Assembly: GCA_021769885.1 (NCBI GenBank)
Contig: JAETSA010000003.1
Span: 1-64,000 of the forward strand
DNA from: Bacillota bacterium
Lineage (GTDB): Bacteria > Bacillota > Clostridia > Oscillospirales > Acutalibacteraceae
Direction: 5' to 3'
DNA: 64,000 nucleotides
Under the pieces are notes generated by a model. It saw only the letters and a program-made list of their open reading frames with translations, searched no databases and was not told where the DNA came from. How positions within the stretch are numbered: position 1 is the first letter of the stretch; each line of letters starts with the position of its first letter. Position numbers and translations under genes: made by a program. Shown piece after piece: positions 1-64,000 of the stretch.

Positions 1-170
1 ACTCGGGCGGATGAGGGTGCGGGTGTCCAGTGGACACCTCTAAGCGAAGCTTAGAAGCACCGACCGAGCCGGCAGGCGAGAACATCCGCCCCTACGGGTT
101 GCGTTCTTCCGTTGGGTTGTGCGAAATCCAGCCGTGCTCGAGTGGGCGTGGAAGATCCCGCCGTTTTTTT
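1..170. repeat. Dispersed intergenic repeat with three-way-junction module
   Basis: The stretch holds an outer stem GGTGC/GCACC (16-20 with 57-61) enclosing two perfect hairpins: GGTGTCC-AGT-GGACACC at 22-38 and TCTAAGC-GAA-GCTTAGA at 39-55. It is followed by a conserved tail (GACCGAGCCGGCAGGCGAG) and then the CATCCGCCCCTACGGG motif common to the repeat family of this window. A second copy with compensatory base changes lies at 43985-44055. No credible protein is encoded. The rest of the space up to the first gene (170-368) shows nothing beyond a ribosome binding site at about 354-360. Confidence 0.75.
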
Positions 171-368
171 GAAAAAACGGCGATATCGCGAGGATGTAAA
201 CCAAAATATACAAGCTTTTTTTGTCTTTGCAAACCAAAATACATAGCGCAACCGCGAAAAAAAGCATAGGATATAGGTGTTCCGAAACGCGGAACACAGA
301 TTCGAAAATAAGGCATTTATCGAATACATAAAACCTATACTTTACTGAAAGACAAAGGAGCACTCACT

Positions 369-1325
369 ATGAAAAAAACCAATACCATCCACTTCGGAAT
401 CCAAAGAAAAATCGTTGCCAATATGACCTCGGAAAGCTGGGAAACCATTCCGCACGTCACGTATATGTATGAGCCTGATGTAACCGAATTTATGAAAGAA
501 TACCGTAAATTAAATCTGGATCGCAGCGGCAAGGACAAAATCACCGTCAATACGCTGATGCTCAAAGTCATCAGCGAGGGGTTGAAAGCCGCGCCTGTGA
601 TGAATTCGCATATCCGTTTCAACCGCAAACTGGTACGCGGCGAAATCAATACATTTGAAGATATCAACATCTCTATGCCGATGATTTTGCCGAACGGCGA
701 AATGATGACGGTCAACCTGCATAACTTTGAAAGCAAAAACTTAGATGAAATGACTGAATATATTCACGATGTTGCCCGCCGTGCCGAAAACTCCGATTTG
801 AACGAGGCGATGTTCGAGGTATCGTTAGACAACACCTTAACTGCGCTGAAAGCGGGAAAAATCAAGCAGACCCTCTACCGTTTGATAGGCTCAAAAACGG
901 GCAAGCACAAAGTTAAAACTCTGCACGGCGAAGCCAAGCGTGCTTATGAGAGCATTCCTGCAACCGAGCGCTTAACCAAGCACGATATTGAACAGGGTAC
1001 GGTTACGGTTTCTAACATCGGCTCCACCTATCGTGGGCAAAGGGGCGCAACCGCCTTGCTGGAAATCATTCCACCGCAGGTTTGTGCCTTTGCCGTCGGC
1101 GCAGTGCAGGATAAACCCGTTGTTATCACTGATGCGCTCGGCAACAAAAAAATTGAAGCACGGCAGGTTCTGCCGCTCTGTATCGCATTTGACCACCGTG
1201 CGCTAGATTTCGGCGATGTCGTGCCGTTCCTGCAAAAGCTAGATTATATCTTCGAAAATCCGAAGATTATGCACACCTGGAAAGGTCAGGAAAAGAATCA
1301 AAAGGTTGTCCCGCTGAACGCTTGA
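369..1325 (+). CDS. 2-oxoacid dehydrogenase E2-type acyltransferase, catalytic domain only
   Basis: This 318-residue protein matches the trimeric CoA-dependent acyltransferase fold of E2 subunits. The C-terminal active-site region reads FDHRALDFGD (near residue 276), the HxxxD-type motif of E2 and chloramphenicol acetyltransferases. The segment TVTVSNIGSTYRGQRGATA also fits the family. There is no N-terminal lipoyl domain or peripheral subunit-binding domain, and no E1 or E3 gene is nearby, so it is probably not a classical pyruvate dehydrogenase subunit. A basic insert of about 60 residues (roughly 160-220) lies in the middle of the catalytic domain. The start has a good AAAGGAG ribosome binding site. 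Such free-standing E2-like proteins occur in Clostridia; the acyl substrate is unknown. Confidence 0.75.
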   Translation: MKKTNTIHFGIQRKIVANMTSESWETIPHVTYMYEPDVTEFMKEYRKLNLDRSGKDKITVNTLMLKVISEGLKAAPVMNSHIRFNRKLVRGEINTFEDINISMPMILPNGEMMTVNLHNFESKNLDEMTEYIHDVARRAENSDLNEAMFEVSLDNTLTALKAGKIKQTLYRLIGSKTGKHKVKTLHGEAKRAYESIPATERLTKHDIEQGTVTVSNIGSTYRGQRGATALLEIIPPQVCAFAVGAVQDKPVVITDALGNKKIEARQVLPLCIAFDHRALDFGDVVPFLQKLDYIFENPKIMHTWKGQEKNQKVVPLNA

Positions 1326-1437
1326 TGCTGAGATAGCGGTGGGACGCGCATTGTTAAGGGATTAAGGATAGTAAATAAGCTCGGCATCAAAAATTACGAT
1401 ATGACCAATCTGAGCTTTGATAAATAAACAGAACAAT

Positions 1438-1467
1438 TCAAGGGACTGTTTTTTACAGCCCCTTGAT
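1438..1467. terminator. Hairpin between convergent genes
   Basis: An imperfect stem, TCAAGGG..CTGT paired with ACAG..CCCTTGA over a T-rich loop, sits between the ends of two convergent genes. The trailing T tract is weak on both strands, so termination is plausible but unproven. The preceding bases 1376-1427 could encode a short orphan tail (ending NLSFDK, then stop), possibly a gene remnant. Confidence 0.4.
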
Positions 1468-1474
1468 TAAAGCA

Positions 1475-2443
1475 TTAAAAATCAATTTCGTATTCTAAGT
1501 ATCGTCTTGTTTCGTTTCTTGCCTCACTTTGAACAGTAGTGTTTCCTGCAAATTTCATAACCTTCAAAATTGTATCAATTTTTACTGCGTCACTTTCTTT
1601 CAAACCTGATGAATTACTGAGTTTTATCATAAGTTTTTGATGCGTTAACGCAGATTTGCCGTCAAGTCTCATTGAAATCAAGTTTCGAATGCTTGGATCT
1701 CTCAATAAATATTTAAGTTCAGGTTTGGTTGGCTCTTTGCCTGGAAAATCATTTTCTGCTGCAATTTCAATTTTTGAATAATCGCTTTCGGATTTTTTGC
1801 GTTCGACATCTGCTGAAGCGTAACCGACAACCTTACCGTTTCCTTTAACTATTCTATCGGAATAAGATGATTTTTCCTCTACATAAGTAACTTTGAAATG
1901 CTTTGCACCGAGGTCTTGTGCAATTCTTTGAAGCTCGCTTATTCTTTCTGCTTTAAGATAACTGAAATAATCATCAAGTGCTATATATCTATCTCTGTCG
2001 CTCGGATCAACATAATAAAATTCACTGCTGTTGTCAGGAAAAAATGTGAGTCCGAAAGCATCAACGCAGTCACGAAAAATATTGAGTAAACGAATGCCCT
2101 TACTATTTGTAAAATAACCGATTGAGCCTTGGCAAACTCTACTCTCTGCCCTCTTTTTATCTTTGTCTGCAACTCTAATAAATTTGTGAAGCAAAAAATC
2201 GCCGTCATCAATATCTGCCGGAAAAATTGGCTGTAATCTTTTTAACTCAATTTGCCTTACTTTTTCATCAGCACTCTCTTTAATGGCGTTAGTAACTTTT
2301 GCAACATCTTCTTTATCAAATTTTCCATCGTCATTTTGGTCTGCAACTTGCGTTAGTGCATCTTTTGTTTTATTCAAAATGCTTACTGTTTTGTTCTTAG
2401 CGTCTAATGCTTTTTCAGAAATATCAATTTTGAATTTTCCCAT
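1475..2443 (-). CDS. Hypothetical protein with an EF-hand-like loop
   Basis: I do not recognise this 322-residue protein. Residues 35-46 (DQNDDGKFDKED) form a good EF-hand/dockerin-like calcium loop with acidic or polar residues at positions 1, 3, 5, 9 and 12. This loop follows an amphipathic helical N-terminus rich in lysine. The middle part is a mixed alpha/beta region, and the C-terminal third is highly charged. There is no signal peptide or membrane segment, so it is probably cytoplasmic. The ATG at 2443 is preceded by GAAAGGAAT. A second, stronger AGGAGG sits about 55 bases further upstream before another ATG (2498) that opens only a 24-codon frame overlapping this start. The gene is more AT-rich than its left neighbour. 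Confidence 0.6.
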   Translation of the reverse strand: MGKFKIDISEKALDAKNKTVSILNKTKDALTQVADQNDDGKFDKEDVAKVTNAIKESADEKVRQIELKRLQPIFPADIDDGDFLLHKFIRVADKDKKRAESRVCQGSIGYFTNSKGIRLLNIFRDCVDAFGLTFFPDNSSEFYYVDPSDRDRYIALDDYFSYLKAERISELQRIAQDLGAKHFKVTYVEEKSSYSDRIVKGNGKVVGYASADVERKKSESDYSKIEIAAENDFPGKEPTKPELKYLLRDPSIRNLISMRLDGKSALTHQKLMIKLSNSSGLKESDAVKIDTILKVMKFAGNTTVQSEARNETRRYLEYEIDF

Positions 2444-2978
2444 AAAATATTCCTTTCAAATTAGAGGATAATATATAACTACTCATACATTCTAACATAA
2501 TATTTAACCTCCTACAACATTTTATTTATTCTCCTTCCTTGTTCATCTTGGCAAATACCTCTTCATCGCTAACTCTTTTCTATTTTATAACTCGTCCTTA
2601 TAAATTTGTATAGAGCAGTTGTTTAGAAAATAATTTATGGGAGTTATTCCCTGTATGTTTTCTCTGCTTTCATGACAGAAATTTTTTCGCGTAAAAAAGC
2701 CCCCGGATGAAGATGGTGTAATTTATTTTTGAATTATCGGTCTTCGTTATTTATTCCAAGATTGAACTTTAGAGAAAGTGATGCACATCCCACATTTTTC
2801 CAAAAAGACCGCACCCCTTTCCGCGACTTCCTTTTCCGTCCCCTTCCCCCGCAGTCGGGCGACACACGCACGAGAAAAAAGCCCCGCAACCGCGATGTAA
2901 CCTTTGGTTGCGGGCGGTATTTTTGCAAAATTCCTTCAAAAAAGATATTAAAATGCAAAAGTATTGTAAAAAAAGGTG
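2444..2978. other. Gene-poor spacer
   Basis: No convincing gene is seen. On the minus strand, about 2532-2585 could encode a 17-residue tail (ending KMNKEGE, then stop) that looks like the remnant of a lost gene. A hairpin at 2883-2914 (CCCGCAACC with GGTTGCGGG) has a six-A run on its left and a five-T run on its right, so it could terminate transcription in either direction. Confidence 0.5.
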
Positions 2979-3007
2979 TTGACAAGCTGTACGCTTTATA
3001 TTATAAT
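2979..3007 (+). promoter_or_regulatory. Consensus sigma-A promoter of the tRNA operon
   Basis: TTGACA at 2979-2984 and TATAAT at 3002-3007 are separated by exactly 17 bases, a perfect housekeeping promoter. It lies 30 bases upstream of tRNA-Met. Confidence 0.9.
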
Positions 3008-3037
3008 ATCAAAGCCGCAGAAAAAGCGGCACAATAT

Positions 3038-3114
3038 GGCGGCATAGCTTAGTTGGCTAGAGCGTCCGGTTCATACCCGGAAGGTCACAGGTTCAAGTCC
3101 CGTTGCCGCTACCA
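3038..3114 (+). tRNA. tRNA-Met (CAT)
   Basis: This is a full cloverleaf. The acceptor stem is GGCGGCA/TGCCGCT, the anticodon stem-loop is TCCGG-TTCATAC-CCGGA with anticodon CAT, the T loop is GTTCAAGTC, and a CCA end is encoded. First base G opposite T in the acceptor and the overall shape fit an elongator-type Met (or Ile2) tRNA. It is co-transcribed with the tRNA-Glu 30 bases downstream. Confidence 0.9.
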
Positions 3115-3143
3115 AATTTGCGGCGATTTCCGCCGCAATATAC

Positions 3144-3218
3144 GGCCCGGTGGTCAAGCGGTTAAGACACCGCCCTTTCACGGCGGTAACACGAGTTCGA
3201 TTCTCGTCCGGGTCACCA
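3144..3218 (+). tRNA. tRNA-Glu (TTC)
   Basis: The acceptor stem is GGCCCGG/CCGGGTC with discriminator A and encoded CCA. The anticodon stem-loop is CCGCC-CTTTCAC-GGCGG with anticodon TTC, and the T loop is GTTCGATTC. It is the second gene of the tRNA operon and is followed directly by a terminator. Confidence 0.93.
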
Positions 3219-3223
3219 AAACG

Positions 3224-3256
3224 AAAATCCGTTCTCGTAAGAGGACGGATTTTTGT
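3224..3256 (+). terminator. Rho-independent terminator of the tRNA operon
   Basis: AAAATCCGTTCTC pairs with GAGGACGGATTTTT around a GTAA loop and ends in a T run just after tRNA-Glu. Confidence 0.8.
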
Positions 3257-3257
3257 T

Positions 3258-3365
3258 TTGTATTCTTCATTTTTCATTATGCAATATTCATCATTCATTC
3301 CAACGGATTTTCGTAATGAATGATGAAGAATGAAATCGCTTCGCTAATGAATAATGCATAATTGA
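3258..3365. repeat. Inverted and direct repeats flanking the four-helix-bundle gene, left side
   Basis: ATTCATCATTCATT and AATGAATGATGAAGAAT form a hairpin. A GAATAATGCATAATT motif at about 3347-3364 recurs just beyond the 3' end of the next gene (3811-3826). Such AT-rich repeats around this gene family suggest a movable cassette. Confidence 0.6.
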
Positions 3366-3413
3366 TTTGCTATTCGGTTTCTGCTACAATGTTCGTAAAG
3401 GCGGTGTGCTTAG

Positions 3414-3791
3414 ATGAAAGAAAATTTATTGATAGACAAGTCAATCGCTTTTGCCGCGAGAATAGTAAAACTGCAACGCTATTTAATAAAAGATAAAAAA
3501 GAAAACGTAATATCAAAACAAGTAATTCGTAGCGGGACAAGTATAGGCGCTAACATAAATGAGGCAAATTACGGACAAAGCAAAGCAGACTTTATTTCTA
3601 AAATGCACATTGCATTAAAAGAAACAGCAGAAACTGAATATTGGATAAAGCTGCTGAATATGTCGGAGTATATTGACGACAAAATGAGCGAGTCTTTACT
3701 GAATGATTGCTTAGAAATTAAAAGGATGCTTATTTCTTCAATCAATACCGCAAAGGAAAACAAACGAACTTCATTAGATTTGCGCAAATGA
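3414..3791 (+). CDS. Four-helix-bundle protein (23S rRNA intervening-sequence protein family)
   Basis: This 125-residue, all-helical protein carries the family signature VIRSGTSIGANINEANYGQS followed by FISKMHIALKETAETEYW. That identifies the S23/four-helix-bundle family (PF05635), first found inside 23S rRNA intervening sequences and later widely as solitary genes. Its biochemical role is unknown; some members sit next to retroelement reverse transcriptases, but none is seen here. The gene stands alone with its own promoter-like TGCTACAAT upstream. It is flanked on both sides by the GAATAATGCATAATT repeat, with a similar TGTTACAAT following the downstream copy. This arrangement suggests insertion as a unit into the space behind the tRNA operon. 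Confidence 0.85.
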   Translation: MKENLLIDKSIAFAARIVKLQRYLIKDKKENVISKQVIRSGTSIGANINEANYGQSKADFISKMHIALKETAETEYWIKLLNMSEYIDDKMSESLLNDCLEIKRMLISSINTAKENKRTSLDLRK

Positions 3792-3804
3792 GGAAGGCTC
3801 TTCG

Positions 3805-3850
3805 TCCAAGAATAATGCATAATTTGAGGTTAGAATCTGTTACAATCATT
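3805..3850. repeat. Right-hand copy of the repeat flanking the four-helix-bundle gene
   Basis: AGAATAATGCATAATTTGAG, then a T-rich stretch and TGTTACAATCATT, parallel the left-side 3347-3395 sequence (AATAATGCATAATTG ... TGCTACAATGTT). The copies are about 460 bases apart in direct orientation. Confidence 0.55.
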
Positions 3851-3852
3851 AT

Positions 3853-3902
3853 ATCCGAACGTGTACGTTTCATTTTTATGAAAAACACGTTCGGATTTTT
3901 TG
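3853..3902 (+). terminator. Rho-independent terminator
   Basis: ATCCGAACGTGT pairs with ACACGTTCGGAT and is followed by six T residues. It lies downstream of the four-helix-bundle gene. Confidence 0.75.
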
Positions 3903-3979
3903 CTTCCGTGTGCAGGCACGGTTTATTTCTCCCCCACGAGTACGCACCGCACCCTAAAACGCCTCCGAAATCCGCAAAA

Positions 3980-4035
3980 GTTATTGACATATGACATAAA
4001 TTCCGATATTATAATAAATGTCATATGTCAATAAC
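3980..4035 (+). promoter_or_regulatory. Promoter overlapped by a 17-bp perfect inverted repeat
   Basis: GTTATTGACATATGACA (3980-3996) and its exact reverse complement (4019-4035) flank a 22-base spacer. The left arm contains TTGACA (3984-3989), and TATTAT lies 17 bases on at 4007-4012, so a bound regulator would cover both promoter elements. Each arm centres on CATATG, itself a near-dyad TGACATATGACA, so two dimers could bind. Crp/Fnr proteins favour TTGA-N6-TCAA half-sites, which the arms only partly match. The DUF134 HTH protein encoded immediately downstream is the simplest candidate regulator. Confidence 0.75.
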
Positions 4036-4090
4036 CGGCGTTGCTGTCGCATCACAAGGCGTCATCAACCTCTAAGGAAAGGATCCGTCT

Positions 4091-4444
4091 ATGCCCAGAC
4101 CGAGAAAATGCAGAAAAGTTTGCAGACTTCCGAAAGTGCGTGAATTTCATCCTTTAGGGGATACTGAAAAATACGTCACGCTCACAGTAGATGAATATGA
4201 AGCGATACGCCTGATTGACAGAGAAGGCTTTTCGCAGGAGGAATGTGCCGGGTATATGCAGGTAGCGCGCACGACCGTACAGCAGATTTATAACACCGCG
4301 AGAATGAAAATCGCCGACGCGCTTGTAGACGGAATCGGGATTCGCATTGACGGCGGTGAATATATTATCTGCGACGGCAAAGAAAAGCATTGCGGATGCG
4401 GCGGATGCCAAAGGCATCGCAATCGAACGGCAAATAAATTATGA
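4091..4444 (+). CDS. DUF134 family DNA-binding protein
   Basis: This 117-residue protein begins MPRPRKCRKVCRLP, the hallmark start of the DUF134 family (PF02001), which carries a sigma70-region-4-like helix-turn-helix. Residues about 40-80 form that HTH (EAIRLIDREGFSQEECAGYM, then ARTTVQQIY). The C-terminus ends in a cysteine/histidine-rich CGCGGCQRH segment that may bind metal. Family members usually adjoin NifB/NifX-like dinitrogenase-cofactor proteins, as here with the next gene 35 bases downstream. It is probably an autoregulator acting at the palindrome at 3980-4035. The start has an AAGGA site (4075-4082). Confidence 0.88.
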   Translation: MPRPRKCRKVCRLPKVREFHPLGDTEKYVTLTVDEYEAIRLIDREGFSQEECAGYMQVARTTVQQIYNTARMKIADALVDGIGIRIDGGEYIICDGKEKHCGCGGCQRHRNRTANKL

Positions 4445-4479
4445 CCAAATAACAGATTTCAAAACAAGGAGATATCATT

Positions 4480-4896
4480 ATGAAAATTGCAGTAACTTAT
4501 GAAAACGGACAGGTTTTTCAGCACTTCGGTCATACGGAGCAATTCAAGCTCTATGATATCGACGACGGCAAAATCCTGTCTGCGGAGATTGTCAGCACGG
4601 ACGGCAGCGGACACGGTGCACTTGCCGCACTGCTCCGCAATCTAAATGTCAATGTGCTGATTTGCGGCGGCATCGGCGGCGGTGCCAAAACTGCGCTGGC
4701 AAACGCGGGCATTCAGCTTTACGGCGGCGTCAGCGGTTCCTGCGATGCGGCGGTGCAGGCATTACTTGTCGGAAATCTCGGATATAATCCGAATGTACAG
4801 TGCAGTCATCACGACCACGAGCACGGCGAAGGTGAACACACCTGCAGAGAGCACGGCTGCGGCGGGCATAATTGCGGAGAACATAGCTGTCACTAA
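4480..4896 (+). CDS. NifX/NifB-like dinitrogenase iron-molybdenum cofactor family protein with His/Cys tail
   Basis: Residues 1-105 form the single domain of PF02579, with the start MKIAVTYENGQVFQHFGHTE and a glycine-rich VLICGGIGGGAKTAL segment. This fold carries iron-sulfur or iron-molybdenum cofactor precursors in NifX and NafY. Many anaerobes without nitrogenase have small members of unknown role, and no nif genes are visible here. The last 31 residues are almost entirely His, Cys, Gly and Glu (for example HEHGEGEHTCREHGCGG), which strongly suggests a metal-binding tail. It is co-transcribed with the DUF134 regulator and followed by a terminator, and probably acts in metal or cofactor handling in the cytoplasm. 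Confidence 0.87.
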   Translation: MKIAVTYENGQVFQHFGHTEQFKLYDIDDGKILSAEIVSTDGSGHGALAALLRNLNVNVLICGGIGGGAKTALANAGIQLYGGVSGSCDAAVQALLVGNLGYNPNVQCSHHDHEHGEGEHTCREHGCGGHNCGEHSCH

Positions 4897-4905
4897 GATA
4901 AGAAA

Positions 4906-4943
4906 ACCACACCTGTATCTATAGCGCAGGTGTGGTCTTTCCT
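4906..4943 (+). terminator. Rho-independent terminator after the NifX-like gene
   Basis: ACCACACCTG (4906-4915) pairs with CAGGTGTGGT (4927-4936), followed by CTTTCC. Confidence 0.7.
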
Positions 4944-5095
4944 CTGAGATGTTCGATTACTTACACTTGGTACAAATATATTCGGGCACTGTTTTTGCAT
5001 AAGGTGACCGCATTCGAAACCAATGCGCCGAAACCTTGTCCTTGCGGCGGCTTTTCACGTTTGCGCCCTTGTCGGGCGACAGCCCGACGGCGGTC

Positions 5096-6790
5096 TTAAA
5101 CGCAAAAATCCATCCCAGGCGGAAATCCGCCGTTTCTGACCGCATCGGTTTCGGATACGGGCACCTTGACCGACTCGTACAAACGCCAACCGCCTGCAAG
5201 ATTATAACAGTCATACCCCCGCCCTGCTAAAATGCGGCAGGCAATATAACTGCGCAGTCCGCTGTGGCAGTGCACATAAACGGGCTTGTTTTTCGGTATT
5301 TCACCGATGCGTTCCCGCAGAGAATCCAGCGGAATGTTGCTAAAGCCGTCAATTTTACCGAAGCTGACTTCTGCCGCTGTTCTTACATCCAAAAGCGTTA
5401 CACTGCCGTCGCGAGGCAGGTTTTCCACATCGTGCCAGAAGAATTGCTTTACCTTCCCTGTCACAACATTTTCACCGACAAATCCGAGCATATTCACAGG
5501 GTCTTTTGCGCTTCCGAACGGCGGTGCATAGCACAACTCAAGCGCCGTAAGGTCAGTGATTTTCGCCCCAAAGCGAATCGCAGTCGCGAGCACATCCATC
5601 CGCTTGTCAACACCGTCAAGACCGACAATCTGTGCACCGAGTAGCTTCCGCGTTTTCTTATCCCACAGCGCTTTTATCGACATATTGTTGGCATCGGGAT
5701 AATAGGAAGCGTGAGAGCCGGAATAAATATAGGTTTTATCATACTCTATTCCCGCAGCTTTTGCGCTTTTTTCGTTCAGTCCCGTGGTCGCAACCGTCAT
5801 ATCAAAAAGCTTCAGGACTGCCGAGCCCTGTGTACCTGTATATTCCGAGGGAATGCCGACGATATTATCCGCCGCAATGCGCCCCTGCTTGTTCGCAGGT
5901 CCTGCAAGCGGGATAAAGGCAGGCTTTCCGCTCACAAAATCCCGCACCTCAACCGCATCGCCGACAGCATAAATAGAGGGAATATTCGTTTTCATATTTC
6001 GGTCAACGAGAATACTGCCGCGGCTGTTTGTCCCGATGCCGCACGCTTTGGCAATAGCCGTTTCGGGACGGACACCGACGGACAGAATCACCATATCGGC
6101 TTGGAGCTCTCCGTTTTGCAAAACAACAGTGTGCCCGTCAATCGCTTTTACGCCGTTGTTCAGATACAGCTCCATACCTTTAGATTGGATGTAGCGGTGC
6201 ACATCCGCCGCCATATCGAAATCCAGCGGCGCAATCAGATGGTCGGCAAGCTCTACAATGGAAACGTGCAATCCGGCTTCCTTTAGATTTTCCGCCATCT
6301 CCACCCCGATATACCCGCCGCCGATGACAACGGCGGATTTCGGATTAGTCTGTTCGATATATGCTTTTATTTTTAAGGTATCGGGAATATTGCGCAGTGT
6401 GAATACAAAATCACTGTCGATACCGTCGATATTCGGCCGTATCGGCTCTGCGCCGGGCGAAAGAATCAAGGTATCGTAGCTTTCTTGATAGGTCTCCCCC
6501 GTTTTCAGATTTTTTACTGCAACGGTTTTCGACTCGGGGTCAATTTTTACCGCTTCACTGTTTACACGGACATCAATCTGAAATCTCGCGCGAAAGCTTT
6601 CCGGTGTTTGCAGAGTCAGATTGTTTTTGTCGGTGATGACGCCGCCGATATAATACGGCAGACCGCAATTGGCAAAGGATACGTATTCCCCTCGCTCTAA
6701 AATAATAATTTCTGCCGATTCATCCAGTCGGCGCAGTCTTGCCGCGGCGGAAGCACCGCCGGCAACGCCGCCGATAATTACAGTTTTCAT
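5096..6790 (-). CDS. CoA-disulfide reductase / NADH oxidase fused to a rhodanese domain
   Basis: This 564-residue flavoprotein opens with an FAD-binding Rossmann motif (IIGGVAGGASAAARLRRLD) and the redox centre SFANCGLPYY with active cysteine 42. That places it in the CoA-disulfide reductase/Npx family. An NAD(P)H-binding motif (VVIGGGYIGVEMAENL) lies near residue 155. The C-terminal rhodanese domain has the active loop CHSGLRS with cysteine near 508. Relatives reduce CoA disulfide, persulfides or polysulfides with NAD(P)H. The last about 22 residues after GGWRLY are not typical and run into what looks like repeat DNA (4957-5095), so the original stop may have been lost. It is divergent from the Crp/Fnr regulator with only 34 bases between start codons. 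The ATG is preceded by GAGGTG. Confidence 0.92.
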   Translation of the reverse strand: MKTVIIGGVAGGASAAARLRRLDESAEIIILERGEYVSFANCGLPYYIGGVITDKNNLTLQTPESFRARFQIDVRVNSEAVKIDPESKTVAVKNLKTGETYQESYDTLILSPGAEPIRPNIDGIDSDFVFTLRNIPDTLKIKAYIEQTNPKSAVVIGGGYIGVEMAENLKEAGLHVSIVELADHLIAPLDFDMAADVHRYIQSKGMELYLNNGVKAIDGHTVVLQNGELQADMVILSVGVRPETAIAKACGIGTNSRGSILVDRNMKTNIPSIYAVGDAVEVRDFVSGKPAFIPLAGPANKQGRIAADNIVGIPSEYTGTQGSAVLKLFDMTVATTGLNEKSAKAAGIEYDKTYIYSGSHASYYPDANNMSIKALWDKKTRKLLGAQIVGLDGVDKRMDVLATAIRFGAKITDLTALELCYAPPFGSAKDPVNMLGFVGENVVTGKVKQFFWHDVENLPRDGSVTLLDVRTAAEVSFGKIDGFSNIPLDSLRERIGEIPKNKPVYVHCHSGLRSYIACRILAGRGYDCYNLAGGWRLYESVKVPVSETDAVRNGGFPPGMDFCV

Positions 6791-6824
6791 ATATATTGCA
6801 CCTCTTTCTGAAAGGATTTTACCT

Positions 6825-7499
6825 ATGGAACAAAACGTATTTGCAGGCGTTTATCAGGAGATTTTCCCGTTTTGGAATGGAATTTCAGAATCCGATCGGG
6901 CGTTTATCTGTCAAAATTCCCACGCTTTGACCTACGCAAAAGGAACGAACATTCACGGCGGAAACGAATGCTCCGGCGTGATTCTCGTCCGTTCGGGCAG
7001 TCTGCGGCTTTACATTATGTCAGAGGACGGGCGGGATATTACACTCTACCGTCTGCACAAAGGAGATATGTGTATGCTGTCCGCTTCGTGCGTCTTACAG
7101 ACAATCACCTTTGATGTGTTTGTGGACGCGGAGGAGAACAGCGAATGTTATGTGATTGGCGGTCCTGCATTTGCAGAAGTCTCCACCCGCAATCCGCAAA
7201 TCAAAATATTCGCACTGGAAACCGCCGTCAGCCGTTTTTCGGACGTGATGTGGGTAATGCAGCAAATTCTCTTTATGCGTATGGATCAGCGGCTTGCCAT
7301 TTTTCTTGCGGACGAGTCTGCAAGGACAAATTCCGATACGATTGCACTGACACACGAGCAGATTGCCCGCTATATGGGCTCTGCCCGTGAGGTCGTGTCG
7401 AGAATGCTGAAATATTTTGCGAATGAGAGCATTGTCGAAGTCTCCCGCAAGGGTGTAAAAATTTTAGATAAAAAGCGGCTGCGGGAGTTAGCCCTCTAA
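6825..7499 (+). CDS. Crp/Fnr family transcriptional regulator
   Basis: The 224-residue protein has an N-terminal cyclic-nucleotide-binding-like beta barrel (about 20-120; SGVILVRSGSLRLYIMSEDGRDITLYRLHKGDMC) and a C-terminal winged HTH (about 165-220; LTHEQIARYMGSAREVVSRML). Cysteines are present but not in the spaced N-terminal pattern of iron-sulfur FNR. The sensor may therefore be thiol- or ligand-based. I chose ATG 6825 rather than an upstream in-frame start because it follows GAAAGGAT and the upstream part overlaps the divergent reductase. Head-to-head placement with the CoA-disulfide reductase gene suggests it controls a sulfur/redox response including that gene. Its end overlaps the convergent thioredoxin by 12 bases. 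Confidence 0.9.
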   Translation: MEQNVFAGVYQEIFPFWNGISESDRAFICQNSHALTYAKGTNIHGGNECSGVILVRSGSLRLYIMSEDGRDITLYRLHKGDMCMLSASCVLQTITFDVFVDAEENSECYVIGGPAFAEVSTRNPQIKIFALETAVSRFSDVMWVMQQILFMRMDQRLAIFLADESARTNSDTIALTHEQIARYMGSAREVVSRMLKYFANESIVEVSRKGVKILDKKRLRELAL

Positions 7500-7796
7500 C
7501 ATATCGAGGATCTGCGCCTTCGGTCTTGCGCCGACAGATTGGTTCACAATCTTGCCGTCCTGCATCACGACCAGCATCGGAATGCTCGCCACACCAAACG
7601 CCTGTGCCAGCTCCGGCTCTTGATCCACATTTATCTTTCCGACAAGGTACTGCGGGTTTTCCTCTGCGATTTCATCCACTAAGGGAGATACCATACGGCA
7701 CGGGCCGCACCAGTCGGCGTAGAAGTCGAGAAGCACGGGCTTATCGCTGTTTTGAACAACTCCGAAATTGTTTTTATTTACACTGAGAACTGACAT
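7488..7796 (-). CDS. trxA: Thioredoxin
   Basis: This 102-residue protein has the full thioredoxin fold with active site DWCGPC (cysteines 30 and 33) and the conserved cis-proline segment ASIPMLVV. It reduces protein disulfides in the cytoplasm using electrons from thioredoxin reductase, which is not encoded in this window. The gene stands alone. A TATAAT-like promoter lies about 30-45 bases upstream (7830-7840 on the minus strand) and GAAAGGAAA precedes the ATG. Its 3' end overlaps the convergent Crp/Fnr gene. With the neighbouring reductase-rhodanese and regulator it forms a small thiol-redox neighbourhood. Confidence 0.96.
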   Translation of the reverse strand: MSVLSVNKNNFGVVQNSDKPVLLDFYADWCGPCRMVSPLVDEIAEENPQYLVGKINVDQEPELAQAFGVASIPMLVVMQDGKIVNQSVGARPKAQILDMLEG

Positions 7797-8270
7797 GATT
7801 TATCATTTCCTTTCTTTTGTTTGTGATTATATTATACTCTGATTTTACTTTTCTTTCAGTGACACGGTCACATTTTTTCTTTGCAAGTCTGCTGCGCCAT
7901 CACGCGCATCAAGCAGTATATATACAGACAATAGTGAAGGTAAGCATCACGCTGTAAAGTCCAACGGCAAATGATGCCGCTGTTATATCCATAAGTATAC
8001 AGCAGAAATTTTTATTATACCACAATTTCATTGTGCAAAGCACAATGGGCGGCGTAGCCGCAGGGCGTTAGCCCAAATTGATGATACAATGTTCTCCGAA
8101 GCTCTTGAAATCTATGATTTCTTAGAGTTAGAGATTCGTGAGGTTATTATACCGTGACATAGTCACAGTTTCTCTATACACAGCAAAGAACGGCACCGCA
8201 GTCAAGACGGTTGACGCCTCGCCATACGATTCTCTTCTCGCCTTCTCCCCTCCCTCGGACAACGGTTGCA

Positions 8271-8305
8271 AAAAAGCAGACGTCCTGAAAACTGTCTGCT
8301 TTTTA
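8271..8305 (+). terminator. Rho-independent terminator
   Basis: AAAAAGCAGAC pairs with GTCTGCTTTTT around a 12-base loop. The flanking A and T runs make it bidirectional. Confidence 0.7.
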
Positions 8306-8550
8306 TTTGTGAGGTATGAAAAATGTATCTTTAACGCGTGCGTTTACGTTAAAAAAAAGCAGAAAGCCCCGCACGCAAATAGCATACCGAGACTTTCGAT
8401 TGCCTGTGGGGTACGAAAAGATGTTTTTGCGTTTTTAACGAAGAGAGTTGAACGCTTGCGCCGGGGCACTCCCGATTTACCGCATTTCGAGTCAAGTGTC
8501 AAAAAACGAACTTGGCGGAATTTAACGGAAGATAAAACACCTTAACCGAA

Positions 8551-8583
8551 CCCCCGCGCTCCCCGTGATTGCGGGCTTTTTTG
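8551..8583 (+). terminator. Rho-independent terminator
   Basis: CCCGC and GCGGG form a short GC stem followed by CTTTTTTGC. It would insulate the defence operon from transcription on its left. Confidence 0.6.
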
Positions 8584-8863
8584 CACCTGAAATCTGCGAA
8601 AGTACCGCCATTATTTAAGTCGCGGACTTTTCTCATTATATAGCAGTTCTAATCAAAATCCAATGAAAATGATTAGAACTCCGCATAGAAATGCCCCTTT
8701 TCTGGCCTGAAAATCACCCGTTTGGCAGTGCATCACAGAGACGGTGTTACGCCGCACAACACCAAAAGTCGTGTGCTATTAGGAAAGAGAAGAATGAATA
8801 AAGCGATTTTATTATAAACTTTGAGCAATGTAATAAATTCTGCTGAGAACACACGATTATTTA

Positions 8864-8892
8864 TTGAAAAGACCGTCGAATTATGATATAAT
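8864..8892 (+). promoter_or_regulatory. Promoter of the DISARM operon
   Basis: TTGAAA (8864-8869) and TATAAT (8887-8892) are 17 bases apart, about 50 bases before the HTH gene. No other strong promoter is seen until the end of the operon near 23.1 kb. Confidence 0.8.
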
Positions 8893-8943
8893 ATATTTGT
8901 ACAATAATGGAAGACTTGAATTTAGATTGAATGAGGTGCTGAA

Positions 8944-9144
8944 ATGCCTGTAGATTATAAAAAGCTTTGGATTCTTCTGATTGAAAAGGGAATTACTAAA
9001 CCGCAGCTCCGTAAAGCGGCGGACATATCTCCATCCACATTTACGAAACTAAATAAAAACGAGTTGGTGTCTATGGAAGTGCTGGTCCGGATCTGCAAGG
9101 TACTGGACTGTGATTTTGGAGATATTGTGGAAGTAGTGAGATAA
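8944..9144 (+). CDS. Small XRE/Cro-C1 type HTH regulator
   Basis: This 66-residue protein consists of little more than a Cro/C1-type helix-turn-helix (about residues 15-60; KPQLRKAADISPSTFTKLNKN, then VLVRICKVLDCDFGDIVEV). It resembles the small controller proteins that often precede restriction-modification and DISARM genes and probably regulates the operon from its own promoter. A GAGGTG site precedes the ATG. The cytosine methyltransferase follows 26 bases downstream on the same strand. The sequence shows no second domain or ligand pocket. Confidence 0.88.
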   Translation: MPVDYKKLWILLIEKGITKPQLRKAADISPSTFTKLNKNELVSMEVLVRICKVLDCDFGDIVEVVR

Positions 9145-9170
9145 ACTCGTTTTCAGAGAAGGATTTGTTT

Positions 9171-10466
9171 ATGTGTATTGAAAAAAGTAACACTGTAGAA
9201 CAAACTTATAACTTTATAGATTTGTTTGCAGGAGCGGGCGGTTTGTCAGAGGGATTTTTACAGGCCGGTTTTAAACCAATAGCGCATGTTGAGATGAATA
9301 AATTCGCTGCAAAAACACTTGAAACAAGAAGCGCTTATTATTATCTAAAAGGTATCAATAATCTTAGTTTGTATAAAAAGTATTTATCTGGAACAATTAG
9401 CCGAGAAAATTTTATGAAGCAGATCCCTGCTTCAATAACTAAAACTATAATTAATGAAATAATGTCGGATGAAACTTTACCTGCTATTTTTAAAACCATT
9501 GATGGAATAATGAAAATCAGAGGTATTGCTAAGATAGATGTTATTGTTGGTGGCCCCCCATGTCAAGCATACTCACTTGTCGGAAGGGCGCAAAGCAGCC
9601 ATATGGAAATACCTATGGAAGAAGATCCACGTAATTACTTGTACAAACTTTATGCACGGTTTTTAAAACGCTACCAGCCTCGGATGTTCGTTTTTGAAAA
9701 TGTTACAGGAATAGAATCTGCCAATGGCGGAGTAACTTGGAAAAATATTCAGAAATACTTGAAACGTGTCGGATATGAAATTGAGTGTAGAGAGCAGAAT
9801 GCTCATACATTTGGCGTTCTCCAAAACAGACGTCGAATGATTATTGTAGGTTGGCTTAAAAAAAGTGGATTGAAATATCCGGATTTTTTGGAAATCAAAA
9901 CTGATGCCATTGTTAATGACCTCTTTTACGATTTGCCTAAGTTGCATCCAGGAGAGAGTTCTAATAAATATGCAAAATCAAAAGCAAGAAATTACGTGAT
10001 TGAATCGGGAATCAGGACAAAAGATGATGTGCTAACGCTCCATAATTGCCGGCCGAATTTAGAACGAGATATAAAGATATACAGGCGTGCAGTTGAACTA
10101 TGGAACGATGGTCATAAACGATTAAATTATAATGATCTGCCGGAAGAACTCAAGACCCATAAAAACAGGCACTCTTTTACGGATAGATTTAAGGTGGTTG
10201 AAGGTGACGAATCATGTTGTCACACTATATTGGCGCATCTATCAAAGGATGGGCACTATTTTATTCATCCCGATATTGAGCAAAATAGATCCATTACTGT
10301 TCGTGAAGCAGCGCGAATACAGTCTTTCCCCGACAGTTATTTCTTTGAAGGGCCACGTACTGCGCAATTTGTGCAGATAGGGAATGCTGTGCCACCAATT
10401 ATGGCGAAAGGAATTGCAATGGGAATCTTTGAGCAGTTGTACAAGGGTGATCTTAATGGAAAGTAA
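9171..10466 (+). CDS. DNA (cytosine-5-) methyltransferase, DrmMII-like
   Basis: The 431-residue protein shows all core C5-methyltransferase motifs. Motif I is DLFAGAGGLSEGF near residue 16, the catalytic PCQ loop is GGPPCQAYS near 127, and ENV is near 175. QNRRRMIIVGW is motif VIII, RSITVREAARIQSFPDSY is motif IX, and QIGNAVPPIMAKGIA is motif X. A variable target-recognition region lies around residues 250-340. An insert of about 60 residues between motifs I and IV is long for the family. It would methylate cytosine to mark self DNA. I prefer ATG 9171, with AGAAGG eight bases upstream, over an upstream TTG at 9165. Its end overlaps the SNF2 gene by 11 bases, showing tight coupling. Class 2 DISARM loci carry a cytosine methylase of this kind. 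Confidence 0.93.
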   Translation: MCIEKSNTVEQTYNFIDLFAGAGGLSEGFLQAGFKPIAHVEMNKFAAKTLETRSAYYYLKGINNLSLYKKYLSGTISRENFMKQIPASITKTIINEIMSDETLPAIFKTIDGIMKIRGIAKIDVIVGGPPCQAYSLVGRAQSSHMEIPMEEDPRNYLYKLYARFLKRYQPRMFVFENVTGIESANGGVTWKNIQKYLKRVGYEIECREQNAHTFGVLQNRRRMIIVGWLKKSGLKYPDFLEIKTDAIVNDLFYDLPKLHPGESSNKYAKSKARNYVIESGIRTKDDVLTLHNCRPNLERDIKIYRRAVELWNDGHKRLNYNDLPEELKTHKNRHSFTDRFKVVEGDESCCHTILAHLSKDGHYFIHPDIEQNRSITVREAARIQSFPDSYFFEGPRTAQFVQIGNAVPPIMAKGIAMGIFEQLYKGDLNGK

Positions 10467-13074
10467 CTTGATACTTCAGCAATTTAGTAGATATAAAAAA
10501 ATGCAGCTTAAAACATCGCCGTTTCACTTCCTTTTAGATGCAAACATAGAATTGAATCCTCATCAAATTAATGCTTTTTGTGCGGCTATCCAAGCAGTCA
10601 AAACGGGCGGTATTATATTAGCTGATGAAGTTGGACTAGGAAAAACTATAGAAGCTGGACTTGTATTAAAGTATGTCCTTGATTCTGGAGCAAAACGTGT
10701 TCTAATTGCTCTTCCGGTATCTTTGCGGAAACAGTGGGAGTTAGAGTTAGAGGAAAAATTTGATCTCGAATGTACCATTCTCGATAGATTTACAGTGGAA
10801 AAAGAAAGTCATGCATGGCAAGAAAGGCTTACAGATAATAGAATTACAAGAATAATACTTACTTCGTATGACTATTCTTCTAAATTAATTAGGAGATTTC
10901 CTGAGGTTAAGTGGGACTTTATTATTATAGATGAAGCGCATAATCTAAGAAATGTATTTCATGGGACCAAAAGAGCGAAAAATCTTTATGAATTATCAAA
11001 AGGAATTCCGAAAATTCTTTTGACCGCTACACCACTTCAAAATTCATTGACAGATCTTCATGGATTGGTGTCTTTTATAGATTATAGGATTTTTGGAGCG
11101 GAGAGGGTTTTTAATAAACGGTATATTGAAGGTCAGGATTATTCTGATTTAAAGCAAGAATTATCGCCGGTTCTATATAGAACACTGCGTAAGGATGTAG
11201 CAAAATATATGAGTTTTAAGAAGAGAACTTGCAAAACCGTAGATTTTGCTCTTTCGCCTGATGAAATAGAACTTTACCAACGTGTAAATGACTTCTTGAA
11301 GAGAGAAATTTTATATTCTATCCCTACATCTAACCGAGCGTTGATAATTCTAGTCATAAGAAAGTTGCTTGCCTCTTCAAGTTTTGCATTAATAGAAACT
11401 TTTGAAATTTTGAAAAAGAGACTGGAGACTCTATATGCTGGCAGCAAATCTGCAAGTGCGCAGGAGGGCTTTGATCTTTTTTGGAGTTTTGTTGAAGATG
11501 AGATCGATGAATCAGGTTTTGAAGAGACGGAGGATGAAGAAACAACTATACAAAAGAGGTTTATTCAAGCTGAATTAGATGAAGTAAATACGATTATTGA
11601 TGTCGCTAAGCGAATAAAAACAAATGCGAAAGTGACAGCACTTAAGTCTGCTATACAAATAGCTTTTGAGCATCACGTTTCGCATGGACTTCCAGAAAAA
11701 GTTGTTATTTTTACAGAGTCGAAGCGTACACAGAAATACATAGCTTCTGAGCTTCGAAACAATGGGTTTGAAGATGAAGACATAATTCTTTTTAACGGCG
11801 ACTTTGACGACGTTATGACAAAAGAAATATATAGGGCGTGGCAGGTTAAAAATTTTGGTAAAATCAATTACGGTCGAAGTGTGGAATATAAACACGCTAT
11901 TGTGGACTATTTTAAAAATAATGCAAAGATTCTGATTTGCACAGATGCTGGTTCGGAAGGATTGAATCTTCAGTTTTGCAATACTGTTATAAATTATGAT
12001 CTGCCGTGGAACCCAATGAAAATTGAGCAGAGAATCGGACGCTGCCATCGTTATGGACAGGAACATGACGTTGTTGCAATAAATCTGTTAAATATGCAAA
12101 ACGCTGCTGATCAACGTGTTTATGATATTTTATCAAAAAAATTCACATTGTTTGAAGGCGTCTTTGGTGCATCAGATATCGCTCTTGGAGCATTAGAATC
12201 TGGCACAAGCTTTGAGAAAATGGTACTGGAAATTTACCAAACTTGCAACACGACAGCGGAGTTTCAAAAAGCTTTTGATAAATTGGACCGGAAATTAAAT
12301 GCTAAAAGAGATAAAAAAGCAAGACAACTTCGTACCATTCTTCTAACAGAGAGTAGTGCTGCAAAAGAACAATCTCTCCATTTCACAAAACAACAGATTG
12401 ATAAATATTTATATGAAGTTGAATATTGGGATAAATTTGATGATCCCGAAGTAGACGGGAATCTCTATTATTGGAAAGTCGATCATTGGGGAATGGATGT
12501 TTTAGGCTCACATGGTACTCTTTTTATCGGAGCATTTTGTGATTCGTCAAAATTTTTGTTTCCAATATTACTTTTATGTGATGAAAATGGAAATTACATA
12601 GATTTTGATGAGGCGGAACTTGTACAAGCACTTGAGCAAATAGATGATATGAATGTGCGGTATTTTTCTCCGTCTGAATCGGAAATGAAGCTATATCAGC
12701 AAGTGTACGACAATTTAACCACTGAGATGGTAAAAAAATATCAGAAACAGACAGAACCAATAAAGGCATACAACAGGCAGAAAATTGAAAACTGGGAACG
12801 TATTCAGATGGAACAGCTGGTTGCGACCTACCAGGAAATGAATGCTGAAATTTCTGCTATGAAAGAGCAGGAACGAGCATCGGATAATTTTTATGAGAAA
12901 ATAGACATACGGAAAAAGATTACAGAGAAATCCAATGCTCTTGAAAAGTTCCAAGAATCATTTCATGAGAAAGGTACTGGGTTCAAGATCGAAGGAGAGC
13001 GGGAAATCTCAGAATTTGAAAAACAGTTTGACATTAAACCGATTTTGTTAGTTAATATCGTACTGAAGTTTTAG
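10456..13074 (+). CDS. drmD: SNF2-family helicase, DrmD-like
   Basis: This 872-residue protein has the two RecA lobes of SWI2/SNF2 ATPases. Walker A is DEVGLGKTIEAG near residue 57, Walker B is IIIDEAHNL near 157, motif III is LTATPLQN, and motif VI is EQRIGRCHRYGQ near 523. A charged, coiled-coil-like C-terminal extension follows (about 740-860). Class 1 DISARM uses an SNF2 protein (DrmD) as accessory factor, and this gene's place in the operon fits that role in translocating along or remodelling incoming DNA. The ATG at 10456 overlaps the methyltransferase stop, and a longer upstream start would overlap that gene further. No nuclease motif is evident. The mod gene follows 11 bases downstream. 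Confidence 0.9.
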   Translation: MESNLILQQFSRYKKMQLKTSPFHFLLDANIELNPHQINAFCAAIQAVKTGGIILADEVGLGKTIEAGLVLKYVLDSGAKRVLIALPVSLRKQWELELEEKFDLECTILDRFTVEKESHAWQERLTDNRITRIILTSYDYSSKLIRRFPEVKWDFIIIDEAHNLRNVFHGTKRAKNLYELSKGIPKILLTATPLQNSLTDLHGLVSFIDYRIFGAERVFNKRYIEGQDYSDLKQELSPVLYRTLRKDVAKYMSFKKRTCKTVDFALSPDEIELYQRVNDFLKREILYSIPTSNRALIILVIRKLLASSSFALIETFEILKKRLETLYAGSKSASAQEGFDLFWSFVEDEIDESGFEETEDEETTIQKRFIQAELDEVNTIIDVAKRIKTNAKVTALKSAIQIAFEHHVSHGLPEKVVIFTESKRTQKYIASELRNNGFEDEDIILFNGDFDDVMTKEIYRAWQVKNFGKINYGRSVEYKHAIVDYFKNNAKILICTDAGSEGLNLQFCNTVINYDLPWNPMKIEQRIGRCHRYGQEHDVVAINLLNMQNAADQRVYDILSKKFTLFEGVFGASDIALGALESGTSFEKMVLEIYQTCNTTAEFQKAFDKLDRKLNAKRDKKARQLRTILLTESSAAKEQSLHFTKQQIDKYLYEVEYWDKFDDPEVDGNLYYWKVDHWGMDVLGSHGTLFIGAFCDSSKFLFPILLLCDENGNYIDFDEAELVQALEQIDDMNVRYFSPSESEMKLYQQVYDNLTTEMVKKYQKQTEPIKAYNRQKIENWERIQMEQLVATYQEMNAEISAMKEQERASDNFYEKIDIRKKITEKSNALEKFQESFHEKGTGFKIEGEREISEFEKQFDIKPILLVNIVLKF

Positions 13075-13085
13075 GAGAGAGCATT

Positions 13086-14732
13086 ATGCAGAAAACAGGA
13101 AAACTTGAGTTAACATGGGTTGGTAAATATGATGAACCATCTGTGGAGCCGAGAATATTGCTGGAAGATAAAAGTAAATCATATGGTGATCCAACCAGTG
13201 AAAATATGTTGATTCACGGAGATAATCTGATTGCTTTGCAGGCGCTACAACAGGATTTTGCCGGAAAAGTCAAGTGCATATATATTGATCCACCATTTAA
13301 TACGGGGGCTAGAATAAATGCCTCTGGGACCACAATTGGATATGATGATGGAATTGAACATTCTACTTGGCTTAATATGATGTATAAAAGGCTAATCTTA
13401 TTATCAAATTTACTTTCGGAAAACGGAAGTATATATGTCCATATCGATAATAGAGAGCAAGCTTATTTGAAAGTTATTATGGATGAAATATTTGGCCGCA
13501 ATAATTTTATCCAAATGATTTCTGTAAAACGAGCATCACCTGCAGGATTTAAAGTAATTAATCCAGGGCCACTTACAGTTACAGATTATATTCTATTGTA
13601 TGCAAAAGATAAATCTCAAATGGAATACTTTCCTCAAAGAATACCTGTTGACTATGATGAAAATTATAATCTTATTATTGAAAATCCACAAGATCCAGCA
13701 GAACTATGGAGGTTTAGAAAACTTGTAGATATGCTTTATGAAAAGCATGGATTTTCTAGCTGGAAAGATGCAAGAAAAGAATGGGGAAGTAATTGGAAAA
13801 AAGTTCGTAATAGTCTTCTTGGAGATTTAGCGCTTGAGTATTGTGACTATATAGTATCGGTCCGCGACCCTCATAAGCCGTCCGCACTTATAAAAGAAAA
13901 AATGAAGGAGTCAAAATATAATGATAATAAAGTCATAGTAATAGATCGAACAAATTACTCTCCGATTTATATATATCAAGGAGGGTCATTGTCATTTTAT
14001 AAGGATAAATTACGGAATATTGATGGGCAGTTAGTGCCGACGGAATTACTTACGGATTTTTGGTCGGATATAAATTTTGCTGGTATGGCAAAAGAAGGTG
14101 GCGTACAATTTAAAAATAGTAAGAAGCCAGAGATGTTATTGCGTCGAATTTTAGAACTGTCCACAAGGCCAGGCGATTTGGTTTTGGATTCATTTTTGGG
14201 AAGCGGAACGACAGTAGCCGTTGCTCAAAAAATGAAGCGCCATTGGATCGGAATTGAGATGGCAGAACATTGTTATACTCATTGTAAGCCTAGATTAGAT
14301 ATGGTTATAGATGGATCAGATCAAAGTGGAATAAGCAAAAATGTTGGATGGCAAGGAGGTGGCGGGTATCACTTCTATGAACTCGCCCCCAGTTTGCTTG
14401 TCAAAAATGATAAAATACCGATTTATCAGATAAATCCTACCTATACGTTTGAGATGCTCTGTGAAGCTATTTGTAAAATCGAAGGATTTCGATATAAACC
14501 AAAAGATGTTTTCCACGGATACTCTTCTGAAAGGCATTTCATCCATGTTACAACAGAATTCATAAATGCCGGATACATAAAATCGCTGTCCGCGCGGCTT
14601 GCCGAAGGTCAGTCTCTTCTGATTTATGGAACAAAAATACAGTCGGATATGGTTTTGCCTGACAATATTGAGGTTAAGAAAATTCCGAAAGATCTTCTGG
14701 AAAAATGCGATTTTGAAAGCGAGGTACAATAA
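13086..14732 (+). CDS. Type III Mod-like DNA methyltransferase (adenine N6 or cytosine N4)
   Basis: The 548-residue protein has the beta-class order of amino-methyltransferases. The catalytic motif DPPFNTG is near residue 68, and the SAM-binding DSFLGSGTT is near 369. A long target-recognition region lies between, and an additional C-terminal domain of about 150 residues follows. This is the layout of type III Mod subunits and related adenine methylases. DPPF in place of the more usual DPPY is a common variant. It probably methylates the target for self-protection and would give Res its sequence specificity. It takes the position of DrmMI in class 1 DISARM, although canonical DrmMI is usually of another methylase subfamily (inference from memory). 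A GGAGAG site precedes the start. The res gene begins on the base after its stop. Confidence 0.88.
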   Translation: MQKTGKLELTWVGKYDEPSVEPRILLEDKSKSYGDPTSENMLIHGDNLIALQALQQDFAGKVKCIYIDPPFNTGARINASGTTIGYDDGIEHSTWLNMMYKRLILLSNLLSENGSIYVHIDNREQAYLKVIMDEIFGRNNFIQMISVKRASPAGFKVINPGPLTVTDYILLYAKDKSQMEYFPQRIPVDYDENYNLIIENPQDPAELWRFRKLVDMLYEKHGFSSWKDARKEWGSNWKKVRNSLLGDLALEYCDYIVSVRDPHKPSALIKEKMKESKYNDNKVIVIDRTNYSPIYIYQGGSLSFYKDKLRNIDGQLVPTELLTDFWSDINFAGMAKEGGVQFKNSKKPEMLLRRILELSTRPGDLVLDSFLGSGTTVAVAQKMKRHWIGIEMAEHCYTHCKPRLDMVIDGSDQSGISKNVGWQGGGGYHFYELAPSLLVKNDKIPIYQINPTYTFEMLCEAICKIEGFRYKPKDVFHGYSSERHFIHVTTEFINAGYIKSLSARLAEGQSLLIYGTKIQSDMVLPDNIEVKKIPKDLLEKCDFESEVQ

Positions 14733-17378
14733 ATGTCTGCAATAGTAAATAAGATAAAATATGCAATGAGCCTCAGGGTCCCTCAGGAGGAGGCTCTCTC
14801 TTACCTCGATGCCATCAGTTCGCATTGTGATTACAAAAAAGACAGCAAGGATGATGTAGAAAAAGCTGCATCAGAGCACTGTGAAAAACAGAGAAAAATT
14901 AAAGCCGGGTTTGATTTTCCATCTTTCTGTTATGCTATGGCCACCGGTATAGGAAAAACTCGTCTGATGGGCGCTAGTATTTATTATCTGTATAAAACAA
15001 AGGGATATAAGCACTTCTTTATTCTTGCTCCTGGGAATACAATTTATGATAAATTACGCAAGGAGTCCAACCCTAATCACCCGAAGTACATATTTAAAGG
15101 GCTGGAATCCGAGATGGGCAGACCAAAGGTATATGACGGGGAGAATTATGACACTTATCCAGTGAAATTTGAACAGACAACTCTTTATATTGAAAAAACA
15201 TCCGAGATTCAGCTTTTCATCTTTAACATTGGAAAAATCTTTAATAGTAAGACGGATACACAGTTTAACTTTCATAAATTTAAAGAAACGTTAGGTGCTT
15301 CTTTTGCAGATGTGTTGGCACAGTTTGATGATCTTGTAATCTGTATGGATGAAGCGCATCGCTACTATGCCCCTGCTTCAATGAAAGCAATCAATTATTT
15401 GAAGCCTATTCTCGGGCTGGAGTTTACTGCTACCCCTAAGAATACATCGAATGTAATTTACGCTTACGACTTAGCTCGCGGTGCCGCTGAAGGATATTTA
15501 AAGATTCCTGTTGTTATGGGTCGTTCTAATATGGCGGGATATAATCAAAATGATATTGAAGAAATGAAAATTCGAGATGGTCTCACATTACACGAGCATC
15601 GCAAATCTGTGCTACGGGAATATTGCAGCGACAAAGATGTGGATTATGTGAAGCCCATAGTTCTGATCGCCTGTAAAGATACTGACCATGCAAAGAAAAT
15701 ACGTGCACTAATAGACAACGAGAATTTTTTGAACGGGAAGTACAAAGGAAAGGTAATTGAGATCCACTCAAAACAGACCGGTGAGGAATCAGAGGAAAAT
15801 ATTCGTCTTTTGCTCTCTATAGAAAATGCTTCGAACCCAATCGAAATCGTTTTGCACGTTTATAAGTTGAAAGAAGGTTGGGATGTTAATAACCTTTTTA
15901 CTATAATCCCGCTTAATGCGGCAAAGAGCGACATTCTTGCTATGCAGACTATTGGGCGTGGTTTAAGACTGCCATTTGGAGAACAGACGGGAAATGAAGA
16001 TTTGGACTCTCTTGATATTGTTGCACATGACCACTATAGAGAACTTGTAGACGAAATTAAAAGTAGCGATATCTTCCGTTATCGCGACCTTGATAAAACG
16101 GTGATTGAACAATCTGAATCAGTAGATGTATCTGCCACTGTAGACGACGGACAACTTTCGTTTTTGGATTCTGCTATCTCAGCATCTGGTGTAAAGTCAT
16201 TTTCCGAAGTCAACAATCCAAAAACGCAGCTCGAGATTTATCAAGAATATGTCAAAAATTTTATGTCTGCACAGAAAAAGGACAAAACTGTAGAAGCCAA
16301 TCAGATGACACTGTTTGACACTTTCTCTGACACGCTTGCTGATAATAATATTGAGTCTGGAACAACGGTAGAGCAACAATCATTAAAAAACAAAAAATCT
16401 GGAAATCAACCTCTCAGTAAAGAAGAATTTGCAAAAGCAGTGTCGGAGTATTCAGCAAAGGCTATTTCTGTTCCGAAAATTCTTGTGCAGACTACTTCGG
16501 AAGTTAAGTTTAATCATTTTGAAGTGAAACGTACAATTTCTGATTTTGAGGTCGCTATGGCAAAGATTGAGCGTTTTGACGCAATTAATCAGCAACTTCT
16601 TTCTGTTGTGGATGCACAGATTCTTGAAGTCAATGATGCTATGAATACACTTGCCTGCATGCTCCTAGATTCAATTAGTGAATTATCCTATGACGATGCA
16701 GATTTTGTTATTGATGTGGTCGAACAGTATCTTGGTCAGATACCTGGCGATGAAGAAAACAAGCGGAGGATTGTTCGTCGATACGCTTCACTAATTGTGG
16801 CTGATATTCGTAATCAGATTTATCAGCATATGGATAGAAAGACGCAGGATATCCACATCATTCAGAAGGACCTTATTCTATTTCGCAAATTTGTAAAAAA
16901 TGTCAAGGACGGTGGTAAGGTTAAATATAATAATCCTTTCTCAGATAAAAGCAATATCAAAAAATACTTGTTTACCGGTTATAAAAAATCGTATTATCCG
17001 GCAAATGCGTTTGATAGCGATACGGAGCGTTTGTTCTCTATCATTTTGGAAGAAGATCCGGACGTACTTCGTTGGATTAAGCCACCTTTGAATCAGCTGG
17101 GGTTATTTTGGAAAGCTGGACAGCAGTATAATCCCGACTTTCTTGTGGAGACAACTACGGGGAAATTCATGGTTGAAGTTAAGGCGCTGAACGAAGTAAC
17201 TTCAGAAGAGGTTGTATCTAAGGCCAGAGAAGGAATCAAGTGGTGTAGATTTGCTTCTACGGCTGATCCCGATCATAAGCAGTGGGAATATAGACTTATT
17301 TCTGATGACAATATTCATATTGGAAACACCTGCAAATATACGCTTAGTACGGCACATACAGTGGAGGAGGAGGCATAA
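14733..17378 (+). CDS. Type III Res-like helicase with C-terminal PD-(D/E)xK nuclease
   Basis: This 881-residue protein has a DEAD/DEAH helicase core. Walker A is ATGIGKTRL near residue 70, Walker B is CMDEAHRYY near 204, LEFTATPKN follows, and motif VI is QTIGRGLRLP near 405. The C-terminal block NPDFLVETTTGKFMVEVKA (about 800-818) has the PD...ExK arrangement of restriction nucleases. This matches type III Res subunits. The immediately preceding Mod-like gene (stop and start adjacent) would be its partner, so these two genes alone look like a type III restriction system. Its stop overlaps the DrmA start (TAATG), tying it into the DISARM core. An additional helicase-nuclease is not part of the standard DISARM gene list. 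Confidence 0.88.
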   Translation: MSAIVNKIKYAMSLRVPQEEALSYLDAISSHCDYKKDSKDDVEKAASEHCEKQRKIKAGFDFPSFCYAMATGIGKTRLMGASIYYLYKTKGYKHFFILAPGNTIYDKLRKESNPNHPKYIFKGLESEMGRPKVYDGENYDTYPVKFEQTTLYIEKTSEIQLFIFNIGKIFNSKTDTQFNFHKFKETLGASFADVLAQFDDLVICMDEAHRYYAPASMKAINYLKPILGLEFTATPKNTSNVIYAYDLARGAAEGYLKIPVVMGRSNMAGYNQNDIEEMKIRDGLTLHEHRKSVLREYCSDKDVDYVKPIVLIACKDTDHAKKIRALIDNENFLNGKYKGKVIEIHSKQTGEESEENIRLLLSIENASNPIEIVLHVYKLKEGWDVNNLFTIIPLNAAKSDILAMQTIGRGLRLPFGEQTGNEDLDSLDIVAHDHYRELVDEIKSSDIFRYRDLDKTVIEQSESVDVSATVDDGQLSFLDSAISASGVKSFSEVNNPKTQLEIYQEYVKNFMSAQKKDKTVEANQMTLFDTFSDTLADNNIESGTTVEQQSLKNKKSGNQPLSKEEFAKAVSEYSAKAISVPKILVQTTSEVKFNHFEVKRTISDFEVAMAKIERFDAINQQLLSVVDAQILEVNDAMNTLACMLLDSISELSYDDADFVIDVVEQYLGQIPGDEENKRRIVRRYASLIVADIRNQIYQHMDRKTQDIHIIQKDLILFRKFVKNVKDGGKVKYNNPFSDKSNIKKYLFTGYKKSYYPANAFDSDTERLFSIILEEDPDVLRWIKPPLNQLGLFWKAGQQYNPDFLVETTTGKFMVEVKALNEVTSEEVVSKAREGIKWCRFASTADPDHKQWEYRLISDDNIHIGNTCKYTLSTAHTVEEEA

Positions 17379-20300
17379 TGGCCGATAGGTTTAAATATTC
17401 AGAGGTTAGACAGAAAATTATAAATGCCATACATACTGATCTTATTGGTCCCTTAGATGAAAATGAGGTTCTTGATGAGAATCCTCGTTATGCGTATCTT
17501 GTGGGCATGCTCGATATGCAGAGTAATGATGAAAATTATTCTGGTGCAGGTGAACAGGAAGTTGACACCGATATAGCTTTTGAGGATGGCGAAGATTTTA
17601 CAGCTGGTGAAGACGATGATAATGAACCTATCTCTACTACTCGTTTTCAGCTTCCATCATCTATAGGTATTAGCTTTTACATCCAAAACGAGACAAAAAA
17701 TATAAATTTAGATGTTGTATGGGGTGATTATGTAAAATCCTCTGAAACATATACCGGCAAGGATGAGAAGGAACATGTCCGCGCAATATATACACGTCAT
17801 CCTATGGCAGAAACAATTCATGTCAATTTTAATGATTTTAACAGAACAAAGGATTATCAGCTCGTTTGCGACTCTAATGTTCATGTTCATGTTTCCCGTA
17901 TATCATTAAAAGGTGGATATTCACTTGTAACGGCATATGTTATCAATAAAAGGAAGAATCCAGAGAATAGTGCAGAAGCCATAATGTTTCAAGTTGAAAT
18001 AAAGGCCTATGCGGAGGATAACTCAGCGATATTTCTTGCTGAGCATATTTGCAGAAAAATTCTTGAAGCAGATGAGTTCTATTTTGAGCAGCGCCCAATT
18101 ATGGGACGCGGTCGAGGTTGTGCAGCGATCTGGGATACACCAATAGACGGAAAAACTACCTGCGTAAAGTCAGCGTTTATACCGGAATATGAATTTCCTG
18201 GGGTAAGTGCTGCATTGGATGGATTTGATAGATATTTCTTTTCTACATTTACAATGTCTGTGAAGTCGAAGAAGGCTGAAACGATCGACAAATTAAATAC
18301 GCTTGCAGCATCTTATGAAACTTGGATTAATAATATCCTGCTTGGGAATGTAAGGATGGAGAATCCTAACTTTAAGGAGAAGATCGGGAACAAAGTTATA
18401 GAACGGTGTCAAGATGCTTTAAAACGTATTCGTGAAGGAATTCATATAATTGAAACAGACGATATTTCATTTGAAGCGTTTTGTTTTATGAATCGTGTAA
18501 TCTTTTTGCAAAACAGTATTAAGCGTTATGCAAAGAAGCACGGAGCGGGTATAGAATGTAATTTTCAGGATTTCGTTAATCCCAAAAATGATGATAACAA
18601 TTTTGGATGGCGGCCGTTTCAGATTGCTTTTATTTTGATGAATCTGGCCGGAATAGTTGACCCACGCCATAAAGATCGTGAAGTCGTGGACTTGCTATAT
18701 TTCCCTACAGGCGGAGGTAAAACAGAAGCATATTTGGGACTTATGGCTTTTACTATTGCAAATAGACGACTTAGAGCAACAGAAGAAGGCAAATATAATC
18801 TTGATGGTGGAGTGACTGTAATGCTCCGATATACTCTTCGATTACTTACCACTCAACAGAGGGATCGTATCACTAAAATGGTACTTGCTGCCGAAATGAT
18901 CAGGAGAAACGCCTACCCGAGGTTTGGAAGAGAACCAATTAGCATTGGCTTTTGGGTTGGAGGCGGGGTTACTCCTAATAAGTTTGATGATTTCAACGAA
19001 AAGAAAGATGAACCAAAAGCGGCGGCAAACGCAAGAAATCGCATATACAAGCAGCTTCTCACTTGTCCGTTCTGTGGAGAACGGCTGAAAGAAGAAAATT
19101 TTAATATTGATATTAATAAGAAATCAATAGAAATTTTTTGTTCTGACCGTAATTGTGAGTTTTACAAATATAATAACAATAGAATCTCAATTCCGGTGTA
19201 TCTTGTAGATGAGGAAATATACGCTAAGTGCCCCACCATTATTTTGTCAACTGTCGACAAATTTGCTCGCCTTCCTTGGGATGAGAAAACGAATGCCTTG
19301 TTTGGACGTGTCGATCGAAAATGCAGTCGTGACGGATATGTTGCAGTTGGAGTAGAGCATAGCAAACACAATAGAACAAACTCCCTACCAGCTTCGGCGC
19401 TCACAAATATCAGGCGTTTTCTTCCTCCAGAGCTGATCATTCAGGATGAACTTCATCTTATTACCGGACCACTTGGCACTATATATGGTGCTTATGAGAC
19501 GATCATCGAGGATATGTGTAGCTATGACGGCATTAAACCAAAATATGTTGTTTCAACAGCAACAATTAAAAATGCAGAAGCACAAACAAAATGTTTGTAT
19601 GCCAGAAAAAATACCTCACAATTTCCACCTAATGGCTTTGAAATCGGTGATAGTTTCTTTATCCGAGAAATTCCAACGAATCGTGATCCGTTTCGAAAGT
19701 ATGTAGGTATTTGTGCACCTGGACAGTCTGTAAAAACTGCTTTGCTACGAGTTTATTCGATTATACTTCAAGCTGCATATACATTTTCACAGCGAGAAGA
19801 ATACAAAGATGTGATCGATCCATACTATACTTTGGTCGGATACTTTAACAGTATTCGGGAACTTGGTGGCGCAGTTAGGCTTTTGCAAGACGATATCCCG
19901 AAAAGAATATATCGAATTAAAAATAAATACGGATTGGATAAACAGCGATACCTTAACCACAATGTTGAGATTACGTCTCGTATGTCATCTTACAAAATAC
20001 CAGAAAAATTGAATCAGCTTGAAACCCCTTTTACTTCTAAGGAATGCTTAGATACTGCTATTGCGACAAATATGATTGCTGTAGGTATGGATGTAGATCG
20101 TCTTGGATTGATGGTAGTAACTGGACAACCGAAGCAGAATTCTGAATACATACAGGCAACAAGCCGTATCGGACGTGCTTTTCCAGGATTAGTGGTAACG
20201 CTTTATAATGCGTACAGACCAAGAGATTTGTCTCATTATGAAAATTTCACGGGATATCACTCTCAGCTATATAGGTTTGTGGAAGGAACAACAGCAACAC

Positions 20301-20701
20301 CATTTTCAGCAAGAGCTAGAGACCGTGTCTTGCATGCATTAGTTATTTCGGCAATAAGGTTGAACTTTCCTAGTATGGCAAATAATTCAGATGCTAATGC
20401 AATTGATACCTTAACAACTGAGCAGCTTGATTCAATCAAAAGCTTGATAATTGATAGACTCAATATTATTAAACCGTCTGCAAAAGCGGATGCAGAGGAC
20501 GAAATAGATCAGTTCATTGATTGCTGGAAGCTACAAGCAGCACAGACAAAACCTCTTCGCTATTATGTTGTTGGAACAGAACGGTATAACAGATTAATGA
20601 ATCCGTATGATCAGCCGCATAATGAAAATGAGAAGGCAACTTTGAGTTCGATGCGCGAAGTTGAAAGCTCTGCGAATATGTTTTACTACACGGAGGAATA
20701 A
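17378..20701 (+). CDS. drmA: DrmA, DISARM core helicase
   Basis: The 1107-residue protein is a large atypical superfamily 2 helicase. Walker A is FPTGGGKTEAYLG near residue 443, the Walker B equivalent is QDELHLITGPLG near 688, VSTATIKNA is motif III, and ATSRIGRAFPG is motif VI near 925. A zinc-finger-like set CPFCGERL ... CSDRNC lies near 562-590. The combination of a DELH box, this length and a following DUF1998 gene is diagnostic for DrmA. In DISARM, DrmA works with DrmB as the DNA-binding, ATP-driven core that acts on incoming phage DNA. The start overlaps the res stop by one base, and drmB begins two bases after its stop. Confidence 0.94.
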   Translation: MADRFKYSEVRQKIINAIHTDLIGPLDENEVLDENPRYAYLVGMLDMQSNDENYSGAGEQEVDTDIAFEDGEDFTAGEDDDNEPISTTRFQLPSSIGISFYIQNETKNINLDVVWGDYVKSSETYTGKDEKEHVRAIYTRHPMAETIHVNFNDFNRTKDYQLVCDSNVHVHVSRISLKGGYSLVTAYVINKRKNPENSAEAIMFQVEIKAYAEDNSAIFLAEHICRKILEADEFYFEQRPIMGRGRGCAAIWDTPIDGKTTCVKSAFIPEYEFPGVSAALDGFDRYFFSTFTMSVKSKKAETIDKLNTLAASYETWINNILLGNVRMENPNFKEKIGNKVIERCQDALKRIREGIHIIETDDISFEAFCFMNRVIFLQNSIKRYAKKHGAGIECNFQDFVNPKNDDNNFGWRPFQIAFILMNLAGIVDPRHKDREVVDLLYFPTGGGKTEAYLGLMAFTIANRRLRATEEGKYNLDGGVTVMLRYTLRLLTTQQRDRITKMVLAAEMIRRNAYPRFGREPISIGFWVGGGVTPNKFDDFNEKKDEPKAAANARNRIYKQLLTCPFCGERLKEENFNIDINKKSIEIFCSDRNCEFYKYNNNRISIPVYLVDEEIYAKCPTIILSTVDKFARLPWDEKTNALFGRVDRKCSRDGYVAVGVEHSKHNRTNSLPASALTNIRRFLPPELIIQDELHLITGPLGTIYGAYETIIEDMCSYDGIKPKYVVSTATIKNAEAQTKCLYARKNTSQFPPNGFEIGDSFFIREIPTNRDPFRKYVGICAPGQSVKTALLRVYSIILQAAYTFSQREEYKDVIDPYYTLVGYFNSIRELGGAVRLLQDDIPKRIYRIKNKYGLDKQRYLNHNVEITSRMSSYKIPEKLNQLETPFTSKECLDTAIATNMIAVGMDVDRLGLMVVTGQPKQNSEYIQATSRIGRAFPGLVVTLYNAYRPRDLSHYENFTGYHSQLYRFVEGTTATPFSARARDRVLHALVISAIRLNFPSMANNSDANAIDTLTTEQLDSIKSLIIDRLNIIKPSAKADAEDEIDQFIDCWKLQAAQTKPLRYYVVGTERYNRLMNPYDQPHNENEKATLSSMREVESSANMFYYTEE

Positions 20702-20702
20702 T

Positions 20703-22451
20703 ATGGCTTATGATAATAATAAACTAGGTGAGTTACGCCCCAATCAGATTATAACAACCTTTGGACCGGGTTCTGTTGTTGATGCGGTAAAGGATTCTGT
20801 CACTATTCTTGATATCTCATACTGGAAGCAGAGAGGGCAAAAGATAATCGATGGAAGGCTTGCATCGTATTTAGGTGTCGATTGTTTTTATATGCCTAGA
20901 ACAAGTTTCGCTGGAGATATTCCAGTAGTCACCTTTCCTTATTGGCATGTATGCTCTAATCTGAAGTGCGCTAGGCTTTTTGATGCCAGAAAATACTTTG
21001 ATTTAGATAAGTATCTTAAATATGGTGTAACCTGTCCAGAATGTCACCGGCCGGCTTATCCATCTCGCTTTATCACAATTTGCGAGGAGGGACATATGTC
21101 AGATTTTCCATGGAAATGGTGGGTACATAGGGGTAATTCAGATTGTAGTGGCACATTGAAAATGTATTCAACAGGTAATACATCTACTCTAGCCGATATG
21201 TGGGTTGAGTGTTCTTGTGGTGCAAAGCGTAGCTTGAGCGGTGCAACACAAAGAGATAATTTTGATGGAGTTACGTGTCTTGGGCATCATCCGTTTCGAC
21301 CAAATGTGAAAAATCAAAAATGCAATAAGCCAGTTATTCCGTCGCAAAGAGGCGCCTCTAATGTCTATTTTGCTGTAACTAGAAGTGCGATTTCAATTCC
21401 TCCTTGGATCAATCCTCTTTATAATTTGATTGATGAACATCTTCGTGATATAGAGCTAGCAAATCAGCTTCTGGGGGCTGAAGGCATATCAAAAATATAT
21501 GATATGTACTTTTCCAAATATTTAAGAAATGAGTTTGATGAAGCGCTTGAACGTCGGATGAACAACATTAAAGAGTTTACAGAAATTAAGCAGATGGAGT
21601 ATAATGCCATAACGCATCATAATGACGCATCTTATGAGTCGAATAAGACTCATTTTAAAGCGGAAGAAGATACCTTGCCAATGTACCTGAAAAAATATTT
21701 TAGTCGCATCATTCGAATAACCAGACTTAGAGAAGTTCGCGTTCTTCTTGGTTTCACTAGAGTGGATGCTCCCGATCCAGATGCAGATGAGCAACCCAAT
21801 ATTGTCACATTAAGCAAAGGGAAAAAAGAGCGATGGCTTCCAGCAGCTGAAGTTAATGGTGAGGGTATTTTCATAGAATTCAATAAAGATACCCTCATAT
21901 CATGGATTAATTCTGAGGCTGTAGATGGTTTATCACAGAAGTATTCCGATTCGTATAGAGAGTTTTGTGAGTCGAAGGGATGGACAATTACAGTTGTGCG
22001 TAATGCGATATATGTTCTGATGCATACATTTGCACATTTAATGATAAAACAAATGTCATTATCATCAGGATACTCTTCATCGGCCATTAGAGAAAGAATA
22101 TACTTTGGAGATAAAATGTCAGGAATTCTATTATATACTGGCAGTGCCGATAAAGAAGGCTCGCTCGGAGGTTTAGTAGAGCTTGGAAATATTGAGCAGA
22201 TGACAACACTTATGAGGGATGCTTTCCAAGAAGCTTTGGTTTGTACAAACGATCCTGAGTGTATGAGTAATTTGCCAGCAGGGAAAAACTCTAATGGCTC
22301 TGCTTGTCACTCCTGTTGTATGATATCGGAAACGGCGTGTGAGAACGGAAACAGAATGCTTGATAGAGGTCTTGTAGTTCCTATCTCGGGGCGTGAGGAT
22401 TGTTCGTATTTTAAGGAATTGGTGAATGATTTATGCCAAGTGGAAATTTAG
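20703..22451 (+). CDS. drmB: DrmB, DUF1998 protein of DISARM
   Basis: This 582-residue protein carries the DUF1998 region near residues 430-500 (YVLMHTFAHLMIKQMSLSSG followed by GILLYTGSADKEGSLGGL). Several cysteine clusters probably bind zinc: CSNLKC near 82, CPEC near 110, ICEEGH near 125, CSCGAK near 168, and CHSCC with a downstream CENGN near 534. DrmB is the obligate partner of DrmA in the DISARM core complex. The start at 20703 has GGAGG six bases upstream; a longer reading that begins inside drmA is unlikely. Its 3' end overlaps drmC by 19 bases. Confidence 0.94.
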   Translation: MAYDNNKLGELRPNQIITTFGPGSVVDAVKDSVTILDISYWKQRGQKIIDGRLASYLGVDCFYMPRTSFAGDIPVVTFPYWHVCSNLKCARLFDARKYFDLDKYLKYGVTCPECHRPAYPSRFITICEEGHMSDFPWKWWVHRGNSDCSGTLKMYSTGNTSTLADMWVECSCGAKRSLSGATQRDNFDGVTCLGHHPFRPNVKNQKCNKPVIPSQRGASNVYFAVTRSAISIPPWINPLYNLIDEHLRDIELANQLLGAEGISKIYDMYFSKYLRNEFDEALERRMNNIKEFTEIKQMEYNAITHHNDASYESNKTHFKAEEDTLPMYLKKYFSRIIRITRLREVRVLLGFTRVDAPDPDADEQPNIVTLSKGKKERWLPAAEVNGEGIFIEFNKDTLISWINSEAVDGLSQKYSDSYREFCESKGWTITVVRNAIYVLMHTFAHLMIKQMSLSSGYSSSAIRERIYFGDKMSGILLYTGSADKEGSLGGLVELGNIEQMTTLMRDAFQEALVCTNDPECMSNLPAGKNSNGSACHSCCMISETACENGNRMLDRGLVVPISGREDCSYFKELVNDLCQVEI

Positions 22452-23092
22452 ATAAAGAAATATTTTTGAATACAGTCAAAAGTGATTATGTAAATGGAAC
22501 AATAAATGCATTACCATTGCTTAAAAGAAATTGCCCGGAATTATCTGATGCTCATTGCCAAGATATTGTAGAATTGATTATTGGTGCAATGGAAATGCCC
22601 AAAGCAGATAAAGTATCTCTTGTGGTGACTGCACCACCTTCGTTTTCTATTAATGCAAGAACAACCATGAATGTAGTTCAGTCAATAATAAACGGTGCAG
22701 ATAGAAATATCCTGATTACGGGGTATTCTTTATCTTCGTATTTTTCTGAACTAGTTGATACAATTATTCTAAAAAGTCAGCGTGGGGTATTTGTGAAGTT
22801 TTTTGCCAACGATATTGATAAGCAACCTGAATTTGAAAAATTACTTAGATATAAGGGACGTTTTCTTAAAATTTATAATTACCCTCAAAAAGATGATAAA
22901 ATGTCTGCTCTCCACGCAAAGGTTATTTCAGTTGACCAGAGGCAAACTTTAATAACCTCAGCAAATCTGTCTTATCATGGGCAACAAGGTAATATAGAAC
23001 TTGGAACATTGATAGAATCAAAACATATCGCAAAACAAATAGAAGATATTTTTACTAAACTGATATTTTCTAAAATATTTAATGAAGTTTAG
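22433..23092 (+). CDS. drmC: DrmC, phospholipase D-like protein of DISARM
   Basis: The 219-residue protein has a single PLD active-site motif, HAKVISVDQRQTLITSANLS near residue 160 (HxK with a downstream SANLS), plus a PLD-like N-terminal segment (ITGYSLSSYFSELVDTI). Single-HKD proteins dimerise to form one nuclease site. DrmC is the third DISARM core gene and a candidate nuclease, although its contribution to protection varies. The overlap with drmB indicates translational coupling. It is the last gene of the operon; the next gene has its own ribosome binding site about 110 bases downstream and a different composition. Confidence 0.93.
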   Translation: MPSGNLDKEIFLNTVKSDYVNGTINALPLLKRNCPELSDAHCQDIVELIIGAMEMPKADKVSLVVTAPPSFSINARTTMNVVQSIINGADRNILITGYSLSSYFSELVDTIILKSQRGVFVKFFANDIDKQPEFEKLLRYKGRFLKIYNYPQKDDKMSALHAKVISVDQRQTLITSANLSYHGQQGNIELGTLIESKHIAKQIEDIFTKLIFSKIFNEV

Positions 23093-23200
23093 TTTTTATA
23101 AATGCTTAATCTCTTAGCATCTTTTAAATGTAATCTTATTTTTCTCTGGACTTTTTACCTTCTTTGTGGTATGTGTTTGTGTTGCAAAGGAGGTATTACA

Positions 23201-23473
23201 ATGGCACAAATCAGCATAGAAGAATTATACCGCGGCGAGGGAGGCGGCGAAAAGTACGGCGTCGGCGGAATTATGGGAGCGGTCATCAAGGATTTGTTCG
23301 CGAACGGAATTCCGGACGGTTATGACGGAGTGCTTTGGATGGAACTTCTCACTGTAAAATACACGCTGATAGCGGCGGAACAAATGAAACAAGAGGGCGA
23401 CTTTGTATCGGGAATGACTGATACAGAGCCGCTCTCTTTGCATAAGGAGGAAAATTCAGATGACGACGCTTGA
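23201..23473 (+). CDS. Hypothetical small protein of a mobile element
   Basis: A 90-residue acidic protein starts at ATG 23201 behind a strong AAAGGAGGT. A longer frame from 23102 reads through non-coding sequence and is rejected. The protein begins MAQISIEELYRGEGGGEKYG and shows no domain I can name. Its end overlaps the next small gene by 14 bases, and the two resemble each other in their first residues (ISIEELYRG against TTLEDLYYG), so it may be a distant member of the same family. GC content is back to that of the wider chromosome, unlike the DISARM operon. Confidence 0.65.
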   Translation: MAQISIEELYRGEGGGEKYGVGGIMGAVIKDLFANGIPDGYDGVLWMELLTVKYTLIAAEQMKQEGDFVSGMTDTEPLSLHKEENSDDDA

Positions 23474-23744
23474 AGATCTATATTACGGAAATATTCATCC
23501 ATACGAGCGGGATATGAAGAAGACCTGCAGAGAATCTACACTGCTCCGTCTCGTAGTCAAAAACGAAAATGACCTGCTGGCAACGCTCACAGAACAGCAA
23601 AAAGAAATCTTTCAAAAGTGCAAAGATGCAGAAAGTGAAATGCACTGCGCATTTGAACTGAGGTCATTTATTGAAGGATTCCGCCTTGGTATGAAACTGA
23701 CAGCGGAAGGAATGTACTGTACGGAGGAAACAGACGAAGATTAA
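23460..23744 (+). CDS. DUF6809 family protein
   Basis: This 94-residue protein with start MTTLEDLYYGNIHPYERDMK and a later AFELRSFIEGFRLGMKLTAEG matches the small helical DUF6809 proteins of Firmicutes. These are frequently carried on integrative elements. Function is unknown. It overlaps the preceding small gene and ends before a strong bidirectional terminator. No signal peptide or membrane segment is present. Confidence 0.75.
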   Translation: MTTLEDLYYGNIHPYERDMKKTCRESTLLRLVVKNENDLLATLTEQQKEIFQKCKDAESEMHCAFELRSFIEGFRLGMKLTAEGMYCTEETDED

Positions 23745-23920
23745 AGCAAAAGCTGCATCCAAAACAAGCTGCAAATTGGCTTTAATTATAGGCGAAAACG
23801 CCCGCTGTAAAGCGCCTGTGCGCGCGTTTAAGCGCACCTTTCACCATCTGCAGGAAAGTTGATCGGCAAGAGATATTCATCCCCTAAACGGCGAAAATTA
23901 CGCCGCTTTTGAGCGGGCAC

Positions 23921-23959
23921 AAAAAGGCTGCTGAAACCTATGATTTCAGCAGCCTTTTT
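23921..23959. terminator. Bidirectional terminator
   Basis: AAAAAGGCTGCTGAAA pairs perfectly with TTTCAGCAGCCTTTTT around a seven-base loop, between the convergent DUF6809 and DUF6076 genes. Confidence 0.9.
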
Positions 23960-23979
23960 GCATTGGTTTATTTAATTTC

Positions 23980-24696
23980 TTAATCATTTACCTCTATAAT
24001 CTCAAGTGCTTCTTCTGCCGTGAGATTGCCGGCAATATAATCCTTCTTTGCATTCTGCGCAGTTTTCATCCAGTTGTCGTACATTTCATAGTCCATGTAC
24101 CGGACATTTTGAAAAGGCATATCGGCGGCACGTTCCAGCCGCTTATACATTTTTCTCTGTGTGCGGTCGTATGCTTCGATAACCGGATCGCTCTCGGCAA
24201 GCTGTTTATGCTTTTGCTTCGGCGCAACCTGCTTGCAGGTTTTTCCGTCTGCAATGATACGGTCACAGTAAAGTGTTTTCTTTCTGGTTTTCGGAACGAA
24301 AAAATTTCCGCAGTTTTCGCATCGTGCAATCACGGGGTTTTCCGATAAAAACTGCATCAGAAGAAAAACATAATACTTTACGGGAGCACGGAACAAATAT
24401 TGTGTTTTGACAGTACCGTCAAGAAGATGGATTGTTTTAAATTCCGAATGGCTCATAAACGGATAACGCTCGCTGTTTATTTTTCCGTCTTTCATATAAT
24501 CGAGAAAAATATTGTCGAGCACAATTTTGAATGCATACAGTTCCTGAATGCAGTATTGTATTTCCGATATAGCTTCACATACAAACATAGCGGAGCCGTC
24601 GTCTTCCTTGACGTTGTCTTCTAAAAATGCCAGCGTCAGCGTTTGAATGACCGGCTCGGGTTTAAGACTTTCCAGAAATATATTGACCTCTTTCAC
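23980..24696 (-). CDS. DUF6076 family protein with zinc-ribbon-like motif
   Basis: The 238-residue protein contains CENCGNFF ... YCDRIIADGKTCKQ (about residues 129-160), a zinc-binding-like pattern typical of DUF6076 proteins found on Clostridia mobile elements. The rest is helical and charged. The start is GTG at 24696, only two bases from the ATG of the divergent ATPase gene. No clear ribosome binding site or promoter fits in between, so the 5' end may be truncated. Function is unknown; a role in element maintenance is only a guess. Confidence 0.65.
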   Translation of the reverse strand: MKEVNIFLESLKPEPVIQTLTLAFLEDNVKEDDGSAMFVCEAISEIQYCIQELYAFKIVLDNIFLDYMKDGKINSERYPFMSHSEFKTIHLLDGTVKTQYLFRAPVKYYVFLLMQFLSENPVIARCENCGNFFVPKTRKKTLYCDRIIADGKTCKQVAPKQKHKQLAESDPVIEAYDRTQRKMYKRLERAADMPFQNVRYMDYEMYDNWMKTAQNAKKDYIAGNLTAEEALEIIEVND

Positions 24697-24698
24697 AA

Positions 24699-25799
24699 AT
24701 GCATCAAAATATATCTGTGAAAGAAAATGAAAAACTCACTGTCATCGACGGTGAGACACTGATGGATATGCGGCTTGAACCGACTGCATATGCTGTGAAA
24801 ACATTGCTGCCGCAGGGAGTGTGTGTTCTCGGCGGTGCACCTAAAATCGGGAAGTCCTGGCTGGTACTTGATCTGTGTGTCCGCATTGCCAAGGGCGAAG
24901 AGATCTGGAATATGAAAACGAAACGCGGCACGGCGCTGTACCTTTGTCTGGAAGATAGCTACGCCCGCATTCAGGAACGGCTCAATATCATTACCGATGA
25001 AGTTCCGCCTAATATTTTCTTTTCCGTCTGTGCAAAGACAATGGCGGAAGGACTTTGCGGACAGATCAGAGAATTTGTATGGGAACATCCTGATACCGTA
25101 ATTGCGGCAATCGACACCTTTCAGATTGTCCGGAAAAGCGATACCGATATTTCCTACGGAAATGACTATCAGGAAATCCGTGTGTTAAAAGCACTGGCGG
25201 ACGAATTAAAGATAACAATCCTTCTTGTCCACCATCTCCGTAAGCAGGGAGACAGCGATCCGTTCAATAAGCTTTCCGGTTCGACAGGAATCAGCGGTGC
25301 GGCAGACGCGGCGTATATCTTAGACATAAGCCGACGCAGTCAGAACGGTGCCACGCTCTATTGCACCGGAAGGGATATTGATTACCGTGAGATTGAGCTT
25401 CGTTTCTGTAAAGAAAAATGTCTGTGGGAAGTCGTTTCCGACAGCCTTGAAAATCCGCAAATTCTCTTGCCGAAAGAAATGACCGCGCTGATTTCTTTTA
25501 TGAAGTCCACCGGAAAGTATTTCGGAAGCAATACAGAATTCGCTGAGCAGTTTTGTTTGTATTCCGGATTTGATTTGTCGGTTAAATCGCTCAAGCAGAT
25601 GATGAACAGATGCCGCTATGAGCTTGAAGCAAACGGTGTATTTTATGAAAACAGCCGTTCGAACGGACAGCGGTATCTGAAAATATATTTTTCTTCTGCC
25701 GGTGACGAAAGTGCCGTAAATGACGCAAAGGAACCGTGCGGTGAAATTTGCGTTCCTTCCGTTCCTTGCGTTCCTGACACACGGGAGGTACTCAAATGA
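24699..25799 (+). CDS. AAA ATPase of the RepA/DnaB-like type
   Basis: This 366-residue protein has a RecA-like P-loop (GGAPKIGKSWLVLDLC near residue 46), a Walker B strand ending in IAAIDTFQIVR and an HHLRK segment. That fits hexameric plasmid replication helicases such as RepA and primase-associated ATPases on integrative elements. The C-terminal part (about 265-345) is a probable winged-helix. The gene overlaps the RHH gene by four bases (ATGA). Together they resemble the replication/mobilisation module of small integrative elements. The sequence just before the ATG is the body of the divergent DUF6076 gene, so the promoter must lie within it or have been lost. Confidence 0.85.
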   Translation: MHQNISVKENEKLTVIDGETLMDMRLEPTAYAVKTLLPQGVCVLGGAPKIGKSWLVLDLCVRIAKGEEIWNMKTKRGTALYLCLEDSYARIQERLNIITDEVPPNIFFSVCAKTMAEGLCGQIREFVWEHPDTVIAAIDTFQIVRKSDTDISYGNDYQEIRVLKALADELKITILLVHHLRKQGDSDPFNKLSGSTGISGAADAAYILDISRRSQNGATLYCTGRDIDYREIELRFCKEKCLWEVVSDSLENPQILLPKEMTALISFMKSTGKYFGSNTEFAEQFCLYSGFDLSVKSLKQMMNRCRYELEANGVFYENSRSNGQRYLKIYFSSAGDESAVNDAKEPCGEICVPSVPCVPDTREVLK

Positions 25800-26062
25800 A
25801 AAATCAAAGAAGCCGTACCGAAAGCCTTACGATACGATTGACAGCAGAAGAAAAAAGCCGTTTAAAAGCCGGAGCCGAAAAAATGAAACTGTCTGTTACC
25901 GATTATATTTTACTGTCCGCTTTGCCAACACAAACAGTGATGACAGAACAAGTGAAAGTCATATTAAAAAAACTGACCGAGGTGCAAAAAGCTGTTTGCA
26001 AAAATGCGGAATCCGGTTGTCCGGAATGGAAAGAAATCATACCATTCCATGATTTACGGTAA
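25796..26062 (+). CDS. MobC-like ribbon-helix-helix protein
   Basis: This 88-residue protein begins with SRTESLTIRLTAEEKSRLKAG, a typical ribbon-helix-helix start as in plasmid mobilisation accessory proteins (MobC-like). Its basic N-terminus would contact DNA. It overlaps the ATPase gene upstream. Its last about 20 codons (from 26004) overlap the recombinase frame downstream and end in an odd IIPFHDLR tail. This suggests that a deletion has joined this gene to an integrase gene, so the C-terminus may not be original. Confidence 0.65.
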   Translation: MKNQRSRTESLTIRLTAEEKSRLKAGAEKMKLSVTDYILLSALPTQTVMTEQVKVILKKLTEVQKAVCKNAESGCPEWKEIIPFHDLR

Positions 26063-26933
26063 GATTCGGCGGTATTTTTCTGCCCGAAGCCATCTAACAG
26101 TCGGAAACATCACCGTGAAAGATGTAGAAGATTTTTATGAAACTCTCTATGCGGACGGTGTGGTTTCCAACACGGTGATCCACTATCACGCCATTCTGCA
26201 CCGCGCATTCAAGCAGGCGTTCAAGGACGGAATGATCGATGTCAATCCCTTTGACCGCATTGACCGTCCGAAGAAAAACAAATTCCACGGCGCGAATTAC
26301 AGCAAGGAGGAGCTTGTAACCCTGTTGGAACTGACGCGGACAGACGTGATTTACCCGTCAATTCTCCTTGCAGGCGGTATGGGACTGCGGAGAAGCGAAG
26401 CACTGGGGATTCGCTGGTCGCGGATTGACTGGGAGAAGAAGACCGTCCTGCTGGATACCAAAATCGTCGAGTACAAAGAAAACGGAAAGATTATTGTAAG
26501 ACCTGAAGAGGAAATGAAGAATAAATCCAGCAGGCGCACCTTGCCTCTGCCCGATCCGGTGTATGAGATGCTGACGGAAGAAAAGGAAAAACAAGACATG
26601 TACCGCAGACTGTTCAAAGGAAGCTACAACCGAAAATATGACGACTTCGTCTGTGTCAATGAACTGGGAGAACTGATACGGCCGAGCTATGTGACACAGC
26701 ACTTCAGTGACCTGTTAAAGAAATACGGCCTGCGGCATATTCGCTTCCATGATTTAAGACACACCTTTGCGAGCCTTCTCATCAGCCAGAACGTGCCGCT
26801 GATCAATGTGTCAAACTTCCTCGGACACTCTGACCTTGCTACCACCAGCAATATCTATGCGCACTTGGATAAGGCAAGCAAGCAGGCGAGCGCAGATATC
26901 ATGACAGACATTCTGAATATGGGAAAAGAATAA
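26004..26933 (+). CDS. Tyrosine recombinase (integrase), 5'-truncated
   Basis: The C-terminal catalytic domain is complete: Arg in GGMGLRRSEALG near residue 129, HDLRHTFAS near 250, and GHSDLATTSNIYAHL with the nucleophilic tyrosine near 287. The core-binding SAM-like domain is only partly present, beginning around GKIRRYF, and the usual N-terminal arm-binding domain of phage-type integrases (total length near 380-400) is missing. The frame begins inside the MobC-like gene, with ATG 26004 or 26049 and no good ribosome binding site. It is probably a deletion remnant. It may still fold as a catalytic domain but is unlikely to move the element. It ends next to a hairpin at 26938-26961. Confidence 0.85.
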   Translation: MRNPVVRNGKKSYHSMIYGKIRRYFSARSHLTVGNITVKDVEDFYETLYADGVVSNTVIHYHAILHRAFKQAFKDGMIDVNPFDRIDRPKKNKFHGANYSKEELVTLLELTRTDVIYPSILLAGGMGLRRSEALGIRWSRIDWEKKTVLLDTKIVEYKENGKIIVRPEEEMKNKSSRRTLPLPDPVYEMLTEEKEKQDMYRRLFKGSYNRKYDDFVCVNELGELIRPSYVTQHFSDLLKKYGLRHIRFHDLRHTFASLLISQNVPLINVSNFLGHSDLATTSNIYAHLDKASKQASADIMTDILNMGKE

Positions 26934-26937
26934 AAAG

Positions 26938-26961
26938 CCAGGCACTCTGCGGAGTGCCTGG
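26938..26961. other. Perfect hairpin after the integrase
   Basis: CCAGGCACTC (26938-26947) pairs with GAGTGCCTGG (26952-26961) just after the integrase stop. There is no T run on the plus strand, while AAAAAG to the left gives a T run on the minus strand. It lies 16 bases before the next gene and might affect its translation or be part of a recombination site. Confidence 0.55.
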
Positions 26962-26977
26962 TACATAAGGAGTCAAT

Positions 26978-27559
26978 ATGAAAAAAGATTTTATGAGCGG
27001 GAGTGAACTTAGGCAGTATCTGCACATCTCAACCCGGAAAATGAAATATCTGATGGATCATGACTATATCCCGCACGAAAACACAGGCCATGCGACGCAT
27101 AAGTACCGTGTGAGCAGAGAAGAGGCGGAGATATTTAAGTATCGTATGGAAACCGAAGATGGCTTTTTAGCGGAGCTTGCCGGTAAATTTTCTAACCGGT
27201 CCGGGCATCAACCCCGCCGTATCTTAGAGCCGACTGCGGAAAATAGCAAAGCCTTCCGCCTGTGGCTTGAAAAAGAATGGGCAGAGCTACCCGATGCGTT
27301 GCCAACACAAACGGCAGCATCTCTTACAGGATTCGCTCCCCAGCGGATTCATAAACTGATCAAAGAAAAAACACTGCACGGCATTACTGTCCGTGCAGTG
27401 CAGTACATAGCAAAAAATGAGTTTATCTCATATATTACATCGCCAAAACAAATCGCTTCGGTACAGAATGAAGCATATAAAAGTCTGATGAAAATATTTG
27501 AAGAAAACAAATCACATAAAACAGAAAAGTATAGGATTACAAAAAGAAAAGAACGATAA
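26978..27559 (+). CDS. Excisionase-like HTH protein
   Basis: The 193-residue protein has a MerR/excisionase-like N-terminus (MSGSELRQYLHISTRKMKYLMDHDYIP, followed by HKYRVSREEAE). It has what looks like a second helix-turn-helix near residues 107-150 (TQTAASLTGFAPQRIHKLIKE). Placement directly behind an integrase suggests a directionality or regulatory factor of the element. AAGGAG precedes the ATG. The tail is strongly basic (KYRITKRKER). Its last 23 bases overlap the convergent gene. I am sure of a DNA-binding role, less so of excision. Confidence 0.7.
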   Translation: MKKDFMSGSELRQYLHISTRKMKYLMDHDYIPHENTGHATHKYRVSREEAEIFKYRMETEDGFLAELAGKFSNRSGHQPRRILEPTAENSKAFRLWLEKEWAELPDALPTQTAASLTGFAPQRIHKLIKEKTLHGITVRAVQYIAKNEFISYITSPKQIASVQNEAYKSLMKIFEENKSHKTEKYRITKRKER

Positions 27560-28007
27560 GTGACAGAATAATTATGACCCCTACTATAAGCATTACTGCA
27601 CAACCTGCAGGCTTTCTATCCTTTTGATATTGCCTGTAAGATGATGAAGAGGGCGGAACATTTTTAGGCATCCCAGTTTGAGTAGGCTTTGTAACTTGTT
27701 GATGGACAGTTTCTTTGTAATATAATGCCAAAGGATCAGTTTGATTCATAATACGCTTATAAAAATTATCAAGCCATACCGTGTCCTCCGGACAAGACAT
27801 GTTTTCTTCTTCTGCATAGTTTTCATGTGCAATCTTATTACGTATGTACCGGTAATGCTTTAATTTAAGATAGTCTTGTTTCCATCCGGCAATACGATGT
27901 TCTGCCGACGGTCTGCCTTCCATATCATTTATATAACCGGTAACGCCTATACCGTTTATATCTTTACAAAGGTTGTCAAGGTGTTTATATGACTTTATAA
28001 ATCCCAC
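27537..28007 (-). CDS. Small protein with C-terminal membrane anchor (DUF6548-like)
   Basis: The 156-residue protein runs from GTG 28007 (behind GGGGG) and shows the pattern DLCKDINGIGVTGYINDME ... IRNKIAHENYAEEENMS, reminiscent of HEPN-like or DUF6548 helical proteins. After a proline/serine/glutamine-rich linker it ends in a hydrophobic segment (AVMLIVGVIIILSLIVLFFL), so it is probably tail-anchored. A longer reading frame that starts at 28124 runs through the tRNA-Ser gene and its terminator and is rejected. It lies 22 bases downstream of that terminator, so the promoter is unclear. Confidence 0.65.
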   Translation of the reverse strand: MGFIKSYKHLDNLCKDINGIGVTGYINDMEGRPSAEHRIAGWKQDYLKLKHYRYIRNKIAHENYAEEENMSCPEDTVWLDNFYKRIMNQTDPLALYYKETVHQQVTKPTQTGMPKNVPPSSSSYRQYQKDRKPAGCAVMLIVGVIIILSLIVLFFL

Positions 28008-28029
28008 AAAATAACCCCCAAAAATAAAG

Positions 28030-28060
28030 AGCCGCAAGGAAATTTCCTTGCGGCTTTTTT
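28030..28060 (-). terminator. Terminator of tRNA-Ser, perfect palindrome
   Basis: AGCCGCAAGGAAA and TTTCCTTGCGGCT form a 13-bp perfect stem with no spacer. There is a T-rich tail on the minus side, right after the tRNA 3' end, and a six-T tail on the plus side, so it works in both directions. Confidence 0.85.
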
Positions 28061-28080
28061 CGCGGTCTAAGCCGCATTTT

Positions 28081-28169
28081 TGGCGGAGACGGCGAGATTC
28101 GAACTCGCGTGCCGTTGCCGGCAAACTGATTTCGAGTCAGCCCCGTTATGACCACTTCGATACGTCTCC
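28081..28169 (-). tRNA. tRNA-Ser (CGA)
   Basis: This 89-base class II tRNA has acceptor GGAGACG/CGTCTCC with discriminator G and encoded CCA. The anticodon stem-loop is GCTGA-CTCGAAA-TCAGT with anticodon CGA. It has a long variable arm (TTTGCCGGCAACGGCACGC region) and T loop GTTCGAATC. It lies at the edge of the mobile-element remnants, a usual place for integration. The 5' half of the gene is duplicated at 28322-28362. Confidence 0.95.
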
Positions 28170-28321
28170 GTATATGTTAACTCGCATTCGCGAGATTAAC
28201 GCATTATTTAATTTTATTAGAATTTTCATTAGAACTCAGCGTGTTTCAAAGCTGCTAATATGCTGTGAACCCGCATTGTTAAAGACTTTGTGAAGTTTTG
28301 ACTTCTCAAAACAGCGCAACA

Positions 28322-28362
28322 TTTCGAGTGCGCCCCGTTATGACCACTTCGATACGTCTCCG
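28322..28362 (-). pseudogene. Partial tRNA-Ser duplicate
   Basis: Forty-one bases match the 5' half of tRNA-Ser(CGA) at 28130-28170 with two mismatches, covering acceptor 5' strand, D arm and anticodon loop. The 3' half is absent: the following bases (28260-28321) do not restore the anticodon stem, T arm or acceptor. The upstream flank also resembles that of the intact gene (AACTCACTTTCGTGAGA against AACTCGCATTCGCGAGA), so the duplicated unit includes promoter-side DNA. Confidence 0.85.
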
Positions 28363-29160
28363 AATATTCAAAACTCACTTTCGTGAGAAGAATGCTATGC
28401 ACTTTTGGGAAAGATGCTTGTACAGACACCGTCTGTACGGATGCGATACAATATAAATGTATACTGTATCTGTCAGCCTTGTCATTTTATCAAATGTTTC
28501 GTATTTTGTCAATATGTGATTGCCGTTTTTCCTTTTGGGATTGCCGTTTTTCCCTCTGGGTTTTGTATTGCCGATGGAGATTTTTGAGCTTCTCATTAAG
28601 CAGTCAGAGGTAACGGTTTAACTGACTGCTACACAGTCTATATCAAACACTGTCGTCCATCGGAGAATATGAGAACAGCAAGACATACAAACGCCATAGA
28701 GGTACACTGCAGGCTTCAAAAAATTTGAACCGAGGAACGGTGATACGCAAACCACACATCGACACTTTACAAAAGCCGGCCGCAATTTGATAAAAAATCG
28801 ACAGAAAAAGGGCAACGGGCAAGGGAGTCCCTTGCCCGCCTGTATATTTCGCCCTCAATATGCCTGTCATTTGTTAGGGCACTACCCTTTCGAATGACAA
28901 AGATATTGTATCACAAATGATTGCAAAAATGTGGATTTTTGTCTAAACGCAATGATTTCTTGTCTAAATGCAATATTTTCGCCGCTTTTAGTGATTAAAC
29001 AGCACTTTTTCTTTGGGGATTTCGCGCACTTTGTATGAAAGAAATATCTCAATTCGCACACGAAAAAGATGAATTTTTGTGCTCATAAATATCGCGTTAT
29101 AAATTCACTACCGAGAGGATACATTTTAGGAATTACCTCTGTGTCGTTTCGCAAATTCGG
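28363..29160. other. Gene-free spacer with short repeats
   Basis: No credible gene is seen. A tandem pair of GATTGCCGTTTTTCC units lies at about 28519-28557. A perfect hairpin GGGCAAGGGA/TCCCTTGCCC sits at 28817-28837. The remaining DNA is AT-rich without ribosome binding sites linked to open frames. Confidence 0.5.
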
Positions 29161-29650
29161 CACAATGTGCATTTGATACGCATGTAGGGGCGGACGCCCC
29201 TACGAGTGTAGGGAACGACCAATGACGCGTTCCGTAAATTTCCATCATACTTTCGCGGGCGCACAATGCACTCCCCTACGGGTTTGTGCGTTATTTTAAA
29301 CATACCGTAGGGACAGCCCTTGTGGCTGTCCGCTCTACGGGCGAACGAGTTCGCCCCTACGGGAGTTGCAACGTAGGGCGGGGGCTTGCCCCCGCCGTTG
29401 GTTTGTACGAATTTTAACGGGCGGATGAGGTTACGGCTTCGCCATTACCCTTTTGTCTGCTTCGCAGACATTTCCCCTATTAGGGGAATCTTCGCCCCTA
29501 CGGGTTACGTTTCGCTGTTAGGCTTGCGCAAAATCAAACCTTGCTCGGGCGATTCGTGAATCGCCCCTACGGGGTGGTGCGTCATTTTGCACATCGTAGG
29601 GCCAGCCCGGGCACGCTGTCCGTTTTCGGGCGATTCGCTCGCCTCTGCAC
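29160..29650. repeat. Cluster of dispersed CCCCTACGGG repeats
   Basis: There are several tandem modules: GGGGCGGACGCCCCTAC, GTAGGGAACGACC, TAGGGGAATCTTCGCCCCTACGG, and GGGCGATTCGTGAATCGCCC followed by CTACGGGG (about 29546-29577). The modules recur in the other intergenic clusters of this window, often as hairpins, and encode nothing convincing. Confidence 0.8.
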
Positions 29651-29916
29651 ACATAAGAAACGCACTCATTTACAATCCTCTGATTTTAACCTTTACATCC
29701 CCTAAAAAATGTGATATTATATTACAGTACTCAGTTGAAGAAGCTTTTGCCTTGGCACTTTTCATAGGCAAAACCATTCCTGTGGCTTGGGTATTTTATG
29801 TTTCAGACTTTTCGTAAAATATCGACACTGTAATACGCTCTCCTTCTATGGCGTATTGCGGCCTTTGTTTCCTCAACTGATCTACGTTGCTGTATGCACC
29901 ATAATACAGCACACCG

Positions 29917-29954
29917 AAATCCCCGCCTGTTCTTTTGAACAGACGGGGATTTTT
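29917..29954. terminator. Terminator downstream of uxaC
   Basis: AAATCCCCGCCTGTTC pairs with GAACAGACGGGGATTTTT around TTTT. It lies just beyond the uxaC stop; the T tail is on the plus strand and a weaker ATTT tail is on the minus strand. Confidence 0.65.
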
Positions 29955-29965
29955 GCATAAGCTGT

Positions 29966-31378
29966 TTAGTTTTCGCTTTGCAGTCCGAAATATTTTGCGG
30001 CATTTGTGAAGGAGATATCCCGCACAATTTCCGAAAGGAAGTCAATATCGCAAGGGTATTTCCCCTCCTCGACGAAATCGCCGAGCAATTCGCACAAAAT
30101 ACGGCGGAAATATTCGTGACGCGGGTAGGAAAGAAAGCTTCTGGAATCCGTGACCATACCGACAAATTTACCGAGCACGCCGAGGTTGCCGAGTGTTTTC
30201 ATTTGCTCACGCATCCCGTCGTAATTGTCGTTGAACCACCACGCCGAGCCGAACTGAATCTTGGAGGGCACTTCGGCACTTTGGAAATTGCCGAGCATAG
30301 TGCCGAGCACATAATTGTCTTTCGGATTGAGCGTAAACAGCACCGTTCGCGGCAGATTTCCGTTTTGCTCGAGCGCATTCAAAAACTGTGAAAGACCGTG
30401 CGCAATTTCGTGGTCGTCAATGGAATCGAAACCCGCATCCGCACCCAAACGCTCAAACATACGGCTGTTGTTGTTGCGCATCGGTCCGATATGCAGTTCC
30501 ATCGCCCAGCCGCGTGCGGCGTACTCTGCGCCCAAGAACAGCATAAGCGCCGTACGGTATTTGTCCAGCTCCGCAGTAGTAAAACTGCCGCCGAGCAAGC
30601 CTTTTTTAAAGATTTTTTCAATTTCCGATTCCGTCGCCTTGCAATACGGCACATATGCGAACGCGTGGTCGGACGCACAACAACCGTTTTCGGCGAACCA
30701 ATCCATACGCTCTTTTAATGCATCCTTCAATTCGCGGAAGGTATGGATTTCACGGTGTACCGCCTTTTCCATCGCCGTAATCCACGGAATAAAGGTCGGC
30801 AGTTCAATACCTAAGGCGCGGTCGGGACGGAATGCAGGCAGCACGCGGCATTTGAAATTCGGTTCTTTTGCGAGCAATACGTGGTATTCTAAGGAATCGG
30901 CGGGGTCATCGGTGGTGCAGACGCACGCAACATTGGATTTCTCAATCAATTCGCGCGGTGTAAAGCCGCCCGCCTGAATTTTTTCATTGCATTTTCGGTA
31001 AATTTCCTCCGCTGTTTTTGCGGACAACGGGGTCTCCACACCGAAATATCGCTGTAATTCGAGATGCGTCCAGTGGTACATCGGGTTGCCGATGCAATAC
31101 GGCAGGCACGAGGCAAACGCTTTGAATTTTTCATACCCGCTCTTATTCCCTGTAATATACTCCTCCGCCACGCCGCACGAGCGCATCACACGCCATTTAT
31201 AATGGTCGCCCGCGAGCCAAAGCTCCGAGATGTCGGCAGGACGCTTGTTTTCATAAATCTCCTTCGGCGAAAGGTGGCAGTGCCAATCGAAAATCGGCGT
31301 TTTTTCCGCACCTCTTCTGTAAATTTCTTTCGCGGTTTTGGTAGACAGTAAAAAATCCTTATCCATAAATTTTTTCAT
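29966..31378 (-). CDS. uxaC: Uronate (glucuronate) isomerase
   Basis: This 470-residue protein is full length for UxaC, an amidohydrolase-fold metalloenzyme. The metal-binding start is FDWHCHLSPKEIYENK near residue 29, followed by the substrate-pocket segments YWTHLEL-like MYHWTHLELQRYF, LPAFRPD and KFVGMVTDSRSFLSYPRHEYFRR. It converts D-glucuronate to D-fructuronate and D-galacturonate to D-tagaturonate, the first step of uronate breakdown from pectin or mucin. No other uronate genes (uxuA, uxuB, kdgK, kdgA) are in the window. It stands alone between repeat clusters, with a GAGGGA site before ATG 31378. Confidence 0.96.
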   Translation of the reverse strand: MKKFMDKDFLLSTKTAKEIYRRGAEKTPIFDWHCHLSPKEIYENKRPADISELWLAGDHYKWRVMRSCGVAEEYITGNKSGYEKFKAFASCLPYCIGNPMYHWTHLELQRYFGVETPLSAKTAEEIYRKCNEKIQAGGFTPRELIEKSNVACVCTTDDPADSLEYHVLLAKEPNFKCRVLPAFRPDRALGIELPTFIPWITAMEKAVHREIHTFRELKDALKERMDWFAENGCCASDHAFAYVPYCKATESEIEKIFKKGLLGGSFTTAELDKYRTALMLFLGAEYAARGWAMELHIGPMRNNNSRMFERLGADAGFDSIDDHEIAHGLSQFLNALEQNGNLPRTVLFTLNPKDNYVLGTMLGNFQSAEVPSKIQFGSAWWFNDNYDGMREQMKTLGNLGVLGKFVGMVTDSRSFLSYPRHEYFRRILCELLGDFVEEGKYPCDIDFLSEIVRDISFTNAAKYFGLQSEN

Positions 31379-31404
31379 AGGAATCCCTCACGATATATAT
31401 TTTG

Positions 31405-31442
31405 CGCGCGGGCGGATGAAGCATCCGCCCCTACGGAGTTTC
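31405..31442. repeat. Single dispersed repeat hairpin
   Basis: GGGCGGATG-AAG-CATCCGCCC followed by CTACGGAG, one module of the repeat family, sits upstream of uxaC. Confidence 0.75.
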
Positions 31443-31479
31443 AAAAGCAAAATTATTTTACCAATCAACTTTGCATTTT

Positions 31480-32490
31480 TCAAGTCACTTCTTCAAAATA
31501 CGACTCTTTTTGCAAAAATGCTTCGGGCGGGCACGCGGTTTGGTTGTAGGCAAGCTTTAATTTTGCAAGCGCACTTTCCGCTGTTCGTGAAAAAATCGGG
31601 ATTACGCCGATTTCGAGCAGTTCGCGCGTGCTCTCGTACAGTGCCGCCGCACGGGGAATCGGCGCAAGATACAACGGAATTTTCTGCGCCTGCATCCGTT
31701 TTGCAAATGCAGACAGTGCACATACGGGCGCAGTACCCGAATGATACCCAATCAGCAAAACCGCCGCGCAGGATTCGCGGTTCGGCAGTATCGCAGAAAA
31801 ATCGAGATTCGGATAAAGCTTTAGAGGCAAAACGGATTTTTGAAACCGCAGATTCTGTAGACCCGCTGTTTCCTGCACGTTTGAAAGCTGTGCGCGGCTC
31901 GGCAAATCGGGTGCATTTAAAAACTGTACCGTGCCGTCCGCCGCCACACGTGCGAGCACCTGCTTTTTTGCCGACTGAAAATCCGCTGAAAACGCGTCCG
32001 CCTCCATCACGCGCGTGGCAAGGTGGATTTGCACCGAATCGTCTGTATTTCGATACGGCACGAAGAAACCCGCGCCGCCGCATTCGATATAACGTACCGC
32101 CGCGCGGAAATTGCAAACACCGTTTTGGCGCGCGTCGGAAAGCACATAAGCAGACGAAACAAAGCCGACAGGGACTTTACACGCGCCGCCGCACGCCATT
32201 GCGCAAAGCGCGGCGGTGTAAGAAAGGGTGTCCGTACCGTGCAGGACGATGACGCCGTCAGCACCGCTCGGTATGGCACGCAATTTTGAAATCAGCAATT
32301 CATAAAATGTGTCGTCAGCATTTTCGGATAAAATATCACAGACACGGCACACGGTAAACTGCACCTTGTCTGTATAGCTTTCCCGATACATCTGCAAAAG
32401 CGTCATTTCCTGCCCTGCTTCGGGCGAAATCACACCGTTCTCTGCGGCACTGCCAATCGTGCCGCCTGTGGAAAGCACAAAAATATGCAT
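31480..32490 (-). CDS. Asparaginase family amidohydrolase
   Basis: The 336-residue protein carries both catalytic threonine motifs of bacterial L-asparaginases: STGGTIGSA near residue 7 and VLHGTDTLSYTA near 83. The remainder fits the two-domain fold, and there is no signal peptide, so a cytoplasmic type I enzyme releasing ammonia from asparagine is likely. The C-terminal part after residue 200 is rather divergent, so another amide substrate is possible. Its start overlaps the stop of the toprim gene (TAATG), making it the last gene of the alaS-HIT-comEC-holA-toprim operon. Confidence 0.87.
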   Translation of the reverse strand: MHIFVLSTGGTIGSAAENGVISPEAGQEMTLLQMYRESYTDKVQFTVCRVCDILSENADDTFYELLISKLRAIPSGADGVIVLHGTDTLSYTAALCAMACGGACKVPVGFVSSAYVLSDARQNGVCNFRAAVRYIECGGAGFFVPYRNTDDSVQIHLATRVMEADAFSADFQSAKKQVLARVAADGTVQFLNAPDLPSRAQLSNVQETAGLQNLRFQKSVLPLKLYPNLDFSAILPNRESCAAVLLIGYHSGTAPVCALSAFAKRMQAQKIPLYLAPIPRAAALYESTRELLEIGVIPIFSRTAESALAKLKLAYNQTACPPEAFLQKESYFEEVT

Positions 32491-33095
32491 TACTGTTTCG
32501 ATTCCTTTCCGAGTTTTTCGACTGCCGCTTTGTAGTCTTCGTAGGTCATAAATGTATTGATGATTTTCAACATCGCGTTCGCGCTTGTGCGTTCGGGCAA
32601 ATCGAGTTGCCGCAAAAGTGCGCGGCGGCGTTCGGCGCTGTTTTGCCCGCCCGCAAGGCCGTCCTCCATAAAATCCGTTTTGGTGACTTCGCGGCAGCTC
32701 TCCGTCTGCGGCGCAGACTCAGCTGCCACGCCCGCTTTGCGAAGTGCTTCTAAAATCACCTCGGTACGCACGCCCTCCACACCGAGCTTGCCCTCTTTCG
32801 AGGGCGCGTCCTTGCGTTTTTCTTTCCCGAAAATGTCGGGAATGTACACGTGCGTGATGTACTGCGGCTCGACAATACCGCTTAAAAAAGAGCGAATCAC
32901 AAAGCCTGCCGAATCGCTGTCGGTCAGCACCAAAATACCGCGTTCGCGCGCAAGGCGGCGCACCAGCCGCTGTTTTTCTTTATCTTTAAATATCCCGAAG
33001 CCGTCCGTCGTGAGAATCACGGTATCAAACAGACCCGACAGCTTTATTTTATCATATTTTCCTTCGGTAATAATCGCTTCGCGCAATTTGATCAT
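32490..33095 (-). CDS. Toprim / DUF4093 protein, ribonuclease M5-like
   Basis: The 201-residue protein has an N-terminal toprim domain, with the glutamate in AIITEGKYDKIKL and the DxD motif in VLTDSDSAGFVIR, followed by a DUF4093 region. This is the arrangement of ribonuclease M5 (RnmV), which matures 5S rRNA in Firmicutes. RNase M5 genes commonly neighbour ksgA; here the gene follows holA by two bases, so the exact substrate is inferred. A linker of lysine, glutamate and arginine separates the two parts. The protein would act in the cytoplasm on structured RNA. Confidence 0.85.
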   Translation of the reverse strand: MIKLREAIITEGKYDKIKLSGLFDTVILTTDGFGIFKDKEKQRLVRRLARERGILVLTDSDSAGFVIRSFLSGIVEPQYITHVYIPDIFGKEKRKDAPSKEGKLGVEGVRTEVILEALRKAGVAAESAPQTESCREVTKTDFMEDGLAGGQNSAERRRALLRQLDLPERTSANAMLKIINTFMTYEDYKAAVEKLGKESKQ

Positions 33096-33097
33096 CG

Positions 33098-34141
33098 TTA
33101 TTTCGCCCTCGCCGCAGACAGCTGCACCAACAGCCGTTCTAATGTAATTCTCGGGTCGGCTACCCCGGATTTCAGTGCTGTATCCGCCGCACTCAGCATA
33201 TCCAAACAGCCGCGCAGCTGCCGAATATCCATTTTTGCCGCATCCCGCGCGGCGTTGCGCAAGCGAAACTCTTTGCCTTTATAATTGAAGAACTGCGCAG
33301 GGTATTCCGCACGTTCGCCGCCGTTTAGTGACAGCTTGACGCGGTACATATCGACATACGCGCCCACGAGCGTGCCGAGAATCATTTCGGGTTTTTCCTT
33401 CGCGGCAAACAGCTTATGGAGAATTTCCAAAGCGCGTGCGCAGTTGCCTGATACCAGTGCCTTAGAAAGGTCAAAAATATTGGCTTCCAAAGATTTTGTG
33501 GCGACGGCGTCAATATCTGCGCGGGTAATCTCCCCGCCGTTTTTGTAGTTGCACAGCTTTTCGAGCTCGCCGAGCAAAAGATTCAAATCGTTGCCGACGA
33601 TTTCGGCAAGATATGCCGCTTCGGTTCTCTCCAAACTGCACCCGCGCTTTTTCGCGCCCGATTGGAGCAATTTGCAAAGTGAAGTGCGGTCTAATTTGTC
33701 GAGCGGCACACTCACGCCGACCTTGTTGATTGTGCCTAAAACCGAACGCCATTTTGCGCTCTTTTTCGGGTTGACCTCAACGGTATCCTGCCAAAAGAGC
33801 AGGAGCGTGCTGTCGGGGACATCCGCTAAAAACTCGTCCATTTGCGCTTTATCGTCGCCCGAGAGTGCGTCCAGCGGGCAATCGCGCACAACAACGCACA
33901 TTTTCCCGCCGAAGGCAGGCAGAGTCTGGGCGGCATCCAGCACCTGGGAAACCGTTGCGCCGTCGCCGAAATCGAATTTTTTGAAATTGAAGCCTTCCAT
34001 ACCGGGGGTGACACATTTTTTCGGAACGGTATCCGCATAATGCTGTTTGAGATACCCCTCACTGCCGTACAGCAGGCACACGCGCGGAAAATCGCCGTTT
34101 TTCAGCATCTGTTTCCATTCAGTTTCGTGAAGCTCAGGCAT
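33098..34141 (-). CDS. holA: DNA polymerase III subunit delta
   Basis: The 347-residue protein matches HolA/YqeN. The AAA-like N-terminus includes VCLLYGSEGYLKQHY near residue 21, the central part has LPAFGGKMCVVVRDCPLD, and a helical C-terminal collar contains GNDLNLLLGELEKLCNY. Delta opens the sliding beta clamp within the clamp loader. The P-loop is degenerate, as expected for delta, which does not bind ATP. It lies between comEC and the toprim gene with two-base gaps on each side, the usual Firmicutes order comEC-holA. Confidence 0.95.
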   Translation of the reverse strand: MPELHETEWKQMLKNGDFPRVCLLYGSEGYLKQHYADTVPKKCVTPGMEGFNFKKFDFGDGATVSQVLDAAQTLPAFGGKMCVVVRDCPLDALSGDDKAQMDEFLADVPDSTLLLFWQDTVEVNPKKSAKWRSVLGTINKVGVSVPLDKLDRTSLCKLLQSGAKKRGCSLERTEAAYLAEIVGNDLNLLLGELEKLCNYKNGGEITRADIDAVATKSLEANIFDLSKALVSGNCARALEILHKLFAAKEKPEMILGTLVGAYVDMYRVKLSLNGGERAEYPAQFFNYKGKEFRLRNAARDAAKMDIRQLRGCLDMLSAADTALKSGVADPRITLERLLVQLSAARAK

Positions 34142-34143
34142 CC

Positions 34144-36351
34144 TCAGCCCCTCCTTGCATATTGAAATTCACCGCTCGGCGTAATCCAAAAAGAAAGACT
34201 GCCGTTTTCGGCTGTGGTATAGATATGGTTCGACTGTACACTTAAAAAATCTGCATTTTCGGGTGCGGCAGTGCTCATCACAATACATTCGAAATCCTTT
34301 GCACGGATGTTTTGCGGCACAGCGGCAGTGGTGATAAGCAGAGAGGCACTGTCGCCTTTGAAATCATTGGTATCACAAAACGAAACAAGCGCGGAAAAGG
34401 CACCGTAGGTAAGCTTCGCGTAGCTATACCCGCCTTGGCACTGCGCAAACACGTGCAGTTTACCGCCCGCAAGCGTGACGGCGGACTTTTGAATCGGCAG
34501 TTTTTCCGTGCCGAGCGGCAAGGTATCCGCGTGCAGTGTCTGCGCGTAATACAGTGTCCCGATTGGATACTGCGTGCCCACCGCGAGCGCAGTCGGCAAA
34601 TCGGTTTCCTCGGCATTCAGCAAAAACATCGCATCGATTTTTGTGGTCCCGTAGGAAGACAGTATACCACAAATTTCGGAATCTGCATAGTATTCCCCGC
34701 CCGAAAGCAATAAAACCGTTTCTCCCTGACAGCGCAAAACCACCGCCATACCCTCGCCGACATCGGCAACCGTCATTTGCAGAGTCTGTTCCGCCTGCGC
34801 GAACGGTACAAGATTGCAAAGCAGGAACAAAACTGCCATCAGGATGCAGGCAGCTCTGCGCAAATAGATGCGCTTTGTACGCACAAGCAAACCGACCGCC
34901 ACGCCGAAGAACAGCACCGAGAGCCAAAGCTTCATATAATTGGTGCGCACAGGCAACACGGAAAACGGCAATGCCGAAAGGTGTGCGGTCACCGACAGCA
35001 AATACTCGGCACAGCCGGACGAGGCGAACAACAGCGCATTGCCGAACGCCGCAAAATGCAGTACGCAAAAGAGCGCGCCGAGCATACCGCAGAACATACA
35101 AACACTGCCTACAGTGACCGAAAGCAAATTGGCAAGAATGGCCGCCGGGGAAAACACACCGAACGCCCACACCTGTACGGGCAAGGTGCATACTGCGGCG
35201 GCCGCAGTCACCGAAACGACGGAAGTGACAAAACGATACAGCTTTATCCATTTGCTTTTTCGGTGCCGCACGGGGCGGCTGAGCACGGCTTCCAGCCTCT
35301 TCGCGAACAGCAATATACCGACGGTCGCGCAGACGGACAGCAGTAAAGAAATATCGCGCGCGGCAAACGGATTGCAAAAAAGCATTGCCGCAAGCGCTAG
35401 ACCTACAGAATTATACGCATCGGCTTCGCGCCGAAACAATTCCGCTGAAAACATAGTCCCTGCCATAATCGCCGCACGCAAAACGGACGGTGCGCCGCCT
35501 GTAAGCACAGCGAAAAAAGCGACAAATAAAAGTCCCGACCACGCCCGCACCCGCCGACGGATACGCAGTTTTTTCAATGCCGTAAACAAATACATGGTCC
35601 ACGTAGACAAATGTAGTCCCGATACAACCAGCAAATGCGAAATGCCGACTGCACGAAAAGCATTTTCGCTTTGTGCAGTCAGCGCGGTTTTCACGCCGAA
35701 CGACATACAGGCAACCACGCCGCCCGCCGCATTCGGCAGTACCGTCAAAACCGCCTGCGTCAGTGCCGCGCGCATAGATAAAATTGAAGCGTACAGGCTT
35801 GTGTTTCCGTTTTTAACGACCGTCCATTCGCCGTCGGGATATACACCGCAAACGACGCCTTTGGCGCGGTAATACGCAGAAACGGCTTCGTTTTCCGTCC
35901 CGCCGCCGAGCAAAAACGGCTTTGCACGGAATGTGATGCTGTCTGTCGGCGCAATCTCCAACGGTGTACGGCTGACCAGACGAATTTTGCCGCGGAAGGG
36001 TTCGCCGTTTAAGGTCTGCACACGCAAAACCGCATAATATTTGCCGTTGTCCTGATACGGCAAATCGGCAAGCGCGCCGCTTACGGTGACTTCCTGCGCA
36101 TCCATCACGGTATTTTGCTGTGCCGTATATCGGCCATTCGCATTCCACAACAGCAGTATACAAATTGCCGCTGTAAGGAATGCGGTCGGCAGAGTCTTAT
36201 CCTTGCGTGACGGCTTGTATGCCAAAGAAAGCACAAAAGCGATAAGCGCGGCCGCAAACGCCGCACCCATCGCTTCTTTCTGTGGAAAAACAGGCATTAC
36301 AAACAAAGTAAATAATGCCGTAAAGCCAATGACACAAAACGGACGTGTCAT
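34144..36351 (-). CDS. comEC: ComEC/Rec2 DNA-uptake channel with a degenerate C-terminal hydrolase domain
   Basis: The protein, 735 residues from ATG 36351, begins with membrane segments. A DUF4131 OB-like domain follows (about 90-180). Then comes the polytopic competence domain with VGISHLLVVSGLHLSTW near residue 240, the signature of ComEC. The C-terminal metallo-beta-lactamase-like domain (about 520-730) has the strand TVADVGEGMAVVL but lacks the HxHxDH metal motif; FLLNAEETDLPTA stands at that place, so it is probably catalytically dead. ComEC carries single-stranded DNA across the membrane. No other competence genes are present here. I placed the start directly after the HIT stop instead of using an overlapping upstream frame. 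Confidence 0.92.
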   Translation of the reverse strand: MTRPFCVIGFTALFTLFVMPVFPQKEAMGAAFAAALIAFVLSLAYKPSRKDKTLPTAFLTAAICILLLWNANGRYTAQQNTVMDAQEVTVSGALADLPYQDNGKYYAVLRVQTLNGEPFRGKIRLVSRTPLEIAPTDSITFRAKPFLLGGGTENEAVSAYYRAKGVVCGVYPDGEWTVVKNGNTSLYASILSMRAALTQAVLTVLPNAAGGVVACMSFGVKTALTAQSENAFRAVGISHLLVVSGLHLSTWTMYLFTALKKLRIRRRVRAWSGLLFVAFFAVLTGGAPSVLRAAIMAGTMFSAELFRREADAYNSVGLALAAMLFCNPFAARDISLLLSVCATVGILLFAKRLEAVLSRPVRHRKSKWIKLYRFVTSVVSVTAAAAVCTLPVQVWAFGVFSPAAILANLLSVTVGSVCMFCGMLGALFCVLHFAAFGNALLFASSGCAEYLLSVTAHLSALPFSVLPVRTNYMKLWLSVLFFGVAVGLLVRTKRIYLRRAACILMAVLFLLCNLVPFAQAEQTLQMTVADVGEGMAVVLRCQGETVLLLSGGEYYADSEICGILSSYGTTKIDAMFLLNAEETDLPTALAVGTQYPIGTLYYAQTLHADTLPLGTEKLPIQKSAVTLAGGKLHVFAQCQGGYSYAKLTYGAFSALVSFCDTNDFKGDSASLLITTAAVPQNIRAKDFECIVMSTAAPENADFLSVQSNHIYTTAENGSLSFWITPSGEFQYARRG

Positions 36352-36353
36352 CT

Positions 36354-36692
36354 TTACACAAGCCGTTCGCCGAGATTTGCCCCCGACAGCACGTGGAAGT
36401 GCAGATGCAGAACCGTCTGCCCTGCGCCCGCACCGCAATTGTTGATAATGCGGTAGCTGTCTAATCCCAATTCTTTACACAGCTTCGGAATTACAGTGAA
36501 AATGTGTGCGACAACGTCCGCATTTTCCGCAGTGATTTCCTGCGCCGAAGCCAAATGCTGTTTCGGCACGACCAAAAAGTGCGTATCCGACTGCGGCGCA
36601 ATATCATAAAACGCGTAGCAAAGGTCATCCTCATACACTTTTTTCGAGGGAATCTCCCCCGCAATGATTTTACAGAATAAGCAATCTTCCAT
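36354..36692 (-). CDS. HIT family nucleotide hydrolase (HINT type)
   Basis: The 112-residue protein contains CLFCKIIAGEIPSKKVYEDD at its start and the histidine triad HLHFHVLSG near residue 98. It is a purine nucleoside phosphoramidase-like HINT protein, full length and cytoplasmic. It lies 17 bases downstream of alaS and directly before comEC in the same operon. HINT proteins can hydrolyse aminoacyl-AMP, so pairing with a tRNA synthetase may be meaningful, but that is inference. Confidence 0.95.
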   Translation of the reverse strand: MEDCLFCKIIAGEIPSKKVYEDDLCYAFYDIAPQSDTHFLVVPKQHLASAQEITAENADVVAHIFTVIPKLCKELGLDSYRIINNCGAGAGQTVLHLHFHVLSGANLGERLV

Positions 36693-36709
36693 CGGAATGC
36701 TCCTTACAA

Positions 36710-39349
36710 TTATTTGAGCAACGCTTTTACAATTTCGGAAGCGCCGCCGAGTGCCGCGTCCACCTTGGCCATATCCTTTGCACCCGCCATAGCGCTGTCG
36801 GGCTTGCCGCCGCCGCTGCCGCCTGCAAGACGCGCGATTTCACGGACAATGTTGCCCGCGTGCGCACCTTTCGCGACAGCGTCCTTACCGCAGGCACACG
36901 CAAAGGTCGCCGTGCCTTTTTCTTCATTTATACCTGCAAATACACAAACAATATCCGCGCCGTTTTCCTTTGCCTTGTCACACATAGAGCGCAAAGCGTC
37001 GGGTGTTTCTTTGCCGAGATTCTGCGCAATCAAACGTACACCGCCGAGGTCCTCGGCGTTTTTAAGCATCTCGCTTGCCTTATCTGCCGCCATTTGTGCG
37101 TGCAGAGTATCGAGCTCACGTGCAAGCGCTTTATTCTCTGCAACGGCCGCCGCCGCTTTGGAAACCAGCTCCGCAGGATTGTTGACCTTCAGTGCCGCCG
37201 CCGTATTGTAAATCGTTTCGAGATTTTGGTCGATATAGTCCATCACATTGAAGCCTGTGACCGCTTCGATACGGCGCACGCCCGATGCAACAGAGGTTTC
37301 GGATACAATTTTAAACAAACCGATATTACCCGTATTTGACACGTGCGTACCGCCGCAAAGCTCTGTGGAGAAATCGCCCGCCTTGACTACGCGAACAATA
37401 TCGCCGTATTTTTCGCCGAACAGTGCCATAGCACCGAGTTTTTTCGCTTCGTCAATCGGCATTTCGCGTGTTTCCACGGGGAGTGCCGCCAAAATGATTT
37501 CATTTACACGCTTTTCAACGGTTTTCAGTTCTTCGCTTGTCAGCGCAGAGAAATGCGTAAAGTCAAAACGCACATGGCGGTCGTTTACAAGCTGTCCCGC
37601 CTGCTCCACGTGACTGCCCAAGGCTTCGCGCAGTGCCGCCTGCAAAAGGTGCGCCGCCGTGTGGTTGCGCATCGTGGCACGTCTGGTACTTTCTTTCACC
37701 TGTGCCGTCACCGCCGCGCCGACGGAGAGCACCTCGCCCTCGGTCAATTTGCCGTGGTGCAAAATGACACCTTCGTGTGTCTTGGTGGTATTTTCAACGG
37801 TAAAGGTAAAGCCGTCACCCGAAATTGTGCCGACGTCGCCAACCTGTCCGCCGCTTTCTGCATAAAACGGTGTTTTCTCGAGAACCAATGTAGCCTCGGT
37901 TTCTGCGCCCGCAAATCTTTGCAACGCGCCCTCGGCGATAATTGCCGCAATTTCGGTATTCTCCGCAAAGGAAGTGTAGCCCGTAAATTCTGTGGCAGAC
38001 ATATCCTTTGTCACGTTCCCTGAACCGACCCACGCTTCTGCGCCTGCACCTTTATGCGCCGCACGCGCGCGGTTTTTCTGCTCAATAACCAATTCTTTCC
38101 AACGGGCTTCATCTACGGTCAATCCGCGTTCCTCGAGCAATTCCTTGGTTAAATCAATCGGGAAGCCGTAGGTATCGGACAGCAGGAACGCATCCTCACC
38201 CGAAAGGCAGGTGCCCGCAAGATTTTTGAGCATATCCTCCAGCACCGAAAGTCCTGTGTCAATGGTTTTGGCGAAGCTTTCTTCTTCCGCTTTAATCACG
38301 CTGACAATGAAGTCGCGTTTCTCCACAAGATTCGGGTACGCGGATTTATTTTCGTTGATGACTGTATCCGCTATTTCATAGAGGAAGGTATCCTGAATCC
38401 CGAGCAATCTGCCGTGGCGTGCCGCGCGGCGGAGCAGCCTGCGCAGAACATAGCCGCGCCCTTCGTTCGAGGGCATTACGCCGTCGCCAATCATCATAGT
38501 TGTGCTTCTGATGTGGTCGGTAATCACGCGCAGAGATATATCCTTGTTCTCGTCCTTATGATATTCCACATTCGCAATACGCATAATGTGTTTCATAATG
38601 TTCTGTACGGTGTCCACCTCAAAAAGATTGTCAACGCCCTGTGCAATGCAGGCGAGTCTTTCCAGCCCCATACCGGTGTCGATATTGGGATGGGCAAGCC
38701 TTGTATAATTATTGTTTCCGTCATTGTCAAACTGCGTGAAAACAAGATTCCAGACTTCCATAAATCTGTCACAGTCACAGCCTACCTTGCAGTCCGGCTT
38801 GCCGCAGCCATACTTTTCGCCGCGGTCATAGTGAATTTCCGAGCAAGGTCCGCACGGACCGGCCCCGTGCTCCCAAAAGTTGTCCGCCTTACCCATACGG
38901 TAAACATGAGACGGATCTACGCCGACAGTCTTTGTCCAGATGTCGTAAGCCTCATCGTCCTCTTCATAAACGGTAATATAAAGCTTTTCAGGCTCAATTT
39001 CCAAAATCTCTGTGAAAAATTCCCACGCCCACGGGATGACCTCATTTTTAAAATAGTCGCCGAACGAGAAGTTCCCGAGCATTTCAAAATATGTGCCGTG
39101 ACGGGCGGTTTTGCCGACATTTTCAATATCCGGTGTGCGGATGCACTTTTGGCAGGTGGTTACACGCGTTCTCGGCGGTGTAATCTCCCCTGTGAAATAT
39201 TTTTTCATCGGTGCCATACCGGAATTAATCAACAGCAGACTTTTGTCGTTCTGCGGAATCAGCGAAAAGCTCGGCAGGCGAAGATGCCCCTTGCTTTCGA
39301 AAAATGCGAGATACTTTTCTCTCAGTTCGTTAAGACCTGTCCATTCCAT
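36710..39349 (-). CDS. alaS: Alanyl-tRNA synthetase
   Basis: The 879-residue protein is full length. The class II aminoacylation core comes first (FFESKGHLRLPSFSLIPQND, then TYFEMLGNFSFGDYFK). The editing domain has HTAAHLL near residue 570 and CGGTH near 670, which bind zinc and clear Ser/Gly-tRNA. The C-terminal domain ends with a DHHA1 glycine-rich segment (LAGGSGGGKPDSAMAGAK). It is the first gene of the operon running to the asparaginase gene. A perfect promoter is found 58 bases upstream, and the short leader has no room for a T-box. Confidence 0.98.
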   Translation of the reverse strand: MEWTGLNELREKYLAFFESKGHLRLPSFSLIPQNDKSLLLINSGMAPMKKYFTGEITPPRTRVTTCQKCIRTPDIENVGKTARHGTYFEMLGNFSFGDYFKNEVIPWAWEFFTEILEIEPEKLYITVYEEDDEAYDIWTKTVGVDPSHVYRMGKADNFWEHGAGPCGPCSEIHYDRGEKYGCGKPDCKVGCDCDRFMEVWNLVFTQFDNDGNNNYTRLAHPNIDTGMGLERLACIAQGVDNLFEVDTVQNIMKHIMRIANVEYHKDENKDISLRVITDHIRSTTMMIGDGVMPSNEGRGYVLRRLLRRAARHGRLLGIQDTFLYEIADTVINENKSAYPNLVEKRDFIVSVIKAEEESFAKTIDTGLSVLEDMLKNLAGTCLSGEDAFLLSDTYGFPIDLTKELLEERGLTVDEARWKELVIEQKNRARAAHKGAGAEAWVGSGNVTKDMSATEFTGYTSFAENTEIAAIIAEGALQRFAGAETEATLVLEKTPFYAESGGQVGDVGTISGDGFTFTVENTTKTHEGVILHHGKLTEGEVLSVGAAVTAQVKESTRRATMRNHTAAHLLQAALREALGSHVEQAGQLVNDRHVRFDFTHFSALTSEELKTVEKRVNEIILAALPVETREMPIDEAKKLGAMALFGEKYGDIVRVVKAGDFSTELCGGTHVSNTGNIGLFKIVSETSVASGVRRIEAVTGFNVMDYIDQNLETIYNTAAALKVNNPAELVSKAAAAVAENKALARELDTLHAQMAADKASEMLKNAEDLGGVRLIAQNLGKETPDALRSMCDKAKENGADIVCVFAGINEEKGTATFACACGKDAVAKGAHAGNIVREIARLAGGSGGGKPDSAMAGAKDMAKVDAALGGASEIVKALLK

Positions 39350-39406
39350 TCGTGTTTACTCCTTAAAAACAGAAAATGACATACTTTCCTTTATATATAA
39401 TAACTG

Positions 39407-39435
39407 ATTATACAATTCATAAATTCCGTTGTCAA
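39407..39435 (-). promoter_or_regulatory. Consensus promoter of the alaS operon
   Basis: On the minus strand TTGACA (39435-39430) and TATAAT (39412-39407) are separated by 17 bases. Confidence 0.9.
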
Positions 39436-39456
39436 CTCAAAATCTGCGAAAAACGC

Positions 39457-39485
39457 TTGTTTTATATACGGTTTTCCGCTATAAT
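39457..39485 (+). promoter_or_regulatory. Promoter of the kinase-regulator-fhs operon
   Basis: TTGTTT (39457-39462) and TATAAT (39480-39485) are 17 bases apart. It is back-to-back with the alaS promoter, and the kinase TTG start lies 41 bases on. Confidence 0.75.
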
Positions 39486-39525
39486 CTAAAAGAATACAGT
39501 CAAACGCCGTCGGGAGGGCAAAATA

Positions 39526-41418
39526 TTGAATCCGATTGACAAAACGCAAAAGCGCAAAGCCAACATATATATGCTCTGCTTCGCGCTGTTTGCGGCGGCG
39601 GTGTTGCTCTTTGTCTATTTTTTCGGGCAAAACTCCGTAAAACGCGACAATGTCCAGTGTGAAAACGCCGTATTCGACTGCACGGCGGCGCGCGATTTGC
39701 ACGAGGCGCACCGCTATTATTTGGAGGGCGACTGGCAGTTCTTTTATCGGCAATGGATTAAAAGCGACGCTCTGTCCGCCGTAGAACCGACGGATTTTTT
39801 ACGTGTTCCCGGCTCGTGGGCAGGCAACCTGTTCCATCACACACCGTACGAGAACGGCGGATACGCCTCTTACCGATGCTTTGTACAGGGGCTTAAGACG
39901 GACAGTGCGCTCACGGTATATGTTCCGAACCTCGCCTGCGCCTATCGCGTGTATGCAGACGGAGAGCTGATTACCGAAAGCGGTATACTCTCGAAAACAC
40001 CGGGGGCAACAGATTCCAATGCCGCCGCCCTGCGTGAAAAGGTCTATTTGGACGAAGGGATGCACGAAATTATCATTGAGGTTTCGGGCGATGTCTTTTC
40101 AGGGTTGTATTTGCCGCCCATTCTCGCAGAATATACATATGAAAACAGCTATGTGAGCGGGATGCTGGCACTGCGCTATACGCTCATCGGCGCAATTTTC
40201 TATGCGGCAATCGTGCTGTTCGTCTTTTCAGGCGTCGTCAAGGTTCGCTTTTTCTCGCCGTGGCTGCCTATCTTGTTTGTGCTGATTGCATTTCGGATGA
40301 TGTTTTCTACCGAAGGGTACAGCATTACGCAGACCTGGCTCTATACGCTGGATTACGAAAAAATGCATTTGCTGACCTTTGCCAATCCGTTTATCATCAA
40401 GCTCTGTGCATTATTGTATTTCCGAGACGAATTAAAGCTGGACATTCCGCTTCGCTCGGTCATCGGCATTTCGGGATTTTTCGCGGCAATCATTCTCACG
40501 GCATACACATTCCCGCAAGCGGTTTTCAACAATTCTTATTTTTGGATTTTACAGCTCCTGTCCTCGGTCGCAGATATTTACATTCTCCGAAAGCTGTGCA
40601 ATGAGCTTGCCGCCGGTAAAAAAAATTCGGGAATTATATGCGGTGCCTATCTGTTTTTGCTGTGCGGCGTAAACGTCAACATTTTATATATGGGCGGTAT
40701 GATGTCTACGCGAACCTCGTCCTTTATGCCCATTTCCTTCACGCTGTTTGCACTGTTTATCACCGTGATACACACGCGGAATGCGATTTTGCTGTATCAG
40801 CGTGTACAGCGAACCAGACAGCTGGAGCGTGAATTGGAGCAAGCCAATATGGCGGTTATGATTTCACAAATTCAGCCGCATTTTCTGTATAACGCGCTCA
40901 ATACAATCAAGTCCCTGATTCGCCGCAATCCGAAAGCGGCAGAAGAGGCAGTGATTGACTTCTCCTATTACCTGCGCGGCAATATGGACAGCCTTTCACA
41001 CGCAGAGCCGATTCCGTTCCGCACGGAGCTGGAACATATTCATCATTACTGTAAAATCGAGCTGCTGCGGTTTCCCGACAAGCTGCATTTGGAATACGAC
41101 ATTGAAACCGATATCTTCGACGTACCGCCTTTGAGCATTCAACCGCTTGTGGAAAACGCAATTAAGCACGGCGTAACCAAACGCCCCGAGGGCGGCACGG
41201 TCAACATTCACGCTTACGAGGACAGCAAAAATTATATTGTCAGTGTAGAGGATGACGGTGTAGGCTTTGACCCGACCGTTGTCCTGAAAAAAGACGGACG
41301 TGCCCACGTGGGTCTGCCGAACACCTGTTACCGACTGGAGAGTATGCTGCACGCGAAGGTAGACATAAAAAGCAAAATCGGCGTCGGCACCACGGTAACC
41401 GTTCGAATCCCGAAATAA
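39526..41418 (+). CDS. Membrane sensor histidine kinase of the LytS/YehU type
   Basis: The 630-residue protein starts at TTG 39526 behind GGGAGGG. It has one N-terminal transmembrane segment (about 15-35). An extracytoplasmic beta-rich domain follows (about 55-210; LEGDWQFFY, LRVPGSWAG, YRVYADGELITESG), a jelly-roll as in 7TMR-DISM receptors. Then come seven membrane segments (about 215-420). The cytoplasmic kinase has the H-box QIQPHFLYNALNTIKSLI with phospho-histidine near 452, N-box ENAIKHGV near 543 and G-box VEDDGVGFDP near 574. The ligand is unknown; the jelly-roll suggests a sugar or other small molecule. It is followed 11 bases on by its response regulator. Confidence 0.92.
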   Translation: MNPIDKTQKRKANIYMLCFALFAAAVLLFVYFFGQNSVKRDNVQCENAVFDCTAARDLHEAHRYYLEGDWQFFYRQWIKSDALSAVEPTDFLRVPGSWAGNLFHHTPYENGGYASYRCFVQGLKTDSALTVYVPNLACAYRVYADGELITESGILSKTPGATDSNAAALREKVYLDEGMHEIIIEVSGDVFSGLYLPPILAEYTYENSYVSGMLALRYTLIGAIFYAAIVLFVFSGVVKVRFFSPWLPILFVLIAFRMMFSTEGYSITQTWLYTLDYEKMHLLTFANPFIIKLCALLYFRDELKLDIPLRSVIGISGFFAAIILTAYTFPQAVFNNSYFWILQLLSSVADIYILRKLCNELAAGKKNSGIICGAYLFLLCGVNVNILYMGGMMSTRTSSFMPISFTLFALFITVIHTRNAILLYQRVQRTRQLERELEQANMAVMISQIQPHFLYNALNTIKSLIRRNPKAAEEAVIDFSYYLRGNMDSLSHAEPIPFRTELEHIHHYCKIELLRFPDKLHLEYDIETDIFDVPPLSIQPLVENAIKHGVTKRPEGGTVNIHAYEDSKNYIVSVEDDGVGFDPTVVLKKDGRAHVGLPNTCYRLESMLHAKVDIKSKIGVGTTVTVRIPK

Positions 41419-41429
41419 GGAGGAAACAT

Positions 41430-42242
41430 ATGCATATCATTGCCGTAGACGATGAGCCGCTCGCATTGGCGGATCTTCGGGATATTTGTGAAAGCTTTTC
41501 GGAAACCGAAAGCTTTTTCGCATTTTCAAATCCTGCCGACGCACTATCCCACGCCACCGAGCACAAAGTCGATCTTGCATTTTTAGACATTGAAATGCCG
41601 GTTATGAAAGGGATAGAGCTTGCGAAACGGCTGAACCAAATCGACGCAGGCACGCGTATTGTATTTGTAACGGGCTTTAAGGAATATGCCTATGACGCGT
41701 TCACGGTAAACGCCGTCGGCTATGTACTCAAGCCCTTTTCAGAGGATATGATTCACCGTGAGCTTGCAAAGGTACTAAATACCATTCCCGCCGCACCGAA
41801 GGTGCACATACAGACCTTTGGATATTTCGATGTGTTTGTGCAAAGCCGTCCCGTGTATTTTTCGAGCAGTAAATCCAAAGAGCTTTTGGCACTGCTTGTG
41901 GACCGTCACGGCGGCTCGGTCAGCACAGAAAACGCCATTTCCTTACTGTGGCCAAACCGCGAATACGATGAAAGCGTGCAATCCTTATTCCGCAAGGTCT
42001 TAAAAAGCCTGCGCGTTTCGCTTGCGGATGCAGGCATTTCGGATATTCTTGTAGATGTGCGTAATCAGCGCAGTGTGGATATTGAAAAATTCTCCTGCGA
42101 TTTATACGACCTGCTCAAAAAAGAGCCCGCCGCCGTAGAGGGCTATTCAGGCGAATATATGCACGGCTACCCATGGGCACAAAGCACAAAAAATCATATA
42201 GACACCATTATAGGAGGAATCAGTTATGCTGACAGACATTGA
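41430..42242 (+). CDS. Response regulator with winged-helix and BTAD/SARP-like output
   Basis: The 270-residue protein has a receiver domain (1-115; DDE at 7-9, phospho-acceptor aspartate 53 in FLDIEMP, LKPF near 103). A C-terminal region follows (about 125-260; [33 protein letters not shown], then [27 protein letters not shown]). That is a trans_reg_C/SARP-type winged helix and not the LytTR domain usual for LytS partners. It would bind DNA on phosphorylation by the upstream kinase. Its last 17 bases overlap fhs, so fhs is translationally coupled and probably in the same transcript. Confidence 0.9.
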
Positions 42243-43896
42243 GATTGCACAGGCGGCAAATATGCTGCCGATTCAGGACGTCGCCGCAGGACTTTCTATA
42301 GATGCGGAGGATTTGGAGTTCTACGGAAAATACAAGGCGAAGCTGCCGCTGTCACTTTGTGAAAAATACAAAGACCGTGCGAACGGCAAACTGATTTTAG
42401 TGACCGCTATCAATCCCACCCCCGCAGGAGAGGGCAAAACAACCGTTACTGTAGGTTTAGGGGAAGCGATGCAGAAAATCGGCAAAAACGCCATCATCGC
42501 CCTGCGTGAACCGTCTATGGGTCCCGTATTCGGCGTGAAAGGCGGCGCGGCAGGCGGTGGCTACGCGCAGGTCGTACCGATGGAGGACATCAACCTGCAT
42601 TTCACAGGCGATATGCACGCGCTCACGGCGGCAAACAATCTGCTTTGCGCTGTACTCGACAATCATATGCAGCAAGGCAATGCGCTTTCCATTGACCCGC
42701 GCCGCATTCTCTTTAAGCGGTGTCTGGATATGAACGACCGCGCTCTGCGCAACGTTGTTGTCGGTCTTGGCGGCAAGGTCAACGGCGTACCGCGTGAAGA
42801 CGGCTTTATGATTACCGTGGCAAGTGAGGTTATGGCAATTTTGTGCCTTGCTTCGGATTTAGAGGATTTGAAAAAGCGGCTCGGCGACATTTTGGTGGCA
42901 TACACCTACGACGGCAAGCCTGTATTCGCCCGTGACCTTGACTGCGTCGGTGCGATGACGGCACTCCTTAAAGATGCCATCAAGCCGAATCTCGTGCAGA
43001 CCTTAGAAAACACGCCTGCGCTGATGCACGGCGGACCGTTTGCGAATATCGCGCACGGCTGCAACTCCGTAACCGCCACCAAATTGGGACTGAAGCTTGC
43101 GGACTACTGCATCACCGAGGCAGGCTTCGGCGCAGACCTCGGCGCGGAAAAGTTCTTAGACATTAAATGCCGTTTTGCAGGGTTGAAGCCCTCCTGCATT
43201 GTGTTGGTGGCAACCATCCGCGCGCTCAAATACAACGGCGGCGTGCCGAAGGCGGAGCTCGGCCAAGAAAATGTGGAAGCACTGAAAAAAGGCATTATCA
43301 ATCTGCAAACACACATTGAAAATATGCAGAAATACGGCGTACCCGCCGTGGTGGCAATCAACCGTTTCGGCACGGATACCGATGCAGAAATTGCAGTCAT
43401 CGAAGAATTTTGTAAAAATATGGGTGTAGAGGTCTCCCTCACCGAGGTATTCGCAAAAGGCGGCGAGGGCGGCAGAGATTTGGCGGAAAAGGTCTGCAAA
43501 ACCATCGAAGAAAAGCCCTCGAATTACCGTCCGCTGTATGACACCGACCTTTCTATTCCCGAAAAGCTCGAAACCATTGCCAAAGAGATTTACCGCGCAG
43601 ACGGCGTGACCTTTACCGCCGCCGCAAAGAAATCCCTTGCGGAAATTGAAGCACTCGGCAAAGACAAATTGCCCGTTTGCGTTGCGAAAACACAATATTC
43701 CCTTTCGGACAATCCCGCGCTGCTCGGCAAGCCCGAAGGCTTTACACTAACCGTGCGTGACGTGCGCCTTTCCGCAGGCGCGGGCTTCGTCGTCGCACTG
43801 ACGGGCGACATTATGACGATGCCGGGACTGCCGAAAGTCCCCGCCGCTTCTAAAATCGACGTGGACGCCGACGGCAATATTTCGGGATTGTTTTAA
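42226..43896 (+). CDS. fhs: Formate-tetrahydrofolate ligase
   Basis: The 556-residue protein is full length for FTHFS, with the ATP-binding [14 protein letters not shown] near residue 67. Other conserved blocks are [24 protein letters not shown], split as [10 protein letters not shown] and [12 protein letters not shown], and [11 protein letters not shown]. It forms 10-formyl-tetrahydrofolate from formate and ATP, feeding purine synthesis or the methyl branch of acetogenesis. No other folate-C1 or Wood-Ljungdahl genes are visible here. AGGAGG lies inside the end of the response regulator gene, eight bases before the ATG, and no separate promoter is seen. Confidence 0.97.
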
Positions 43897-43909
43897 TTCC
43901 CGATTTGAT

Positions 43910-44345
43910 ATGAAAAGCTGTCATTCTGAGCGGAGCGAAGAATCTCAATCAGAACGATGTAAATTGCACAATCGGTAGGGCGGGGGTGCGGGTCTCCAGT
44001 GGAGACCTCTGCATACGGAAGTATGCAGAAGCACCGACCGAGCCGGCAGGCGAGACCTTGCCCCCCGCCGCAGGCTTGTGCAAAATTCGACTTTATTCGG
44101 GTCGTCGAGACGCCGACCCCTACAGACGTAGGGAACGACCTCTGTGTCGTTCCACAAATTTTCAGCAAATTTCGGCGGGCGGGCACGGAGACCCGCCCCT
44201 ACGTGGTTGTGATTCGGCGAAATCGAGTGCTGTTGCGGGCGCTTCGTGAAGCGCCCCTACGGGGGTTGTGCACATCCGTTGGTTTGTGCAAAATCCGACC
44301 GTGCACGGGGCGCCGTGCCACCGCCCCCTACAGGTTGCAAAAAAA
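43910..44345. repeat. Cluster of dispersed repeats including second three-way-junction copy
   Basis: A CATTCTGAGCGGAGCGAAGAATC element (43919-43943) comes first, the common bacterial repeat that reads as HSERSEES. Next is the three-way-junction module at 43985-44055 with hairpins GGTCTCC-AGT-GGAGACC and TCTGCATAC-GGAA-GTATGCAGA. A hairpin GGAACGAC-CTCTGT-GTCGTTCC follows (44132-44153), then GGGCGCTTCGTGAAGCGCCC with CTACGGGG (about 44238-44265). All lie between fhs and the convergent MarR gene. Confidence 0.8.
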
Positions 44346-44389
44346 ACGCACCCAACCGCATAAAAATACGGTTGGGTGCGTTACTGTTT

Positions 44390-44824
44390 TTATTTCTGCA
44401 TCAGGCTATACAGCAAATCGCGCACGGTATCGGTACGTTCGGCGGATTGCGAGGCCAAGGACGCTTCAATCGCGGCAGAAACGGTTTTTGCGGTACTTTT
44501 AAAATATGTGTCCCCCTGCTCTGTCAGGCGTACAAACACATTTCGGCGGTCTTTTCCTGTGCGGATACGCTCAATCAATGAAAAATCCTCTAATTCCGTA
44601 ATGATTTTCGACATTTGCTGCTTCGTCATTTGCAATTCAGTCAGCAGAAAACTCATAGACAGCTTTTTTTCGTGTGAACGTTCCAACAAATACAGTATAT
44701 GAAATCCGTGTGAATGAATTTTCGGACCCTGCTCTGCTTTCGGATGCCGCTGACAGGCACTGTAAAAACGAAAAATCAACTCTGTCAGCATATCTGCGAC
44801 TTCTTTTTGCACGGACTGCCCCAT
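44390..44824 (-). CDS. MarR family transcriptional regulator
   Basis: The 144-residue protein has a helical dimerisation start and the winged HTH typical of MarR (LSMSFLLTELQMTKQQMSKIITELE, given here in parts: FLLTELQMTKQQMSK near 65-80, with wing SLIERIRTGKDRRNVFVRLT near 93-112). It probably represses genes in response to a small molecule. It is divergent from citrate synthase with 193 bases between, so that gene or its own may be the target. TAAAGGAG precedes ATG 44824. Confidence 0.92.
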   Translation of the reverse strand: MGQSVQKEVADMLTELIFRFYSACQRHPKAEQGPKIHSHGFHILYLLERSHEKKLSMSFLLTELQMTKQQMSKIITELEDFSLIERIRTGKDRRNVFVRLTEQGDTYFKSTAKTVSAAIEASLASQSAERTDTVRDLLYSLMQK

Positions 44825-44935
44825 ACTTTATCTGCTCCTTTAAAAAGAATGCGCCTTTCTTCCATCACTATACATTTTTCTGCGTAATTTGTCAACAAAA
44901 ATATGATAGTTAATATATTGTTTACATTTTTTCGG

Positions 44936-44964
44936 TTGACAGCGTCATTTTTTCTCGGTATAGT
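44936..44964 (+). promoter_or_regulatory. Promoter of the citrate synthase gene
   Basis: TTGACA (44936-44941) and TATAGT (44959-44964) are 17 bases apart. The AT-rich stretch just upstream (44900-44930, with TAGTTAATATATTG) is a possible MarR operator, unproven. Confidence 0.8.
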
Positions 44965-45017
44965 TTAAGATAGCATACAATACAGCATCGTTTCCATATA
45001 AAAAAAGAGGTGGTATT

Positions 45018-46382
45018 ATGAAAAAACATAAAGCAGACATTCTGGAATATACCGACCGTATGAGCAAAGAAAACATCGCCGCCAGCCGCATTGACCCGGA
45101 GCTGTATGAGCATTACTCCGTCAAGCGCGGACTGCGCGATAAAAACGGCACAGGCGTGCTCGCGGGACTTACAACCATTTCCAATATCAAATCCTATGCC
45201 GAAACACCCGAAGGGCGCGTACCCTGTGCGGGCGAGCTTCGGTATCGGGGCATCAATGTAACCGAGCTTGTGCGCGGGTGCATCGGCGAAAAGCGGTTCG
45301 GATTTGAAGAAGCTTCGTATCTTTTGCTGTTCGGGCGGCTGCCGAATGCAGAGGAACTGAAAGAATACTGCGATATTATGGCGGCACTGCGTTCGCTTCC
45401 TACGAATTTTGTGCGCGACGTCGTGATGAAAGCCCCCAGTAAGGATATTATGAACTCCCTGACTCGCAGTGTGCTGACGCTTTCCGCATATGACAGCGAC
45501 CCGATGAATATGTCGCAGGAAAACGTACTGCGCCAATGCCTGTCCTTAATCAGCCGTTTCCCGATGCTGGCGGTCTACGGCTATCAGGCATATAACCATT
45601 ACGAATGCAATGACAGTCTGTATATCCACCGCCCCGACCCCAAGCTTTCGGCGGCGGAAAACATTCTGCGTCTGCTGCGTCCCGACAAAAAATACAGTGC
45701 ACTCGAGGCACAGGTGCTCGACATTGCGCTGATTTTACATATGGAGCACGGCGGCGGCAACAACTCGTCGTTCACGACGCACGTGGTCACCTCCTCAGGC
45801 TCCGACACCTTCTCCGTAATGGCGGCGGCACTCTGTTCCTTAAAAGGACCGAAGCACGGCGGCGCGAACATTAAAGTCGTAGAAATGATTAACGACCTGA
45901 AAAAGCACGTGCGTGACACGAGTGATGAGGATGCGGTACGCAATTATCTCGAAAAGCTTCTGAATCGCGAAGCCTTTGATCAAAAGGGCTTGATTTACGG
46001 TATGGGTCACGCAGTCTATTCCATTTCCGACCCGCGTGCCGAGGTATTCAAGGGCTTTGTGGAAAAGCTCGCCTTGGAGAAAAACCGCAAAGCGGACTTT
46101 GATCTGTATAGTATGATTGACCGTCTTGCACCGCAGGTCATTGCCGAACGCCGCAGAATTTACAAAGGCGTCAGCCCGAATGTCGATTTCTACAGCGGCT
46201 TTGTATACAGTATGCTGGATATACCACCCGAGCTGTATACGCCGATTTTCGCAATGGCACGCATTGTCGGCTGGAGCGCACATATGATGGAGGAACGCAC
46301 CAATGCGGATAAAATTATCCGTCCTGCCTATAAGAGCGTATCCGACATTGTCCCCTATGTGCCGCTGGGGGAACGGAAATAA
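45018..46382 (+). CDS. gltA: Citrate synthase
   Basis: The 454-residue protein carries the citrate synthase signature GMGHAVYSISDPRAEVF near residue 330 and the catalytic MEHGGGNNSSF near 243. Conserved ELRYRGINV is near 75. It condenses oxaloacetate and acetyl-CoA to citrate. The N-terminal extension of about 50 residues before GVLAGLTTI is typical of the Clostridia-type enzyme. No aconitase or isocitrate dehydrogenase gene is linked here. GAGGTGG precedes the ATG. The gene appears monocistronic; downstream lies a decayed HEPN gene. Confidence 0.96.
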   Translation: MKKHKADILEYTDRMSKENIAASRIDPELYEHYSVKRGLRDKNGTGVLAGLTTISNIKSYAETPEGRVPCAGELRYRGINVTELVRGCIGEKRFGFEEASYLLLFGRLPNAEELKEYCDIMAALRSLPTNFVRDVVMKAPSKDIMNSLTRSVLTLSAYDSDPMNMSQENVLRQCLSLISRFPMLAVYGYQAYNHYECNDSLYIHRPDPKLSAAENILRLLRPDKKYSALEAQVLDIALILHMEHGGGNNSSFTTHVVTSSGSDTFSVMAAALCSLKGPKHGGANIKVVEMINDLKKHVRDTSDEDAVRNYLEKLLNREAFDQKGLIYGMGHAVYSISDPRAEVFKGFVEKLALEKNRKADFDLYSMIDRLAPQVIAERRRIYKGVSPNVDFYSGFVYSMLDIPPELYTPIFAMARIVGWSAHMMEERTNADKIIRPAYKSVSDIVPYVPLGERK

Positions 46383-46520
46383 CCCCTCCTCGTTTTCTCT
46401 GCTTTTGAAATACGGCACAGGCTCGTACACGATTACGACGGCATAAATTGGTCGATTATTGTTGCAGTCATTTTTGACGAAATGGACGATTTTGTGAAAG
46501 CTGTCAAAGCCATTCTGTAA
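46383..46520 (+). pseudogene. C-terminal remnant of a HepT-like HEPN toxin gene
   Basis: In the frame that continues after the gltA stop, about 46404-46520 encodes FEIRHRLVHDYDGINWSIIV followed by AVIFDEMDDFVKAVKAIL and a stop. This matches the end of HepT/DUF86 HEPN ribonucleases, including the RxxLVHDY (R-x4-6-H) catalytic motif. There is no start codon, no ribosome binding site and no partner MntA nucleotidyltransferase gene, so only the tail of a toxin-antitoxin pair survives. Confidence 0.8.
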
Positions 46521-46602
46521 GTAAGCTTTCGGTTGGAAAATCAATAACGGCTTTGCTCTGACGGGATTCTTTTCTGTACGCAGAAGGACAAAATTGCAAA
46601 AC

Positions 46603-46659
46603 CCCACATACAAAAACGCTCTGTTTTGCAGAACGCTTTTTGTATGTGGGTTATTTTTT
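46603..46659 (+). terminator. Long terminator hairpin before the FAD-Rieske gene
   Basis: CCCACATACAAAAA (46603-46616) pairs with TTTTTGTATGTGGG (46637-46650), followed by TTATTTTTT. It would end the gltA transcript, and its presence rules out the longer reading frame from 46594 for the next gene. Confidence 0.85.
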
Positions 46660-46686
46660 GGATTCTCGGGCAAACTACAAGCGGTG

Positions 46687-47991
46687 ATGTATATGCAATC
46701 TATTTGGTCGGCAAATACAGAATTGCCGCGATTTCCCACGCTTTCCGAGGACAAAAAGACCGATGTTCTTATTATCGGAGGCGGTATTGCAGGGCTTTTA
46801 TGCGCATATCGGCTGAAAACGCACGGCGTAAACTGTATTTTGCTTGAAGCGGATCGAATCTGCCGCGGTGTGACGCAAAACACGACGGCAAAACTTACCG
46901 TACAGCACGGATTTTTGTACGATAAACTGATGAAACGCTTTGGAAAAGAAAAAGCGCAAATGTACTTACGCGCAAATGAACGGGCACTGCAAAATTATCG
47001 TGCACTTGCCGAAAAGTTTCCGTGCGATTTTGAAAATCAGGAGAACGTTGTATACACCGTAGACGATTCTGCGGCGGCGGAACGCGAACTGCGTGCACTG
47101 GAAGCATTGGGCGTTCAGGCGGCTTTTGAAAAAGAGCTTCCTGTTCCGCTCCGAATTGCGGGTGCGGTGCGTATACAAAATCAGGCACAGTTTCATCCGC
47201 TGAAGTTTCTGTCGCAAATCGCAAAAGAACTGCCGATTTACGAGCAGACCAAAGTGTTTGAAATTCGCGGAAACTGCGCCTATACTGCGCACGGCACAGT
47301 GACGGCAGAGCAATTTATCATTACCACACATTTTCCGATTTTAAATAAGTACGGTGCCTATTTTTTGAAGCTGTATCAAGAGCGTTCCTATGTCTTGGCA
47401 CTCGAAAACGGGCCGCAAATCCATGGTATGTATGTGGACGAAGCACAAAAGGGAATGTCCTTTCGCAACGCAGGGGATTTTTTGCTTGTGGGCGGCGGTG
47501 ACCACCGCACAGGTGCGCAGGGCGGAAATTTTACGGCACTGCGGCAATTCGCAAAAATGCATTATCCTGCGTGCGCCGAGCGTTACGCATGGGCAACACA
47601 GGACTGTATGAGCTTGGACGGCGTGCCGTATATCGGGCGGTATGCAAAAGCGCTCTCCAATGTGTATGTGGCAACAGGCTTCAGCAAATGGGGTATGACC
47701 TCGGCTATGGCGGCATCCGAAATTTTGTGTGATGCAGTGTTGGGAAAAGAAAACGATTGCGCACCCGTTTTTTCGCCGTCGCGCAGTATTTTTTCCGTAC
47801 AGCTTCTCAAAAACGGCGGTACATTTTTAACGAGCCTGCTGACACCGACGAAAAAACGCTGTCCGCATATGGGCTGTGCTTTAAAGTGGAATGCGGCGGA
47901 GCACACATGGGACTGCCCCTGCCACGGCTCCAGATTTCAAGAGGACGGGAAACTGATTGAAAATCCCGCAACGGATGATTTGAAGCCGTGA
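46687..47991 (+). CDS. FAD-dependent oxidoreductase with C-terminal Rieske domain
   Basis: The protein, 434 residues from ATG 46687 (46693 is also possible), has a DAO-type FAD-binding motif (DVLIIGGGIAGLLCAYRLK near residue 26). It ends in a Rieske [2Fe-2S] site, CPHMGCALKWN ... CPCHGSRF, with the Cys-x-His and Cys-x2-His ligands. The segment CMSLDGVPYIGRY and the ATGFSKWGMT loop fit D-amino-acid-oxidase-like folds. This two-domain layout is widespread in Firmicutes, but the substrate is unknown. The start follows a weak GCGGTG site. The gene lies alone between a terminator and a convergent gene. Confidence 0.9.
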   Translation: MYMQSIWSANTELPRFPTLSEDKKTDVLIIGGGIAGLLCAYRLKTHGVNCILLEADRICRGVTQNTTAKLTVQHGFLYDKLMKRFGKEKAQMYLRANERALQNYRALAEKFPCDFENQENVVYTVDDSAAAERELRALEALGVQAAFEKELPVPLRIAGAVRIQNQAQFHPLKFLSQIAKELPIYEQTKVFEIRGNCAYTAHGTVTAEQFIITTHFPILNKYGAYFLKLYQERSYVLALENGPQIHGMYVDEAQKGMSFRNAGDFLLVGGGDHRTGAQGGNFTALRQFAKMHYPACAERYAWATQDCMSLDGVPYIGRYAKALSNVYVATGFSKWGMTSAMAASEILCDAVLGKENDCAPVFSPSRSIFSVQLLKNGGTFLTSLLTPTKKRCPHMGCALKWNAAEHTWDCPCHGSRFQEDGKLIENPATDDLKP

Positions 47992-48000
47992 AAGGTGAAG

Positions 48001-48035
48001 GCGGGCGAACGCAGTTCACCCCTACGGGAATTGGA
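48001..48035. repeat. Single dispersed repeat module
   Basis: GCGGGCGAACGCAGTTCACC followed by CCTACGGGAATTGG belongs to the CCCCTACGGG repeat family. Confidence 0.65.
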
Positions 48036-48070
48036 AAAATCCTGTGCTTCTGAGCCAAAGACAAAAATTG

Positions 48071-48107
48071 GGGCTGTAAAAAACTTACGTTTTTTACAGC
48101 CCGTTTT
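48071..48107. terminator. Bidirectional terminator between convergent genes
   Basis: GGGCTGTAAAAAAC pairs with GTTTTTTACAGCCC around TTAC, followed by GTTTTGCC. Confidence 0.85.
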
Positions 48108-48119
48108 GCCGTTTCCGGT

Positions 48120-49253
48120 TTAATAAATCATCTCATTTAATGCATTCATATATTTCGAGTTGGACGGTGCCATCATATAATTCAGGAAAATGACATTTTG
48201 AATGCCGTTGTCGCGCAAAAACTGCGGCAGGTTCATTCCCTTTACGCCTTCCTGACGCGGGTCGAGCACATAGACCTCACTGTAATTCTCTAAGAGGAAC
48301 GGCGCAAACGCATTACCGTAAGACTCTTTAATCAGCAAAATTTTCTGCCCGTTCCCAACGTTGGTCGTCATTTTAATGAGCGGCTTGTCGCCCTGAATAA
48401 ACGCCATATATTTGCTGGCAGGGTCGTTGATGTTGGTGGAAATGATGCGCAGATTTTTGCCGTCATCCATCGCGGGTGTAGAGAAGAACTGCCCGCTTGC
48501 CTCTACCGTCGGGTAGAACACTTCCACTGTATCGGGATTGTTTTTTAACGCCTCGCTTTGCGTGTAGCGGTACATACTGCCGACAAAGCCGTCCAACTGC
48601 CCTGCTTCGTGGTCGGACAGCGGCTTGCAGGTAAGCCCTGCCGAAGCACAGAACGCCTCATAGGCGCGGTATGCGCCGCGTGCCGTCCAATGGTGATCGG
48701 TGCGGAAATAGAGATATTCATCCGTATGTCTCGACAGGCGGTCATATGCATCCACCTTGACAATATTGTCGTTCATTGCGCCATAGGCAATTTCGATACC
48801 GCGCTTTTGCGAATGCGAACCCGTGCGGTACTCTTCAGGACCGTAGTATTCCATTCGCGTAGGCGCAAGCAGAGCGAACACCTTGACTTCGGGCACTGCC
48901 GCCGCGAGCGCGTTGACTGTGCCGCCGTAATCCAAGAGCTTTTGCTTTGCAATCGAATACATTTCCATTGCGGCGTCGCCTGTAACGACAATATAATTCG
49001 AGGTCACCGTATATGCCCCGACCTCGGGCGGCGCGGTGGTGGGTTCTATCGTTGTGTTGTTTATAGCCTCTATGCTGTTTTCATTTGTCTCTGACGGGTT
49101 TTGTGTTTGCGCTTCGGTCTGCGGTGCAGTGGAATCCGCTTCGCCGACCGCCGTTTTATAGGCAGGTGCAAACACCACAGCCACAATCAGCACGACTGCC
49201 GCCGCAATCAATTCCACCGTGCCGATGATTTTCTTTTGCTTTGTCATTTCCAT
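48120..49253 (-). CDS. DHHW family exported protein (SGNH/AlgJ-like)
   Basis: The 377-residue protein has an N-terminal membrane anchor (about 9-28) followed by a Thr/Glu/Asn-rich linker (about 38-75). The extracytoplasmic domain contains FRTDHHWTARGAYRAYEAF near residue 182, the signature of the DHHW family. Later IKESYGNAFAPFLLENY fits the SGNH/AlgJ-type hydrolase fold. Relatives are encoded beside MBOAT O-acyltransferases and modify polysaccharides, but no MBOAT gene is here. Its start is five bases downstream of the phosphoesterase gene, so both are probably co-transcribed. Confidence 0.87.
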   Translation of the reverse strand: MEMTKQKKIIGTVELIAAAVVLIVAVVFAPAYKTAVGEADSTAPQTEAQTQNPSETNENSIEAINNTTIEPTTAPPEVGAYTVTSNYIVVTGDAAMEMYSIAKQKLLDYGGTVNALAAAVPEVKVFALLAPTRMEYYGPEEYRTGSHSQKRGIEIAYGAMNDNIVKVDAYDRLSRHTDEYLYFRTDHHWTARGAYRAYEAFCASAGLTCKPLSDHEAGQLDGFVGSMYRYTQSEALKNNPDTVEVFYPTVEASGQFFSTPAMDDGKNLRIISTNINDPASKYMAFIQGDKPLIKMTTNVGNGQKILLIKESYGNAFAPFLLENYSEVYVLDPRQEGVKGMNLPQFLRDNGIQNVIFLNYMMAPSNSKYMNALNEMIY

Positions 49254-49258
49254 AGTGC

Positions 49259-49948
49259 TTAGACCTTTTCGCCTGTTTCTGCGTTGATAATATTTTTAAA
49301 CACCGCAATGTGTGTGCTCGAAATGTATTTGTCCATATGCATACTGCCGAAATACCATTTGCCGAACGTGCACGAATCCGACAGCTCCTCAAAATAGGCG
49401 TTTAAGGCAGTCACACGCAGGGAATCATAATCCTTGAGCTGTAAAAAGCCCTTAATGCGCAGCGGCGGTTCGTGCGTGACAACCACATCCACGTGGTAAT
49501 CCTCTTTTTCGAGCGCGTGTGCGCCTTCCAAAAGCTCCTCGCGCGTCGGAATCTCCTCGCGCGACCACGTATCGCCCTCGGCGCGAATGTCGATGTCGGG
49601 GCTTTCTCCCCCGCCCATGGTGAATACCGACACGCCGTCGATGTGGAACACCTGCCCGCGCAAAAGATGATACAGATTGCCGTAGATTCGGTGCACCTTG
49701 CCGCCGTTCCATTCACTTATTTCATAGTTGTTCAGAAGTGAAAAATTCTCGTGCGTGCCGTCAATAAAGCAGATATTGTATTTTCGTTTGCCGAGCTGTT
49801 TGATGATTTTTTGCTCTTTTTTACTGTCGTCCCACAAAAATCCGAAATCGCCGCAGACAATTAAGGTGTCGCCCGCCTTCAGCATTTTGAGCCTGGAGGC
49901 AGAAAGTCGGTCTGCTTCGCCGTGGGTGTCGCCCGTCACATAAATCAA
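49259..49948 (-). CDS. Metallophosphoesterase
   Basis: The 229-residue protein contains the calcineurin-like motifs GDTHGE near residue 6, GDFGFLW near 33 and DGTHENF near 63, where GTHE replaces the common GNHE. It also has a histidine segment VVTHEPP. It probably hydrolyses a phosphoester in the cytoplasm; the substrate is unknown. The start is TTG 49948 with AAGGAAG about nine bases upstream. It shares a short divergent promoter region with the carboxypeptidase gene and runs into the DHHW gene. Confidence 0.87.
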   Translation of the reverse strand: MIYVTGDTHGEADRLSASRLKMLKAGDTLIVCGDFGFLWDDSKKEQKIIKQLGKRKYNICFIDGTHENFSLLNNYEISEWNGGKVHRIYGNLYHLLRGQVFHIDGVSVFTMGGGESPDIDIRAEGDTWSREEIPTREELLEGAHALEKEDYHVDVVVTHEPPLRIKGFLQLKDYDSLRVTALNAYFEELSDSCTFGKWYFGSMHMDKYISSTHIAVFKNIINAETGEKV

Positions 49949-49971
49949 ATCTTACACTTCCTTAGAAATTA

Positions 49972-50000
49972 TTGCCAAACAGGAAAAAATTTGTTATACT
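49972..50000 (+). promoter_or_regulatory. Promoter of the D-Ala-D-Ala carboxypeptidase gene
   Basis: TTGCCA (49972-49977) and TATACT (49995-50000) are 17 bases apart. This shows that an apparent in-frame TTG at 49972 is promoter, not start codon. Confidence 0.75.
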
Positions 50001-50064
50001 GATTACATATCTTAGTCTATTTATTTTACACGTTTTGCGTCTTCTTTTCAAGGGGGATTTCGCG

Positions 50065-51417
50065 TTGAAAAGATTTATTTCCTGTTTTTTAACCTTAGTT
50101 TTTCTTCTTTTGCCGCTGTGCACAGTGAAAGGCTCTGCAGCATTTAACTCCTCACTCGAAACAAAGGCGGATATTGTTTTGCTTTTGAGCCTGGACAACG
50201 GCGCAGTGATTTTCGATAAAAATGCGGACAAGCGTGCCGCACCCGCATCACTTACAAAAATTATCACCGCGGTTCTGACGATTGAAAACTGCGAGAATCT
50301 CGACGAGGTCATTACCATTAAGCAGTCATCCATCAATGCCATCAGCGGTACAAACAGCTCTACGGCAGGGCTTTTGCCGGGCGAAGAAATATCCATTCGC
50401 AATCTGCTGTACTGTATGATGGTGAAAAGTGCCAATGAGGCGGCGGTCGTGCTTGCCGATTACATCGGCGGGGGCAGTGTTGCAAATTTTGTAAAAATGA
50501 TGAACGATTATGTTATGGATATCGGCTGTCAGAATACGCATTTTATGAATCCCCACGGGTTGGATAGCGAGGGACACTACACCACCGCCAACGACCTTGC
50601 CATCATCACAAAGCATGCGCTGACTCTGCCGCTGTTTTCGGAGATTGTGAACACGGTCAATTTCAAACTGCCCGCATCCAACAAAAGCGGCGAGCGCAAT
50701 CTGCTTTCGACCAACTGGATGATTAATCCGAATTTCAAAACCTATTATTTGAAATATGCGGAAGGCATTAAAACGGGTACGACCAAAAATGCGGGGCACT
50801 GCATTGTTTCTAAGGCAAGCAAGGACGGCTACAACTACCTCGCGATTGTCATGGGCGCGCCCGAAGAGGATGTCAACGGCGACGGCAACCCTGACAACTG
50901 CGCATTTTTAGAATGCAAAAAGATTTTTCAGTGGGCATTTCAAAATATCCGCCTGACGAAGGTCGCAAGTCCCACACAGATTGCCACGGTGGTCGATGTC
51001 AATCTCTCTTGGAATGTGGATCACGTGCGTCTGGTACCCGAAACCGAGGTCACCGCGCTTGTGCCCGTGGGCAATGATGAATCGAGCGTACTTTTGGAAG
51101 TGATTCCCGAAGAAACGCCGCAAACCGTCAATGCGCCAATCAAAAAAGGCGATGTGCTCGGCAAAGCGCGCATTTTGTATGCGGAGGATGAAATTGCCAC
51201 TGTGAATTTGGTTGCCGCCGAGGATGTGCATATGAGTATGATTTTGTATATCCTGAACGGCGTGAAGAATCTGTTTAAATCAACAATTTTCCAGATTGTA
51301 TTTATTCTGATTCTTTTGGTGCTTGCGGTGTATATCGGGTTGATTATACGGCATAGCCGTATGAAAAAGCGTCGAAGAGCCCCGAAAACCGTGAAGAATT
51401 TCAGAAATATTAAATAA
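50065..51417 (+). CDS. D-alanyl-D-alanine carboxypeptidase (penicillin-binding protein 5/6 type)
   Basis: The 450-residue protein starts at TTG 50065, eight bases behind AGGGGG. It begins with a signal peptide (LKRFISCFLTLVFLLLPL). The three active-site motifs of the S11 peptidase family are present: SLTK near residue 62, SAN near 125 and KTGTT near 236. A PBP5-like C-terminal beta domain follows, then a membrane segment (about 414-434; FQIVFILILLVLAVYIGLII) and a basic cytoplasmic tail. It trims the terminal D-alanine of cell-wall stem peptides at the outer membrane face. It appears monocistronic and ends in a terminator. Confidence 0.94.
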   Translation: MKRFISCFLTLVFLLLPLCTVKGSAAFNSSLETKADIVLLLSLDNGAVIFDKNADKRAAPASLTKIITAVLTIENCENLDEVITIKQSSINAISGTNSSTAGLLPGEEISIRNLLYCMMVKSANEAAVVLADYIGGGSVANFVKMMNDYVMDIGCQNTHFMNPHGLDSEGHYTTANDLAIITKHALTLPLFSEIVNTVNFKLPASNKSGERNLLSTNWMINPNFKTYYLKYAEGIKTGTTKNAGHCIVSKASKDGYNYLAIVMGAPEEDVNGDGNPDNCAFLECKKIFQWAFQNIRLTKVASPTQIATVVDVNLSWNVDHVRLVPETEVTALVPVGNDESSVLLEVIPEETPQTVNAPIKKGDVLGKARILYAEDEIATVNLVAAEDVHMSMILYILNGVKNLFKSTIFQIVFILILLVLAVYIGLIIRHSRMKKRRRAPKTVKNFRNIK

Positions 51418-51420
51418 TGC

Positions 51421-51467
51421 AACCCGTTATTCGGAAATGCATATTCCGAATAGCGGGTTTCCTTTTA
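51421..51467 (+). terminator. Terminator of the carboxypeptidase gene
   Basis: AACCCGTTATTCGGAA pairs with TTCCGAATAGCGGGTT around a short loop, followed by TCCTTTT. Confidence 0.8.
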
Positions 51468-51534
51468 TCGTATTTTATTCATCGGATGTTGAAAGCGAAG
51501 AAACGCATCCGGCACAAAGTAAATTAGGTGCACG

Positions 51535-51705
51535 CACAGCGGCGGGCTTCCACGCCCGCCATTTGGTTTGTGTAAAATCCAACCGTGCTCGGGTCGCTTC
51601 GTGAAGCGCCCCTACAAGAGTTGCGTATCACTGTTCGGTTTTTGCAAAAATCCAGCCTTGCTCGGGCGGGCGTGGAAACCTGCCCCTACTAGGAAGCGTG
51701 TAATT
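51535..51705. repeat. Cluster of dispersed repeats
   Basis: Repeats of CAGCGGCGGGCTTCCACGCC, TCGCTTCGTGAAGCGCCCC followed by TACAAGAG, and GGGCGGGCGTGGAAACCTGCC match the modules of the other intergenic clusters. Confidence 0.75.
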
Positions 51706-51713
51706 CTGTTCGC

Positions 51714-51746
51714 GAAAAGCCCCCGCAAACTTACGGCTTGCGGGGG
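51714..51746 (-). terminator. Terminator of the Pr6Pr gene
   Basis: On the minus strand CCCCCGCAA and TTGCGGGGG form a stem followed by CTTTTCG. Confidence 0.7.
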
Positions 51747-51823
51747 ACTCACTGTATTGAATTGCATATAAAAATCCGATACTTGCCGCTGTTTTACGGT
51801 GCGATTATAGGATTGTGCTTGAG

Positions 51824-52492
51824 TCAGTCTCTCCCCTTGTGCTTTTTGCCGAGCAGACGGTCGAAGACAAAAGAGAGATATCCGAGCGTGATAAACGCCA
51901 CGGTGACGGCAAGCACAATTAAAATCACCTTGTCCCAACCGTACAAATCCACATCCAAAAACGGATACGGGTAACGGCTGGTGCCGCCGAAGCCTGTGAA
52001 TGTGCGGGTACTCACTTCCGCGCGCACCATCGCAAATGCGAAATACGCATACGGCAAAACGAGCCACGCAAGCGGATACATCGCTTTATACTGTCCTTTC
52101 GGCACAAACAGAAAATAGTCGAGAATCACGAGGAGAGGTACGGCATAATGCACCAGAATATTGCTGACGGAAAGCGCAGTAATCGGTACGCCTGCGCCGA
52201 CGGCAGTGCCCATAAAACCGTTTAACATAAAATGATACACAAGCCCTGTCACGGCAATACACATCGTCACAGCACCGCGTATGAGCGCATTTTCTTTTTT
52301 GCGCTGGGCAATCACCAAAACAGCAAAATAAATAAAGCACAAAATATTGCTCAAAATGGTGTAGTAACAGGACAGCATTCTGAGGTCGCCCGTATTTGCC
52401 ATACCTGCATACTGCAAAATAATGCCCGCCTCGCACACAAACAAAAAGAAAAGACGGTAAAGCTGTTTGAAACGTCCGTTTCGAATATACAT
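51824..52492 (-). CDS. Pr6Pr family membrane protein
   Basis: The 222-residue protein has about six hydrophobic membrane segments and the pattern [18 protein letters not shown] ... [15 protein letters not shown] ... [13 protein letters not shown]. This is typical of bacterial Pr6Pr/FAR-17a (AIG1)-like proteins. Eukaryotic relatives hydrolyse fatty-acid esters of hydroxy fatty acids through Thr and His residues; whether the bacterial proteins do so is unknown. It is located in the cytoplasmic membrane. It is divergent from rubrerythrin and has its own promoter and a GGAGGC site. Confidence 0.85.
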
Positions 52493-52522
52493 ACATCTGC
52501 CTCCGAAAAATTACTATGGAGT

Positions 52523-52551
52523 ATTGTATCATTTTTCGTGCATTGCTTCAA
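52523..52551 (-). promoter_or_regulatory. Promoter of the Pr6Pr gene
   Basis: Minus strand TTGAAG (52551-52546) and TACAAT (52528-52523) have a 17-base spacer. Confidence 0.7.
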
Positions 52552-52568
52552 TTCTTTTTGCAAATCGC

Positions 52569-52597
52569 TTGAAAATATTTCCGAATCTGCATATAAT
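52569..52597 (+). promoter_or_regulatory. Promoter of the rubrerythrin-rubredoxin operon
   Basis: TTGAAA (52569-52574) and TATAAT (52592-52597) have a 17-base spacer, about 50 bases before the rubrerythrin start. No clear PerR box is seen. Confidence 0.8.
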
Positions 52598-52649
52598 AAG
52601 CTTATGCGGAATCCGTTTTTCGCAATTTTATGAAATAAAGGTGACGAAT

Positions 52650-53189
52650 ATGGCAGATTTAAAAGGCAGCAAAACCGAGAAGAATTTACTCGCGGCATTC
52701 GCAGGCGAATCCCAGGCGCACACCAAATATCTTTACTATGCCTCCAAGGCAAAAAAAGACGGCTATGTGCAAATCGGTTCGCTGTTTGAAGAAACGGCAA
52801 AAAATGAAAAAGAGCATGCAAAAATTTGGTTCAAGCTTTTGCATGACGGTATGCCCTCCACGCCCGACAATTTGAAAGACGCGGCGGCGGGTGAAAATTA
52901 CGAGTGGACAGATATGTACGCAGGCTTCGCCGAAACCGCACGTGCCGAAGGGTTTGCCGAAATCGCCGCACTGTTTGACGGTGTTGCGGCAATCGAAAAG
53001 GAACACGAGGAGCGCTACAAGAAGTTACTTGCCAATATTGAGGGCGGTTTGGTATTCTCCAAGGACGGCGATGCGGTATGGCAGTGCTCCAACTGCGGAC
53101 ACATTGTAGTCGGCAAACAGGCACCGGAAATCTGCCCCGTCTGCGCACATCCGCAGTCCTATTTCCAGGTTCGCGCGGAAAATTATTAA
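52650..53189 (+). CDS. rbr: Rubrerythrin
   Basis: The 179-residue protein has an N-terminal ferritin-like diiron domain with ligands in [27 protein letters not shown] and [10 protein letters not shown]-terminal rubredoxin-like domain follows (CSNCGHIVV ... CPVC, about residues 145-165). It reduces hydrogen peroxide to water in anaerobes, receiving electrons through rubredoxin. I chose ATG 52650 with AAGGTGA upstream; a longer frame from 52467 runs through the promoter. Rubredoxin follows 33 bases downstream and is its likely electron donor. Confidence 0.97.
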
Positions 53190-53222
53190 ATCCTTTACCG
53201 CTTTCATCGAGGAGGTGAAATG

Positions 53223-53342
53223 ATGGCGAAATACGTATGTACCGTTTGCGGCTATGTATACGAGGGTGACGAGTTGCCCGAGGATTACGAATGCCCGCTT
53301 TGCGGCGTAGGACCTGATCAGTTTGAAAAGGTTGAAGACTGA
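53223..53342 (+). CDS. Rubredoxin
   Basis: This 39-residue protein (start [20 protein letters not shown]) has the two CxxC-type iron ligand pairs CTVCGY and CPLCGV. It is shorter than the usual 52-54 residues because the loop between the pairs is reduced, as in rubredoxin-like domains of rubrerythrins. It probably passes electrons to the adjacent rubrerythrin. AGGAGG lies seven bases before the ATG; an additional ATG directly before it (53220) is also in frame. A terminator follows immediately. Confidence 0.92.
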
Positions 53343-53343
53343 A

Positions 53344-53387
53344 AAAAACCCTTGTATCCTGTCAAAAAGGGATACAGGGGTTTTTTT
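53344..53387 (+). terminator. Terminator of the rubrerythrin-rubredoxin operon
   Basis: AAACCCTTGTATCC pairs with GGATACAGGGGTTT and runs into seven T residues. Confidence 0.88.
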
Positions 53388-54183
53388 ATTTTTTTTGCAA
53401 ATCTAAAATCGAAATCTGATGCGGAATTGTAAATGTATTCGGAAAATTTTTAAGCAATTCCATATGCTGTTTTCGAAATTCCGCCTTTTCTTCTGCGGAC
53501 AGTGCCGCCGCACCGATACCGCGGCAGGCGTACATACGCCCGTCCCAGCTTTCACGCGTAAAGGGAATTTCCTCCGTGTACTCCGTACAGCGTACAGGCA
53601 CAAACGGCGAATCGCTTACCCATTCGGGGATTTCCGCCGCTCTTCGGCAGTAGCCGCATCCGTTCCAATCGGGATTGAATGCTTTTACTAAATTTTCGCT
53701 CGCCGCCGCAATTTCGCTTTCCAACGGCAGCCAAGCCATATACAAAATCAAAAATCTGCCGTTCGGCTTTAACAGACGATGGATTTCCGCAAGTGCTTTT
53801 TCTCGGTCGAAGTATCCAAAGCACTGGCAGGCGGTAATTACATCAAAGCTGTTGTCTTTGAATCCTGTACGCTCCGCAGGCGCAACGCAGAAATCGATTT
53901 GCATATCGCCTTTAGCGGCAAGCTGTTTTGCAAACGCAATCTGCTCTGCCGTTACATCCGCACCGCACCAATTCGCCCCGTACGGATACATCGCGCGCGG
54001 CAACACACCCGTTCCTGTACCAAGGTCTAAACAGGTTTGCCCCACGAGCCCCAATCCCTCTGCCAAAAATGCCCGTTCATAAAAGGACACAGGGTAAATA
54101 TCACGGTACTGTGCGTATTCTGCTGAGGTTTCGCCCCAGTTGAACGCCTTGCCGCCGTCTACATCCGAAAACTGCATTTTCAT
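53386..54183 (-). CDS. Class I SAM-dependent methyltransferase
   Basis: The 265-residue protein has the Rossmann methyltransferase motif CLDLGTGTGVLPRA near residue 51. Post-motifs are FDVITACQCFGYFD and LLKPNGRFLILYMAWLP, as in UbiE/Methyltransf_11 proteins. The substrate cannot be told. It lies six bases behind argF, so it is probably the last gene of the arginine transcript without an obvious part in the pathway. A GGAG site is rather distant from the ATG, so translation may be coupled to argF. Confidence 0.85.
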   Translation of the reverse strand: MKMQFSDVDGGKAFNWGETSAEYAQYRDIYPVSFYERAFLAEGLGLVGQTCLDLGTGTGVLPRAMYPYGANWCGADVTAEQIAFAKQLAAKGDMQIDFCVAPAERTGFKDNSFDVITACQCFGYFDREKALAEIHRLLKPNGRFLILYMAWLPLESEIAAASENLVKAFNPDWNGCGYCRRAAEIPEWVSDSPFVPVRCTEYTEEIPFTRESWDGRMYACRGIGAAALSAEEKAEFRKQHMELLKNFPNTFTIPHQISILDLQKK

Positions 54184-54189
54184 AACGGA

Positions 54190-55098
54190 TTATTTCTCCA
54201 TTAAGGTAACCATAACCGCTTTTTGTGCGTGCAGACGGTTTTCTGCTTCATCAAAGATCTCATCGGCGTGTGCCTCGAACACATCGGCGGTGATTTCCTC
54301 ACCGCGGTGCGCGGGCAGGCAGTGCTGTACCATACAGCCGCTGTTGGCGGCGGAGAGGAGCTTTTTGTTGATTTGATACACGCCCTCAAACACCTTGCGG
54401 CGCGCGGCGGCTTCGTCCTCCTGCCCCATAGACGCCCAAACATCCGTGAAGATTACATCTGCGCCTGCGGCGGCCTCGAGTGGGTCTCTGTGCAGAGAAA
54501 AGCCTTGATAGGGCTTTGCGAAATCCAATACCTGCTTGTCGGGGTCATAGCCTTCGGGGCAGGCTACCGACACGCGCATCCCTGTTTTCAAGCCGCCGAC
54601 AATTAAGGAGTTCGCCATATTGTTGCCGTCGCCGATGTAGCACATTTTCAAGCCGTCCAAATGCCCTTTATGCTCGCGAATCGTCAAAAGGTCGGCAAGC
54701 ACCTGGCAGGGATGGCAAAAATCGGTTAAGCCGTTGATAATCGGAATCGAACCGTATTTCGCCAAATTCTCGACCTCGCTCTGCGCAAAGGTACGAATCA
54801 TAATACCGTCAAGATAACGCGACAGCACGCGTGCAGTATCCTCAATCGGCTCGCCGCGCCCGATTTGCAAATCGCGGTTCGACAAAAACAGTGCCTGACC
54901 GCCCAACTGATACATACCCGTTTCAAAGGAAACGCGTGTTCTCGTAGAAGATTTCTGGAAAATCATACCCAAGGTCTGCCCTTTCAGGCGTTTATGGGAG
55001 ATACCGTTTTTGGTTTCGTACTTCAATTGGTCAGCAAGGTTCAAGATGTCTTCAATTTCCTGCGGGGTCGTGGTTAATAAGCTTAATAAGTGTTTCAT
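54190..55098 (-). CDS. argF: Ornithine carbamoyltransferase
   Basis: The 302-residue protein has the carbamoyl-phosphate motif SSTRTR near residue 50, the catalytic HPCQVLADL near 128 and HCLPAHRGEE near 268 that binds ornithine. It makes citrulline from ornithine and carbamoyl phosphate. The carAB genes for carbamoyl phosphate are not in the window. It follows argD by 14 bases in the run argC-argJ-argB-argD-argF. A SMG-type ornithine loop is present as VWASMGQEDEAA, distinguishing it from aspartate carbamoyltransferase. Confidence 0.97.
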   Translation of the reverse strand: MKHLLSLLTTTPQEIEDILNLADQLKYETKNGISHKRLKGQTLGMIFQKSSTRTRVSFETGMYQLGGQALFLSNRDLQIGRGEPIEDTARVLSRYLDGIMIRTFAQSEVENLAKYGSIPIINGLTDFCHPCQVLADLLTIREHKGHLDGLKMCYIGDGNNMANSLIVGGLKTGMRVSVACPEGYDPDKQVLDFAKPYQGFSLHRDPLEAAAGADVIFTDVWASMGQEDEAAARRKVFEGVYQINKKLLSAANSGCMVQHCLPAHRGEEITADVFEAHADEIFDEAENRLHAQKAVMVTLMEK

Positions 55099-55112
55099 AT
55101 AGCATTCTCTCC

Positions 55113-56288
55113 TTATGATTCGCTCAAAACGCGTTCCAAAACGGAAAGCCCTTTGTCGATTTCTTCGTAGGTAATCGTCAGCGGCGGCAGCATTCGCAGT
55201 GCAGATTTTGCCGTCAAAATAAGCAAGCCGTTTTCACAGCATTTTGCGGCAACCTCGCCCGCTTTTTTCGTCTTTAAGTCGATGCCGATCATCAATCCGC
55301 GTCCGCGAATTTCTTGGATTTCTGTAAAGCCGTTCAGCTTTTCACGGATGTAGTCACCCTTCTCGCGAACGGACTGTAAAAATGCGTCATCCATCCGCTC
55401 GAGCACTGCCAAAGAACCCGCACAGGCAACGGGATTTCCGCCGAAGGTCGTGCCGTGCGTACCCGGTGTAAGCGTGTTGCCGAGTGCTTCGGTGCAAAGG
55501 CACGCGCCCATCGGGAGTCCCCCACCGATACCCTTCGCAGTTGTCAAGATGTCGGGCTTTACACCAACGGTTTCATATGCAAACAGCTTACCTGTTCTGC
55601 CCACACCCGTCTGTACCTCGTCAAAGATTAAAAGTATATCTTTTGCATCACAAATCCGGCGCACAAATTCAATATATTCGCGCGGTGTTTCCAACACACC
55701 GCCCTCGCCCTGAATCACTTCCAAAATCACGGCGCAGTCCGTACCGTCCAAAAGCTGTAAAAAGCCTTCCCGGTCGCCCGATTCGGCATATTTGAAGCCA
55801 TCCAAAAACGGTGTGAAAAATTCGTGGTAATGCGCCTGCCCCGTGGCAGTCACCGTGGCAATGGTACGCCCGTGGAAGGAATTGACAAGGCTGATAATAT
55901 TGTAACGCCCGTCGCCGTATTTGTCAAAGCTGTATTTACGCGCCAATTTGATGGCGCACTCGTTGGCTTCCGCACCCGAATTGCTCAAATGCACACGCGC
56001 AAAGCCTGCGCGTTCACAAAGCAGCTTCGCCGCTTTCGCCACCGTTTCGTTGTAATAGAGATTCGAGGTGTGCTGTAAGCAGTCCAGCTGTGCTTTCACA
56101 GCGTTTTTCCACGCTTCATCATTTGTGCCGAGGCTGTTTACGCCGATGCCCGCCGTAAAATCTATGTATTCGCGCCCCTCGGCGTCCCAATAGGTCGCAT
56201 TTTCGCCGCGCGCAAGTGCTACGGGGAAATGCGCATAAGTCGGCATCAAACAGGTATCTGCCGTTTGTTTGATTTCTTCAAAAGTCAT
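55113..56288 (-). CDS. argD: Acetylornithine aminotransferase
   Basis: The 391-residue class III aminotransferase carries FTAGIGVNSLG near its start, SNSGAEANECAIKLARKY near residue 105 and the PLP-lysine segment TTAKGIGGGLPMGA near 244. It transfers an amino group from glutamate to N-acetylglutamate semialdehyde, giving N-acetylornithine. The gene order places it between argB and argF. It is full length, and no succinyldiaminopimelate-specific feature is evident, though dual use in lysine synthesis is known for the family. Confidence 0.96.
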   Translation of the reverse strand: MTFEEIKQTADTCLMPTYAHFPVALARGENATYWDAEGREYIDFTAGIGVNSLGTNDEAWKNAVKAQLDCLQHTSNLYYNETVAKAAKLLCERAGFARVHLSNSGAEANECAIKLARKYSFDKYGDGRYNIISLVNSFHGRTIATVTATGQAHYHEFFTPFLDGFKYAESGDREGFLQLLDGTDCAVILEVIQGEGGVLETPREYIEFVRRICDAKDILLIFDEVQTGVGRTGKLFAYETVGVKPDILTTAKGIGGGLPMGACLCTEALGNTLTPGTHGTTFGGNPVACAGSLAVLERMDDAFLQSVREKGDYIREKLNGFTEIQEIRGRGLMIGIDLKTKKAGEVAAKCCENGLLILTAKSALRMLPPLTITYEEIDKGLSVLERVLSES

Positions 56289-56325
56289 TCTTGCTCAATC
56301 CTTTGTATACTGTAAAAATCCGCCG

Positions 56326-57195
56326 TCACGCCGAAAACATCGTGCCGATGCCCGCGTCGGAAAACAACTCAATCAAAATAGAGTGCGGAATCCGCCCGTC
56401 AATGATATTGGTACGCAACACACCGCGGCGCACCGCTTCGACACAGCAGTCGATTTTCGGAATCATACCGCCTGAAATAATCCCCTGTGCTTTCAAAGAC
56501 GGAATTTCGGATACCTTCACCTCTTGAATGAGGGTGGATTCGTCGTCTTTGTCACGCAAAAGCCCCGAAATGTCGGTCATTAAGAGAAGCTTTTCGGCGT
56601 GCAGACAAGCGGCAATCTGCGCGGCGGCGGTGTCCGCATTGATGTTATAGACCTCGCCGTCTTTGCCGCCTGCGACGGTGGAAATCACAGGAATATAGCC
56701 ATTCTCGATAACATCACAAAGAATCCCTGTATTTACTCCTTGAATATCCCCGACAAAGCCGATATCCTCGCCCGCGTCGTGTTTGGTCGCGGTAATCATA
56801 TCGCCGTCGAGACCGCAAAGCCCGATGGCGCGCCCGCCGTGGCGGTTGAGCAGCTGTACCAAATGCTTATTGACCTTACCCGCCAACACCATCTGTACCA
56901 CCTCAACGGTTTCTTCGTCTGTGTAGCGAAGCCCTCCGACAAATCGGCTCTCTTTGCCGATGCGCTTTAACATATCCGAGATTTCAGGGCCGCCGCCGTG
57001 TACCAAAACCACGTTCACGCCGACGGAACGAAGCAGTACAATGTCAGTCATCACCGCATCCTGCAGCTCTTCGTTAATCATCGCGTTGCCGCCGTATTTA
57101 ATCACAACCGTTTTGCCGTGGTATTTTTGAATGTGCGGCAACGCCTGCACCAAAACCTCGGAACGGTCTGCATAAGAAATTTTGGAAATATCCAT
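56326..57195 (-). CDS. argB: Acetylglutamate kinase
   Basis: The protein, 289 residues from ATG 57195 (GGAGGC upstream), has the amino-acid kinase motifs VVIKYGGNAM near residue 25, VLVHGGGPEISDML near 66 and DISGLLRDKDDEST near 200. It phosphorylates N-acetylglutamate, usually the arginine-feedback-controlled step when the pathway is cyclic through ArgJ, as here. An N-terminal helix (about 4-18) of the arginine-sensitive type is present. A longer frame from 57333 runs into the decayed DUF559 cassette upstream and is rejected. Confidence 0.96.
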   Translation of the reverse strand: MDISKISYADRSEVLVQALPHIQKYHGKTVVIKYGGNAMINEELQDAVMTDIVLLRSVGVNVVLVHGGGPEISDMLKRIGKESRFVGGLRYTDEETVEVVQMVLAGKVNKHLVQLLNRHGGRAIGLCGLDGDMITATKHDAGEDIGFVGDIQGVNTGILCDVIENGYIPVISTVAGGKDGEVYNINADTAAAQIAACLHAEKLLLMTDISGLLRDKDDESTLIQEVKVSEIPSLKAQGIISGGMIPKIDCCVEAVRRGVLRTNIIDGRIPHSILIELFSDAGIGTMFSA

Positions 57196-57214
57196 AAGTT
57201 GCCTCCAAAAAATT

Positions 57215-57624
57215 TCATTTACTCTGATTTTTTCCCCCTCTGACGAGGGGGCTATCGCCGTTTGGCGACTGGGGGAGAGATTGTTTCTCCTCTCGGTCAA
57301 TATATTTGCAAACAGAATAAAAATTGTTATCAATATCCAAATTGCAAATGCGCAATATCTTTAAGCCGTAATTCTCTAGGCTTTGGTTCTTCGGGCGTCA
57401 TATTGCATTTGTGCTTTCTCATAATGTCCGCCGCCGTCTAACTCGATTACCAATCGGGCTTTTGCACAATAAAAATCCACAATGTAATTGTCAATCACCT
57501 TTTGCCGTTGAAACCGAATCGGGTAATTTCTTAAAAATACATTCCACAGTTTGATTTCCCAAGGCGTCATATTTTTTCGGAGTTCTTTGGCATATGCAAT
57601 CAAATCTTTGTTGTATTTGAGCAT
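57215..57624 (-). pseudogene. DUF559 endonuclease-like gene with frameshift
   Basis: The first part (ATG 57624; YNKDLIAYAKELRKNMTPWE, then FYCAKARLVIELDGGGHY) is a clear DUF559 very-short-patch-repair-like nuclease. It stops after RRTKA at 57376. Restoring one missing base there continues the family sequence as LENYGLKILRICNLDIDNN and FYSVCKYID before running into flanking repeat DNA and a stop near 57215. It therefore carries a single-base deletion. The gene is bracketed by repeats (57232-57280 and 57628-57679) and splits the arginine operon. Confidence 0.85.
57232..57280. repeat. Repeat on one side of the DUF559 cassette
   Basis: CCCCCTCTGACGAGGGGGCT followed by ATCGCCGTTTGGCGACTGGG, a GC-rich repeat of two small hairpins commonly found beside DUF559 genes in Firmicutes (from general familiarity). 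Confidence 0.65.
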
Positions 57625-57627
57625 TTT

Positions 57628-57679
57628 CTCTCCCTCCGTCACGGCTTCGCCGCGCCACCTCCCTCATCAGAGGGAGGAA
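57628..57679. repeat. Repeat on the other side of the DUF559 cassette
   Basis: CTCCCTCCGTCACGGCTTCG, then CGCGCCACCTCCCTCATCAG and AGGGAGGA. The CCTCATCAGAGGGAGG part resembles the CCTCTGACGAGGGGG of the opposite flank, so the two ends form an imperfect flanking pair. Confidence 0.6.
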
Positions 57680-57717
57680 ATATTCCACCGTAAGCTTGCT
57701 TTGACATTCTTACAGTC

Positions 57718-57830
57718 ACCTGATTTTCGAGTGTGCGTATAGTTTTCGTTTTTGCGGCGGCGAAGCGTATGTACTATACGCGAGTTACCGCCGCAAAGGC
57801 GGAAAATATGCGTGCAATCGGAAATCAGGT
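57718..57830. repeat. Large imperfect inverted repeat overlapping the argJ stop codon
   Basis: Two 43-base arms (57718-57760 and 57788-57830) pair with eight mismatches and end in perfect blocks ACCTGATTT and TTTGCGGCGG. The 27-base centre itself folds through GCGTAT and ATACGC. The argJ stop codon TGA lies inside the right arm. It could act as terminator, processing site or a small inserted palindrome. Confidence 0.85.
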
Positions 57831-59042
57831 GCGGTAATCGCCGTTGATTTTGACGTATTCATACGTGAGGTCACATCCGTAAGCGGTGGCGGCGGCTTCG
57901 CCGTCCTTTAAATCCACAAGGACGGTAATCTCATCCTCCAGCAAAATCTCTTTTGCTTTCTCCTCTGAAAATTCGATGCCTGCGCCGTTTTGACATACCA
58001 CGATTTCACCCTTGCGGGAAATGAAGGACACATCAATTTTCGACACATCAATATCCGCGCCCGCGTAGCCGAGGGCGCAGAGGATTCTGCCCCAGTTTGC
58101 ATCCGAGCCGAACATTGCGGTCTTGACAAGGGGTGAACAGATGACAGACTTTGCACAGGTTCTTGCAATTTCTTCGGTTTTCGCGCCGTGCACGTCGCAA
58201 ATCACGAGCTTTGTCGCACCCTCGCCGTCCTTTGCGAGCATACGGACGATATAATTGCAAACTGCGAAAAGTGCTTGGCAGAAAATTTCGTAATTTTCGT
58301 TCTCATCTTCGATTCTCTCATTGCCGCAAAGTCCGTTTGCTAAGATGGCAACGGTATCGTTTGTAGACGTATCGCCGTCCACCGACAGCATATTATAGCT
58401 TTTCGAAACGCCCCACACAAGTGCTTTTTTAAGCATTTCGGCGGAAATATTCGCATCGGTCGTAATGAAGGACAGCATAGTCGCCATATTGGGGTGAATC
58501 ATTCCGCTGCCCTTGGCAATCGCGCCGATTTGGCAGGGCTTGCCGTCTAATTCGAATGCAACAGAAACGCTTTTCTGCACGGTGTCGGTCGTCATAATCG
58601 CCTGTGCCGCCGCATCCGAACCGTTTTCGGACAATCCGTCGGTCAGTGCTTTCATACCGTTTTGAATCGGTTCAAGGTCAATCGGCTGCCCGATGACACC
58701 CGTAGACCCGACAATCACATCACAAGCGTCAATGCCGAGATACTGCGCTGCCAAATCGCACATCGCCTGCGCCTTTTCCACGCCATCTGCGTTACAGGTA
58801 TTCGCAATGCCGCTGTTGCAGATGACCGCACGAGCTTTGCCGTTTTCGAGATTTTTACGCGTCACCGTAATCGGCGCGCCGCACACAAGGTTTTTTGTGT
58901 AGACCGCCGCCGCGTCGCATTCGGTTTCGGATACGAGCAGCATTAAGTCTTTTTTCTCTTTATTTTTCCGAATCCCGCAGTGCACACCGTTGGCTTGAAA
59001 GCCTTTCGGCGAGGTCACACCGCCGTTTTTGTTGATTTCCAT
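57825..59042 (-). CDS. argJ: Bifunctional ornithine acetyltransferase / N-acetylglutamate synthase
   Basis: The 405-residue protein carries the self-cleavage site in GSGMIHPNMATMLSFITTDA (threonine nucleophile near residue 189) and the acetyl-binding VIVGSTGVIGQP near 110. It moves the acetyl group from N-acetylornithine to glutamate, and as a bifunctional enzyme it can also use acetyl-CoA, replacing argA and argE, neither of which is seen. Its stop codon is embedded in the large inverted repeat at 57718-57830. It follows argC by about 140 bases that include repeat modules. Confidence 0.96.
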   Translation of the reverse strand: MEINKNGGVTSPKGFQANGVHCGIRKNKEKKDLMLLVSETECDAAAVYTKNLVCGAPITVTRKNLENGKARAVICNSGIANTCNADGVEKAQAMCDLAAQYLGIDACDVIVGSTGVIGQPIDLEPIQNGMKALTDGLSENGSDAAAQAIMTTDTVQKSVSVAFELDGKPCQIGAIAKGSGMIHPNMATMLSFITTDANISAEMLKKALVWGVSKSYNMLSVDGDTSTNDTVAILANGLCGNERIEDENENYEIFCQALFAVCNYIVRMLAKDGEGATKLVICDVHGAKTEEIARTCAKSVICSPLVKTAMFGSDANWGRILCALGYAGADIDVSKIDVSFISRKGEIVVCQNGAGIEFSEEKAKEILLEDEITVLVDLKDGEAAATAYGCDLTYEYVKINGDYRT

Positions 59043-59079
59043 GGTAACATTTTCCCTTTTTATTATAGTATAGTATCCA

Positions 59080-59140
59080 CGGTGGGAGCAAGCCCCCGCC
59101 CTACATTAGATGCCGTATGTCAAGCCGACCCCTACACGTT
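59080..59140. repeat. Dispersed repeat modules between argC and argJ
   Basis: GGTGGGAGCAAGCCCCCGCC followed by CTAC, and GCCGACCCCTACACG, repeat the modules found at 60260-60290 and 63525-63545. Confidence 0.65.
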
Positions 59141-59185
59141 TTGCTATTCTGCCGACATACACCAAATTTTTTTAGCTTCTGCTAT

Positions 59186-60118
59186 TTACAAATTCAGTCC
59201 GTATTCCGCAGGCAGGCTCATTTTGAGGTTCATACATTCGAGTGCCGCACCGCTTGCACCTTTGCCCAAGTTATCGTACCGCGCGGTTAAGAGGATTCTG
59301 TCCGCATTACCGCAAACGGTAATCTCCATAGAATCCTTTTCGGCTTTGCCGTTGGCGCAAATGAAGCCTGCTTCGTCTATGCTTTCCTTATACTGCACAA
59401 TTTTCGTATTGTATATGGATTTGTACAGTGCGCGGATATCCTCTGCCGTTTTGCCGTTTTGCAAATCACACGAGAATACAGGCACGGTCACGGTCATACC
59501 GCAGAAATAATCACAGATATACGGGCAAAACACGGGCGTACGCGTCAGTCCTGAAATTTTCTGCATCTCTTTTAAATGCTTGTGCTCTTGCGTGAGCGCG
59601 TACAAACGGGGTGCATCTAACGATTCTTCGCGTTCTGCCGCTTCGTACTGCGCAATCCCCTTTTTGCCTGCGCCGCTGTAGCCCGACATCGCGTGGCACA
59701 TAAAGCCGTAATCGGCGGGCAAAAATCCTGCATCCACTAAGGGCTTGACAAGGGCGATAAAGCCGCTTGCGTAGCACCCGGGTACGGCGATGCGATTCGA
59801 TTGCTTTAAGGCATCGTCAAAAGCTTTTGAAAGCTCGGGGAAGCCGTATACCCAACCCGCATCCGTACGGTGCGCGGTGGAGGTATCCAACACAACGGTT
59901 TTGTCGTTTTCAATCAAGCCAACCGCTTCGATTGCCGCCGCGTCGGGCAGGCAGAGAAAGGCGATATCCGCAGAATTGAGTGCCTCTTTGCGTGCCGCTG
60001 TGTCCTTTCGCAAATTTTCGGGTAAGGTAATCAGTTCAATATCGGTTCGAGTTTTCAGGCGGTCAAAGATTTTTAAGCCTGTTGTGCCCTGAGAGCCGTC
60101 AATAAATACTTTGGTCAT
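59186..60118 (-). CDS. argC: N-acetyl-gamma-glutamyl-phosphate reductase
   Basis: The 310-residue protein starts with the NADP-binding FIDGSQGTTGLKIFDRL and has the catalytic cysteine 115 in VPGCYASGF. Both the length and the DGSQGTTG start fit the short type 2 form of ArgC. It reduces N-acetylglutamyl phosphate to the semialdehyde, using NADPH. It is the first of the argC-argJ-argB-argD-argF run on the minus strand. Upstream lie only dispersed repeats, and no clear ARG box is visible near its start. Confidence 0.96.
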   Translation of the reverse strand: MTKVFIDGSQGTTGLKIFDRLKTRTDIELITLPENLRKDTAARKEALNSADIAFLCLPDAAAIEAVGLIENDKTVVLDTSTAHRTDAGWVYGFPELSKAFDDALKQSNRIAVPGCYASGFIALVKPLVDAGFLPADYGFMCHAMSGYSGAGKKGIAQYEAAEREESLDAPRLYALTQEHKHLKEMQKISGLTRTPVFCPYICDYFCGMTVTVPVFSCDLQNGKTAEDIRALYKSIYNTKIVQYKESIDEAGFICANGKAEKDSMEITVCGNADRILLTARYDNLGKGASGAALECMNLKMSLPAEYGLNL

Positions 60119-60139
60119 TCGAATTTCTCACTTTGCTGT

Positions 60140-60356
60140 TCATATTTCTGCGGGCGATTCGTGAATCGCCCCTACGGGTTGCACGTCACCGTAAATGGAT
60201 GCGAAACCGTAGGGACAGCCCTCGTAGCTGTCCGTTCTGCGGGCGGTATATCGCTGTAGGGATTCGGCGGGAGCAAGCCCCCGCCCTACAAAGTACGTGA
60301 TGCTAATGGTCTGCTCTGATTTCGTGGGCGCGCAATGCACGCCCCTACAGGTGAAC
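60140..60356. repeat. Cluster of dispersed repeats between argH and argC
   Basis: GGGCGATTCGTGAATCGCCC with CTACGGGTTG (60153-60182), CCGTAGGGACAGCCCTCGTA, GGGAGCAAGCCCCCGCCCTAC and GGGCGCGCAATGCACGCCCC with TACAGG are all modules of the window-wide family. Confidence 0.8.
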
Positions 60357-60359
60357 GGG

Positions 60360-61730
60360 TTACTGATTCAAGCCTCTTACTCTCGCTACCTGTGCCAATA
60401 CATTTTTGGGTGCAGGGCCGCCGAGAGAGGTGCGGTCGTTTACGCATTTGTCGAGGTCAATCGCTTGATACACGCCGTCGTCAAACAAATCGCAAATGGC
60501 TTTGTAGTTTTCCAGCGGCAGAGTCTCGAGCGTCAAGCCTTTTTCGATGCACAAAGCAACAATTTCGCCTGTCGCTTTATAGGCATCGCGGAACGGCAGA
60601 CCCTTGGAAACGAGATAATCCGCGCAGTCTGTGGCGTTGATAAATCCGCCCGCCGCCGCTTTGCGCATATTTTCGGGGAGCGCGGTCATCGTATCGAGCA
60701 TCGGGATGAACGCCGTTAAACACATTTCCACGGTGTCGAACGCGTCAAAAATCGCTTCCTTGTCCTCCTGCATATCTTTATTGTATGCAAGCGGCAAGCC
60801 TTTCATTGCAGTCAGAAGCGTCATTAAGTCGCCGAATACACGCCCTGACTTGCCGCGAATCAGCTCGGTAATATCGGGATTCTTTTTCTGCGGCATAATG
60901 GACGAGCCCGTGGAAAACGCATCGTCTAATTCAATAAACTTAAATTCCCACGAACACCAAAGAACGATTTCTTCGGAGAACCGCGACAGATGCACCATCA
61001 AAATCGACAGTACACTTGCCAATTCCATACAGAAATCGCGGTCAGACACCGCATCCAAAGAATTTTGCATCGCACCGTCAAAGCCCAAAGCTTTCGCTGT
61101 CATTTCACGGTCGGTGTTGTAGGTTGTGCCCGCTAATGCGCACGCACCGAGAGGCGAGTAATTCATTCGTTTTTTCGCGTCCGAAAGGCGTTCCTTATCG
61201 CGCAGCAGCATTTCAGCGTAAGCGAGCAGATGATGCCCGAATGTAATCGGCTGGGCGCGCTGCATATGCGTGTAGCCCGGCATAACCGCATCGGAATACT
61301 GCTCCGCTTTGTTGCAGAGGACTGCAATCAAATCCGTCAGTTGTGTGTACAGTGCATCGCACGCCTTGCGGAGATACAAACGGATATCGAGCGCCACCTG
61401 GTCATTACGGCTTCGCGCGGTATGAAGACGCTTACCTGCCGCACCGACACGTGCGGTCAGTTCCCCCTCTACAAAAGTGTGAATATCCTCCGCGTTCGGG
61501 TCAATCTCCAATTCGCCGCTTTCGATTTCGGATTTTATCGCCGTTATTCCCTCGGTAATCGCTTTCAAATCCTCGGCGGAAATAATCCCCTGCGCCGCAA
61601 GCATTGCCGCGTGCGCAAGACTGCCTTCAATATCCTCTTTGAACATACGGCTGTCAAATTTTATAGACGAATTAAAATCATTTGTTTTCGGGTCAAGCGC
61701 CTTTTGAAAGCGCCCCTGCCAAAGCTGCAT
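60360..61730 (-). CDS. argH: Argininosuccinate lyase
   Basis: The 456-residue protein has the fumarase-superfamily signature GSSIMPQKKNPD near residue 277 and the start LWQGRFQKALDP typical of ArgH. TARSRNDQVALDIRLYLR near 105 binds substrate. It splits argininosuccinate into arginine and fumarate. It lies downstream of argG with about 158 bases between, which contain a repeat module, so it may be in the argG transcript. Confidence 0.97.
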   Translation of the reverse strand: MQLWQGRFQKALDPKTNDFNSSIKFDSRMFKEDIEGSLAHAAMLAAQGIISAEDLKAITEGITAIKSEIESGELEIDPNAEDIHTFVEGELTARVGAAGKRLHTARSRNDQVALDIRLYLRKACDALYTQLTDLIAVLCNKAEQYSDAVMPGYTHMQRAQPITFGHHLLAYAEMLLRDKERLSDAKKRMNYSPLGACALAGTTYNTDREMTAKALGFDGAMQNSLDAVSDRDFCMELASVLSILMVHLSRFSEEIVLWCSWEFKFIELDDAFSTGSSIMPQKKNPDITELIRGKSGRVFGDLMTLLTAMKGLPLAYNKDMQEDKEAIFDAFDTVEMCLTAFIPMLDTMTALPENMRKAAAGGFINATDCADYLVSKGLPFRDAYKATGEIVALCIEKGLTLETLPLENYKAICDLFDDGVYQAIDLDKCVNDRTSLGGPAPKNVLAQVARVRGLNQ

Positions 61731-61814
61731 ATGTTTTCACCTGTAATTCTTTTCCCTGTAATTAGTAGAATACGACAAAGAGCAAAAATGCCCTTTGCCG
61801 TGGAATGGTTATAC

Positions 61815-61880
61815 ATCATTGTAGGGGTCGATGCCTTCATCGACCCGCGGGCGGCTGAGGGCAGCCGCCCCTACGTTTAA
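61815..61880. repeat. Dispersed repeat between argG and argH
   Basis: TAGGGGTCGATGCCTTCATC followed by GACCCGCGGGCGGCTGAGGG and CAGCCGCCCCTACG. The GGGCGGCTG-AGGG-CAGCCGCCC hairpin is a variant of GGGCGGATG-CATCCGCCC elsewhere. Confidence 0.75.
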
Positions 61881-61888
61881 ATAACTGC

Positions 61889-63121
61889 TTATTTATTGTC
61901 TCTCTGCTGGTCGAGGAGCGCTTTGACCTTAATCGGCAGACCGAACAGGTTAATGAAGCCTGCGGAATCCGCCTGATTGTATGCGCCGCCGTCTTCGCCG
62001 AAGGATGCGACATTTTCATCATACAAGGTATAGGGCGAGGTAATGCCCGCATTGATGATGTTGCCCTTGTAAAGCTTCAGCTTAACATCGCCTGTGACGG
62101 TTTCCTGTGTTTTGTCCACGAATGCGGAAAGTGCCTCACGCAAGGGTGTAAACCACTGACCGTTATATACAATTTCACCGAATTTCTGTGCCACAAGCTT
62201 TTTGTAATGCTGTGTTTCCTTATCAAGTGCAATCATCTCAAGCAATTCGTGTGCTTTGTAAAGAATGGTTCCGCCGGGTGTTTCATACACGCCGCGCGAT
62301 TTCATACCGACCAAACGATTCTCGACGATATCTAAAAGTCCGATACCGTTTTTGCCGCCCAGCTCATTGAGCTTTTCGACGAGTGCAAGGCCGTCCATTT
62401 CCACGCCGTCCAATGCGGTGGGCACGCCCTTTTCGAAGTGCAGGGTGATGTAGGTCGGTGCATCGGGTGCCTGCTCAGGCGCAACGCCCAATTCGAGGAA
62501 GCCCTCTTTTGCGTACTGCGGCTCGTTTGCGGGATCCTCCAAATCCAGACCCTCGTGCGAAAGATGCCACACGTTTTTATCCTTGGAATAGTTGGTTTCG
62601 CGGTTAATTTTCAGCGGAATGTTGTGCGCTTCCGCGTACTCAATTTCTTCCTCACGGGATTTGATATCCCACTCACGCCACGGCGCAATGATTGCCATTT
62701 CGGGTGCAAATGCCTTGAGGGTCAGCTCGAAACGAACCTGGTCGTTGCCTTTGCCCGTACAGCCGTGGCAGATGGCGTCCGCGCCCTCTTTTTTCGCGAT
62801 TTCCGCAAGCCCTTTCGCAATGCAGGGACGTGCGTGCGAAGTGCCGAGCAGATAGCTTTCATAATCTGCGCCCGCTTTCAAGCACGGGAAGATATAATCC
62901 TCAACATATTCCTTTTTGAGGTCTAAAACATACAGCTTGGAAGCGCCCGTGGCGATTGCTTTTTCTTCAAGACCGTCCAGCTCCGTGCCCTGACCGACGT
63001 CGCCCGAGACCGCAATAACCTCGCAGTTGTTGTAATTCTCTTTGAGCCACGGAATGATGATGGACGTATCTAAGCCGCCCGAGTACGCCAAAACAACCTT
63101 TTTGATATCTTTTTTATCCAT
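61889..63121 (-). CDS. argG: Argininosuccinate synthase
   Basis: The protein, 410 residues from ATG 63121 (GGAGGC upstream), has the ATP-pyrophosphatase loop [18 protein letters not shown] near residue 10 and [14 protein letters not shown] near 118. It joins citrulline and aspartate, using ATP, to give argininosuccinate. It is the first gene of the arginine block. Its upstream region carries a promoter and several ARG-box-like sites, suggesting repression by ArgR with arginine. A longer frame from 63205 runs through the promoter and is rejected. Confidence 0.97.
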
Positions 63122-63196
63122 AAAAAATGCCTCCGTTTCAATTTGTGATGCGCCTGTTTTTCCGTTGGTTTTAAGACGATTTTTTGTTACGATGAA

Positions 63197-63224
63197 ATTA
63201 TACACGGTTTTAGAAGAAAATCAA
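63197..63224 (-). promoter_or_regulatory. Promoter of argG
   Basis: Minus strand TTGATT (63224-63219) and TATAAT (63202-63197) with a 16-base spacer, about 75 bases before the argG start. Confidence 0.75.
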
Positions 63225-63232
63225 GTAGTATT

Positions 63233-63246
63233 TGCATAAATATTCG
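63233..63246 (-). promoter_or_regulatory. ARG-box-like operator 1
   Basis: TGCATAAATATTCG approximates the ArgR/AhrC consensus TGAAT-N4-ATTCA (on the reverse strand CGAATATTTATGCA). It lies just upstream of the argG -35 element. Confidence 0.65.
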
Positions 63247-63327
63247 CGTTATTCTGCATATTTGTTCGTATTTACAAGAGAAATATGCATTTTAAGGTGT
63301 ATTTTATGCAAATTTAAAACATTTTAT

Positions 63328-63341
63328 TGAATAAATATGCA
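63328..63341 (-). promoter_or_regulatory. ARG-box-like operator 2
   Basis: TGAATAAATATGCA matches the ArgR consensus at all but one position. Partial sites (ATGCATTTT, TTATGCAAAT) lie in between at 63290-63312. A distant auxiliary operator with looping to the promoter site is typical for ArgR in Firmicutes. Confidence 0.7.
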
Positions 63342-63399
63342 AAATCAGCATCCGCACGGATTTTTGCAGTCCGCGCAGGTGCTGATGTACGATAGTATT

Positions 63400-63889
63400 T
63401 TCGGGAAAAGGGGAACAATCCCCTTTGCTTTTTGTAGAATCAAAATGCACGTCCCTACGACTTGTAGGGAACAACCTCTGTGTTGTTCCGAAAATTCGGT
63501 ACAATGTAAATTCGTTTTGAAAATTGTAGGGGTCGGCGTCCCCGACGACCCGCGGGCGGATGAAAGCATACTATCATACTCTTGACAAGGCATCCGCCCC
63601 TACAGGTTCGTTTCGCCATTGGGGTTGCGCAAAGCCCGACCTTGCTCGGGCGATTCGTGAATCGCCCCTACGGGGTTGTATACCGCCGTTGGGTTTGCGT
63701 AAAATCCGACCGTGTTCGGGCGGATGAGGGCATCCGCCCCTACGGGTTGTGTGTGCGTGCTGATTCTGCGGCGCGAGCAAGCCCGCGCCCTACGCCCGGC
63801 TGTTCTACTTTGTTTTGTGTGAGATTCTTCGCTTCGTTCAGAATGACAAGGCTTTTGTTCGGGCGCGCAATGTGCGCCCCTACTTCCGT
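63400..63889. repeat. Cluster of dispersed repeats at the right end
   Basis: GGAACAAC-CTCTGT-GTTGTTCC (63470-63491) is a hairpin variant of the one at 44132-44153. Next come GTAGGGGTCGGCGTCCCCGA, GGGCGATTCGTGAATCGCCC with CTACGGGG (63648-63677), and GGGCGGATGAGGGCATCCGC with CCCTACGGG (63718-63745). The HSERSEES-type repeat (about 63822-63850, reverse) and GGGCGCGCAATGTGCGCCCC with TAC follow. The cluster ends exactly at the stop codon of the next gene. Confidence 0.8.
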
Positions 63890-64000
63890 CTTGCAAACTG
63901 TGCCAAAAGGGAGAAACGGTTGTCGCCGTACCGCCGAATGTTCGCGGCGACGGCGCGTCCGAACACGGATTTGTACAATCTGTGCAAATCGTCAAAGGTC
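63890..64000 (-). CDS. C-terminal end of an unidentified protein (partial)
   Basis: On the minus strand the window edge opens an in-frame 36-codon tail reading TFDDLHRLYKSVFGRAVAAN, then IRRYGDNRFSLLAQFARRK and a TAG stop whose bases belong to the CCCCTAC repeat. Residue use is protein-like and lacks the repeat-derived composition of other frames here, so it is probably a real C-terminus. I cannot assign a family. Confidence 0.5.

Follow-up and report, generated by a model that had tools for sequence, protein, structure and literature searches.

An operon-like locus combining DISARM genes with a SNF2-Mod-Res type III module in Bacillota and Bifidobacteriaceae

DISARM in the broad sense comprises drmA, drmB and drmC with a DNA methylase, and in the PADLOC definitions class 1 needs DrmMI and class 2 needs DrmE (PMC9252829). 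An N-terminal EVE-like domain of DrmA is described for class 1 (PMC12458937). The Serratia DISARM has both methylases, so two in one DISARM are not new, and work on DISARM reports that unmethylated DNA stimulates DrmAB, that DrmAB has a preference for 5' overhangs, and that DrmC is apparently non-essential (PMC9142583). How DISARM selects its targets and which roles its SNF2 and methylase genes play are open questions. Type III restriction-modification systems methylate a single strand of an asymmetric site and cleave between inverted sites that are unmodified. Among type III restriction-modification systems, Eco86II and BspHIV have an extra helicase-like ATPase encoded 5' of mod; the ATPase was reported not to be required for methylation, and the report on a cleaving Eco86II preparation gives no ATPase peptides in it (Murray et al. 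2021, PMC8259958). Type III and DISARM genes have been reported together in Cutibacterium acnes, where a 32.5-kb island carrying a type III system interrupts DISARM (PMC7365801). ARMADA is described as combining a PglX-like methylase with a YprA helicase to which OB-CON-DUF1998 is fused (PMC12458937).

The window analysed here is a stretch of 64,000 nucleotides from a member of the Acutalibacteraceae, in which positions 8864-23092 comprise eight closely spaced genes, all on the + strand, preceded by a promoter-like site. These are listed with the features found downstream.

8864-8892, + strand: sigma-70-like promoter, TTGAAA-17-TATAAT, second hexamer preceded by TG, 11/12 consensus matches
8944-9144, + strand: HTH protein of 66 aa, Cro/C1-type (HTH_26), Pfam PF13443 70 bits
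9171-10466, + strand: C5-cytosine DNA methyltransferase, DrmMII (PADLOC DrmMII 562 bits; Pfam PF00145)
10456-13074, + strand: SNF2/RapA-like ATPase (PADLOC DrmD model PDLC02619 1514 bits; NCBIfam DrmD_b)
13086-14732, + strand: type III Mod, 548 aa (PADLOC MTase_III 485 bits)
14733-17378, + strand: type III Res (PADLOC REase_III 395 bits)
17378-20701, + strand: DrmA, YprA-family helicase, short form (PADLOC DrmA 1100 bits)
20703-22451, + strand: DrmB, MZB Zn-binding partner of DrmA (PADLOC DrmB 280 bits)
22433-23092, + strand: DrmC, phospholipase D-like nuclease with one HAK (HxK) motif (PADLOC DrmC 321 bits)
23102-23473: small ORF downstream of DrmC
23460-23744: small ORF downstream of DrmC, DUF6809
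23920-23960, + strand: terminator-like hairpin, 17 pairs, possible transcript end

The ORF coordinates agree with an earlier note on this DNA, which had described eight tightly packed co-directional genes, a Res start abutting the Mod stop and a DrmA start overlapped by the Res stop; SNF2 and mod are 11 bp apart. The single promoter named there corresponds to the sigma-70-like site, a consensus match only (two sites in the stretch versus 2.1 expected in shuffles), and the hairpin is also a consensus match only (2 found versus 1.1 expected). Because two small ORFs precede the hairpin, the transcript may extend beyond 23092. The 66-aa HTH protein is likely the regulator of the operon. Among 11 other loci with the same composite layout, a similar small HTH gene lies 5' of the C5 methylase in four (L067, L078, L079, L081) and other HTH types in two (L077, L080); none was seen upstream of the C5 methylase in four more, and L035 offers too little sequence there.

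The locus has drmA, drmB, drmC and a DNA methylase and is thus DISARM in the broad sense, yet it falls under neither class definition. No class 1 DrmMI was found among the matches listed (best 25 of 56 for Mod) or by NCBIfam name, and the best matches of Mod are type III. DrmMII of class 2 is present at 562 bits, and no DrmE appears among the PADLOC and NCBIfam matches listed for the operon proteins. The SNF2 protein is DrmD by model name, but the tree separates it from class 1 DrmD. Of the undescribed DISARM variant proposed in the earlier note, the placement outside both classes stands and the DrmD identity does not. The likeness to DISARM classes 1 and 2 lies in the ordered DrmA, DrmB and DrmC with a C5 methylase; the differences are mod and res inside the operon, a SNF2 gene of another branch and a short DrmA in a clade of its own. 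By description, Eco86II and BspHIV share the ATPase-Mod-Res order, with the helicase-like ATPase immediately 5' of mod, DPPY/F in Mod, and an SF2 ATPase and PD-(D/E)xK-type motif in Res. The window trio, unlike theirs, is embedded between DrmMII and DrmABC, and its Res belongs to a separate clade. Type III genes likewise lie beside DISARM in Cutibacterium acnes, but as an insertion splitting drmMI, with no ordered operon.

Two further assignments were rejected: ARMADA, as DrmA and DrmB are separate genes and no PglX-like protein is among the matches listed, and MADS, as the eight window proteins matched no MADS model at E 0.01 in a library including at least MAD1 and, we assume, the other MAD models. 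The HTH protein of a stand-alone E. coli trio is named MAD1 by NCBI (81.3 bits, cut-off 80). In the open-access literature we found no description of an operon that unites DISARM genes with Mod-Res. The SNF2 protein and DrmA already carry DISARM names in PADLOC and NCBIfam (the latter protein as DISARM_DrmAS, NF038325), and these model names are silent on the composite.

The SNF2 protein, which had been taken for a class 1 DrmD, instead falls together with the ATPases encoded in stand-alone SNF2-Mod-Res loci. It scored 366-495 bits against trio SNF2 proteins, the lowest being a split gene, versus 83-130 bits against class 1 DrmDs, the lowest being a gene truncated by the limits of the fetched DNA. 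A tree built without L064 (SNF2 in two ORFs) and L056 (drmD cut by the fetched stretch) set composite and trio SNF2 proteins apart from four class 1 DrmDs and one outgroup with support of 100/100, a split that carries a long-branch warning. The pairwise scores and this split led us to reject a class 1 DrmD identity. The grouping with trio ATPases means that a whole three-gene type III system lies between DrmMII and DrmA; the complete type III pair of the earlier note is there in Mod and Res, and SNF2 is its third gene.

All seven enzyme genes occur in one order in 11 genomes, ten of them, the window included, with all seven ORFs intact, and the order otherwise recurs in a twelfth composite, L079, which is cut inside DrmA. 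The hosts are Bacillota and Bifidobacteriaceae. Across the 12 loci the Mod>Res junction ranges from -4 to +3 bp and the Res>DrmA junction from -1 to +17 bp, an order and tightness kept although most of the proteins are merely 37-65% identical. As the recurrence is complete in 10 other genomes and shortened in one more, the gene order is not chance. Every Res of at least 57% identity found here was within a composite locus, and DrmA, DrmB or DrmC was found in none of 21 more distant Res loci inspected; SNF2 was present in 10 of these 21, as SNF2-Mod-Res without DrmA, DrmB or DrmC matches. DISARM loci without Mod-Res also turned up in our searches, which in the large sets scored just 2-4 candidates per genome, so that loci can be missed.

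In 11 loci, with L079 set aside (no full DrmA, no DrmB), SNF2, Res and DrmA give trees with 8 of 8 splits in common and a single topology. The DrmB tree shares seven splits with each of them and the C5 methylase tree six, one conflicting C5 methylase split having an SH-aLRT of 99. In a Res tree from which L072 and L073 were left out, the 12 composite proteins form one clade, with 19 others outside. Values of dN/dS were 0.03-0.09 in all pairs with dS <1.5, with the sole exception of DrmC between L002 and L003 (0.27), indicating purifying selection. The prediction that Mod-Res-DrmABC recurs as a unit was thus borne out, with concordant gene trees, and a chance insertion of mod-res was ruled out by the recurrence and the matching trees. 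Relatives without mod-res, which the earlier note would have counted against a unit, do exist (L095 and L096, both Bifidobacteriaceae); neither has Mod, and little or nothing of Res is left, but both look like decayed composites. L095 keeps the C5 methylase, SNF2, DrmA and DrmB; Mod is lost, Res is reduced to its C-terminal end and DrmC is short, and because of what it keeps the DISARM core may stand without Mod or Res. L096 is decayed further. L079 keeps C5 methylase-SNF2-Mod-Res, but its DrmA is cut and the 8 kb fetched downstream gave no match to DrmB or DrmC; in L081 a frame-broken Mod lies next to a full-length Res.

The models that Mod and Res match in PADLOC and NCBIfam are all general ones for type III systems or methylases, and together the two proteins form a type III restriction-modification pair. 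Mod has its motifs in beta-class order (DPPF, then FLGSGT), and the adjoining Res has SF2 ATPase motifs (GIGKT, DEAH, QTIGRGLR) and a C-terminal PD-(D/E)xK-type motif (PDF...EVK). With strict patterns, Mod motif I went unseen in L003, L004, L077 and L078, as did DPP in the broken L081 Mod, Res DEAH in L078 and DrmA SRIGR in the four full subclade-B proteins. The earlier reading of both methylase types, m5C and adenine, went too far: Mod could make m6A or m4C. DPPY/F is reported in m4C type III Mods (PMC8259958) and does not decide the product. The target recognition domain (TRD) of Mod, at about aa 150-340, is exchangeable. In eight profiled pairs its lowest 40-aa blocks were 0-15% identical, with Mod ends mostly above 70%, and TRDs were exchanged between most compared composite loci, exceptions being L035-L079 (87%) and L004-L077 (77%). 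Between composite and stand-alone Mods, TRD matches reach 73%. Because the TRDs diverge and match stand-alone Mods, Mod behaves evolutionarily as a specificity subunit. The TRD set numbered 25; L003, L070 and L078 lacked an anchor, L068, L081 and L083 fell outside, and only Mod ORFs longer than 450 aa entered.

The C5 methylase motifs GPPCQ and FENV are present in 12/12 composite loci. DrmMII is more constant than Mod, and a DrmC match was found in all but L079. The window DrmA aligned to Serratia DrmA (PDB 7s9v) at 584 bits, beginning at residue 136; it is without roughly the first 125 residues of the Serratia protein, and the EVE-like domain probably lies within this absent stretch. The DrmA tree agreed with the expectation of a DISARM-type protein and gave the composites a clade of their own on the class 1 side (SH-aLRT 96, midpoint root), a position that leaves room for a link with class 1.

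Our main reading, to which we give a probability of about 0.55 overall, is a single operon in which a DISARM core (DrmMII, DrmA, DrmB, DrmC) holds SNF2-Mod-Res between DrmMII and DrmA and the two modules work together. That this is one operon, its parts inherited as a unit over long divergence, is very probable. The proposed way of working, in which two methylases mark the host, Mod-Res cuts, and DrmAB with DrmC or Res finishes, stands at about even odds. On the host genome, DrmMII would place an m5C mark and Mod would methylate an asymmetric site that can be exchanged. In unmarked incoming DNA, Mod-Res would find unmethylated sites, switch with ATP and cut, the SNF2 ATPase probably remodelling or stripping DNA for it; the cut ends, with the phage's own single-stranded ends, would be the loading substrate for an auto-inhibited DrmAB, which would unwind the unmarked DNA for degradation by DrmC or Res. 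Gene content, catalytic motifs, co-inheritance, TRD exchange and purifying selection are read from the sequences; the behaviour of characterised type III systems of the same plan and the response of DrmAB to unmethylated and 5'-overhang DNA are as reported in papers (PMC8259958, PMC9142583). We infer that Mod-Res and DrmAB of the window would be active and that Res may hand over to DrmAB, and it is plausible that Res provides nuclease and specificity with DrmAB as sensor. Recurrence of the order in distantly related bacteria suggests that both defence kinds may work as one.

Two independent systems under one promoter, moved and expressed together and acting separately and additively, are a possible but doubtful alternative to this single operon. 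Each half has stand-alone relatives (SNF2-Mod-Res; DISARM without Mod-Res), and L095 and L079 are each missing all or some of one half, but both losses are in loci with more damage or an incomplete edge. The type III block also sits inside the DISARM operon, the gene trees match one another, and gene order and close junctions are kept where most proteins are only 37-65% identical.

A true class 1 DISARM, with Mod replacing DrmMI, Res as an accessory and SNF2 as DrmD, is improbable. The window SNF2 does score 1514 bits with the PADLOC DrmD model and 1484 with NCBIfam DISARM_DrmD_b (NF038318; cut-off 950), and DrmA lies towards class 1 in its tree, but the same two models give 626-700 on stand-alone trios, and the pairwise scores and 100/100 split place SNF2 with the trios. 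Least probable is a methylation reader in which DrmAB senses the mark of Mod, not that of DrmMII, and Res is its nuclease: DrmMII is in all 12 composites and more constant than Mod, and DrmC is matched in every composite but L079. Such a reader would draw on the PD-(D/E)xK-type motif of Res and on the report of an apparently non-essential DrmC (PMC9142583), because of which another nuclease could serve.

The single-operon reading could be extended to a third DISARM class, which we propose tentatively and at somewhat under even odds, with a sequence-specific type III Mod-Res-ATPase front end that would license and cut unmarked DNA and pass the ends to DrmAB-DrmC. If so, one Mod domain swap would retarget the system, the DrmMII mark and DrmAB engine staying largely fixed. 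With a well-understood module for site-specific recognition and cleavage inside a DISARM operon, the action of DrmAB on ends made by a site-specific nuclease becomes directly testable. Genes filed as DrmD comprise at least two branches, and the PADLOC and NCBIfam family names therefore hide a second system; the slot upstream of drmA appears to take exchangeable ATPase-methylase modules.

At the edges of the locus, no exact shared word of 13 or more letters, as sought for integration repeats, was found between 5000-9300 and 23000-29500. A scan of viral contigs gave no close DrmA relatives. The window mod has no A/T run of at least 8, no G/C run of at least 7 and no 2-5-base unit repeated five times, as looked for in phase variation. 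Runs of 8-9 A occur in three of ten other composite mods, one of which also has (TA)5.

The eight genes of the operon in the window run in the same direction and encode an HTH protein, a C5-cytosine methylase (C5M), an SNF2 ATPase, Mod, Res, DrmA, DrmB and DrmC; family searches returned the same names that the earlier note had given to all eight. They are preceded by one promoter-like feature.

8864-8892, sigma-70-like site, ahead of the eight genes

The seven-gene order from C5M to DrmC, referred to here as the composite, recurs. A DrmA scan of genome contigs, biased to near kin because its search patterns were derived from the window, found three loci with identical gene content and order, in an Erysipelotrichales genome, a Lachnospiraceae genome and Bifidobacterium thermophilum DSM 20210. 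Whole-genome searches for Res were positive for a single genome, the window's own, among 40 relatives; for 6 of 398 genomes of the phylum; for 8 of 189 from the order that includes genome G398; for 4 of 189 from the same family as the Bifidobacterium genome; and for 10 of 397 from that of the Lachnospiraceae genome. These sets overlap (genomes G000, G398, G615 and G616 were found repeatedly), and because few candidates are scored in each genome when a search is large, loci may be missed. The distinct matches, all inspected, were 12 composite genomes (locus L002 included) and 16 others, with Res 57-100% identical to that of the window in composites (one in two pieces, 62 and 52%) and at most 46% identical in the others. 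Mod-Res-DrmABC recurs as a unit, with damage in two of the 12 composite genomes: all seven ORFs are whole in 10, Mod is broken near aa 90 in L081, and DrmA is cut after ~115 aa in L079, where no DrmB or DrmC match was found within the 8 kb beyond. Among 21 non-composite Res loci (the 16 genomic loci and 5 plasmid loci hand-picked from 294 matching records), SNF2 was present in 10 and DrmA, DrmB or DrmC matches at E 1e-4 in none, with more than 3.5 kb of sequence downstream of Res in 17 and 0.5-1.7 kb in 4.

The SNF2 ATPase, which the earlier note had likened to class 1 DrmD, groups with the SNF2 proteins of stand-alone SNF2-Mod-Res loci (trios). BLASTP scores were 366-495 bits against trio proteins (the lowest from a split gene) versus 83-130 bits against the class 1 DrmD that annotated DISARM plasmids encode. 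A maximum-likelihood tree united 12 composite and 9 stand-alone SNF2 proteins and separated them, at 100/100, from an outgroup sequence and four class 1 DrmD; support was 99/99 for the composites as a group, 97/96 for the trios and 100/100 for class 1. The tree had a midpoint root and a long outgroup branch, and long branches were flagged as meeting. DrmD models scored 1514 (PADLOC) and 1484 bits (NCBIfam) on the window protein and 626-700 bits on the trios, under the NCBIfam cut-off of 950. Type III m4C systems in which the gene for a helicase-like ATPase lies on the 5' side of mod have been reported by Murray et al. (2021, PMC8259958), who counted >500 genomes with them; in its gene order, the block at 10456-17378 matches that plan. 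Trios often carry extra genes between SNF2 and Mod (L054, L060, L062, L094 and L099), among them AAA + DUF4276, Abi, AIPR + VapC, and AAA + S8 peptidase. An HTH gene in the E. coli trio L094 (2115-2315) is named MAD1 by NCBI (81.3 against a cut-off of 80), and MADS models had no match in its three scanned neighbours.

The window DrmA aligns to Serratia DrmA (PDB 7s9v) only from residue 136 on, and so is without the N-terminal stretch of the Serratia protein. In a tree of 35 DrmA, built from a quick search with no bootstrap, the 11 composite sequences form one clade (SH-aLRT 100), apart from six that we labelled class 1 (annotated drmD at five of those six loci); with a midpoint root, the clade is placed towards class 1 (96), beside the very long branch L041. 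In other DISARM loci, drmA is immediately preceded by genes for UvrD-like helicases (L038 7500-9872, L045 11372-13132, L057 10172-11965), and this position seems to accept different modules. PADLOC and NCBIfam models cover the window SNF2 and DrmA under DISARM names, so curators already had such proteins in view as DISARM; no account of the composite operon was found in the open-access literature searched.

Gene trees of 11 composites agree closely. All eight splits are common to SNF2, Res and DrmA; DrmB shares seven with each of these, and C5M shares six with them and seven with DrmB, with one conflicting C5M split (L035 with L080, SH-aLRT 99). Against these otherwise matching trees, the middle of Mod has been replaced between composites. 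Across eight profiled pairs, the least similar 40-aa blocks of the target-recognition domain (TRD) are 0-15% identical; the two ends of these Mods are mostly at ≥70%, and C5M, SNF2 and Res have most blocks at ≥70% in seven of the eight pairs. In the most divergent pair, L078-L035, local identity dips in C5M and Res too, and C5M constancy is therefore limited to the window's group. Some composites have a TRD in common (L035-L079 87%, L004-L077 77%), and composite TRDs also resemble those of stand-alone Mods: L035 versus L072/L073 (73%), L074 versus L071 (67%), L067 versus L085 (52%) and the window versus the Salmonella plasmid Mod L060 (32%); the window TRD had matches in 19 plasmid records, the best at 34%. 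The Mod of composites thus still samples a common pool of type III specificities. In pairs with dS <1.5, none of them the window's own, whose dS was saturated or not computable, dN/dS was 0.03-0.09 for the six genes other than Mod, except for DrmC in L002-L003 (0.27).

Searches starting from DrmA matched 19 of the 398 phylum genomes, of which the two near the window's (100 and 52%) were both composite, and 12 of 189 genomes of the order of G398, with two (86 and 52%) composite and the remaining 10 classed by identity alone. Eight of 189 genomes in the Bifidobacterium family matched, four at 66-77%, two composite and two not. The last two, L095 and L096, establish that a DrmA close to the window's can occur apart from Mod-Res, although both look like decayed composites. 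L095 retains C5M, SNF2, DrmA, DrmB and a shortened DrmC, with no Mod and only a C-terminal remnant of Res (42% over aa 753-871); in L096 a cut C5M runs directly into DrmA, whose frame is broken. Internal deletion removed Mod with nearly all of Res in one (L095, region 11151-11838) and Mod with all of Res in the other (L096, region 10846-14201). Both are natural experiments on the remainder of the operon.

DrmAB is reported (PMC9142583) to be stimulated by unmethylated DNA and to prefer 5' overhangs, and DrmC to be apparently non-essential in DISARM. A site-specific nuclease encoded in the same operon would provide DNA ends for DrmAB and would add a second self/non-self check; we infer a hand-over of cut ends from Res to DrmAB. 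That the type III and DISARM systems merely travel together is a less probable explanation but a serious one, favoured by the loss of Mod and nearly all Res in L095, by the truncated L079, and by the extra ATPase being reportedly dispensable in type III systems.

The operon block looks horizontally acquired, judging by its low GC (0.35-0.39 at 8-24 kb versus 0.47-0.54 from 30 kb onward, in 2-kb windows) and by an integrase gene nearby.

26004-26933, integrase gene

An AAA_25 ATPase, this tyrosine integrase and an HTH-like protein (24699-27559) lie beside the operon and are part or remains of a mobile element. Upstream of C5M in both L002 and L003 is the truncated start of a putative large serine recombinase gene. 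In the window, 47 nt of the 5' part of a tRNA-Ser gene (28081-28169) are repeated (94%) at 28321-28367, 192 bp away, perhaps as the scar of an integration event.
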